From positions 1 to 39,427 of the forward strand of contig WFUF01000017.1 in assembly GCA_015485155.1 (NCBI GenBank): a stretch of 39,427 nucleotides of DNA, given 5' to 3'. Shown piece after piece: positions 1 to 39,427 of the stretch. Source of the DNA: Robiginitomaculum sp. Lineage in GTDB: Bacteria > Pseudomonadota > Alphaproteobacteria > Caulobacterales > Maricaulaceae. Under the pieces are notes generated by a model that saw nothing but the letters and a program-made list of their open reading frames with translations, did not search any database and was not told the DNA's origin. The position numbers were made by a program, and so were the translations under genes. Position 1 is the stretch's first letter, and each line of letters starts with the position of its first letter.

Positions 1-383
1 CATTGGTTGTGTTAAACCGGCTTATGCAAGACGACAAGCCAGTGCTTAACAGGAGCAAAATTAGTGTTGAAATTGTTTTTGTCATCAACAATAAATATCC
101 CAAAACAGACCAATGCCCTGCCACAAAATTGACTGGTAACAGGGCGCTGGCGGATAAAATCGTTTTAGTTATATGCCATGATCTTAAAGCGTGTAAACAC
201 CTTGACCCACCCGCAATGCGGGGGGGTTGTCAACCCATGGCTGTTATTTTCGACAATAAATAGAAATTAAGCTCTTAGCTGTACTGGGTTTGAACCTTAA
301 GTCCGGCGTGGACTTTCGGGTCGAGCGCGGAGTGACTGTTGGGGTAACTAAGTATTGCGTATACAACTTTCAAATTCCGTCAC
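1..383. other. Left-end region without recognised gene
   Basis: I recognise no protein or RNA gene here. The one longer reading frame (3-263, plus) has no familiar motif, no convincing ribosome site and no signal peptide. Two small hairpins are visible: CCCGC/GCGGG near 210-225, and AAGTCC (299-304) with GGACTT (310-315). Neither is followed by a T-tract, so neither is a good terminator. Confidence 0.5.
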
Positions 384-470
384 GTCGCATTTTTGAACCG
401 CAAAACTCGCCTCAAGTAGCGAAGCGGTAGCGCAAGCAAGAGCTTCCCACTTTTGCTAAAAATGCTCTTT
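384..470 (-). repeat. Dispersed repeat, inverted copy
   Basis: Read on the minus strand, this stretch starts with AGCATTTTTAGCAAAAG plus GTGGGAA (rc of 444-466). It continues through a GCGCTACCGC..GCTACTTGAG core and ends with GCGG..CAAAAATGCGAC (rc of 384-400). The same modules in the same order occur at 39253-39427 on the plus strand, so the two ends of the window carry inverted copies. The repeat touches the stop codon of ettA (469-471). The module resembles the AAAAGTGGGAACCGG-type intergenic repeats widespread in Alphaproteobacteria; that link is from memory. Confidence 0.8.
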
Positions 471-2133
471 AGCGACTGAATTTCTGGAATTTGATGCGTT
501 TTGGAATATCAGCATCAGGGCCAAGGCGGCGTTTTTTATCTTCTAGATAATCAGCAAAATTACCTTCAAACCATTCCACATGACTATCGCCTTCAAAGGC
601 AAGAATGTGGGTGGCAATGCGGTCGAGGAAGAAACGGTCATGAGAGATCACTACGGCACAACCGGCAAAATTCTCAAGACCTTCTTCCAGCGCCGCCAGT
701 GTTTCCACATCCAGATCATTTGTCGGCTCATCCAACAGCAGTAGATTGGATTCATTGCGCAACATTTTAGCCAGATGCACCCGATTGCGCTCACCCCCGG
801 ATAGTTTGCCAACTGGCTTTTGCTGATCGGATCCTTTGAAGTTAAATGAACCCACATAGGCCCGCGAGGATATTTCACGTTTTCCCAGCTCAATGATATC
901 ATTGCCGTCGGAAATTTCCTCCCATACGGTTTTACTGTCATCAAGGGCATCGCGGCTTTGATCCACATATCCAAGTTTTACCGTCTCACCGATCTTAAAT
1001 GATCCTGCATCTGGTTTTTCACTGCCAATGATCATTTTGAACAAGGTGGATTTACCAGCGCCATTAGGCCCGATTACGCCAACAATCCCGCCCGGAGGAA
1101 GCCTGAAACTCAAATCTTTGATTAACAGCTTATCTCCAAAGCCCTTGCTTAAATTTTCAGCCTCAACCACAATTCCGCCAAGACGGGGGCCGGGTGGAAT
1201 GGTAATTTGCGCAGTGGATACGGTTTCGCGCTGGGCCTTGTTGCGCATTTCCTCATAGGCATTTATCCGGGCTTTGGACTTTGCCTGCCGTGCGCGCGGG
1301 CTTGATCTGATCCACTCTAATTCCTTGCTAAGAGCCTTGGCCCGGCTTTCTTTCTCCCGTCCTTCCTGAGCCATGCGTTTTTCTTTTTGCTCAAGCCAGG
1401 AAGAATAATTGCCCTCATATGGGATACCCTGACCGCGATCCAGCTCTAACGTCCAATTTGTCAGATTGTTCAGGAAATACCGGTCATGGGTAACCAGAAT
1501 CACTGCCCCCTTGAACTCGGATAAGTGATGCTCCAGCCATGCTACACTCTCTGCGTCCAAATGGTTGGTCGGCTCATCCAGCAAGATTAAATCCGGCTCG
1601 GACAGCAATAATCTGCACAAGGCTACTCGGCGTAATTCTCCGCCTGAGAGGTTGGCCACGCTGGCCTGTGCCGGCGGGCAGCGCAGTGCCCCCATTGCCA
1701 TTTCAATTTTGCTGTCAATGTCCCAGGCTCCGGCCGCATCCACCTTTTCCTGCAATGCGGTCATTTCTTCCATAAGATCATCAGAATAATCTTCTGCCAT
1801 TTTAGCTGCCACAGCATTGAAACGGTCGAATAATATCTTGTCGGCGCATTCAGCAATTACATTTCCCCAGACATCAAGTTCAGGATCAAGCTGTGGTTCC
1901 TGTGGCAAATATCCTGCGCGGGCCCCTTTGGCTATTTGGGCATCACCGGAAAAATCCGTGTCATGTCCAGCCATAATTCTCAACAATGTGGATTTACCAG
2001 AGCCGTTAACTCCGACAACACCGATTTTGGCATCGGGAAAAAACGACAGGGAAACCCCATCCAATACCTTTTTGCCGCCGGCAAAGGTCTTTGACAGTTT
2101 GTGCATATTGAAAATGTATTGGTAGGAGGCCAT
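469..2133 (-). CDS. ettA: ABC-F ATPase EttA (energy-dependent translational throttle)
   Basis: This is a cytoplasmic ABC-F ATPase of 554 aa, the usual EttA length. It has two nucleotide-binding domains and no membrane segments. Domain 1 has Walker A GVNGSGKST (41-49), signature LSGGE (162-166) and Walker B DEPTNHLD (from 186). Domain 2 has GPNGAGKST (355-363), LSGGE (444-448) and DEPTNDLD (from 468). The insert at about 95-140 fits the EttA arm. The basic linker at about 242-322 fits the P-site tRNA interaction motif. Known EttA binds the ribosomal E site and gates the first elongation step according to the ATP/ADP ratio. AAGGA lies upstream of the chosen ATG. The gene diverges from the S9-fold lipoprotein gene, and its 3' end abuts the dispersed repeat. 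Confidence 0.95.
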   Translation of the reverse strand: MASYQYIFNMHKLSKTFAGGKKVLDGVSLSFFPDAKIGVVGVNGSGKSTLLRIMAGHDTDFSGDAQIAKGARAGYLPQEPQLDPELDVWGNVIAECADKILFDRFNAVAAKMAEDYSDDLMEEMTALQEKVDAAGAWDIDSKIEMAMGALRCPPAQASVANLSGGELRRVALCRLLLSEPDLILLDEPTNHLDAESVAWLEHHLSEFKGAVILVTHDRYFLNNLTNWTLELDRGQGIPYEGNYSSWLEQKEKRMAQEGREKESRAKALSKELEWIRSSPRARQAKSKARINAYEEMRNKAQRETVSTAQITIPPGPRLGGIVVEAENLSKGFGDKLLIKDLSFRLPPGGIVGVIGPNGAGKSTLFKMIIGSEKPDAGSFKIGETVKLGYVDQSRDALDDSKTVWEEISDGNDIIELGKREISSRAYVGSFNFKGSDQQKPVGKLSGGERNRVHLAKMLRNESNLLLLDEPTNDLDVETLAALEEGLENFAGCAVVISHDRFFLDRIATHILAFEGDSHVEWFEGNFADYLEDKKRRLGPDADIPKRIKFQKFSR

Positions 2134-2306
2134 TGGGTCAGTATTCCTTAGGGTTAAATCATAATTGCCTTCTATAGATAGGCGGTAGCCAAAGCAATAT
2201 TCCTGATTGTGCTATATGCATTTTTCATCAATGTATGAACAGTTTTTAAGTACGTTTTGTTCAAAGAAGATGATAGTTTAGACGGATAACGGATTTTGTA
2301 GAACTC

Positions 2307-4367
2307 ATGCGCTTTAAGTCAGGTTTTTTTCTTTCCATATTTTTGCCAGGTATTCTGGTGCTGCTGGCAGCTTGTAAGGACAAAACCGCTTCGGTTTCCA
2401 AGATTGATGCCAAGCTTGCACCGCCTGCGCAAGGCACAGTTCTGGCCCGCAAACTCCTGTTTCAGCCACCGGTGCAGTTTCAGGGTCGAATAAGTCCAAA
2501 TGGAGCAAAGGTTTCATGGCTTTCCAATGTTGATGGTGCCTTAAACCTGTTTGTTGCAGATGCCAGTGATCCATTATCTGCCCGGCAGTTTACGCGAGTA
2601 TCACAAGGTGTTGCGGTTCATGAATGGAGCCCTAATTCAGCATTTATTTTATTTACCACCCATGCCAAAAACAAACACAATCACAAAACATTTTCATTGA
2701 ATATATATTCCGGGGAAATAGTACCACTTGGCCCCAAACAGGAACAGATAAACATTTCCCTGCAAAAGGTTTCTCGTAACTGGCCAAATACGGCACTGGT
2801 TGAGATCAATGACCGTGATCCAAACTGGGGCGATTTGTACCGGATAAATCTGAATACCGGCAAGCGGAAACTAATTCGCAAAAACCCGGGTTTTTCCAAA
2901 TGGGTGGCGGATGATGATCTTAATCCGCGCATTGGCATAAAGGAAAATCCAGATTCTACCGCCGATTGGATATTATTGCTTGATGATGGACAAATGCGGC
3001 CCTTTTTTCACGTCAAGGCGAATGAGAGGCGCGGAACCAGGCCTTTGCGAATTGATCCGACAGGTACGGTTTTGTATTTTCTGGATCAGCGAGGCCGTGA
3101 CCACAGCGTGTTTGCTTCACTGAACCTGGTCAATGGACGCATCGAAGTATTAGGAGAGGCAGCGGGTTTTTCGGTGCAACGTGTGGTGTTTCATCCGGTA
3201 ACCGGCATGCCTTTAGCATGGTCATACAATGCGGACGTTCCCAAATGGGTCGCACTTACACAGGATTTCCAGCCTGTTCTGGATTTAGCAATCAGGGAGG
3301 TGGGGCCTAATTTTCAGGTTCTGGCCAGCACATCGGATATGATGAGGATGGTTTTATACTCTAGCCATCCAGATAAGCCCGGTAAATATTCGCTGCTTGA
3401 GCGTAATCGGCAGAACATTTCCACATTCTTTGAAACTGCGCCCGATGCTCTTAGCTCAGGTAAAAGCCGAACAATCATTGTCGACATTCCGGCACGAGAC
3501 GGCTTTTTGCTAACAGGGTATCTGTCACCGGCAACAGGTCTTGATCCAGACAAGCCAAAGAAAGGGCCGCTTGTGGTATTGCCGCAACCATGGCCCGGAT
3601 CACGAATGACCTACAGCTATGACCCTCAGATTCAATGGATGAACTCCAGAGGGTATTCCGTATTGGAGGTTAATACCAGAGGCGCCGGCAATATGGGAGT
3701 GGAGTATGATAACCAAAGCACGGGCCAGTATCTGAAACATGCCCCGAATGATTTGATTGACAGCGCCAATTGGGCGATTGCTGCCGGCTGGGCCGGTTCA
3801 GATAATGTCGCCAGCATTGGCACAGGTTTTGGCGGATTGAATGTTTTGCAAGCTCTGGCTCAAACCAATAACCCGTTTGCATGTGCTGTAACTTTGGACG
3901 CGGTAATAAATGTGACAAATACTTTTGACTGGTTAAGCCGCCGCAAATCCCAATCCGGTTCACGAGTATGGGCATTATTAAGCCAAACTAGCAGACAAGC
4001 AGCGCAGGAACTGGCCGATAGCCTGTCACCCATCTATCAAACAGGAACAATCAACGCCTCCTTGTTGATGTTGCACTCAAACCGGATGCCGCGCGTGTCA
4101 TTACCTGACTCGCTGCAATATGCAGAACAGGCAAAAGCCAAAGGTACTGAAGTCACACTGGCGGTGCTGGAAGGTGAGTTTGAGGCGTGGTATGAGAACA
4201 AGCTGATTGCTCCGGCGCTTACCCTGTCAGAGTCATTTCTTGCAGAATGTCTTGGTGGGGCAGCAGAGCCAATCGGAGATGATTTATCCGGTGTAAATGT
4301 CAGCTTTCCGGTTGGAGGCGAGCATTTTAAGCCCCTGCTAAGTTCTACAGGAAAATCCTCCAGGTAA
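2307..4367 (+). CDS. S9 prolyl-oligopeptidase-fold lipoprotein, probably catalytically dead
   Basis: A 686-aa protein with a type II signal peptide and lipobox L20-A21-A22-C23, so it is probably a membrane-anchored periplasmic lipoprotein. Residues about 45-380 look like a WD40/TolB-like beta-propeller (repeated SPNG..WLSN, DASD, DRDPNW-type segments). Residues about 390-650 look like the S9 alpha/beta-hydrolase domain. The nucleophile elbow, normally GxSxGG, reads G505-T-G-F-G-G510, so glycine replaces the serine. The acid loop, normally GxxDxRVP, reads SNRMPRV (591-597), without Asp. The histidine segment, normally EGHGF, reads EGEFEAW (622-628), without His. Family membership is by fold and motif positions. 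Loss of activity is inferred. It stands alone, divergent from ettA; a binding or scaffold role is possible. Confidence 0.75.
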   Translation: MRFKSGFFLSIFLPGILVLLAACKDKTASVSKIDAKLAPPAQGTVLARKLLFQPPVQFQGRISPNGAKVSWLSNVDGALNLFVADASDPLSARQFTRVSQGVAVHEWSPNSAFILFTTHAKNKHNHKTFSLNIYSGEIVPLGPKQEQINISLQKVSRNWPNTALVEINDRDPNWGDLYRINLNTGKRKLIRKNPGFSKWVADDDLNPRIGIKENPDSTADWILLLDDGQMRPFFHVKANERRGTRPLRIDPTGTVLYFLDQRGRDHSVFASLNLVNGRIEVLGEAAGFSVQRVVFHPVTGMPLAWSYNADVPKWVALTQDFQPVLDLAIREVGPNFQVLASTSDMMRMVLYSSHPDKPGKYSLLERNRQNISTFFETAPDALSSGKSRTIIVDIPARDGFLLTGYLSPATGLDPDKPKKGPLVVLPQPWPGSRMTYSYDPQIQWMNSRGYSVLEVNTRGAGNMGVEYDNQSTGQYLKHAPNDLIDSANWAIAAGWAGSDNVASIGTGFGGLNVLQALAQTNNPFACAVTLDAVINVTNTFDWLSRRKSQSGSRVWALLSQTSRQAAQELADSLSPIYQTGTINASLLMLHSNRMPRVSLPDSLQYAEQAKAKGTEVTLAVLEGEFEAWYENKLIAPALTLSESFLAECLGGAAEPIGDDLSGVNVSFPVGGEHFKPLLSSTGKSSR

Positions 4368-4659
4368 AGCCGGAAATTTGCTAAAATTGCCAATTATGGC
4401 TTGCAAAAACATGTCTGCTGCTTTTTCCATGGGACAGATAAGACAAATCCAGCAAAACCATATCAATGATCTGCTGGTTACGATTAAAGTTAAAATCGTC
4501 CGAAACCCCTGAAATTATTGGGCTTGAAAAGAAATATTTACCTGTCAAAGAGCTTCTGTTTCGGGGCTTGGCCCCAACTCTTACATTATAACAGTTTTTG
4601 GGCAGGCGGGCGCCTTTTGCACTTATCCCCTTATCCCAAGGGTCAGCCAGTATAGAGAA
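4368..4659. other. Intergenic stretch left of the mobile element
   Basis: I see no gene and no trace of ftsZ, which would normally sit on the far side of ftsA. A GTTTCGGGGCTTGGCCCCAA segment (about 4558-4577) can form a short GGGGC/GCCCC hairpin, but no T-tract follows. An extra copy of the element-end motif AAGGGTCA lies at 4638-4645, 12 bp outside the next copy. Confidence 0.4.
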
Positions 4660-4678
4660 GGGTCGTTTAAGGGTCATC
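4660..4678 (+). repeat. Left terminal inverted repeat of the IS1595 element
   Basis: GGGTCGTTTAAGGGTCATC. It differs at one base from the right end read inward (7319 to 7301). The unit AAGGGTC occurs twice inside the repeat at an 11-bp step (from 4658 and from 4669). A third copy lies further out at 4638. Confidence 0.8.
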
Positions 4679-4808
4679 TGATTATCAAAAAGTGCTGTTT
4701 TGGTATGATCACAGGGGATATCAAGTATCACCCAAGGGACAGTAAAATTTAGGCGTATGTGTATTTGATAAACCCAACCATTGGTGCTATTTGGGAATAG
4801 CTGCCATA

Positions 4809-4823
4809 ACCTACGTTGTAGGT
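4809..4823 (+). other. Perfect small hairpin before the tRNA-like sequence
   Basis: ACCTAC (4809-4814), loop GTT, GTAGGT (4818-4823). It lies 7 bp before the tRNA-like start. A weak promoter-like pair TTGATA/TATTTG with a 17-bp spacer lies just upstream (about 4767-4795). Confidence 0.35.
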
Positions 4824-4830
4824 GCATTAT

Positions 4831-4904
4831 GGCCCTATAGCTCAGTTGGATATAGCACCCCTTTCGCAAGGTGGAGGTCGCGAGTTCGAGTCCTGCTAGG
4901 TTTC
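4831..4904 (+). pseudogene. Degenerate tRNA-like sequence (anticodon position reads CGC)
   Basis: The cloverleaf order is recognisable. Acceptor 5' GGCCCTA is followed by a D-arm starting GCTCAGTTGG, then anticodon stem CCCCT, loop TTCGCAA and stem GGTGG. The variable AGGTC is followed by T-arm GCGAG-TTCGAGT-CCTGC and acceptor 3' TAGGTTT. Each stem has defects: the acceptor has two G-U pairs and one mismatch, the anticodon stem and T-stem have one mismatch each, and the D-stem is imperfect. No CCA is encoded (GCC follows). The D-loop GGATA style resembles tRNA-Arg, while the anticodon triplet CGC would mean Ala, so the isotype is uncertain. It lies inside the element ends and is followed by a terminator on the same strand. 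It may be a relic or an element-borne tRNA mimic. Confidence 0.6.
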
Positions 4905-4918
4905 GCCGCAAGGCAAGA

Positions 4919-5053
4919 TTAGCTCGGAGATTTATCTGCGGGCTTTTCTTTTACCAGTTTCTTTAATTTGGCATGAAAGTCCTTTTCAGACTCGTTGCAT
5001 TCAAACTCACGGGCGGCCTCTTTGAATTTGTCTATTTGTTTTTTATCAGTCAT
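4919..5053 (-). CDS. Small 44-aa conserved-looking protein, last passenger gene
   Basis: A charged 44-aa reading frame beginning MTDKKQIDKFKEAAREFECN and ending in a lysine-rich tail with KEKPADKSPS. Its ATG overlaps the stop of the PIN gene as ATGACTGA (5053-5046), which suggests translational coupling. It is probably helical and cytoplasmic, with no signal or membrane segment. I recall similar short proteins (K-FKEAAREL-C-ESE-F---LKK pattern) near accessory genes in Alphaproteobacteria, but no function is known to me. An antitoxin role for the PIN protein is possible but unproven; most antitoxins lie upstream. Confidence 0.65.
   Translation of the reverse strand: MTDKKQIDKFKEAAREFECNESEKDFHAKLKKLVKEKPADKSPS
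4921..4952 (+). terminator. Rho-independent terminator after the tRNA-like sequence
   Basis: The stem is AGCTCG (4921-4926) with CGGGCT (4939-4944), extended inward by AGA/TCT, and followed by TTTTCTTTT. The T-tract is on the plus strand, so it ends transcripts from the tRNA-like side. It overlaps, antisense, the last codons of the 44-aa gene. Confidence 0.6.
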
Positions 5054-5501
5054 AATCAAATGTACCTTGCTTAGGCGGTAATGGGTTGCGAATTTCTAGG
5101 CCTTCAAACAAAGAGCTTTTAGCAATAAGCTTTTTATCAAATGTCTCTATAACTGGAATACTAAGCGATAATGCAGTCGCCACATGGATTGCATCTTTAG
5201 GAGCAATGTCTTTATCCCAAACCAAATCTTGTGCATCCTCAGCTATTTTGCGTGTAACATTATGGGTTCTGATGTATGAGCGACGGAAAAATTTTCGCAC
5301 TAACTCAGCTCTATCTTTAGGTATTTTAGTTTGACCGCGAAGCCATAAAGACTCGGCAATTCCCAAAGTCGAGGTAACTATTAAAACTTCACCATTCCTC
5401 GCACGCTCAAGCGTGTGGCGGCACAAGTCAGCTTTGCCAACATCCTCTTGAAACCAGCCCAAAAATGCGTCAGAGTCCCAATATATCTTTTCAGCACTCA
5501 C
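5046..5501 (-). CDS. PIN-domain protein (VapC-like ribonuclease candidate)
   Basis: A 151-aa single-domain protein with the PIN layout: D9 in the first strand (IYWDSDAF), E50 (GIAESLWL), D103 (PKDAIHVATAL) and D122 (ETFDKKL). These four acidic residues are the metal-binding set of PIN nucleases. Length and motif order match VapC-type toxins, which cleave tRNA or rRNA. Its ATG overlaps the stop of the 247-aa gene by 4 bp (ATGA), and its own stop overlaps the 44-aa gene, so the three are co-translated. The family is clear. Toxin activity and the antitoxin's identity are inferred. Being a passenger in an IS, it could act as an addiction module. Confidence 0.82.
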   Translation of the reverse strand: MSAEKIYWDSDAFLGWFQEDVGKADLCRHTLERARNGEVLIVTSTLGIAESLWLRGQTKIPKDRAELVRKFFRRSYIRTHNVTRKIAEDAQDLVWDKDIAPKDAIHVATALSLSIPVIETFDKKLIAKSSLFEGLEIRNPLPPKQGTFDYD

Positions 5502-6241
5502 CCTACAGCCCTTAATATGCCCCTTACGTCACTTGCGGACGGTAAATCATCATCGCTTGGCATGACTTCAAAGGAATGGACATTCATGCTTATAGGCGTT
5601 CCATTCTTGCGGTAGTGAATGACGCCAGACAGTTCAACACGCTTCCTAAAATTGGAGAGAGCCTCCTCTAACAACCCCTCCTCTAGATAACAGGTAATTG
5701 GATTATCAAAGAGTAAGTCTTTAACCTTAATGGTAAGGGAACGGCCATCCTGAATAGCTTGCAGCACTCCCTCTAATGTTCCGTAATCGTTGTAATCAGT
5801 GCGCCAATCTTCTTGAATGAGACGAGATATGTCTCGGTTGAGATGTATTGGCTTCTTTTTGATCCAAACCTTAACTTTGTTAGGGTTATCACCACCGTCT
5901 CTTACTAATTCGGATAGATGCTTTAGACTTTTAAATGCGCTTTCAGAGACCTGGCTTTCGTCGAAATTGCCATCAAGCAAGTTGCCAATATTGTCAGTCA
6001 TCTTGGAACATATTGCGTTTATCGCTGTTGTGTGGATGGATGTGGACGGAACCGCCGCCAAAACATTACTTCCGTCATTAACCTTTACCCGCCACTCTAT
6101 ATCATCTCCACCAACTGTGGTTTTGGTGACTTCATCAACGTAATTAAAAAAACTACGGGCAGCAGCAATGAACTCGCTAGGCTTTAAGTTAGCCCCGATT
6201 TCAATTGCAAGGTCGCTTGGTATGTCTTTAGCTGTTGCCAT
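5498..6241 (-). CDS. 247-aa passenger protein paired with PIN gene, function unknown
   Basis: A soluble 247-aa protein without signal peptide. The N-terminal part (1-120) is helical-looking and unrecognised. The C-terminal part (about 125-245) is beta-rich: Y153-GTLEGVLQAI, LTIKVKDLLFDNPITCYLEEGLLEEAL, RVELSGVIHYRKNGTPISM, then an acidic DDDLPSASDVRGIL tail. This C-terminal pattern reminds me of uncharacterised proteins encoded next to PIN genes; that is recollection, not a search. Its start lies 23 bp after the ancestral transposase stop (6265), and its stop overlaps the PIN start by 4 bp. An antitoxin role is the natural hypothesis. No DNA-binding motif such as AbrB or RHH is evident. Confidence 0.6.
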   Translation of the reverse strand: MATAKDIPSDLAIEIGANLKPSEFIAAARSFFNYVDEVTKTTVGGDDIEWRVKVNDGSNVLAAVPSTSIHTTAINAICSKMTDNIGNLLDGNFDESQVSESAFKSLKHLSELVRDGGDNPNKVKVWIKKKPIHLNRDISRLIQEDWRTDYNDYGTLEGVLQAIQDGRSLTIKVKDLLFDNPITCYLEEGLLEEALSNFRKRVELSGVIHYRKNGTPISMNVHSFEVMPSDDDLPSASDVRGILRAVG

Positions 6242-6264
6242 GAGCCCACTCTCTATTCTGGAAG

Positions 6265-7242
6265 TTAGGCGATTGGTGAGTCCCTGTAAAGCAGTCTCTT
6301 GCCAACAATCCCCGCCAACGCCGTATTTGTTCTGACAATATCATTAGAGCCTAGCGCTTCACGGTTGTTATACCGGAAGTTGTATTAAGCAAGATAGCGG
6401 TGCAAATGTTTTTCAGAACAATGCTGATAGATGCCCTTCATGCCGCGTTTAAAGATACTGTAATAGCCTTCCAATGTGTTTGTATAGACATAATCTCGTA
6501 CGTATTCACCGCGAGAATGAATGACCGTCTCGTGGCTTTTATATTCTTTGCCGACTTGAGGGTATAAGCGGCTTTCGTCAGTGATTAGCCGGGACTGACG
6601 GTCAACATTCTTGCGGACAATCTCACCAACACTACTTTTGGTGGCACGGTCAATGTTAAGAGAACGAATAGAACCGCCACGCTCAACTAGAGACACAACA
6701 ACATGCTTATTGGCAACACCACCAAAGCCTTTAATGCCGCGTTTCTTTGCCGCACGTTTCTTTTTCAGACTGACCTTGTTACCGAAATACGTTTCATCGG
6801 CTTCGACAATAGAACCTTCGCCACCCATAGGCGGCAAGTTACTAACTGCCATAGCTTCACGAAGGCGGTGTGCCATAAACCAAGCCGTCTTATATGTGAC
6901 TTCTAAAGTACGCTCCAATTGCTTAGCACTGATACCTTTTTTACTTCTCATCATAAGATATGCGGCCTGCAACCACTTGGTTAGGGGAACATGGCTACTT
7001 TCAAATACAGTACCTACGCGCACCGTGAACTGTTTGCGGCATTCCGCGCACTTCTTTAAGCCGTGACGCTCAACACCCTCTGGGTTCTTCTTAGACGGTT
7101 TAGAACGCACACCTTTTAACTCATATATCTTGCCACAGTTACCGCAATGCGGACAGGTGACACCATCAGCCCAAATAATGGACTCTAAATGCGCGAAAGC
7201 ATCGGCTTCATTGTGAAAATATGTCTTACTTAAAATACTCAT
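6265..7242 (-). pseudogene. IS1595-family transposase with in-frame stop
   Basis: The ancestral frame of about 325 codons is cut by TAA at 6385-6387 after residue 285 (HLHRYLA). Reading through in the same frame gives 39 more residues (YNFRYNNREALG..., ending at 6265) that match the family's C-terminal end. The Glu codon normally following LA (GAA) is thus TAA. Visible parts, numbered from the start at 7242, are a zinc ribbon C30-PHCG with C65-AEC68, and DDE residues D149 (EADETYFG), D222 (ITDES) and E258 (NTLEGYYSIFKRG). All catalytic residues precede the stop, so the truncated protein might keep some activity. I chose ATG 7242 over one at 7293 because the promoter's -10 lies between them. 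Confidence 0.88.
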
Positions 7243-7249
7243 AAGCCAT

Positions 7250-7278
7250 ATATTAGGTCTATGGATTGGGTTTGTCAA
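7250..7278 (-). promoter_or_regulatory. Transposase promoter, near-leaderless
   Basis: On the minus strand, TTGACA (7278-7273) and TAATAT (7255-7250) are separated by 17 bp, close to sigma-70 consensus. The expected start site, 6-8 nt beyond the -10, falls at or within 1-2 nt of the ATG at 7242, so the mRNA would be nearly leaderless. No ribosome site precedes that ATG. As no strong promoter was seen before the passenger genes, this one may drive all four. Confidence 0.7.
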
Positions 7279-7300
7279 GTATATATGCGCCAAAATTTAC

Positions 7301-7319
7301 GATGACCCTTAAATGACCC
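7301..7319 (-). repeat. Right terminal inverted repeat of the IS1595 element
   Basis: Read inward it is GGGTCATTTAAGGGTCATC, matching the left end at 18 of 19 bases. Just outside, 7320-7343 is an imperfect 12-bp tandem (TTGCGTGTGGCC, TTGCGTGTGACC). A further AGGGTCA lies at rc of 7339-7345, so the exact outer border is uncertain by about 25 bp. Confidence 0.8.
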
Positions 7320-7377
7320 TTGCGTGTGGCCTTGCGTGTGACCCTCACCCGCAACCGTCACTTGCGAATTTAGCGCT

Positions 7378-8706
7378 TTATATGTTTTCCCGAAGCCAGT
7401 GCCACATGCGGTGAACCGGACTGTCAGCATGAGTTTTTCGCGCATTATCCCCTGTTTCCATGAGTTGGGTAGGGCCTTGTACATTTTCACGCTGAACATT
7501 GAATATGTGACGCAAGCTTCCTGCCGGAGATGCAAAACCGGCACCACCAACCGCATCAGCCAAGCCTGAAAACCCGATGGGATGACCGGTTCTTACTGGC
7601 TCATTAAACACTCTTCCGGCCAGATCAGCCATGCCCTCCAACTGGCTGGCACCGCCAACCAGAACAATTCTTCGTCCCCATGGGTTTTCCGGTTTAACCT
7701 GATCAAGCTGATCACGTACCAGTTCCAGAATTTCTTCCACCCTGGGCCGGATAATGCCGGTAAGCAGAGCCCTTGGCGCCTGATCCGACTGCATGCGTGG
7801 ATCATCACACATTCCCGGACAATCGATCATTTCATGGTCATCATCAGGGCCGTCAATGCATGAGCCAAACATGGTTTTGATCCGTTCTGCCGAAGCCGTA
7901 GGGGTGCCAAGACCTCTGGCAATATCATTAGTTACATGGATGCCGCCGATCGGCACCACGCCCAAATGCTCCAATACTCCTTCGCTAAAGGTCGCAAATG
8001 AAGTAGTTCCGGCCCCCATATCAATGACAGTAGCCCCTAAATTGCGTTCATCTTCCACCAAGGCCGATAAGCCTGCTGCATAGGGTGTCGCCACCACTGA
8101 GTGCAATTCCAGCCGGCAGCGATCCAGCGCCAGGGCAATATTGCGAATTGGCCCAAGCGGGCTTAGCACCACACACATTTCAAGCGCCAACTGGTGAGCA
8201 AACATGCCCCTTGGGTCTCTGACATCGGCATTTTCGTCCACTCGATATCGCTGGGGCAAAGCGTGAATAACTGCGTGTTCCGGCTCATGAAAACCACCTA
8301 GTGCAGTTTTAATACAGCGTTTTACATCCCGATCCTTGACCTCCCTTCCCCCCATATTGATAACGCTCTGTACCCGACGTGCCACCATGCCCGAAGTTGC
8401 AATATTAACAGTAATTGAGGCAATTGATTGACCAGCCATTCTTTCGGCCTGATCCACGGTCATCCGAATAGCGCCCTCCGCCGCATCCAGGTCCACTATA
8501 CCCTTGTTTGAGATGCCCTTTGAGACCTGATGCCCAACCCCTACCACCTGAATTTTCTGGCGGGAGTTGGCATCCATTTTTGCAATAAAACAGGTGATTT
8601 TTGACGCACCAATATCCAGAACTCCGGTCATTGCCTGCCGTGAGGAACCTGCGCCCTTGGTCACCAGCCCCGGTTTCATATCGGTTGTTTTGCCTAATAT
8701 TCTCAT
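7378..8706 (-). CDS. ftsA: Cell division protein FtsA
   Basis: An actin-like ATPase (442 aa) that tethers FtsZ to the membrane and recruits later divisome proteins. Phosphate and nucleotide motifs are visible: LDIGASKITCFI near the start, VIDMGAGTTSFATF mid-protein, and VLVGGASQLEGM near the C-terminus. The end, MWHWLRENI, fits the conserved amphipathic membrane-targeting helix, so the gene is intact despite the mobile element 58 bp downstream. Its ATG overlaps the ftsQ stop by 4 bp. The expected next gene, ftsZ, is not found. Confidence 0.96.
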   Translation of the reverse strand: MRILGKTTDMKPGLVTKGAGSSRQAMTGVLDIGASKITCFIAKMDANSRQKIQVVGVGHQVSKGISNKGIVDLDAAEGAIRMTVDQAERMAGQSIASITVNIATSGMVARRVQSVINMGGREVKDRDVKRCIKTALGGFHEPEHAVIHALPQRYRVDENADVRDPRGMFAHQLALEMCVVLSPLGPIRNIALALDRCRLELHSVVATPYAAGLSALVEDERNLGATVIDMGAGTTSFATFSEGVLEHLGVVPIGGIHVTNDIARGLGTPTASAERIKTMFGSCIDGPDDDHEMIDCPGMCDDPRMQSDQAPRALLTGIIRPRVEEILELVRDQLDQVKPENPWGRRIVLVGGASQLEGMADLAGRVFNEPVRTGHPIGFSGLADAVGGAGFASPAGSLRHIFNVQRENVQGPTQLMETGDNARKTHADSPVHRMWHWLRENI

Positions 8707-9632
8707 GACATCATGAATTTTGATTTTCCTGGCGGTCGTTTCATAAAGCGAATGGAAAAACGCCCGGCAACACGCGCATCCACCACCACTTCGGGCAGTT
8801 CCAGTAATTTGAGCATTTCATCGGATCTGGTTAATTTGTCCAAAGCTTGCTGCCATTGCGAGGCAGGCAGTAATATTTGTGCCCCGGAGTGGAGGTTTAT
8901 ATTCCAGCGTCGATTGGATATCCAAATGATCGAGTGCACATTATTGGCAATTTTCCTGCGGGTTGCCAAATCCGACAACAGGCTTGCGGCCTGTTTTTGG
9001 GCTCCAGCTCCGACGATAAACGGCAGATTGGAATACTGATTCTTTGAAATCGTCGAAATTCTTGCGCCCTCGGCACTGATCAGGCTTAACCGCCGCTGGT
9101 TTTGCCAAACGGCAAATGGCGTACGTTCTGAAATTACCACTGCAATCCGGTCAGGCAATAATCTGGTTACCGAAGCCTTGTGCACCCAGCCCAGAGATTC
9201 AACCCGCTCCCGTGCCGCCTTCAGATCAACAGCAAATACCAACTCGCCTTTCTCCACCCCCAGCACTTTTCTAACCTCGGCTTCCGAAGAAAGCCTGGCT
9301 CCGGATATGTCGATATGCTTTACGCCAAAGCCCGCATTTAATAATTGTGTTTGCGCATAAGTCTGAGAAACCCGGTACACATCACCAAGATGTCCGGACA
9401 ACCAAAGCCCAAGCAGAATTGTCGAGAACAACCCGCTGACAATCCCGATGAATACCGTTCGCGGTCGATGGCCAAGGCGTGCTGATCTTGCCTTGGCGTG
9501 CAACCAGTTTCTGGCCTTTGATGAAACAGTTTTCCTCACCGGCCTGGTCGCTCGGCGAGGCCTGTTTGTTCTAGCAGTTTGGTTCGTCCTTTTTGGACTG
9601 GCCTTCCTTGACCTTAGTCGGGACAATCGCAT
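8703..9632 (-). CDS. ftsQ: Cell division protein FtsQ
   Basis: A 309-aa bitopic membrane protein. It has a long Arg/Lys-rich cytoplasmic tail (1-58), a single membrane segment (about 60-80, [19 protein letters not shown]), a POTRA domain (about 105-175, starting [17 protein letters not shown]) and a periplasmic beta domain. It scaffolds FtsB/FtsL in the divisome. The chosen start overlaps ddl by 62 bp. The only clear later option is a GTG at 9539 that would shorten the basic tail, so the start is the least certain in the cluster. The end overlaps ftsA by 4 bp. Confidence 0.93.
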
Positions 9633-10524
9633 TCTTCACCATCCATTCTACCAGATCGTCAAACGCGATCTTTAAAGCAGCCGCCTGTTCAGGAACAAGC
9701 GAGGTAGAAGTCATGCCCGGTTGGGTGTTAATTTCCAGTAACCTTAATACATTATTATTTTCGTCCCAGCGAAAGTCTGAACGGGTGATTCCAGAGCAGC
9801 CAAGTGCTTTGTGTGCCATAACTGCTTGTTCCATAACGATTTTTGCAATATCTGTATCCAATTCTGCCGGGCAAATGTGTTTGGAGCCGCCAGCAAAATA
9901 TTTTGCCTCATAATTATAAAAATCCTGATTGGCGATAATTTCTGTCACACAAAGCGCCCGGTCTTCCATCACTGCAACAGTTAATTCCCGCCCGGCAATA
10001 TACTCTTCCACCAGTACTTCATCGCCATAGGGCCAATCTGAAGATGCCAGAACAGCAGGGGGGGAAGTCTCGCCATCATTCACAATAAGCACTCCGACAC
10101 TGGAGCCTTGAGCATTGGGCTTTACCACATAAGGCGGCTTCATCAGGTGTTTGCTGGCGGCATTAAAACGATTGGCCAATATCCCTTTTGGGCATTTTAT
10201 GCCATGGGCTGACAATACCGCCTTGGCCTTTTGCTTATCCATGGCCAAGGCTGAGGCCAGCACCCCTGAGTGGGTATAGGAAAACCCCATAATATCCAGC
10301 AATCCCTGTACCCGGCCATCTTCGCCCCATTCGCCGTGCAGGGCGTTAAAAACTACATCGGGGGAAATTCTGGATAATTTCTCCGGCAGGTCAGGGCCGG
10401 CATCAATCAGAGTTACCTGCCACCCCTTATTGCGCAAGGCAGCAGCGCATGCCCGGCCAGAATTTAATGATACCTCGCGCTCCGGCCCTGGCCCGCCCAG
10501 TAAAACCGCTACTGATTTTTTCAT
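9571..10524 (-). CDS. ddl: D-alanine--D-alanine ligase
   Basis: A cytoplasmic ATP-grasp enzyme joining two D-Ala molecules for the MurF substrate. The sequence opens [23 protein letters not shown], with the conserved Glu of EREVSL. It contains [14 protein letters not shown], the ATP-grasp [15 protein letters not shown] and the metal site [19 protein letters not shown] place the start at ATG 10524, not 10551, because it gives the classical N-terminus and the ATGA overlap with murB typical of this cluster (317 aa). The 3' end overlaps the long ftsQ start. Confidence 0.95.
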
Positions 10525-11432
10525 TTGCGCCCGATCCTTTTTATTTCCCACTCCAACTCGATACCGCTGTTTTTAGCTACTGACTTGCGAATACTCTCGC
10601 CAAGTTCTTCCAGATCGGCAGCGCTGGCATTTCCTTGATTTATCATAAAATTGCAATGCTGGCTGGACATTTTTGCATCGCCAACCGTTAAGCCACGGCC
10701 ACCGGCTTCGTCAATCAATTGCCAGCTTTTATGCCCTTTTGGGTTTTTGAAGGTAGATCCTCCGGTTTTTTCACGAATTGGCTGGGTTTGCTGTCGCTGC
10801 TCCTCAATTTTCAGCATTTGCTGTTGAATTTGTTCTAATGAGCCAGCCTGTCCCTGAAACAGGGCTTCAATAAAAATCCATGATTTTGGTGCATTACAGT
10901 TACGATAAGAATAGCTCAGTTCATCAACGCTTATAATGCGTCGTCTGCCCACTTCATCTAAAACGGTAGCTTCGATGAGCCTATCAGCGGTTTCTGAGCC
11001 ATAACAGCCAGCATTCATCCTTAAAGCCCCGCCAATAGTGCCCGGAATACCTGAGAAAAAGGCAAAACCATCAATTCCCGATTTAGCAGCAAATTTCGCC
11101 AGAACCCGATCCGGGGTTGCAGCTCCCACCCGAATTAGGTTATCGGCTTCGATGGACATTTTTGCAAATGCAGCCGTAAGCCGGACAACTATTCCAGACA
11201 TGCCGCCATCACGCACCAGAATATTTGATCCGGCTCCCAATACAAATACCGGCAGCTCTTTTGGCTTTTGCGCCAGCAACATGGCAAGATCCGCTTCGTC
11301 CTCAGGCAAAAACAACAAATCAGCCGGCCCGCCAACTCGTAACCAGGTAAAGGGGGCAAGCTCCTTATTTTCAATCAGCTTACCCCGTAGTTCGGGAAAA
11401 TCTCTGGCCGTATATGAATCTGGCACCTTCAA
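10521..11432 (-). CDS. murB: UDP-N-acetylenolpyruvoylglucosamine reductase MurB
   Basis: A FAD enzyme (303 aa) reducing UDP-GlcNAc-enolpyruvate to UDP-MurNAc with NADPH. Motifs are [14 protein letters not shown] and [12 protein letters not shown] for FAD binding, [18 protein letters not shown], and [10 protein letters not shown] with the catalytic Ser. The Glu near the C-terminus ([12 protein letters not shown]) fits the active-site acid. Length and the lack of the longer E. coli loop fit type II MurB. It overlaps murC and ddl by 4 bp each. Confidence 0.96.
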
Positions 11433-12832
11433 AGAGCCTCCAATTGTGAAGGTAGCTCATAAGCCCATCTGGTAATATCGCCAGCTCCAAGGAATATGAC
11501 CAGATCACCGGATACGGCCTGTTCTGAAATCTGCTTTGCCAATTGTTCGCGTGTGGTGCTGTGAACATTGCGATGGCCGCTTGCTTTTAGGCCTGAGACC
11601 AGAGCTTGCTGATCGGCCCCGGTTATCGGGGTTTCACCGGCAGTAAAAACCGGGGTAATGAACACTGTATCGGCCTCATTGAAACAGGTGCAGAACTCAT
11701 CAAACAAATCATGAAGCCGGGTGTATCTATGAGGTTGCATCACCGCGATGACCTTGCCTTGTGTGGAGCTTCTGGCCGCCTGTAAAACGGCGGTAATTTC
11801 CGCTGGATGATGGCCATAATCATCAATAATGGTCACCCCTTGCCACTTACCAACATTAGTAAAGCGCCGCTTTACCCCGCCAAAATCAGCCAGCGCCGTG
11901 CGCACTTGCTCCTGACTTGCCCCTAATTCTCTGGCTACTACAATTGCCGCAGCAGCATTTGAAACATTATGATCGCCAGCCATAGGAAGGAATAAATTCT
12001 GCCAGCGGTCCTCTTGTTGTTTGTGAACATCAAAGAAGGTTATTTCAAACAGCGAGCCGCCATTATGAGAGACCACCGGGCTGATACGGGCTGCGGCTTG
12101 CGGCGAAAAACCATAAGATAAAATTTTACGATCCTGTATCCGTGCTGAAAGACGCTGCACATCCGGATCATCAATACAAAGCGCAGCAAACCCGTAAAAC
12201 GGTATGGATTCAACAAATTGATGAAAAGCCTTATGCAGGTTTTCTACCGTGCCATAATGCTCCATATGCTCCGGATCAATATTGGTGACCACCGCAACTG
12301 CGCCACGCAATTTTAAGAATGATCCGTCGCTTTCATCGGCTTCAACCACCATCCAGTCTCCGGCACCGAGCTTGGCATTGGATCCATAGGCAGTAATCAC
12401 CCCGCCATTGATCACAGTAGGGTCAAAGCCCGCGCCATCAAGCAGGGCCGCAACCAAAGAAGTGGTGGTGGTTTTGCCATGGGTTCCAGCAATTGCCACT
12501 GACCATTTTAGCCGCATGAGTTCCGCCAGCATTTCAGCGCGGCGCACAACCGGTATTCCCTTATCCCGGGCTGCTATTACTTCTGGATTATCGTGCTTGA
12601 TTGCAGTGGAAACCACAATACCGGAGGCGCCATCGACATTCCTGGCGTCCTGCCCGATCATAATTGTTGCACCTTTGGCACGCAGTCTTTGGACATTGGC
12701 ATTTTCTGAAATATCAGAGCCTTGCACCTGATAGCCAAGGTTTAGCATAACCTCGGCAATGCCGCTCATGCCAATACCGCCAATACCTACAAAATGTAAA
12801 ATACCGAATTCAAAAGGAACTGCACCGCGCAC
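11429..12832 (-). CDS. murC: UDP-N-acetylmuramate--L-alanine ligase MurC
   Basis: The first Mur ligase (467 aa), adding L-Ala to UDP-MurNAc. The N-terminal Rossmann segment is [20 protein letters not shown]. The ATP loop is [14 protein letters not shown], with the GTHGKT form typical of Mur[13 protein letters not shown] and [12 protein letters not shown] are central motifs, and [10 protein letters not shown] is in the C-terminal domain. It sits 3 bp after murG and overlaps murB by 4 bp. Confidence 0.97.
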
Positions 12833-12835
12833 TGT

Positions 12836-13921
12836 TTAATCCTCATCCAATACCAGATCGGCCAGTTTTCTGGCCGCGTCTGATTTTGCTGCTGTTTTGG
12901 CCGCTCTGGCCCGTTCTTGTAAATCGTCCATATCAGACAATCTGGCTTGCAAAAGCCCTGCCAGACGCTCTGGTGTCAATGCTTCTTCACTAATAATGTC
13001 GGCAGCACCAACCTGTTTTAACACATTTGCATTGCCGCTTTGATGATCATCCATGGCAATGGCCAGAGGAATTAGTATTGACGGCCGGCCAATAGCAGCC
13101 AGTTCCGAAACCGTGGAGGCCCCGGCACGGGCAATAACCAGATGCGAGGCTGCAATTTTTTGCGGAGCATCATCAAAGAAACTGGCCAGTTCATAACGCA
13201 CATTTGCTTCATCAAGCATGGCTTTGGCCATTTGCATCCGGTCTTTGGTGATTTGCGCGGTTACGAATAATTTGTCCCTGATCTTTGTAGAAAGCAATGC
13301 AATGGCCGCAGGGACTGCCTCGCTTAAAATTCTTGCCCCCAATGATCCGCCCATGACAGTTAAATGCAATTGACCATTATTCATGGGCATTGGCTGGTCT
13401 TGAATGGCAAGAACTTGTGGGCGTAACGGATTGCCCAAAGCCACATGCCGATCTCTGGCCGTCGGGGGCAGTCGCTGTAATTGCTCAAATCCGCTGGCAA
13501 TCCATTTTGCCTTTGTTGCACCCAAGCGATTGGCCCGTCCCAAAACTGCATTTTGTTCATGTAAAATAAGTGGAATACCCAATGAACCTGCTGCCAGTAA
13601 TGCCGGAACCGAAGGATAACCACCAAAGCCAACCATTGCTGAGCAATCATATGCGGTCAGAAACCGTCTTGTGATGGAGCGCGCCTGCCACAGGCGCCAG
13701 AACCATGTGATGAGTTTTATTGGGTTACGGCTCGGGCTTGATGCTTCTATGATGATCTTGGCGTTGGCAGGAAAGTTTCTTGTCAAATGCTCTGCGCGTT
13801 GATCTGTTACCAGTAATACGTTTTTTCCACGGGCCTGCAGTTCATGGGCCAGGGCCTCGGCAGGAAAAACATGACCGCCGGTGCCCCCGGCTGCCAAAGC
13901 TATCACCGGTACTTTGATCAT
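12836..13921 (-). CDS. murG: Lipid II glycosyltransferase MurG
   Basis: A membrane-associated GT28 transferase (361 aa) adding GlcNAc to lipid I at the inner leaflet. It shows the GGTGGHVFPA loop at the N-terminus, LHEQNAVLGRANR, MGGSLGARIL at the start of the C-terminal domain, and the UDP-GlcNAc site RAGASTVSELAAIGRPSILIPL. The ATG overlaps the ftsW stop by 4 bp. Confidence 0.97.
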   Translation of the reverse strand: MIKVPVIALAAGGTGGHVFPAEALAHELQARGKNVLLVTDQRAEHLTRNFPANAKIIIEASSPSRNPIKLITWFWRLWQARSITRRFLTAYDCSAMVGFGGYPSVPALLAAGSLGIPLILHEQNAVLGRANRLGATKAKWIASGFEQLQRLPPTARDRHVALGNPLRPQVLAIQDQPMPMNNGQLHLTVMGGSLGARILSEAVPAAIALLSTKIRDKLFVTAQITKDRMQMAKAMLDEANVRYELASFFDDAPQKIAASHLVIARAGASTVSELAAIGRPSILIPLAIAMDDHQSGNANVLKQVGAADIISEEALTPERLAGLLQARLSDMDDLQERARAAKTAAKSDAARKLADLVLDED

Positions 13922-15042
13922 TGCATTTCTCCCGGCTGTGCCCGGGTAAACGCCAGCAATAATCCAATAGTAAACCCGGTTGCCAACATTGAGGAGCCGC
14001 CACTTGAGATAAAGGGCAGGGTCATGCCTTTGGGCGGTATTACCTGTAAGTTTACGGCAATATTTATAAAGGCCTGTAAGCCAAACAAAATACTTAATCC
14101 TGCTGCGGCCAGTTGTGAAACCGGATCACTTAATCTTTGGGCGCGCAGCATTGAGCGTATTATAATGATCGCGTAAATCAAAATAATCAAAATGCACAGC
14201 ATCATTCCAAATTCTTCTGCGGCGACCGAAAATATAAAGTCAGTATGGGCATCAGGGATCAGGTTTTTGACCCTGCCTTCACCGGGGCCACGGCCAAAAA
14301 TACCACCGCGCTGTATTGCTGCCATCGCCATATCCACCTGATAGGTATCTCCCGATGATGGATCCAGGAACCGGTTAATTCGGCTGGCCACATGGGGCAT
14401 GGAATAATAGGCAGCAAAAAAGCCAATTGCCGAAAGTCCCGCAAAAGAGGCAATCCATAAATATGACATGCCGGACATGAAGAATATGGCGCCAAAACTT
14501 AAGGTAATAAGTATGGTCTGTCCGAAATCAGGCTGTAAAATAAGCAATATAACTGCAATGCCATAAAGACCAACCGCAAGGGCGGTTCCAGGAATTCCGT
14601 CTTGTTCCTGCTTTGCAAACAGCCATGCGAAGGTGACAATAAGACCTGGTTTTAAGAATTCTGAGGGTTGCAGGGTAAAAGATGCAATTCGTATCCAGCG
14701 CTGAGCCTCTCCGGCACTGTATTGGCCAAAAAACAATATGTAGAGCATGACAAACAAGGAGCTTATGACCGCCAGCATGGCCAGTCTTCTGGCATTTTGA
14801 CGGGAAAACAGCGATACTACAAATACCGAGCCCATGGCCATTACAGCAAATGCCAGATGACGCCAGAAATAGTAAAACGGATCAAGCAGATCCCGGCGCT
14901 CGGCCGCTGCCGGGCTGGCAGCCAGCGACAGGAGCAGGCCAATTAAAATCAATATCCCGGCAGCTCCCACCGAGATCCGGTCAACACTCCAGAACCAATC
15001 GCGGATTAAGGACGGTTTTCGGTGATAAACAGCCAGACTCAT
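13918..15042 (-). CDS. ftsW: Septal peptidoglycan polymerase FtsW
   Basis: A SEDS-family glycosyltransferase (374 aa) with about ten membrane segments, polymerising lipid II at the septum with FtsI. Family marks are the FTLQPSEFLKPGLIV segment, PDFGQTILI, and the C-terminal PPKGMTLPFISSGGSSM. Its place between murD and murG identifies FtsW rather than RodA. It overlaps both neighbours by 4 bp. Confidence 0.96.
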   Translation of the reverse strand: MSLAVYHRKPSLIRDWFWSVDRISVGAAGILILIGLLLSLAASPAAAERRDLLDPFYYFWRHLAFAVMAMGSVFVVSLFSRQNARRLAMLAVISSLFVMLYILFFGQYSAGEAQRWIRIASFTLQPSEFLKPGLIVTFAWLFAKQEQDGIPGTALAVGLYGIAVILLILQPDFGQTILITLSFGAIFFMSGMSYLWIASFAGLSAIGFFAAYYSMPHVASRINRFLDPSSGDTYQVDMAMAAIQRGGIFGRGPGEGRVKNLIPDAHTDFIFSVAAEEFGMMLCILIILIYAIIIIRSMLRAQRLSDPVSQLAAAGLSILFGLQAFINIAVNLQVIPPKGMTLPFISSGGSSMLATGFTIGLLLAFTRAQPGEMQ

Positions 15043-16436
15043 AAATCACCGGCAGCATTTTGCCATAACAGCCGAAATGCCTCCCCTCGTTCTTCAAAGC
15101 TGGCAAATTGATCAAAGGAGGCACAGGCTGGTGATAACAAGACTACAGGATCACAATCTGCTGCTTGTTTGGCATCGGCAAATGCAGCGGCAAATGCCTT
15201 ATCCAATTGCTCGCATAATTTTACCTCGCAATGACCATTTAATGTGGAGGCAAATGGCTTTTGGGCTTCACCAATCAAATATGCCTTTCTTATGCGATCG
15301 GTAAATGGCAGGACGGGCTGCAATCCATCTTCTTTGGCCTGTCCACCGGCAATCCAGTAAATATCTGAGAAACTGGATAAAGCTCTGGCCGCAGCCTGTC
15401 CGTTTGTGGCTTTGGAATCATTGATAAACCGTACATTGCCCAACTGGCCCAATGGCTCCATGCGGTGTGACAATCCGGTAAATGTTTCAAATGCTTTTGC
15501 TATTTCCTGCTCGGGCACGTCAAAGTGCCGGGCAATGGCAAAAGCAGCGGCTGCATTTTGCCAATTATGCCGCCCTTGCAGGCCAATGGCCTGACTTAAA
15601 TCGGTAACCTGCCGGTGGGATGCTCCGGTTGCATCAATCAGCTTTGCATCAAGTACAAAAACACCACGGCTTAAGCAGGTGCTGGCCGAGATTGGGCACA
15701 ATGGGGCTGCTCTGGTTGCAAGCTCGGACAAATAAGCAGACGTGTGTTCGTCATCGACCCCGCATATTGCAAGGTCGGTTGTTTTTTGATTGTCAAATAT
15801 CCGCACCTTGGCCGCCATATAGCCTTCCATATCGCCATGACGAAGCAAATGGTCTGGTGACAGGTTCAACAGGCACGCCACATCACAGCGCAAGGCCCGG
15901 GTAAGTTCCAATTGATATGAGGACAACTCGAGCACATATACCCGCCCGGCTTTAAGGGCGGGAAGATCAAGAACTGCCCGGCCAATATTGCCACCTGCAT
16001 GGGCATCAAAACCGGCAGAACGCAAAATATGTGTAACCAGCGCGGTGGTTGTGGACTTGCCATTAGTACCGGTAATGCCAATTATTTTTGGCCGGTTGTC
16101 AGGTTTCAGGCTTGCAATTTGATGAGCAAATAATTCCATATCACCAAAGACGGGAACTTCACAGGCTCTTGCCAGCTTTACCACATGATGCGGTTTGGGA
16201 AGTGAATGAGCAATGCCCGGCGATATGATCAGGGCCGCAAGGTCTGACATGTCGCGCTGTGACAGATCAGACAGATTAAGCCCGGCTTGTTGCGCATGTT
16301 CACGCATGGGCTCGTTATCGTCCCAGACAAATAGATTGGCGCCTCCTGCCACTAACGCCTGCGCTGTTGCCAACCCCGTACGTCCCAAGCCCAGGATAGC
16401 AACATTTCTGCCTGTAAATTCATCAATCCGGATCAA
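15039..16436 (-). CDS. murD: UDP-N-acetylmuramoylalanine--D-glutamate ligase MurD
   Basis: The second Mur ligase (465 aa), adding D-Glu. It has a N-terminal Rossmann-like NVAILGLGRTGLATAQAL, the ATP loop GITGTNGKSTTTALV, LNLSPDHLLRHG, and in the C-terminal domain FINDSKATNGQAAARAL and IAGGQAKEDG. It starts 7 bp after mraY and overlaps ftsW by 4 bp. Confidence 0.97.
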   Translation of the reverse strand: MIRIDEFTGRNVAILGLGRTGLATAQALVAGGANLFVWDDNEPMREHAQQAGLNLSDLSQRDMSDLAALIISPGIAHSLPKPHHVVKLARACEVPVFGDMELFAHQIASLKPDNRPKIIGITGTNGKSTTTALVTHILRSAGFDAHAGGNIGRAVLDLPALKAGRVYVLELSSYQLELTRALRCDVACLLNLSPDHLLRHGDMEGYMAAKVRIFDNQKTTDLAICGVDDEHTSAYLSELATRAAPLCPISASTCLSRGVFVLDAKLIDATGASHRQVTDLSQAIGLQGRHNWQNAAAAFAIARHFDVPEQEIAKAFETFTGLSHRMEPLGQLGNVRFINDSKATNGQAAARALSSFSDIYWIAGGQAKEDGLQPVLPFTDRIRKAYLIGEAQKPFASTLNGHCEVKLCEQLDKAFAAAFADAKQAADCDPVVLLSPACASFDQFASFEERGEAFRLLWQNAAGDL

Positions 16437-16443
16437 TTGTCAC

Positions 16444-17550
16444 CTAGCGCAGTTTTAATGTGGATAAACCGATCATTGCCAGAATAACCGCAATGATCCA
16501 GAAACGAATAACAATGGTGGGCTCGGCCCAGCCCTTTTTTTCATAATGATGATGAATGGGTGCCATGCGAAACACCCGCTTGCCGGTTAGCTTGAATGAA
16601 ATAACCTGAACAAATACTGATACTGCTTCCAGTACGAACAGGCCGCCAACAATTACCAGAACTATTTCATGCTTTACCGCTACCGCGATGGCACCCAAGG
16701 CCGCGCCCAAGGACAAGGAGCCGGTATCGCCCATAAAGATCATGGCTGGCGGTGCATTCCACCACAAAAACCCTAATCCTGATCCTAAAATAGCCCCGAT
16801 AAATACTGCTAGTTCGCCTGTGCCCGGCGCATAGGGCAATTGCAGGTATTCGGTAAAATCAACGCGGCCAACAACATAGGCAATTATGCCAAAACTGCCC
16901 ATTGCGATCATTACCGGCACAATGGCCAGTCCATCAAGACCGTCAGTCAGGTTTACCGCATTGGAAGTGCCTACAATGACAAAGGTTCCAAACAGCAGAT
17001 ATACCGGCCCCAAATCTATCAGCATATCTTTTAGGAATGGCAAGGCGACAGAGGTCGCCAGCTCGGTATTGCCATCATTGGTAGCTGTTACAATTGAGAT
17101 AATCGACCATACTGCAATTCCGGCAATCAAGGTTTCAAGTAATAATCTTGCTCGTGCCGATACCCCGCCATGATGGCGCCTGGTCACCTTGTTATAGTCA
17201 TCCCAGAACCCGATTAATCCAAACCCGGCCATCACTCCAAGCAGGGTCCACACATATTTATTGCCCAGATCAGCCCACAATAAGGTGCTAAGCAGACCGG
17301 AAAACAGGATCAGTACACCGCCCATGGTCGGGGTTCCGGCTTTTTCAACAATGTGGCGCTCAGGGCCGTCTTCGCGGATCGGCTGCCCATTTTTTTGTTT
17401 TTCCCTCATATAATTGATAATGGGCTTGCCAAAAACAAACGCTAAAATCAGCGAGGTGAAAACCGCTGCCCCAAACCTGAATGAGATATAGCGCAATACA
17501 TTGAATATGGAAAATTCATCGGCAAGAGGATACAATAAATGATATAGCAA
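16444..17550 (-). CDS. mraY: Phospho-MurNAc-pentapeptide transferase MraY
   Basis: A polytopic membrane enzyme (368 aa) making lipid I from UDP-MurNAc-pentapeptide and undecaprenyl phosphate. Conserved parts are [24 protein letters not shown] with the Mg-binding Asp pair, [25 protein letters not shown] and the [14 protein letters not shown] histidine segment. About ten membrane helices are evident. The start lies 2 bp after the murF stop. Confidence 0.97.
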
Positions 17551-17552
17551 AA

Positions 17553-18944
17553 CTAATTCTCCCGGCTGTGCGCCATTTTTTTCAGTTCAGTGACCACCCG
17601 ATGAACTTCAGAGCCATTGGAGCCTTTGACCAGCAAAACATCACCGTCTTGTAATTGGGAATAAATGGAATTTACCAGGCCGGCAATGTCCTTTTCCACA
17701 GGAGCCCGGCGCGATTTGGGCAAGTGCTCGTATAAACATCCCATAAGTTCACCAACACACCAGACCTTTTCAACATTGGCATTTTGTATCGGCCAGGACA
17801 ATTGCGCGTGCAGGAGCGGGCCTTGAGTGCCAAGTTCAAGCATATCACCCAAAACTGCCAGTTTCCGGCCATTGGAGAATCTGGACAATGTATCCAAAGC
17901 TGCTTTCATACTGGTGGGATTGGCGTTATAGCTGTCATCAATCAAGGTTGCATAGCCTTGATCCAGGGGCAATTTAATCCACGCCCCCCGGCCCTTGCCA
18001 GCGCTTATCAATTGCATTTTTTCGGCAATTTCCTTTGGGCTTTCACCACAGGCAATTGCAGCAGCCATCACCGCTGCAAGAATCTCGCCCCAGTGCATGC
18101 CGGTAACTTTGGCCGATATTCTTACGACCTCTCCGGCAATATCAAAGCACCCGGTTGAGCCGTCAGGGTTTGTTTGCCAGTCGATGATACGCACATCACT
18201 TGCCTCATCGACGCCAAATGTTAAAACATTACGCACTCCGAAGTTTTTAATTTGTGCCCGTAAAGTGGCCACTCCCGTCCCCGCAAATGGCAATACCGCA
18301 ACCCCATCTAAATCGAGAGCCGCCCAGATCGAAGCCTTTTCACGGGCAATTGCCTCGATGGAGCCAAAACCCTCCAGATGAGCTTCGGCAATCCGTGTTA
18401 TCAGTGCAACATGCGGTTTAACCAGCTTGCTGAGCGGGGCTATTTCACCGGGATTGCTGGTACCTATTTCAAACACCCCCCATCTGGTGCTTTTTGGCAT
18501 GCGAGCCAAAGTCAATGGCACACCCCATTGATTATTATATGATTTAATCGAGCTGTGAGTAGGGGCATCCGTGGCCAATATGCTGGCCAGCGCATCCTTG
18601 GCACTGGTTTTTCCTACTGACCCGGTAATGGCAAATCTGGTGGCTGAACAGCGCTCACGGGCAACCACGCCCAAAGCTTCCAGCGCTTTGCTGGTATCAT
18701 TGACCACGATTTTTGTTCCCGGAACATCGGTGCGGCTTACCAGTGAGGCAGCGGCCCCGGCTTTTAGTGCTGCATCAACAAATTCATGGCCGTCTCTGGC
18801 GACATTTAAGGCCACAAATAAATCACCAGACCTGGCAGACCTGCTGTCTATTGATATGCCGTCAATCGTAGAATCAGGGTCGCCAATCAGCCTGCCGGAA
18901 GTGGCCTCTGTAATTTCCGTGCAAGTCCATAATGGATCACTCAT
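17553..18944 (-). CDS. murF: UDP-MurNAc-tripeptide--D-alanyl-D-alanine ligase MurF
   Basis: The last Mur ligase (463 aa), adding D-Ala-D-Ala from Ddl. The N-terminal domain has [16 protein letters not shown]. The ATP loop is [14 protein letters not shown], the GSVGKT form typical of MurF. It also has [13 protein letters not shown] and [17 protein letters not shown]. Its ATG overlaps the murE stop by 4 bp. Confidence 0.97.
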
Positions 18945-20404
18945 TCTAGCTCCTTAACCAATTGCCGGCTTATTTTGGCATCATCAAATTCCAGCACATT
19001 ATCGCCAACAATCTGTCCCTGCTCGTGCCCCTTACCGGCAATTACAATCAAATCGCCTTCTGATGATTGCTTAATCGCCTCTTTGATGGCCAGCCTGCGA
19101 TCGGCAATTTCCCTAGCCCTTGCAACAGCAGCCAATACCGTGGCGCGGATATGCTCCGGGCGCTCTGAACGTGGATTGTCGTCGGTGACAATGATCTCAT
19201 CGGCAAATTTATCAGCAATTTTCCCCATTAAGGGTCGTTTTGCCGGATCACGGTCTCCGCCGCAGCCAAACACCAGAATAATTTTGCCTTTGGTGTGGGG
19301 GCGCACTGAACGCAGTAGTTTTTCCAATCCATCAGGAGAATGGGCAAAATCCACCAATATCATCACCCCGGATCTGGTGGTTGCTGCAAGTTCCAACCTT
19401 CCCCGAACTCCGCGTAATTTACTGATGCCTGTTAATGCCTGTTGTTTTGAAATGCCGGTGCGCATGGCCAGCCCCATTGCCATAAGGGCGTTGGCTGCCT
19501 GGAATTCGCCTACCAATGGCAAGAAAATGCTTGTTTTTTCGCCCAGCACCTGCAGGTTCAGTCTTTGACCATGAGCAGAGGGATGAATTTCCAGAAATTT
19601 TAACTGATCACCGCGCCAGCCAATACGCCACACATCCAAATTTGCAGCTTCTGAAGCCTCGGCCATTTGCAGGCCGTATTTATCATCAACATTGATTACC
19701 ACAGCAGAGCCTTCGGGCAGTAATTCAAGAAACAGCCGTTGCTTGGCAGCAAAATAATCGGCAAAATCCCTGTGATAGTCAAAATGATCCTGTGACAGGT
19801 TGGTAAAACCGCCAGCGCTGAAAACAGCTCCATCTAGACGGCGCTGCACCAGACCATGAGAAGATGCTTCCAGGGCACAATTATCAATGCCATCCAAAGC
19901 CAGCTTCTGTAAGCATTTGTGCAGGAGGATACTGTCTGGTGTGGTATAGCCAAATGGCTGTAAGGCATTTTGTGTGGTTACTCCAAGAGTGCCTATACAG
20001 GCTGCCTTTATACCGTTTATCTGCCATATTTGGCGTAGAAATTCCACAGTAGAGCTTTTGCCATTAGTGCCAGTAACCGCCACCAGATTTGCAGGGCTGC
20101 CGGGAAACATCAGGGAGGCAAATCGGGCCAGAGTCTTTTGCGGATCAGGAACACAGATAACCGGTACGGTTTCAGGTATATTCGTAACTGGCTGATCACT
20201 TAATATTGCCACCGCCCCGCGATCAATTGCACTGTTAATAAAGTTAATTCCGTGGGTCTGCACTCCGGGAAGCGCCGCGAATAAAAACCCTGGATTTACT
20301 TCTCTGCTGTCCAGCGCCAGACCAGTAATTTCAGGATCAGCCAGCAATTCACTATTCACCTGACCCGCAATGCCTGCCTGTGTCACCAATTCTTGTAACT
20401 TCAC
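18941..20404 (-). CDS. murE: UDP-MurNAc-tripeptide ligase MurE (meso-DAP type)
   Basis: The third Mur ligase (487 aa). It has ALDSREVNPGFLFAAL at the N-terminus, the ATP loop VTGTNGKSSTVEFL, the Lys of AAKQRLF expected to be carbamylated, and ILVDFAHSPDGLEKLL. The C-terminal DDNPRSE contains the DNPR motif associated with meso-diaminopimelate, so the stem peptide should be the DAP type. It overlaps ftsI and murF by 4 bp each. Confidence 0.97.
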   Translation of the reverse strand: MKLQELVTQAGIAGQVNSELLADPEITGLALDSREVNPGFLFAALPGVQTHGINFINSAIDRGAVAILSDQPVTNIPETVPVICVPDPQKTLARFASLMFPGSPANLVAVTGTNGKSSTVEFLRQIWQINGIKAACIGTLGVTTQNALQPFGYTTPDSILLHKCLQKLALDGIDNCALEASSHGLVQRRLDGAVFSAGGFTNLSQDHFDYHRDFADYFAAKQRLFLELLPEGSAVVINVDDKYGLQMAEASEAANLDVWRIGWRGDQLKFLEIHPSAHGQRLNLQVLGEKTSIFLPLVGEFQAANALMAMGLAMRTGISKQQALTGISKLRGVRGRLELAATTRSGVMILVDFAHSPDGLEKLLRSVRPHTKGKIILVFGCGGDRDPAKRPLMGKIADKFADEIIVTDDNPRSERPEHIRATVLAAVARAREIADRRLAIKEAIKQSSEGDLIVIAGKGHEQGQIVGDNVLEFDDAKISRQLVKELE

Positions 20405-22131
20405 TGCACATCCTCCGCCCGTACAATCAGTTTTGCAGGTGGAACCTTGTTTGGCGAACTGTAAGGAGCATTAAGCAAAGGGCCAATACGTTTGATTATA
20501 TTATGCACTGTCGGAGCCGCGTTCCAGCCTGCGGTTTCCTGACCAAAAGTGGAATCACCTCCTTGAGGCTCATCCAGTAATACGAAAACCATATATTCAG
20601 GCGATTCCCATGGAAACACCGCCACAAAAGATGAGACATTACGATCTCTGGCATATCCTGAAATTTTGGGATCCCACTTTTCCGCTGATCCTGTTTTACC
20701 GGCAACACCATATCCAGGAACATCAGCCCGGCGCCCTGAGCCTTCCAGAACAACTTCGCGCATGGCTCTTCTTACTGTACGTGATGTTTCTGCTGATACC
20801 ACTTGCTGTTGCGGGGCGTGCACATTTTTTTCCGGAGGTTGCACCAGCACTGTCAGGGGGTTTTTTCGCCCGTTATTCACTACAGCACTTAACGCTGCAA
20901 CAAATGAAAGCGGGGTTACTGAAAGCCCGTGTCCAAACCCGATAGTTGCGGTTTTTACCTGTGACCATTCAGAAGAAGCCATATAGTCATCGGCGCTGCC
21001 CTTCAGGTCAATTGGCGCTGGATCGAGCAGGCCATAGCTTTGCAGGTATTTGCGCTGTTTTTGGGGGCCGATAGCCAAAGCAAGCCGGGCTGCGCCCTTA
21101 TTGGATGAATGAACCAGAATATCGGTTGCGCTCATCGGACTTGAGCCAGGGTGAAAGTCACGAATTTCACGTCCGGCAATAATCAGCTTCTTGTTCACAT
21201 CAATGCGGATATTTTGCAGCTCCATTCCTGATTCAAGCGCCATTGCCATGGTGAGGGGCTTGAACACTGAGCCTAATTCATAAGGATCGGTTAAGGCGCG
21301 ATTGCGGCGAGTATCGGGCGATGCTGTGTTAAAATGATTTGGGTCAAAGTCCGGCAGCGAGGCCATTGCCAGAATCTCCCCACTGGGAATATGGGTGACA
21401 ATTCCAACAGCAGCAATTGGCTTGTGCAGCTCTACTGCCTTGCGCAATTCATCTTCCAGTGAAAACTGAACACGGCTGTCTATGGACAGGCGCAACGGGC
21501 TCGCATCTTGTTGCAGGCGTTCATCAAATGAGCTTTCAACGCCTGCTGCACCAATACCGTCAGCATTTACCCAGCCAAGCAAATGAGAAGCCAGCCTGCC
21601 ACCGGGGTAAATTCGCCGGGTTTTTTCCTCAAACTCAATGCCTGGCTCAGCAAGTTCAAAAATAGCCTTGCGTTGACGCGGGGTAACTGATCTTGCAATT
21701 CTGGCTCGTCCCTTTTTGCCGCTTAAGCGCTTTTTCAGAACCTCAAAGGACGAAACCCCATCAAGCCTTGACAGACGAGCAGCCAGACGAGCAGGGTCAT
21801 CAATGTCCACCCGTCGTACATATACATCCCAGGTCTTGATGTTTGCGGCCAATAATGCCCCGTTGCGATCAATCAGACGAGCCCGGGGTTGCACTTCATC
21901 CTTGGCCGCGACACGCAATGTTTCTGATTTTGGGTCAGCAAGTACCGCAAGATCAGCCGATCTTGCGATCAGAACAATTGCCACAGCCCCCAATGTCAGT
22001 GTCAAAATACTAATTCGATGCCGTGCCTTGCGCATCTTATCCTGAACATTGCTGTTTGAAGCAAACAACCGGGATAAACTGATGCCTTGCACATCAGCAA
22101 GCGGCGTCAATTCATCCCGTCCAGAGACCAT
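20401..22131 (-). CDS. ftsI: Septal transpeptidase FtsI (PBP3)
   Basis: A class B penicillin-binding protein (576 aa) cross-linking septal peptidoglycan with FtsW. It has a cytoplasmic tail, a membrane anchor (about 41-62) and a dimerisation domain. The transpeptidase domain has S288-V-F-K291, S342-S-N344 and K479-T-G481. All catalytic motifs are intact. The start overlaps the ftsL stop by one base (TAATG), and the end overlaps murE by 4 bp. Confidence 0.97.
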   Translation of the reverse strand: MVSGRDELTPLADVQGISLSRLFASNSNVQDKMRKARHRISILTLTLGAVAIVLIARSADLAVLADPKSETLRVAAKDEVQPRARLIDRNGALLAANIKTWDVYVRRVDIDDPARLAARLSRLDGVSSFEVLKKRLSGKKGRARIARSVTPRQRKAIFELAEPGIEFEEKTRRIYPGGRLASHLLGWVNADGIGAAGVESSFDERLQQDASPLRLSIDSRVQFSLEDELRKAVELHKPIAAVGIVTHIPSGEILAMASLPDFDPNHFNTASPDTRRNRALTDPYELGSVFKPLTMAMALESGMELQNIRIDVNKKLIIAGREIRDFHPGSSPMSATDILVHSSNKGAARLALAIGPQKQRKYLQSYGLLDPAPIDLKGSADDYMASSEWSQVKTATIGFGHGLSVTPLSFVAALSAVVNNGRKNPLTVLVQPPEKNVHAPQQQVVSAETSRTVRRAMREVVLEGSGRRADVPGYGVAGKTGSAEKWDPKISGYARDRNVSSFVAVFPWESPEYMVFVLLDEPQGGDSTFGQETAGWNAAPTVHNIIKRIGPLLNAPYSSPNKVPPAKLIVRAEDVQ

Positions 22132-22472
22132 TATTGTGACTCCGGCGACAAGGCGGCAACAGAAACTTCGGCAATAGCTGGCGCCGAGACAGCTCGTGCT
22201 TCACGCAACGCCTGCTCAGGGGTTCGTTTTGCTTCCTCAGTCATTGGAACCATTCCAAGATGTTGTTCAGCCAGCCTGGCCAGCCGGGCTGGGGACTCCA
22301 AAACCGCTTCTTCTTTTTCCAGCAGCAATACTTCATTTTGCGCTTCTGAAACTTGCGCTTGTAAATTTAACAATCTTGATTGTGCGTGCTTTACCTCATT
22401 CTTGACCACATAAAGGGCCGCGGCCAGAATAAATGCAACCAGCAAGGCAATCAAATTCAAAGCCCGGATCAT
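22131..22472 (-). CDS. ftsL: Cell division protein FtsL
   Basis: A small bitopic divisome protein (113 aa). Starting at ATG 22472 it reads MIRALNLIALLVAFILAAALYVV, a membrane helix right at the N-terminus. A coiled coil follows (about 25-65, KHAQSRLLNLQAQVSEAQNEV), then LARLAEQHLGMVP, typical of FtsL. An upstream ATG at 22559 would add 29 residues inside rsmH that look non-native. The chosen start gives the ATGA overlap with rsmH. Confidence 0.92.
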   Translation of the reverse strand: MIRALNLIALLVAFILAAALYVVKNEVKHAQSRLLNLQAQVSEAQNEVLLLEKEEAVLESPARLARLAEQHLGMVPMTEEAKRTPEQALREARAVSAPAIAEVSVAALSPESQ

Positions 22473-23458
22473 GATCTGCACTCCAGCGCTGTTAATCCCG
22501 GCACCGGCGCAAGCTGCGGCACCGCTTCCATCGGAGCGGCATCTGTGCGCACGGCCCACCGCAAGCGGGCAGAGCGCGCCCTGGGGTTGTTGGCTGTTTC
22601 GGTTTTTGAGGGCACAATCGCATTCCGCTGCACAAGGGTAAAACCGGGACAGAATTCCGCAATTTCAGCCATGGGAGAAAATCTTGATCCGGTGGAAGGT
22701 GCCTCGGCCCGTGCGCGCAGGAATTTTTTTACCAGACGGTCTTCCAAAGAGTGAAAGGCAATGATCACCAGTCGGCCCGCCGGACGTAAAACCCGCTCAG
22801 CCACAACCAGTAATTTTGCCAATTCGCCCAGCTCATCGTTTACAAAAATCCTAAGGGCCTGAAAAATTTTGGTGGCAGGGTGTATCCGGCCCTTCTTGGG
22901 GCCAAGCACTCGCTCCATAAGTTCTGCTAATTGTCTGGTGGTGGAAAACGCTTGTTCCTGACGGTATGCCACAATAGCCGCAGCGGCCCTGCGCGCTCGT
23001 TTCTCCTCGCCATATATTCGGAAAATACTTCGCAAATCCTGTTCTGATAGCTGGTTCACCGCGTCAGCAGCGCTGATCCCTGATTGCGACATTCGCATAT
23101 CCAGTGGCCCGTCACGCAAAAAAGAAAACCCGCGTTCGCCCTGATCAATTTGCATGGATGACACGCCCACATCCAAAACAATGCCGTCCACCTGTTGCCA
23201 GCCGCGCGCCTTTAAGGCGGTTTCCAGCTCAGAGAATCGCCCTGCAAAGAACGAAAATCTGCCATCATGTTTTTTCTCAAGCTTTCGTGCGGTTTCTCGT
23301 ACTGATGGATCTCTATCCAAAGCCAGCACCCGTACGCCCGCCGTTTGCAGTATTGCCTGTGAATAGCCACCGGCGCCAAATGTACAATCAACAATCTGTT
23401 TGCCAGCCGCCAAATCCAGCGCCTCCAACATTTCGCTTAATAATACCGGCTGATGCAT
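22469..23458 (-). CDS. rsmH: 16S rRNA (cytosine-1402-N4)-methyltransferase RsmH
   Basis: A SAM-dependent methyltransferase (329 aa, formerly MraW) for C1402 of 16S rRNA. It shows HQPVLLSEMLEALDL at the N-terminus, SAM motif IVDCTFGAGGYSQAIL, ALDRDPSVRE, GIVLDVGVSSMQID, and the C-terminal IIAFHSLEDRLVKKFL. The start overlaps mraZ by one base, and the end overlaps ftsL by 4 bp. Confidence 0.97.
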   Translation of the reverse strand: MHQPVLLSEMLEALDLAAGKQIVDCTFGAGGYSQAILQTAGVRVLALDRDPSVRETARKLEKKHDGRFSFFAGRFSELETALKARGWQQVDGIVLDVGVSSMQIDQGERGFSFLRDGPLDMRMSQSGISAADAVNQLSEQDLRSIFRIYGEEKRARRAAAAIVAYRQEQAFSTTRQLAELMERVLGPKKGRIHPATKIFQALRIFVNDELGELAKLLVVAERVLRPAGRLVIIAFHSLEDRLVKKFLRARAEAPSTGSRFSPMAEIAEFCPGFTLVQRNAIVPSKTETANNPRARSARLRWAVRTDAAPMEAVPQLAPVPGLTALECRS

Positions 23459-23982
23459 TACGAGCCTCTCCGATTCAAAAAATCAGCCAGTGAGGGGGAG
23501 CTTTTGACTAAACTTTCCAGGCTTTGGCCGCCACCAAGACGAGCCACCTGTTCCGGATCCTGCATCATCTGGGCCGCAGCTTCGCGCATATCAGAAGACC
23601 TGCGAGCATGATCTTCCACATTCCATATTTCAAAACGCGAGCCACATCCGACAAAAGCAGCCCTTTTGCCCAGTCTTGCGTGCTCGATAAATTCTTTGGG
23701 CAGGGTAATACGACCCGTACTGTCAAAATCCAGCCGCTTGGCAGCACCAAGAACAGCCACTTCCATTATCTGACCCAAAGGATCATAGCGGCCAAGGCGG
23801 GCAATATCGGCGCGGTATTGCTGCATAAATAATTCGCCACCACCTTCAAGATATGCACCGGAAAAATGCGGGAACACATAAATGGCATCATGAGGATCAC
23901 CCCGAAGCACCTCCCGGTAACTTGCAGGAACCGATACCCGGTTTTTGGCATCGATACTGTGCTCGGATGTAGAAATAAACAT
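23458..23982 (-). CDS. mraZ: Transcriptional regulator MraZ
   Basis: An AbrB-fold DNA-binding protein (174 aa), first gene of the dcw cluster and known to regulate it. It has two tandem MraZ domains: DAKNRVSVPASYREVL near the N-terminus and DSTGRITLPKEFIEHARLG in the middle. The tail to 174 is somewhat longer than the E. coli protein, as often in Alphaproteobacteria. AAGGAG precedes the ATG by 10 nt. Likely operators lie 59-88 bp upstream. Confidence 0.96.
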   Translation of the reverse strand: MFISTSEHSIDAKNRVSVPASYREVLRGDPHDAIYVFPHFSGAYLEGGGELFMQQYRADIARLGRYDPLGQIMEVAVLGAAKRLDFDSTGRITLPKEFIEHARLGKRAAFVGCGSRFEIWNVEDHARRSSDMREAAAQMMQDPEQVARLGGGQSLESLVKSSPSLADFLNRRGS

Positions 23983-24040
23983 GCCTCATGCACTCCTTTT
24001 GAGAGTTGCAATACCAATCCGGTACCACAAATGTCCCTAT

Positions 24041-24080
24041 ATGGGATATCATGGGAAATTATGGGAAACAATGAAAAACA
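24041..24080. promoter_or_regulatory. MraZ-type operator: ATGGGA repeats every 10 bp
   Basis: Four consecutive 10-bp units start ATGGGA, ATGGGA, ATGGGA and ATGAAA (24041, 24051, 24061, 24071). MraZ is known to bind TGGGN direct repeats with 5-nt spacers, exactly this period. They lie upstream of mraZ, on the strand opposite to its transcript. This supports autoregulation of the dcw cluster. Confidence 0.8.
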
Positions 24081-24125
24081 AGTGAAACCGCTTCTTTTTC
24101 CTGAATAAAGTCCGCCTTTGCAGCT

Positions 24126-24171
24126 TTATCCACAGGTTTCACATGAACAAAACAAAAACATCTGTGGATAA
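24126..24171. promoter_or_regulatory. Pair of perfect inverted DnaA boxes
   Basis: TTATCCACA at 24126-24134 and its reverse complement TGTGGATAA at 24163-24171, 28 bp apart. Both match the DnaA consensus fully. They lie between mraZ and the inositol cluster, about 50 bp beyond the MraZ operators. I see no cluster of further boxes nearby, so regulation is likelier than an origin. Confidence 0.65.
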
Positions 24172-24829
24172 CCAGTGTGAGTATCGTGAGGTGCAGGTGC
24201 AAATATTTAGTAAAAGGACCAAAATATCTTGCTACTCATCGAATCTTCTAATTGAATTCCACCCGTATTTCGGATTAAATCTGTGCAAATACCCTTTATT
24301 AGGGAAACTGCCATGAATTGAAGAAAATTGTGATGATACCAGTTCGACATCATGCATGTAAGATGTTGACTTTGGCCTGCTTTGGCATATTCATACGCCT
24401 GATTTCGGAAGAATGTAAGGAGCCAGCCGAGTTTTGAGGGAAATAAAAGCGTCTATCTGCGTCGCGTTGTAGATCACATCAGATTGATGTTATTGGCCTG
24501 ATCGCACCAGTAGGTAGCGTATCGGGGCAGCGTATTTTTGCAAAATAACTGCGCGAACTGACTGTGCAAATTATGGTGCAAACCAGCGGTGCAGATTAAC
24601 GGTTAAGGGCACGCTCCTTTTTTCACAAAAGATATCGCAGAAATGATGTCATGAATTTTCATCCATATCGGAAATTTTTCCGCTACCTGCAGGTGAGGAC
24701 AGGCCCTGACACTCAAGAACAAAGAGCATCTGAATACAAAGAATAAACAACAGAATTATTATTAATTTGCAACGGGACTGAATACCCATCTGCACACACA
24801 GATCAGGATTTACGTGGAGACGACCAAAA

Positions 24830-25936
24830 ATGAAAAACGGGACCAAGAATATCAATCTGGCAATTGTCGGCATGGGCAATTGCGCCAGTTCATTGATTCA
24901 AGGCATTTACTATTATGGCCAGAAAAATGCCGATGGCGCTGCCGGGTTGATGCATGAAGTTCTTGATGGCTACCATCCGCGTGACATTCACGTTACTGTT
25001 GCCTTTGATATTGACCGTCGCAAGGTTGGCAAGGACATTTCAGAAGCTATTTGGGCCAAGCCAAACTGCACCAAGGTTTTTCATGAAGATGTGCCGCACA
25101 TGGGCATCAACGTATTGATGGGAAAAATCAATGACGGCTATTCCGAGCATATGGAAATGTTCCCGGAAGACCGTACCTTTTTGCCCTCCGATGCGCCTGA
25201 GCCAAGCAAGGCTGATGTGGTTCGTGCCCTAAAAGAGGGCCAGGTGGATGTTCTGACCAGCTATTTGCCGGTTGGCAGCCAGAAGGCTACGGAGTTTTAT
25301 GCTGAATGCGCGATGGAAGCAGGGGTCGCCTTTGTCAATAATATCCCGGTATTTATTGCCAGTGACCCGGTTTGGGCCAAACGCTTTACCGATGCTGGTG
25401 TGCCGATTATTGGCGATGACATCAAATCGCAGCTGGGCGCAACTATTGTTCACCGGGTCTTGACCGATTTGTTTGCCAAACGCGGTGTTCCTCTGGATCA
25501 CACTTATCAGCTTAATACCGGTGGCAATACTGACTTTTTGAACATGAAGAACCAGCTTCGCTTAAAATCCAAGAAAGTTTCCAAGACCGAAGCGGTGCAG
25601 GCGGTTACTGCTGAGCGCATGGTTGATGAACACATTCATGTGGGGCCTTCGGACTATGTGGCCTGGCAAAATGACAACAAGGTTGCGTTTGTGCGCATGG
25701 AAGGACGTCTGTTTGGTGATGTGCCTATGAATTTGGAATTGCGGCTTTCGGTTGAAGACTCTCCTAATTCTGCAGGTGTGGCCATTGATATGATCAGGTG
25801 CGCAAAAGTTGCTCTGGATCGTGGTGTTGCCGGCCCTGTGGAGGCTCCTTCATCATTTTTCTGTAAGCACCCACCTGTTCAGTTCACTGACGAAGAGGCT
25901 TATCGTAATACCGAGGCCTTCATCCAAAACCGCTAG
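24830..25936 (+). CDS. ino1: Inositol-3-phosphate (myo-inositol-1-phosphate) synthase
   Basis: A NAD-dependent cytoplasmic enzyme converting glucose-6-phosphate to inositol phosphate. The 368-aa length fits the short prokaryotic class, not the eukaryotic form of over 500 aa. It has the Rossmann start INLAIVGMGNCASSLIQGI, the central VDVLTSYLPVGSQKAT and FVNNIPVFIASDP, the catalytic-region GDDIKSQLGATIVHR, and LNTGGNTDFLNM. GGAG lies 10-11 nt before the ATG. It opens the five-gene cluster, so inositol phosphate is the entry metabolite. No inositol monophosphatase is present. Confidence 0.94.
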   Translation: MKNGTKNINLAIVGMGNCASSLIQGIYYYGQKNADGAAGLMHEVLDGYHPRDIHVTVAFDIDRRKVGKDISEAIWAKPNCTKVFHEDVPHMGINVLMGKINDGYSEHMEMFPEDRTFLPSDAPEPSKADVVRALKEGQVDVLTSYLPVGSQKATEFYAECAMEAGVAFVNNIPVFIASDPVWAKRFTDAGVPIIGDDIKSQLGATIVHRVLTDLFAKRGVPLDHTYQLNTGGNTDFLNMKNQLRLKSKKVSKTEAVQAVTAERMVDEHIHVGPSDYVAWQNDNKVAFVRMEGRLFGDVPMNLELRLSVEDSPNSAGVAIDMIRCAKVALDRGVAGPVEAPSSFFCKHPPVQFTDEEAYRNTEAFIQNR

Positions 25937-25980
25937 GTTACTGATGAATTTGCCCCATACAGTTCAAAGACAACAGGGCA

Positions 25981-26877
25981 ATGGCAGATAACGAGTCTGA
26001 AATAAATCCGGATTCACAAACCTATGGTAGACCTCTTTCAATCGAGGATGCTTCCAACCGGTTTTTAGTGCATCCATTATCAGACAAAATCGTAAAATTG
26101 GCGCTGCATCTGCGGATCAGTGCCAATATGGTTTCTGTGACGGGACTTGCCTTTGGTCTGCTGGCTGGCTGGTTTTATTTCAAACAGGGTAATCCAGTTT
26201 TTGCTGTGGCGGGATTTATATCCATGTTTGCCTGGCATGTTTTAGATGGTGCCGATGGTAAAATTGCTAGGGCCACAAAAACCACCAGCTCTTTGGGCCG
26301 CATTATTGACGGAATTTGTGATCATCTGGTGTTTGGCAGTGTCTATCTTGGCTTTGCATTTTATATCCTAACGCAGGACAGTTCACCATTTATCTGGGTA
26401 TTGGTTATTGCGGCGGCCTTTAGCCACGGAATTCAATCTGCATCCTATGAGGAGCGCAGGCAAAAATATCACCGCCGTCTTAACCGGCTGGATCGTGATA
26501 TTATTGCGGCAAAGCACAATGAGGTCGCGGGAAAAAAATCAGTAATTGCAAATATTTACGACTCCGTTCAACAAGCATTTTCCTCCCGTAACAGCCCGCT
26601 TGACAGCTGGATGTCGCAGCCTCAGCGCTCATCTTGTGATATTCAAAGGGCTGCCAATAAGACCATTCCCATGATTCATGCCTGGGGGCTGTTAAATGCC
26701 AACAATCGCACTTTCATGTTGCTGGTGCTGGCGCTGGCCGGAAGGCCGGAATGGTTTTTTATCTACGAGCTTGTCATACTGAACCTGTTATTCATCGCTC
26801 TGGTTATTGGTGAAGGCATTTTTGAAAAGCAATTGGTTGCAAAATTGCAGCAGCACTGCGAACAGGTAAAGAACTGA
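25981..26877 (+). CDS. CDP-alcohol phosphatidyltransferase family membrane enzyme
   Basis: A 298-aa integral membrane enzyme with the complete family motif D89-x2-D92-G-x2-A-R-x8-G-x3-D110-x3-D114 (DGADGKIAR...GRIIDGICD). Helices are evident at about 47-88 and 115-150 and near the C-terminus (235-285). A long polar insert (about 150-225, beginning YEERRQKYHRR) is unusual for plain PgsA-type enzymes. Such enzymes displace CMP from a CDP-alcohol. With ino1 and a cytidylyltransferase in the cluster, I infer the use of CDP-inositol with a lipid or inositol-phosphate acceptor. Classic PI synthesis from CDP-diacylglycerol is the alternative. Its stop shares one base with the next start (TGATG). Confidence 0.85.
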   Translation: MADNESEINPDSQTYGRPLSIEDASNRFLVHPLSDKIVKLALHLRISANMVSVTGLAFGLLAGWFYFKQGNPVFAVAGFISMFAWHVLDGADGKIARATKTTSSLGRIIDGICDHLVFGSVYLGFAFYILTQDSSPFIWVLVIAAAFSHGIQSASYEERRQKYHRRLNRLDRDIIAAKHNEVAGKKSVIANIYDSVQQAFSSRNSPLDSWMSQPQRSSCDIQRAANKTIPMIHAWGLLNANNRTFMLLVLALAGRPEWFFIYELVILNLLFIALVIGEGIFEKQLVAKLQQHCEQVKN

Positions 26878-28358
26878 TGGCGGGAATTGGTGACGTTCAG
26901 GATATCTTGCGCGGTGCCAAGGCTCTGTTGTTTGGCTTTGGTGGCCGAATGGTTGCGCGGATTGTTTTAATTGTTATTGCCAGCAGGCAGTTCGGCCCGG
27001 CAGAGTTTGGTATATTAGGACAAACAGCGGCCTTAACAGAAGTTGCAGCAGCGCTTGGCGTGCTGGGTTTGCGGCGCTCCTTGCTTGATATGCTAAGCTA
27101 TAATGCGGAAAACGGGATATCGATTGAACAGCGCATAGCCGAAGCAATTATTGTGGTAATGGCGGTAAGTGTGGCTATTTCCTTAGGGTTATTGTTTTAC
27201 TGGTCATATTTTTTTCCACAGCAATCCAGTTTGCTGCCACTGTTATTCATTGCTGTTCCGGCCATTGCCTTTACCGAAGTTGCCCTTACCGCTATTAAAT
27301 ACAAGCGAATAGTTAAATGGGATGTCTGGTCACGGGGTTTTACCGAACCCTGGGGGTTTTTGGCGCTTACCCTGCTATTGCTTAGTATGGGAATTATTGA
27401 AGGTGGACTGGTAATTGCCTATGTGGGCTCTGTTTGTATTGCGGCGGTTACTGTGCTGATTGGCCTGATCAGGTGTTACGGGATAATGCCGCTATTGCTA
27501 TCAAAACCCAGCTTGCGCAATTGTTTGCGCATCCCGAAAAAAAGCATACCTGTCGGTATTACCGATATGGGGGTTTTAATGCTGCGCAGGATTGATGTCC
27601 TGGTGCTGGCCATGTTCGTTCCTGCCTCCAGCGTCGGTCTGTATTACATGGTGCAGCAATTAGCGACCGTGCCCCAAAAGGTCAGTGCCTTGTTTGAGCC
27701 GATGATTTCTCCGGTAATTGCCCGGCTGCATAATAGGTTTGAAGCTGGTCGCATCCGCGCCAATCTTATAGGTGCCTGCCGCTGGGTGTTTATTATTCAA
27801 CTGGCCATAACAATTCCCATAGTGGTGTATGGCGATCGTTTGCTCTTTTTGTTTAATCCGGTTTTTGTCACTGGCGGGCTGGTTCTGGCTCTGGTGTTGA
27901 TTGCAGAAGTAATTGATGGAACCTTTATTACCACCGAAACCCCCCTGGTGTTTTCCAATCCTGGCATTCCGCCGATATTGCTTGTTATTACATTGGTGAT
28001 TGAGATTATTCTGATTGCCCTGTTTTCAAAATTGTGGGGAGTGGAGGGTGCAGCCATCGGGTTTTTGATTGCGTTAAGCTCTTTGGCACTTGGCCGGGTG
28101 TGGATGCTAAACAAAAAATTGCAGATAATTGTAATTAACCGCACTTATATTTTACCAGTTTTGTTTGGTGCAATGATGGCGGCCGGTTTGATGCTTGCTC
28201 GCCTTAGCCTGGATTCTGATAATGTAAGCATGACGGCGGTAATTGTTTTGTTATCGTTGATTTGCTACAGCTTCCTGATTAGAAAATTTGCCATGACCAA
28301 ATCGGATAAAGTTTTATTACGAGCCGTGCGCCAGCGCCGACGGCGCAGCAATAATTGA
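26877..28358 (+). CDS. MOP-superfamily flippase (Wzx/oligosaccharide-flippase like)
   Basis: A 493-aa polytopic membrane protein with about 12-14 hydrophobic segments. Its N-terminus (FGFGGRMVARIVLIVIASRQFGPAEFGILGQTAALTEV) and middle (LRRIDVLVLAMFVPASSVGLYYMVQQLATVP) are typical of polysaccharide/lipid-linked oligosaccharide flippases. It is coupled to the CDP-alcohol enzyme by a one-base overlap. In context it may move a lipid-linked product across the inner membrane. The substrate is inferred only. Confidence 0.8.
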   Translation: MAGIGDVQDILRGAKALLFGFGGRMVARIVLIVIASRQFGPAEFGILGQTAALTEVAAALGVLGLRRSLLDMLSYNAENGISIEQRIAEAIIVVMAVSVAISLGLLFYWSYFFPQQSSLLPLLFIAVPAIAFTEVALTAIKYKRIVKWDVWSRGFTEPWGFLALTLLLLSMGIIEGGLVIAYVGSVCIAAVTVLIGLIRCYGIMPLLLSKPSLRNCLRIPKKSIPVGITDMGVLMLRRIDVLVLAMFVPASSVGLYYMVQQLATVPQKVSALFEPMISPVIARLHNRFEAGRIRANLIGACRWVFIIQLAITIPIVVYGDRLLFLFNPVFVTGGLVLALVLIAEVIDGTFITTETPLVFSNPGIPPILLVITLVIEIILIALFSKLWGVEGAAIGFLIALSSLALGRVWMLNKKLQIIVINRTYILPVLFGAMMAAGLMLARLSLDSDNVSMTAVIVLLSLICYSFLIRKFAMTKSDKVLLRAVRQRRRRSNN

Positions 28359-28414
28359 GGAAAGCGTATCTTGATGATCTCTTATAACCCTCAGCTGAAT
28401 ATCCGTGTAGTCTC

Positions 28415-30856
28415 ATGTTGAAAAACGCTGCCAGAACCTGGTCTAAACTGGTCTGCAAATCAGCATTTTCTGTTTTGCTGGTTGCGATGATTGTAAGTGT
28501 CATTGCATTTGTAGAAGCAAAAAACATTTCTGTTTCCACACGGCTGGAGGCATTGATGCCACAGGGCGCGGGCAGCGTTCAGACCTTGAACAAGGCTCTG
28601 GGCAAAACCGGAAGTTTTGCCTCAATACAGATCGTAGCCCATTCCACAAATCCAGAAACTACCTTGCAGTATATCAGGGATGCAAAGGTTAGAATTGATC
28701 AGTTTGATTGGGTGGATACCAGCCAGTATTTTGAAGATGTTGATGTACTGGAATCCCATAAACTGCTGTTGTTGAGCATGGATGAATTGCTCAAAATGGA
28801 AGCAGAAGTAGATGCCGCCTACCCGAATTTAGTCGCTCAAGCCATCTCAAAGGAAATCGGCAGGGGGGTTAAACTTACCCTACGCAATGAAAACATGGAA
28901 GGTGATTCGAATACCGAGATTAAATCCCGGCTACTTGATCAGTTTTCAAATGAAGCCGCAGGCTCACAGAAAACCAAGCATTATTTTGTCTCCGAAGATG
29001 GCCTAACGGCTGTATTGGTGGTCTGGCCAAAGTCTGGACTGGATTCCCTGTCTGCGGCAAAACGCATGGTTGATGATGCTCACAACACCCTTGCTGAACT
29101 GGGCACCGAAGCCTATGGCGATGACTTAACGGTAGGTGTCGCCGGACGAATTGCCAACAAGGTGGCCCAGTTTGATTCCATCGTTGGTGATTTGAAGCTG
29201 GGTCTGCTTGGGTCGATCTCCCTGATCAGCATACTTATTATATTTTCATTTCGTTCCCTGGTGGCAATTCCAGTTATTTTTATCCCATTGGTGCTTGGAA
29301 TTTTATGGGCGATGGGGGTTACGTCTTTGATCATTGGCGGGCTAAATCTTATTACGATTTTCCTTACCCTGATCCTTTTTGGTCTCGGTATTGATTTTGG
29401 CATCCATAATTTTAGCAGATACCGCGAAGAAAGACGCAGTGGAAAAACCATAGAGCAAGCCATGGAGGTGATGATAACCGGCACCGGTTCTGCTTCCTTG
29501 ATTGCCGCTTTGACCACCTCTACCGGATTTTTCTCGTTAATGCTGACAGATTTTCGTGCCTTTACCGAGTTCGGGTTTATAGCCGGCAGCGGGGTATTGC
29601 TGATTTTCGTTTCCATGTACACGGTATTCCCGGCATTTGTTATTGTGCTTGAGAAGCTGGGGTTGTGGGATACTTCCAAGGCCGGCGGGCACCTGCTTAA
29701 AGCTCAAAAACAACCACGTGCTGGCCGCAAAATTCAACAAAAATGGGTATTTAGTGCCACTGGCCTGCTTATAGTACTGTCCTTGTTCTTTGCTCCGCAA
29801 ATTGCTTTTGAGCGCAATTTCAAAAACCTGGAAGCCCGCCAGCCTCTATCATTGCAAACAGCCAATAAACAAGTGCAGCAGGTATTTCCCGACGGACATG
29901 ATCGCGCCATTTTGGTAATTCCAACTTTTGAGGAATTGCAAAAGCTCGATGCTTATTTTAAGCAGAAAATAGCAACGGATACTGAAACCCCGACCATTAA
30001 AAAAGTCACTTCATTGCTGAATTTTGTTCCTGACCAGAAAGAGCAGGCGAAACGCCTTGAAGTAATTAACCGGCTGGAAAAAAGGGCTTCGGCCTTGCGT
30101 GGCTTAACGCCCGGCAAATATCAGGCAATTGATCGTTATTTGTCTATTGAGGACTTGAACGTTGCTGATCTTCCTAGCTCCTTGCGCCGGGTATATATGG
30201 GAGTGGACAACACTCCGGGCTATTTGATGTATATTTATAATTCAGTTTCCATGAACGACAGTGCTGTTGCCCGGCTGTTTTATGATGATGCAGCCATAAT
30301 TACCATTGACGACAAAACCTATAACAGCGCCTCGGAAGCCTTTGTTTTTGTTGAAATGCTGGCATTGATGAAGGCCGATGCGGTCAAAGCGATTCTGCTG
30401 GTAATTATTGTAACTGCTGTTCTTGTCTTTGTGTTTATCAGATCTGTTGTCGGCTCACTAATCGTGCTGGCTCCTCCGGTGATGGGAGTGTTGCTCACCA
30501 TAGGGTTTATGGGTGCATTTGGGCCTAAGCTTTCGATCATGAATATGGTTATCCTGCCTTCGCTAATTGGTCTTTCGGTGGACAATGCTGTTCATATTTA
30601 TCACCGCTTCAAGCTATCCGGAGCCAAGGCAGATATTGCCCAGATCATGAACAGCACCGGACGTGCTGCGGTCATTACCACACTAACAACCTTGCTGGGC
30701 TTTGGTGGCATGATTACTGCCTCCATGGGTGGGTTGCGCTCGATGGGTTTGCTGGCGATTATTGGTTTTACCGCCTGTTTGCTCATGACATGGACCTTGC
30801 TTCCGGTTCTGCTTGAGGCCTTTGGAAAATACACACGCAAGGAAAACTCCGCATGA
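28415..30856 (+). CDS. MMPL/RND-family transporter (HpnN-like, lipid export type)
   Basis: An 813-aa RND protein with the two-fold layout. It has an N-terminal helix (about 15-35), a large periplasmic domain, then helices with GLGIDFGIHNFSRYREERRSG at about 325-345. A second periplasmic domain is followed by helices with GLSVDNAVHIYHRF near 720. These paired D-containing segments are typical of MMPL/HpnN-type proteins that move lipids such as hopanoids between membranes. No hopanoid genes are near; the inositol enzymes suggest an inositol-linked lipid instead. The stop overlaps the next gene by 4 bp. Confidence 0.85.
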   Translation: MLKNAARTWSKLVCKSAFSVLLVAMIVSVIAFVEAKNISVSTRLEALMPQGAGSVQTLNKALGKTGSFASIQIVAHSTNPETTLQYIRDAKVRIDQFDWVDTSQYFEDVDVLESHKLLLLSMDELLKMEAEVDAAYPNLVAQAISKEIGRGVKLTLRNENMEGDSNTEIKSRLLDQFSNEAAGSQKTKHYFVSEDGLTAVLVVWPKSGLDSLSAAKRMVDDAHNTLAELGTEAYGDDLTVGVAGRIANKVAQFDSIVGDLKLGLLGSISLISILIIFSFRSLVAIPVIFIPLVLGILWAMGVTSLIIGGLNLITIFLTLILFGLGIDFGIHNFSRYREERRSGKTIEQAMEVMITGTGSASLIAALTTSTGFFSLMLTDFRAFTEFGFIAGSGVLLIFVSMYTVFPAFVIVLEKLGLWDTSKAGGHLLKAQKQPRAGRKIQQKWVFSATGLLIVLSLFFAPQIAFERNFKNLEARQPLSLQTANKQVQQVFPDGHDRAILVIPTFEELQKLDAYFKQKIATDTETPTIKKVTSLLNFVPDQKEQAKRLEVINRLEKRASALRGLTPGKYQAIDRYLSIEDLNVADLPSSLRRVYMGVDNTPGYLMYIYNSVSMNDSAVARLFYDDAAIITIDDKTYNSASEAFVFVEMLALMKADAVKAILLVIIVTAVLVFVFIRSVVGSLIVLAPPVMGVLLTIGFMGAFGPKLSIMNMVILPSLIGLSVDNAVHIYHRFKLSGAKADIAQIMNSTGRAAVITTLTTLLGFGGMITASMGGLRSMGLLAIIGFTACLLMTWTLLPVLLEAFGKYTRKENSA

Positions 30857-31593
30857 GCAGCATAAAGGACTGCCTGATAGTGGCAGCCGGGCAGGGGACC
30901 CGACTAAAAGGCTTAGGTGATTCAAAACCACTCATAGAATTAAATGGCATACCTCTGATCGAGCATGCCATGCGTAGCGCCCATGGTGCCGGTGTAAATA
31001 ATTTTGTGGTGGTTACCGGATATCAGAGCGAACGGGTATGTGAATTCTTAAAACAGGTTTCAGCTCGCACTAATTGGAATATCAAAACCCGTTTCAATCC
31101 GGATTTTTTATCTGAAAACGGCCTGTCAGTATTGGCGGCAGAACCGGATTTGTCCGGTGAGTTTTATCTGGCGATGTGTGACCATGTGGTTGAGCCTTCA
31201 TTGTATGATGAATTGGCCAAGGCCGATTTGCCATCAGAAGCCGTGGGCTTAGGCGTTGATTACAGGATGCAAAATCCAATGGTTGATTTGGAAGATGTAA
31301 CAAGGGTAGAGCTTGAACGGGAATACATAACCCACATTGGTAAAACCCTGACCAGTTATAGCGCATTTGATACCGGAATTTTCCGTGCCGGGCCGTCCCT
31401 GTTCGCAGCCATCCAGACCAGCAGGGAGCGTACTGGTGATTGCAGTATTTCCGGCGGTATGGAATTACTTGCCAGTCAAAAACTGGCTATTGGTATTGAT
31501 ACGGGAAATTCCGACTGGATTGATGTGGACAGCGTCCCAATGCACAAGCTGGCAAGTAGCTGGTTGCGCAAGCCAAATACAGTCATGACTTAA
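30853..31593 (+). CDS. Nucleotidyltransferase resembling CTP:inositol-1-phosphate cytidylyltransferase
   Basis: A 246-aa soluble NTP-transferase with the sugar-nucleotide signature A11-AGQGTRL and K25-PL. FVVVTGYQSE, SENGLSVLAA, the metal motif M108-C-D110-H111, AVGLGVDYRMQNPMVDLEDVTRV, IGKTLTSYSAFDTGIF and WIDVD follow. The DH motif, the VDLEDVTRV/IGK..L/AFDTG run and the WIDVD end resemble the cytidylyltransferase half of archaeal and Thermotoga IPCT/DIPPS enzymes, which make CDP-inositol from Ins-1-P. Its overlap with the RND gene and operon with ino1 support that reading. Phosphocholine- or glycerol-phosphate-type specificity cannot be excluded. Confidence 0.78.
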   Translation: MSSIKDCLIVAAGQGTRLKGLGDSKPLIELNGIPLIEHAMRSAHGAGVNNFVVVTGYQSERVCEFLKQVSARTNWNIKTRFNPDFLSENGLSVLAAEPDLSGEFYLAMCDHVVEPSLYDELAKADLPSEAVGLGVDYRMQNPMVDLEDVTRVELEREYITHIGKTLTSYSAFDTGIFRAGPSLFAAIQTSRERTGDCSISGGMELLASQKLAIGIDTGNSDWIDVDSVPMHKLASSWLRKPNTVMT

Positions 31594-32370
31594 GCTTCAG
31601 TGTCCTGTCTGTTGTGGTGATTCCCTGTTTTGTGATTCTTTATATTGTGCAAACGGGCGATCAGGCCATAAGATATAATCATCAGCAAAAACCATGATCC
31701 AAGCTTGCCAAAAGAGATTGCTTGCCAGCCATCTTGTTGTTCCGGATACAGCCAGACATTAGCAAAAGTGCTGATGTTTTCGGCCAGCCAGATAAAAAGA
31801 GCCACCAGAATGAAACCAAGCAATAATGGCATGGTGTGATATCGGTCAAGAATCTTGTAATATATGTGGGTTTTCCAAAACAATATGCCGGTGATTGCAA
31901 ACAAAATAATTCGAAAATCAATCACAAAATGATGACTAAAGAAATTCACATAAATGGCTATGGACAGAAGGCTGATTGTCCATATTGGCGGATGATTACG
32001 AAAGCGAAAATCAAATCCGCGCCATGCTCGGGCAATATAGCTGCCGACCGCCGAATACATAAAACCGCTGAACAAGGGCACATCACCGATTCGGATCAGG
32101 CTTGTCTCTGGATAGCTCCATGATCCCATATGGACTTTGAAAATTTCCATTATGGTGCCGATTATGGAACAAAATTATGACCTTTACTTCGGAAATTGTT
32201 TCAAGCCTGAATCCAATCAAGGAAATTTGAACAATAATGGCGCTGATGAATAAAAAGTCATAGCGTGCCAGATTTGCATTTTCGGGATAATAAGGTGCGC
32301 TTAATATAATCAGAGCCAAAAGCAAACCACCGAACAGACAGGCCCAGGCCTGCTTGATGCCAAATATCAA
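31590..32370 (-). pseudogene. DUF817 membrane protein, broken by frameshift
   Basis: Two overlapping frames together give one DUF817 protein of about 260 aa. The N-terminal part (from 32370, GIKQAWACLFGGLLLALIIL to ISEVKVIILFH) runs to about 32164. The C-terminal part (MEIFKVHMGSWSYPE...LGSWFLLMIISYGLIARLH) starts in the +1 frame at 32150. Dropping one base near 32163 restores H-I-G-T-I-M-E-I-F, the family's continuous sequence. The N-terminus also lacks an in-frame ATG; TTG 32368-32370 is the best start. It is a multi-pass membrane protein of unknown function, converging on the cytidylyltransferase gene with a 4-bp overlap. A sequencing error is the main alternative. Confidence 0.8.
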
Positions 32371-32714
32371 AAACGCACTTATAAATTCATGTAGAACACC
32401 ATGGGGGTTTTGTAATCAGTTATGGATGGAGTCAATGAACCCCGGTACCGGTTCTTTCATTTTGATACCCTTCGGTTGTTTCTGCAAGGAATTTTGCCGG
32501 GATAATATTTGATTGGGTTGAAAATAAGGCCTCTGAATATGGCCTATAAGGATTGAAGCAATGCAATCTGTGGGTTCTGGCTGTTGTGAATATAATGGTC
32601 CGTACAAAAAAATTCCGGAAAACTGAATTTGCTGAATAAACCCCGTTGCTTTTGGTGCTGGTCGGGGGTAAACCCCTGCCTCATTATTCAAGCTGCAAAA
32701 TCGGCTTTGAGTGT
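32371..32714. other. Intergenic region before tRNA-Gln
   Basis: No gene recognised. An imperfect AAGGCC/GGCCTA hairpin lies near 32525-32548 without a T-tract. Confidence 0.4.
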
Positions 32715-32788
<74 letters not shown>

Positions 32789-33249
32789 TTTTCAAAAGCT
32801 TCACAAAAAATCCCCCAAAATCACAAAATTCCCCTTTCAAGTTGTCTCTTGTGTGACTGCAATCCCTAATGAGGGTGCGGTCACTGAATTTAATTGTCAA
32901 AATTGGTGAAAATAACAGAATTAGAGTATTGCTTGCATCAAAAGTTTAGTGTTAGCGTCCGTCGCTGAACGGGCCGGTAATGTGCCGGTTCCACTTGTGA
33001 GACATCAGGCCAACTGGTGCGGCAAATATGGGGAGATAAGAGACGTGATTGTCTTTAATGTTCCTTATAATCACCCTGTCATCAGTACAGGCAACTTTTC
33101 CGTCGTTTTGGCGGGGTACAGGTTCCGGTTACGTAGTTAAACGTAATTGAGAATTTTTAGGCGGCGGGGCAATACTGGCCTTCGCCATGATTGATTTTTG
33201 TGATGCGTCCGTTTCGTCTGGCCGCGTTAAGGTTCATTTGGAGCACAAC
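32789..33249. other. Leader region of the TonB cluster
   Basis: No gene recognised. A TATAAT sits at 33066-33071 but lacks a good -35 partner. GCCGGT occurs twice near 32975-32990. No Fur box was recognised. Confidence 0.4.
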
Positions 33250-34026
33250 ATGACGAAGTTGAAATTCATGGCACGAGTTAGCGCTGCAGCGCTGGCTGTA
33301 TCTTTACTGGGCGGGGCCTCTATGGCGCAGCAACAGCTCACCCAGGCGGTGCGCACAGCTACACAATCCACACAGGCCGGCGCAGCCGCGCAGGCAAGGA
33401 TTGACCGTATTGACGACGCTACCAGCGATGTGGTTGGCGAGTATCGCGCAGCTTTGCAGGAAAAAGAGACTGTTGCCCTAAATGTTGAGCAGCAGCGTAT
33501 CTTTTTGCGTTCACAGCAAAATGAAATTGACAGCATTCGCAGTCAGATTGATCGGGTTGATGAGGTTCAGGATCAATTGTTGCCCATGATGTTGCGGATG
33601 ATCGGAACTTTGGAAGAGTTCATCGAGAATGACGTTCCATTTCAGTTGACTGAACGCCGTGATCGTATTCAGAAGCTAAAGGATTTGATGGAAGACCCGG
33701 CGCAGTCGCCTTCCGAGCGTTATCGCCAGATTATAAATGCCTATCAGATTGAAGTTTCCTACGGTCAGCAAAACGCATCTTATTCCGAAGCCTTGGCTGA
33801 TAGTGATGGTTCTGTAAAAGTTGAATTTTTGCGTATTGGCCGAGTGGTTCTTATCTATAAGGATCAGGATGGATCGCTAAAGATCTGGAATAACGCCAAG
33901 CGGGCTTATGAGGATCTGCCCTCTTCTTATGCAATGGATTACTCCACGGCTACCCGGATTGCCCTGGAGCAAAAAACACCTGAAGTATTTCCAATGGCGC
34001 TTCCCGGCGCTTCTAAAGCCAATTGA
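33250..34026 (+). CDS. DUF3450 periplasmic protein of a TonB system
   Basis: A 258-aa secreted protein, known family DUF3450. Starting at ATG 33250 (GGAG at 33240-33243) gives a clean signal peptide MTKLKFMARVSAAALAVSLL cut after GASMA. The mature part is a long coiled coil (about 45-130) followed by FIENDVPFQLTERRDRIQKL and a C-terminal beta-like domain (SVKVEFLRIGRVVLIYKDQDG). An in-frame ATG at 33187 would bury the signal peptide. DUF3450 genes regularly head ExbB/ExbD/TonB clusters. A periplasmic partner of the following ExbB-like protein is inferred. Confidence 0.9.
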   Translation: MTKLKFMARVSAAALAVSLLGGASMAQQQLTQAVRTATQSTQAGAAAQARIDRIDDATSDVVGEYRAALQEKETVALNVEQQRIFLRSQQNEIDSIRSQIDRVDEVQDQLLPMMLRMIGTLEEFIENDVPFQLTERRDRIQKLKDLMEDPAQSPSERYRQIINAYQIEVSYGQQNASYSEALADSDGSVKVEFLRIGRVVLIYKDQDGSLKIWNNAKRAYEDLPSSYAMDYSTATRIALEQKTPEVFPMALPGASKAN

Positions 34027-34046
34027 TAGTGAGGCGGAAAAAGAAG

Positions 34047-35405
34047 ATGAAAATGACGATGAAATCTCTTAACATAGCCGCCATTGCCCTGATCGGGGCG
34101 GTGGGTCTTGGTACTTCTGCGATTGCGCAGGGAAAACCGGTAAGCACGATTGATGAACTGATTCAACGGGTTGGCAAGGACAGCCGTGAAGCGCGCGCCG
34201 AAGCCCAACGCAGAGTCAGCGAGTTTGAGGCAAAAAGCTCACAGCAACGCAGATTGCTTGCGCAGGCCAAGTCTGAATTGCGTGCTCTTCGCGCCGCAGA
34301 GAAAAGAAATGCTGCCAAGTTTGATTCCAATGAGGCCCTGATTCAGGAACTTGATTCTGAGTTGCGCAAAGCTCAAGGGTCGTTTGGTGAATTGTTTGGT
34401 GCCGCTCGCCAGGCTGCTGGAGAATTGGCAAACACCTTTGATAATTCGTATGTTTCCGGACAATTTCCAGGGCGTTCAGAGGCTTTGAAGTCTGTTGCCA
34501 ATAGTACTACTTTGCCGGAAGTCTCCGAGTTGGAAAATATTTATCAGTCGATGATTTCCGAGATGAAGGAACAGGCAAAGGTCGTTACCTTTACTGGCAG
34601 GGTCGGTCAGGATGATAATGTTGAAGTAACCCGTGCCGGTGTGTTTTTGGCGTGGACAGCAAAATCTGCCGAATTTCTTGAGATGGATGAGGGTGACATG
34701 CTGTTATTGTCCCGTCAGCCTTCAAACAGAATTCGTGGTCTGGCCAAGAATGTCAGCAATGGGGATCCTGGCAAATTTGTTAAAGGCCCAATTGATCCTA
34801 CCCGTGGCGCTTTGATGTCCAAGGTGGTTCGTACTCCTTCTCTGATGGAGCGTTATAAAGCTGGTGGTGGCATTGGTTATACAGTTTCGACCATGGCTGC
34901 GATTGGTATCTTTATTGGTGTTTGGCGCTTTTTTGCCCTGACCATGACTGGCATGGCGGTTCGGGCGCAGTCGCGCCGGACAAATCCTGGTAATAACCCG
35001 CTAGGTCGGATTATGAAGGCTTATGAAGCTGCCAAGGACAAGGATCTGGAAACCGTTGAATTGCGCCTTGATGATGCTATTATCAAGGAGACCGGAAAGC
35101 TGGAGTTTGGTATTTCGCTGGTCAAGGTTCTGGCTGCGGTTTCGCCGCTGATGGGTCTGCTGGGTACGGTTATCGGTATGATTCAGACCTTCCAGGCTAT
35201 TACCCTATTTGGGGCCGGTGATCCGCAATTGATGGCTGATGGTATCTCATTTGCCCTTGTAACCACGGTGCTTGGTCTGTTGTCAGCTATTCCGTTGTTG
35301 CTTTTGCACAGCTTCTGCGCCTCGGCCGCTCGTTCGGTTCAGCAGGTATTGGAAGAGCAGGCCTCTGGCATGATCGCCGCTAATGCAGAAAGCCGGAGCC
35401 AATAG
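34047..35405 (+). CDS. Long MotA/TolQ/ExbB-family protein with periplasmic N-terminal domain (TtpC-like)
   Basis: About 452 aa, twice the size of ordinary ExbB. After a signal-like N-terminus (MKSLNIAAIALIGAVGLGTSAIAQG) comes a coiled-coil and globular periplasmic region of some 250 residues. The proton-channel part follows, with helices at about 276-300, 355-380 and 400-422 (ISLVKVLAAVSPLMGLLGTVIGMIQTF; FALVTTVLGLLSAIPLLLL). This architecture matches TtpC-type proteins known to assist TonB2 systems in marine bacteria. I place the start at 34047, not 34023: the earlier one overlaps the previous stop, and the later one has purine-rich AGAAG just before it. Confidence 0.88.
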   Translation: MKMTMKSLNIAAIALIGAVGLGTSAIAQGKPVSTIDELIQRVGKDSREARAEAQRRVSEFEAKSSQQRRLLAQAKSELRALRAAEKRNAAKFDSNEALIQELDSELRKAQGSFGELFGAARQAAGELANTFDNSYVSGQFPGRSEALKSVANSTTLPEVSELENIYQSMISEMKEQAKVVTFTGRVGQDDNVEVTRAGVFLAWTAKSAEFLEMDEGDMLLLSRQPSNRIRGLAKNVSNGDPGKFVKGPIDPTRGALMSKVVRTPSLMERYKAGGGIGYTVSTMAAIGIFIGVWRFFALTMTGMAVRAQSRRTNPGNNPLGRIMKAYEAAKDKDLETVELRLDDAIIKETGKLEFGISLVKVLAAVSPLMGLLGTVIGMIQTFQAITLFGAGDPQLMADGISFALVTTVLGLLSAIPLLLLHSFCASAARSVQQVLEEQASGMIAANAESRSQ

Positions 35406-35431
35406 GCTCCGGATAAGGCTAGGAGAGCGAA

Positions 35432-35962
35432 ATGAACTGGCTCAATCCGTTTGTTGCCCTTAATGATCTTCAGCAGTTTCTGGAGATGGGGGGTGATGTA
35501 CTGCTGATCATCATGTTCGCGACGTTTTTCATGTGGGCATTCATTCTTGAGCGACTGGCTTATTACCAGTTTGCCCACAAGAAAAATACGCGGCGCGCTT
35601 ACAGTATTTGGGAATCAAGATCCGATCACAAATCGTGGGCAGCTCATGCTATACGCGAACAATTGATCTCGGAAATTCGGCAGAAGACCGAACAAAACAT
35701 GTCTTTTGTAAAAACTCTGGTGGCTATTTCGCCGCTGCTTGGTCTGCTTGGTACCGTTACAGGAATGATTGAAGTGTTCGATGTAATGGCTGTGACCGGC
35801 TCAAGTGATGTTCAGGCGATGTCTGCCGGTGTTTCCAAGGCTACAATCCCGACAATGGCTGGCATGGTTGCTGCCTTGTCCGGGCTTATTTTTACCAACC
35901 GGCTCGAACGCCGCGGACTGCGCGAGACGCAGAAAGTGGCTGATGCGCTGGAAATTAGCTAG
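35432..35962 (+). CDS. exbB: ExbB proton-channel subunit
   Basis: A 176-aa MotA/TolQ/ExbB protein with three membrane helices (about 20-40, 90-112, 128-150). It has the conserved FVKTLVAISPLLGLLGTVTGMIEVF and GVSKATIPTMAGMVAALSGL. With ExbD it forms the inner-membrane motor energising TonB by the proton gradient. AGGAG lies 7 nt before the ATG. The short length fits ExbB2-type subunits. Confidence 0.92.
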   Translation: MNWLNPFVALNDLQQFLEMGGDVLLIIMFATFFMWAFILERLAYYQFAHKKNTRRAYSIWESRSDHKSWAAHAIREQLISEIRQKTEQNMSFVKTLVAISPLLGLLGTVTGMIEVFDVMAVTGSSDVQAMSAGVSKATIPTMAGMVAALSGLIFTNRLERRGLRETQKVADALEIS

Positions 35963-35974
35963 AAGGTGAACAGG

Positions 35975-36382
35975 ATGCGTAGACGTCACCGCGCAGAAAT
36001 TAGTTCAGACGTGGACATGACTCCAATGTTGGACATTGTGTTCATTCTGCTGATTTTCTTTATCGTAACTGCGGTATTTGTGCAGGAAAAAACCATTGAT
36101 ATGAAGCCGCCTCCACCACCTCCAGAGGATCAGGTTATTCCACCTGATGCGCCGCCGGTGATTCTTGTTCAGATCAATGACCGAAATCTGGTCTTTGTAA
36201 ATCAGACGCCGACAGATGTTCGTCGTGTTGGCCCGGCAATTCAGCGGTTTCTAGCTGATAACGGGGAAAGCTCAGTATTGATTGTTCCTAATGATGAAGC
36301 CGATCATGGAGTTGTGGTTGCAGTTTTTCAGGCAGCGCGGCTTTCCGGTGCTCCGGCCATGATCAAGCGTGAGGGTGAGTGA
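35975..36382 (+). CDS. exbD: ExbD subunit 1, with polyproline stretch
   Basis: A 135-aa ExbD/TolR protein. It has a short cytoplasmic tail, then D-MTPMLDIVFILLIFFIVTAVF with the proton-path Asp in the helix, and a periplasmic domain. A run of six prolines follows the helix (DMKPPPPPPEDQVIPPDAPP), unusual for ExbD. I prefer ATG 35975 to GTG 35966 because AAGG at 35963-35966 is well spaced for it. It lies 12 bp after exbB. Confidence 0.9.
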   Translation: MRRRHRAEISSDVDMTPMLDIVFILLIFFIVTAVFVQEKTIDMKPPPPPPEDQVIPPDAPPVILVQINDRNLVFVNQTPTDVRRVGPAIQRFLADNGESSVLIVPNDEADHGVVVAVFQAARLSGAPAMIKREGE

Positions 36383-36466
36383 GGTCTTTCATGCCTTATA
36401 ATGCCCTGGTTTCGAAAGTAATATGCGGTCCGGGCTCTGCCCAAAACCAAAGCAGGAGTAAATTTC

Positions 36467-36868
36467 ATGGCTAGACGCCGTCCTGAACAAAGTGAAAGTG
36501 ATGTGGATCTTGATATGACGCCCATGCTTGATGTGGTGTTTATCTTGTTGATCTTCTTTATTGTGACTGCGGTTTTTGTGAAAGAACCTGGTGTTGATGT
36601 GGTAAAGCCTACTTGGCAACAGAAGCTCGACTCAAAAAAGCCTTCGATTATGGTTGGTGTTGCCGCGGATTCTGTGGTCTGGATCAATAAAAATCCGGTG
36701 CCGATGAACGCGGTAAGAGCTGCCTTGGCTGCGATGAAAGCGGAGAACCCCAAGGCCGAAGGCACTATTCGCGGAGATGAAAAGGCCAATATCGGTGTGG
36801 TGCTTGATGTGCAGGATATGTTCATTGAGCTTGGCATTCCGGTAGAGGTTTCAGTAGAGAATGACTAA
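36467..36868 (+). CDS. exbD: ExbD subunit 2
   Basis: A second ExbD/TolR protein (133 aa) with LDMTPMLDVVFILLIFFIVTAVF and a periplasmic domain (KPSIMVGVAADSVVWINKNPV). It is clearly paralogous to the preceding gene but lacks its proline run (the linker is EPGVDVVKPTWQQK). AGGAG lies 9 nt before the ATG. The two copies may form a hetero-oligomeric motor. Confidence 0.92.
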   Translation: MARRRPEQSESDVDLDMTPMLDVVFILLIFFIVTAVFVKEPGVDVVKPTWQQKLDSKKPSIMVGVAADSVVWINKNPVPMNAVRAALAAMKAENPKAEGTIRGDEKANIGVVLDVQDMFIELGIPVEVSVEND

Positions 36869-37078
36869 CTGCCCAAGAATCGGCATATTTGGGGGGTATG
36901 GTTTAGTCGGATCAATCGAGTTTTAGTTGATTGGTGCGTTTTTCATAGAAGAGCATGTGGGTTCGTCCGCATGGTTATAGGGAGATTAGATTCAGCGAGC
37001 TTGTACGCAGTTAATGTGTCGAAATGCGTTTAATATACGGGAATATGGCTTGATGAATTTATGTTTTGGAGACGTAAG

Positions 37079-37678
37079 ATGCGCTTTTTTTTAGGCTTGC
37101 CATTCGCCGGGGCTATTACAATTGGCTTGTTTCTTCTTATGAAGATATTGATCTCGCAGGAGGTTGAGCTTGGGGAAAAAGAGGAGACGACCAGATTTGA
37201 CATCAACCCCAAAGTCGAGGAGCTAAGCGTAAGGCAGCGTGAAGTACAGGCAGAGCGTGCCAAGGAAGTAAAGCCACCTCCGCCACCGCCGCAAATTGAA
37301 AAACAAAAGGCAACACAGCCAAAAGAGGGCATTGCCAATGTGGCCGGCGCAATTCCGGATTTTGATGCGCCAAGGCTTGATCGCAGTGCGGTGAACTTTG
37401 ATGTGTCAGATCGTGATGCCCAGCCATTGGTTCGTATTCCTCCGATGTATCCGCCGCGCGCCGCCGAGCGTGGTCTGTCTGGCCAGTGTACTGCATTCTT
37501 TAATGTCAGTCCTGCAGGCAAACCCTATGACGTTCGTACAGAGTGCACTAGTTCCGTATTTGCGCGGGCTGCCAAGCGCTCAGTCGAAAAGTGGAAATAC
37601 AATCCAAAAATCATTGATGGCAAAGCTGTGGCCCGTACTGGCGTTGTCACTGTTATTAAATTTCAACTAGCAGATTGA
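37079..37678 (+). CDS. tonB: TonB energy transducer
   Basis: A TonB-family protein (199 aa from this start). It has one N-terminal helix (RFFLGLPFAGAITIGLFLLM), a charged then proline-rich linker (EVKPPPPPPQIEKQK), and a C-terminal TonB domain (VRIPPMYPPRAAERGLSGQC...KRSVEKWKYNPKIIDGKAV). It spans the periplasm to outer-membrane receptors. ATG 37079 has GGAG at 37068-37071 with ideal 7-nt spacing; the in-frame ATG at 37061 has no such site. No TonB-dependent receptor is in the window. Confidence 0.9.
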   Translation: MRFFLGLPFAGAITIGLFLLMKILISQEVELGEKEETTRFDINPKVEELSVRQREVQAERAKEVKPPPPPPQIEKQKATQPKEGIANVAGAIPDFDAPRLDRSAVNFDVSDRDAQPLVRIPPMYPPRAAERGLSGQCTAFFNVSPAGKPYDVRTECTSSVFARAAKRSVEKWKYNPKIIDGKAVARTGVVTVIKFQLAD

Positions 37679-37717
37679 TCCGAACCAGATTCGAAAAACA
37701 TTCGTAAGGAAAACTAG

Positions 37718-39187
37718 ATGTCGGTCGCTAACAAATCAGGGTTTAATATGATGATCCGCAAATTTGCAACTGCAGCTCTGGCTGTTCTTATTGTTGCTGC
37801 TGTTGCCGTTCCTGCCGAGGCACAACGCAAACGCGACAAGGAAGAAAAAGTAGAAGGCCGGGCAATGTCTTCGAAGGTTGGTGAAAAAGTGCTTGAGGCA
37901 CAAGAATTTCTACAGGCAGAGCCACCGCAACACGCGCAGGCTATTGCTGTTCTTGATTCTGTTCTGGCCCGTGAAGGCCTGTCTCCGTTTGAAAAAGCGG
38001 TTAGCCATCAGTTACGTGGTTCAGCACGCTATAGCCTCAATAATAGCCGGGGGGCGATTGCAGATTGGGAGGCTGCAATAGCAACTGGTGCATTTACCCC
38101 TGAGGAAGTTGCCAGCCTGACCTTGAATATTGGGCAATTGTGGATTGCGGAAAATCAATATGCCAAAGGTGCGACAATTTTGGAAAACTGGCTAAAGGCT
38201 GGTGGTACGGGAAGTGAAACTATTCATATGATGATTGCTGTGGCCTGGGCGCAAGAGGAAAAATTCCGCCGGGCATTACCCCACGCAGAAGCAGGCTTTC
38301 GCATGGCTAATCCGAAGATGAAAAAGCATTTCGATTTGCTGAACTTCATCTATAACACCTTGAAAATGTACGATAAACAGGCAACATTGCTCGAGCAGCA
38401 AGTGTCAATCTGGCCTGATGACAAGAATGCATGGAATGCCATTGCGTCACTAAAGCAACAGGCAAACAAATCCAAGGAAGCCTTTGAAATTAACAAGATC
38501 ATGTATTTGAACGGGCTTTTAACCAAGGAAAGCGAGTTAGTTGCTTTAAGCCAGTATTACTCTTTCTACGAAGTGCCTTACCGGGGCGCCAAGATTCTCG
38601 AAAGAGAGATGAATGCAGGGCGTGTAGCAAAAAACAGGAAAAATCTTGAGCTGCTTTCAAATATGTGGCGGCAGGCTCGCGAATATGACAAGGCGATTCC
38701 AGTATTGCGCCAGGCGGCAGATGCGGCCTCTAATGGCAGGTTGTATGAGCAATTGGGTGAAGCATATTTTGCTGAAACCAAATACAAGGAAGCGGAAGAG
38801 GCATTCCGCAAGGCTTTGGCCAAAGGTGGGTTGAAAAAGCCGGGCAATGTATATGTTCTTATCGCCAATTCCCTGTATGAGCGCGGCAAACCTCGCGCTG
38901 CCCTTAAAGAATTTGAGAAGGGTTTGAATTACTCACATTCAAGAAAAGCAGCTGCTGGCTGGATTACGTTTATCAAAGGCAGCTTTGAAGTGGAGAGGAA
39001 GAAACTCGCCTTCCAAAAAGCGGTTAAGCTTGATGAATGTAAAAATCAGGAGGATCGGGTACGCCGTATGGGAGATACCAAGATCGAGGGTATGGAGCAA
39101 ATAACAGCCGAGTGCGTAACTATTCTGGCCGAGGAGAAGGCTCGTATTGAGGCCGAGAAAGCAGCCAGAAGAGCCAAGGCTACCTGA
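37718..39187 (+). CDS. Secreted TPR-repeat protein, end of TonB cluster
   Basis: A 489-aa protein with a signal peptide (MMIRKFATAALAVLIVAAVAVP, cut after A35). It is otherwise built of helical TPR-like repeats, for example GSARYSLNNSRGAIADWEAAI, QLGEAYFAETKYKEAEEAFRKAL and ANSLYERGKPRAALKEFEKGL. The C-terminus is a charged helix rich in Ala, Glu, Lys and Arg. AAGGA lies 9 nt before the ATG. TPR proteins commonly end such ExbB/ExbD/TonB operons, and a periplasmic scaffold role is inferred. A strong terminator follows. Confidence 0.88.
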   Translation: MSVANKSGFNMMIRKFATAALAVLIVAAVAVPAEAQRKRDKEEKVEGRAMSSKVGEKVLEAQEFLQAEPPQHAQAIAVLDSVLAREGLSPFEKAVSHQLRGSARYSLNNSRGAIADWEAAIATGAFTPEEVASLTLNIGQLWIAENQYAKGATILENWLKAGGTGSETIHMMIAVAWAQEEKFRRALPHAEAGFRMANPKMKKHFDLLNFIYNTLKMYDKQATLLEQQVSIWPDDKNAWNAIASLKQQANKSKEAFEINKIMYLNGLLTKESELVALSQYYSFYEVPYRGAKILEREMNAGRVAKNRKNLELLSNMWRQAREYDKAIPVLRQAADAASNGRLYEQLGEAYFAETKYKEAEEAFRKALAKGGLKKPGNVYVLIANSLYERGKPRAALKEFEKGLNYSHSRKAAAGWITFIKGSFEVERKKLAFQKAVKLDECKNQEDRVRRMGDTKIEGMEQITAECVTILAEEKARIEAEKAARRAKAT

Positions 39188-39211
39188 TAAATTTCAATTT
39201 GCGAAAATGAG

Positions 39212-39245
39212 ATGCCCGGCTTTTGTAAGAGAGCCGGGCATTTTT
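39212..39245 (+). terminator. Rho-independent terminator of the TonB cluster
   Basis: A perfect 10-bp stem ATGCCCGGCT (39212-39221) / AGCCGGGCAT (39232-39241) with a 10-nt loop, and T-tract 39241-39245. It lies 24 bp after the TPR gene's stop. Confidence 0.92.
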
Positions 39246-39246
39246 G

Positions 39247-39427
39247 ATTTAGAGCATTTTTAGCAAAAGTGGGAACCGGTTTTGCGGCCAAAAATGCGAC
39301 AGATAAAGATTTAGCATTTTTAGCAAAAGTGGGAAGGTTTTTTGTGCGCTACCGCCTATCGGCTACTTGAGCGCGGGTTTTGCGGCCAAAAATGCGACAG
39401 ATAAAGATTTAGCATTTTTAGCAAAAG
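39247..39427 (+). repeat. Tandem copies of the dispersed repeat, cut by the window end
   Basis: AGCATTTTTAGCAAAAG starts at 39253, 39313 and 39411. Each full unit ends with GCGGCCAAAAATGCGACAG and ATAAAGATTT. The first unit is 60 bp. The second is 98 bp because it contains the GCGCTACCGC..GCTACTTGAGCG core also found, inverted, at 384-470. The third runs off the window. Confidence 0.85.

Follow-up and report, generated by a model that had tools for sequence, protein, structure and literature searches.

A five-gene operon of a Robiginitomaculum species that probably activates inositol with CTP for a membrane lipid, possibly ceramide

Introduction

What is made by an operon that combines inositol phosphate synthesis with a cytidylyltransferase, a CDP-alcohol phosphotransferase and two membrane transporters? 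This question is raised by a stretch of 39,427 nucleotides, hereafter the window, which is contig WFUF01000017.1 of a Robiginitomaculum sp. assembly (GCA_015485155.1; 2.39 Mb in 27 contigs; genome G000). The genus belongs to the Alphaproteobacteria and, in the NCBI taxonomy, to the Maricaulales. Dialkylglycerol is reportedly the acceptor of the CDP-inositol lipid enzyme of Rhodothermus marinus, described in 2015 by Jorge and colleagues, whose abstract is said to have noted homologues in Alphaproteobacteria already. In fungi, the inositol phosphate of sphingolipids is derived from phosphatidylinositol by an Aur1-type enzyme.

The same origin is reported for the inositol phosphate of Bacteroides sphingolipids (PMC9246714). 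Jorge, Borges and Santos (2015) are cited in that paper for CDP-inositol as donor of the polar head group, and it predicts another CDP-inositol route in Bacteroidetes (PMC9246714). The original prediction for the window had proposed an undescribed pathway to inositol lipids, and in this respect it has to be corrected: as judged from the sequences, a CDP-inositol lipid route is well supported, but it is not new in itself. What may be new is the use of ceramide as acceptor, which the original prediction had missed. In a literature search conducted mostly at the level of abstracts and covering few subscription journals, we did not come across any report of a CDP-inositol:ceramide enzyme from Proteobacteria.

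Genes of the operon

The open reading frames and the Pfam and PDB matches agree on five genes, all on the forward strand, as originally predicted. Two junctions overlap, by 1 base between transferase and flippase (26877) and by 4 bp between the RND protein and the cytidylyltransferase (30853–30856). By family matches, no inositol phosphatase is present among the five. The end of the last gene also shares 4 bp with a convergent DUF817 gene on the reverse strand (31590–32150).

The first gene (24830–25936; 368 aa) encodes a MIPS/INO1 protein, which scored 118.7 bits with Inos-1-P_synth (PF01658; cut-off 27). Its best NCBIfam model was the mycothiol-type INO1 (TIGR03450) with 453 bits, below the cut-off of 638, and residues 6–365 matched the inositol-3-phosphate synthase 1gr0 in a PDB sequence search (E 1.9e-119). 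A cyclitol-phosphate synthase was rejected, since 6k96 reached 186 bits as compared to 402 bits for 1gr0.

The product of the second gene (25981–26877; 298 aa) exceeded the cut-off of CDP-OH_P_transf (PF01066; 49.3 bits against 22). Its motif D89-x2-D92-G93-x2-A96-R97-x8-G106-x3-D110-x3-D114 is complete, as had been claimed, and its eight residues do not vary among 44 aligned sequences. We propose that it is a CDP-inositol:lipid inositolphosphotransferase, perhaps with ceramide as the lipid. Only one further CDP-alcohol phosphotransferase of the window genome passed the Pfam cut-off; it is nearest to PgsA, with 105.2 bits for the PgsA model and thus slightly below the cut-off of 109.1.

The third gene (26877–28358; 493 aa), which occupies the same place in congeners, encodes a MOP-type flippase identified through Pfam (Polysacc_synt, PF01943; 45.3 bits, cut-off 28.2); a PDB sequence match was not found at E 0.1. 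The fourth (28415–30856; 813 aa) encodes an HpnN-like RND/MMPL protein with 132.5 bits for MMPL (PF03176; cut-off 20.5), 262.7 bits for the HpnN model TIGR03480, which is below the cut-off of 751.85, and PDB sequence matches to the HpnN structures 6wu0 and 5khn.

The last gene (30853–31593; 246 aa) can firmly be identified as encoding a CTP:inositol-phosphate cytidylyltransferase (IPCT), for which the formation of CDP-inositol is the predicted activity. The protein scored 48.2 bits with NTP_transf_3 (cut-off 27), and it matched the IPCTs of A. fulgidus (2xme; E 1.2e-14) and T. maritima (4jd0) in the PDB sequence search. Profile comparison aligned it over its full length with 2xme (E 6.1e-26), followed by 4jd0 (E 2.8e-21), whereas LicC was matched in the first half only (E 2.2e-10). 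A phosphocholine-type enzyme was therefore rejected. The structure search that had been suggested for this product ranked 4jd0 first in both Foldseek and VIA. The nearest solved structures are thus IPCTs by sequence as well as by fold, which bears out the original assignment. Furthermore, the conserved IPCT residues AAGxGxR, KP, NGxS, MxDH, IGK, DTG and WxDxD are present, and 25 of 26 conserved columns, selected from a bacterial set to which 2xme does not belong, are identical to 2xme. The score with NF041135 (96.9 bits) is below a cut-off of 580 that is set for the fused archaeal enzyme. The nearest named records are metagenome assemblies assigned to Robiginitomaculum, one of which (L066) has an IPCT that is 96% identical. 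In the IPCT tree, solute-like IPCTs form a branch separate from the window type, the placing of the two PDB entries being unsure because both are long branches that meet.

Proposed pathway

On the basis of these assignments, the operon probably serves to activate inositol with CTP, to link it to a membrane lipid and to export the resulting molecule, so that the head group would be activated instead of the lipid. MIPS would convert glucose-6-phosphate into inositol-3-phosphate (= L-Ins-1-P), from which IPCT would form CDP-inositol with CTP. The CDP-alcohol phosphotransferase would then transfer phosphoinositol to a neutral lipid under release of CMP. For the flippase we propose transfer of the inositol lipid across the inner membrane, and for the RND protein its transport towards the outer membrane. 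We consider it very probable that CDP-inositol is joined onto a lipid. The most likely acceptor would be (dihydro)ceramide, formed by serine palmitoyltransferase (SPT), ceramide-synthase-like (bCerS-like) and CerR-like proteins encoded elsewhere in the genome. We assign this reading a probability of about 0.55 for the present organism, and a higher one for relatives in which ceramide genes lie in the locus itself. The product would accordingly be inositol phosphorylceramide, made without an Aur1-type enzyme and without phosphatidylinositol.

Conservation of the operon

Among the 18 genomes of the genus, seven have the transferase, including that of the window. A further 19 genomes of the family gave one strong match, and one weak match was left out of this count. 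The order MIPS-transferase-flippase-RND-IPCT is constant in all seven operon-bearing genomes of the genus as far as the contigs reach (the G390 contig starts within the transferase gene and the G396 contig ends within the RND gene; contig ends truncate the loci L056 and L059). It recurs in another genus of the family (G411; locus L062, the last of the compared loci L056–L062), where flippase and RND protein are each split into two open reading frames. In L077 and L079–L081 the five genes are present but rearranged, and in L078 the RND gene was not found within the fetched stretch. Linkage of the five genes is thus retained in the genus and beyond.

From a similarity-ranked scan of public genomes we took the best 80 of 142 loci. 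MIPS, IPCT and transferase occur together in 67 of these 80, and several of the other 13 loci are short contigs. Among the 73 of the best 80 loci that have MIPS, its gene lies directly upstream of the IPCT gene or overlaps it in 54, mostly by 4 or 1 bp (not counting L114 with a very long overlap, L124 with MIPS downstream of IPCT, and L135 with the two far apart), it is fused to the IPCT gene in three (L093, L104 and L115), and in 13 loci of the flippase type the two are further apart or on opposite strands. More distant MIPS-IPCT fusions were seen in L048, L049 and L052. This coupling and fusion in relatives is the best evidence that the substrate of the cytidylyltransferase is an inositol phosphate. 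A different fusion, of IPCT with the CDP-alcohol transferase, occurs in two alphaproteobacterial loci (L046 and L054), where an inositol-monophosphatase-family gene lies between the fusion and MIPS.

Link to ceramide synthesis

The known bacterial ceramide set consists of SPT, bCerS and CerR, which are often clustered (PMC11334938). In the two nearest class-sample matches outside the family, the inositol genes are accompanied by genes of this kind. L044 carries SPT, a 311-aa fragment that scored 495 bits with NF047599 (cut-off 500), together with a fatty-acid hydroxylase and a protein that resembles a GNAT-like protein of L045. L045 itself has this GNAT-like protein, an SPT-like protein, a hydroxylase, an epimerase and an LptF/LptG pair. 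Among the best 80 of 142 loci, an SPT or bCerS-like gene is present in 30, an LptG-like gene in 39 and a PIG-L-like gene in 22, of which 20 also have SPT or bCerS. Flippase and RND, the type to which the window belongs, are found together in 14 of the same best 80 loci, and SPT/bCerS and LptG in none of these 14.

The window genome encodes an SPT (630 bits, cut-off 500) with a bCerS-like gene directly adjoining it, and a CerR-like gene on a different contig, where it neighbours an AMP-binding gene. Here and below, the labels bCerS, CerR, kinase and CpgC were derived from domains and gene order, as distinct from direct comparison with the Caulobacter proteins. A bCerS-like gene was detected in 67 of 71 genomes with this IPCT type. 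Two query proteins were used, giving 22 of 23 operon- or IPCT-bearing genomes (G396 included, whose IPCT lies beyond the contig end) and 46 of 49, with one genome common to both; L068, L073, L074, L100, L111, L116, L125, L140, L141 and L143–L145 were left out. The four misses are a 1.2 Mb genome, a Kordiimonadaceae MAG, a 1.6 Mb MAG and a Desulfobacterales MAG in which IPCT is fused to the transferase. For comparison, the gene is present in 50 of 385 class-sample genomes, or 47 of 382 without the three genomes of this IPCT type. The difference between 67/71 and 47/382 other Alphaproteobacteria gives a Fisher p of 1e-43, which is inflated by the relatedness of the genomes and by the similarity-ranked scan from which most of the 71 come. 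Within the class sample only, bCerS was found in 3 of 3 genomes with this IPCT type, including the window's, and in 1 of 10 with the distant type. All five operon-lacking congeners examined also carry a bCerS-like gene, so that ceramide synthesis characterises the genus and not the operon.

Exchange with a putative phosphoglycerate module

In five operon-lacking congeners (L148–L152), five genes lie between SPT and bCerS. By Pfam, those of L149 encode a DAGK-domain kinase, a 317-aa protein without a match, a calcineurin-like phosphoesterase and an LptF/LptG pair; the four others have open reading frames of similar size and order. This stretch resembles the ceramide-phosphoglycerate region described for Caulobacter (PMC11324152). 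Six genomes with the operon (L146, L153–L157) have SPT directly next to bCerS, and so, by coordinates, does the seventh, G390. The 317-aa CpgC-like protein was found in 11 of 11 genus genomes without the operon and the kinase-like protein in 10 of 11, as opposed to 0 of 7 with the operon for either; at E 1e-8, the window genome has no match to a congener's kinase-like (CpgB-like) or CpgC-like protein. Within the genus, the Caulobacter-like module and the operon thus exclude each other (7 versus 11 genomes), possibly as the result of a single event, since an RsmH tree places the operon-bearing genomes together on one side of a branch with full support.

In a wider sample, the CpgC-like protein is present in 40 of 47 genomes that have bCerS but lack this IPCT type, as compared to 10 of 33 with this type (p 1e-6). 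These 10 weaken the idea of a universal exclusion. Eight of them are close flippase-type relatives of the window from other genera, and make up all those examined (G411, G441–G446 and G454, counting G442, in which the RND protein was not seen); the other two are Gluconacetobacter (G452) and Acidomonas (G495). The gene is absent from G447, G449, G467 and G474, whose loci carry a more distant flippase. The exchange is clear in the clade of the window and in most ceramide-locus types examined. It does not extend to Kordiimonas-like lineages; these may produce the two lipids side by side, or their operon may act on a different acceptor.

The last point bears on the alternative that keeps the CDP-inositol chemistry but has diacylglycerol or an ether analogue as acceptor, giving phosphatidylinositol as in the Rhodothermus marinus route. 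We regard this as possible, if on the unlikely side. The published precedent uses a glycerolipid, with dialkylether glycerophosphoinositol lipids as products, and diacylglycerol is the predicted acceptor in Bacteroidetes (PMC9246714). Moreover, as the flippase-type loci have no ceramide gene (0/14 among the best 80 of 142) and the eight genomes outside the genus all keep the CpgC-like gene, the ceramide of such genomes may serve phosphoglycerate lipids and the operon something else. Arguing against diacylglycerol are the genome-wide co-occurrence with ceramide-synthase-like genes and the ceramide genes within 30 of the best 80 loci. In addition, outside the core motif, I21, E22, N26, H31, Q152, R160, N241, T244 and P256 of the transferase are invariant across both locus types.

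Other roles for the transferase and the exporters

In the classical route, CDP-diacylglycerol and inositol phosphate would yield phosphatidylinositol-phosphate (PIP), and the cytidylyltransferase would serve another purpose. This is improbable. The transferase gave scores with the models for PIP synthase (NF045883; 44.7 bits) and archaetidylinositol phosphate synthase (NF040950; 47.3 bits), but these are far below the cut-offs of 170 and 180, and a classical PIP synthase was rejected on this account. Foldseek placed PIP synthase (7.9e-3) before 4mnd (4.5e-2), whereas AF2299 and 4mnd were the nearer folds by VIA. A pair of arginines, R153/R191, is reported to bind inositol phosphate in the PIP synthase of R. 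salmoninarum; the alignments obtained with the transferase end before this region, the longest at profile position 147. The classical route is also at odds with an operon that lacks a phosphatase and has a dedicated IPCT, coupled or fused to MIPS in relatives.

It is similarly improbable, and slightly more so, that inositol phosphate is polymerised or added to a glycan that the MOP flippase would export. The flippase does belong to a polysaccharide family and has a weak O-unit flippase-like NCBIfam match; however, none of the five genes encodes a glycosyltransferase or polymerase, and the LptG-like genes in 39 of the best 80 of 142 loci, in other relatives, suit lipids. Least probable of all is di-myo-inositol phosphate or another soluble solute. 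Archaeal IPCT-DIPPS does count among the closest enzymes of known function, and L046 and L054 combine fusion and phosphatase. However, these features belong to other branches, solute-like IPCTs branch elsewhere, bCerS is missing in 9 of 10 genomes with the distant type, and the window has separate enzymes, no phosphatase in the operon and export-type partners, which favours a lipid as originally predicted.

Relation to known systems

As in the R. marinus route, inositol would be activated with CTP by IPCT and moved to a lipid by a CDP-alcohol phosphotransferase; unlike what is reportedly known of that route, the acceptor is probably ceramide instead of dialkylglycerol, and the genes form a five-gene operon with flippase and RND protein. 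The alternative cluster of Bacteroidetes likewise has an NTP transferase and a CDP-alcohol phosphotransferase near MIPS, with predicted CDP-inositol, and a HAD hydrolase proposed for the conversion of phosphatidylinositol to PI-dihydroceramide (PMC9246714); none of the window's five genes encodes a HAD hydrolase, and the window has transporters. From the Archaeoglobus IPCT-DIPPS (2xme, 4mnd) it differs by separate enzymes, a phosphatase-free operon and a lipid setting. The ceramide (di)phosphoglycerate pathway of Caulobacter crescentus shares the alphaproteobacterial background, a CTP-dependent nucleotidyltransferase of related fold (4JD0 being the best fold for CpgD, as for the window enzyme), a CDP-alcohol-type enzyme and a flippase, and has LptF2/G2 transport genes (PMC12275187, PMC11324152). 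It is described as using phosphoglycerate instead of inositol and as needing a ceramide kinase and CpgC (PMC12275187, PMC11324152), to whose congener counterparts the window genome has no match.

Together these comparisons lead us to a wider proposal, which we hold with even odds: the transferase would be a Kennedy-type inositol phosphorylceramide synthase, passing phosphoinositol from CDP-inositol directly to ceramide without Aur1-type transfer or a phosphatidylinositol intermediate, within a cassette that can replace the phosphoglycerate cassette of alphaproteobacterial sphingolipids and has exporters of its own (flippase and RND, or LptF/G). A glycosyltransferase and a PIG-L-type de-N-acetylase would further extend the product in Acidocella, Nitrospirillum and others, giving a bacterial glycosyl-inositol-phosphoceramide. 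If true, there would be a second, chemically independent way to inositol sphingolipids, and the head groups of Gram-negative sphingolipids would be swappable cassettes with matching exporters. Such swapping matters because the phosphoglycerate version is reported to support survival of Caulobacter without LPS (PMC12275187).

Ceramide phosphoinositol was reported earlier in Sphingobacterium spiritivorum and Myxococcus xanthus (PMC9246714). For Novosphingobium acidiphilum, the same paper describes a lipid consistent with PI-dihydroceramide in a strain that lacks both gene clusters known to its authors, one being of the NTP transferase and CDP-alcohol transferase type (PMC9246714). A direct CDP-inositol route might explain this lipid. 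Since homologues of the Bacteroidetes cluster are missing there, it may also come from other genes, which counts against the ceramide reading. A megaplasmid of Sphingomonas parapaucimobilis carries a three-gene operon transferase-MIPS-IPCT. It was the sole plasmid record at E 1e-20 with a Sphingomonas IPCT as query, and suggests that the three-gene core may be mobile. The genes are also present in isolates, namely Kordiimonas gwangyangensis and Eilatimonas milleporae with the flippase type and Acidocella facilis and Nitrospirillum with the ceramide-locus type, and the question is therefore directly testable.

Relatives and variants of the inositol genes

One clade of the IPCT-like nucleotidyltransferases, found among the related loci L016-L032 (11 loci taken into the tree), carries altered residues. 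The genomes of all 11 loci also carry a ceramide-synthase-like (bCerS-like) gene, which by coordinates lies within about 4 kb of the altered-residue nucleotidyltransferase gene in 4 of the 11. These enzymes are probably relatives of CpgD, the CTP-dependent nucleotidyltransferase of the Caulobacter ceramide-phosphoglycerate pathway.

In Acidocella, Nitrospirillum and others, a glycosyltransferase gene and a PIG-L-type gene (GlcNAc-PI de-N-acetylase family) are found near the inositol genes, for example at L095:15850-17714. A PIG-L-like gene is located near inositol genes in 22 of the 80 named loci (the best 80 of 142), L095 included, where PIG-L-like means similar to the L095 protein, the one for which the family was checked. 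It is possible that these loci direct synthesis of a bacterial glucosaminyl-inositol-phosphoceramide.

In two further loci, L046:4932-8328 and L054:8916-12274, MIPS stands in a row with a gene of the inositol-monophosphatase family and an IPCT::CDP-transferase fusion; this resembles an alphaproteobacterial gene set for a di-inositol-phosphate solute. At L048:8971-11067, L049:2240-4135 and L052:8224-10155 there are MIPS::IPCT fusions that belong to a distant branch, and no bCerS-like gene was found in the genomes that carry them at E 1e-20. On an 853-kb plasmid of Sphingomonas parapaucimobilis, there is a three-gene transferase-MIPS-IPCT operon (L179:10056-12723), and the annotation next to it shows neither a flippase nor an RND gene.

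Other genes of the window

Upstream of the operon, the division and wall genes mraZ, rsmH, ftsL, PBP, murE and murF occupy 17553-23982 on the minus strand; rsmH is near the operon on the same contig also in genomes G393, G398 and G399. At its end, the IPCT gene shares a 4-bp overlap with a convergent DUF817 gene (31590-32150). Consecutive genes for DUF3450, two MotA/TolQ/ExbB-type, two ExbD-type, TonB-C and TPR proteins span 33187-39187, and an IS1595-type transposase gene lies at 6385-7293.
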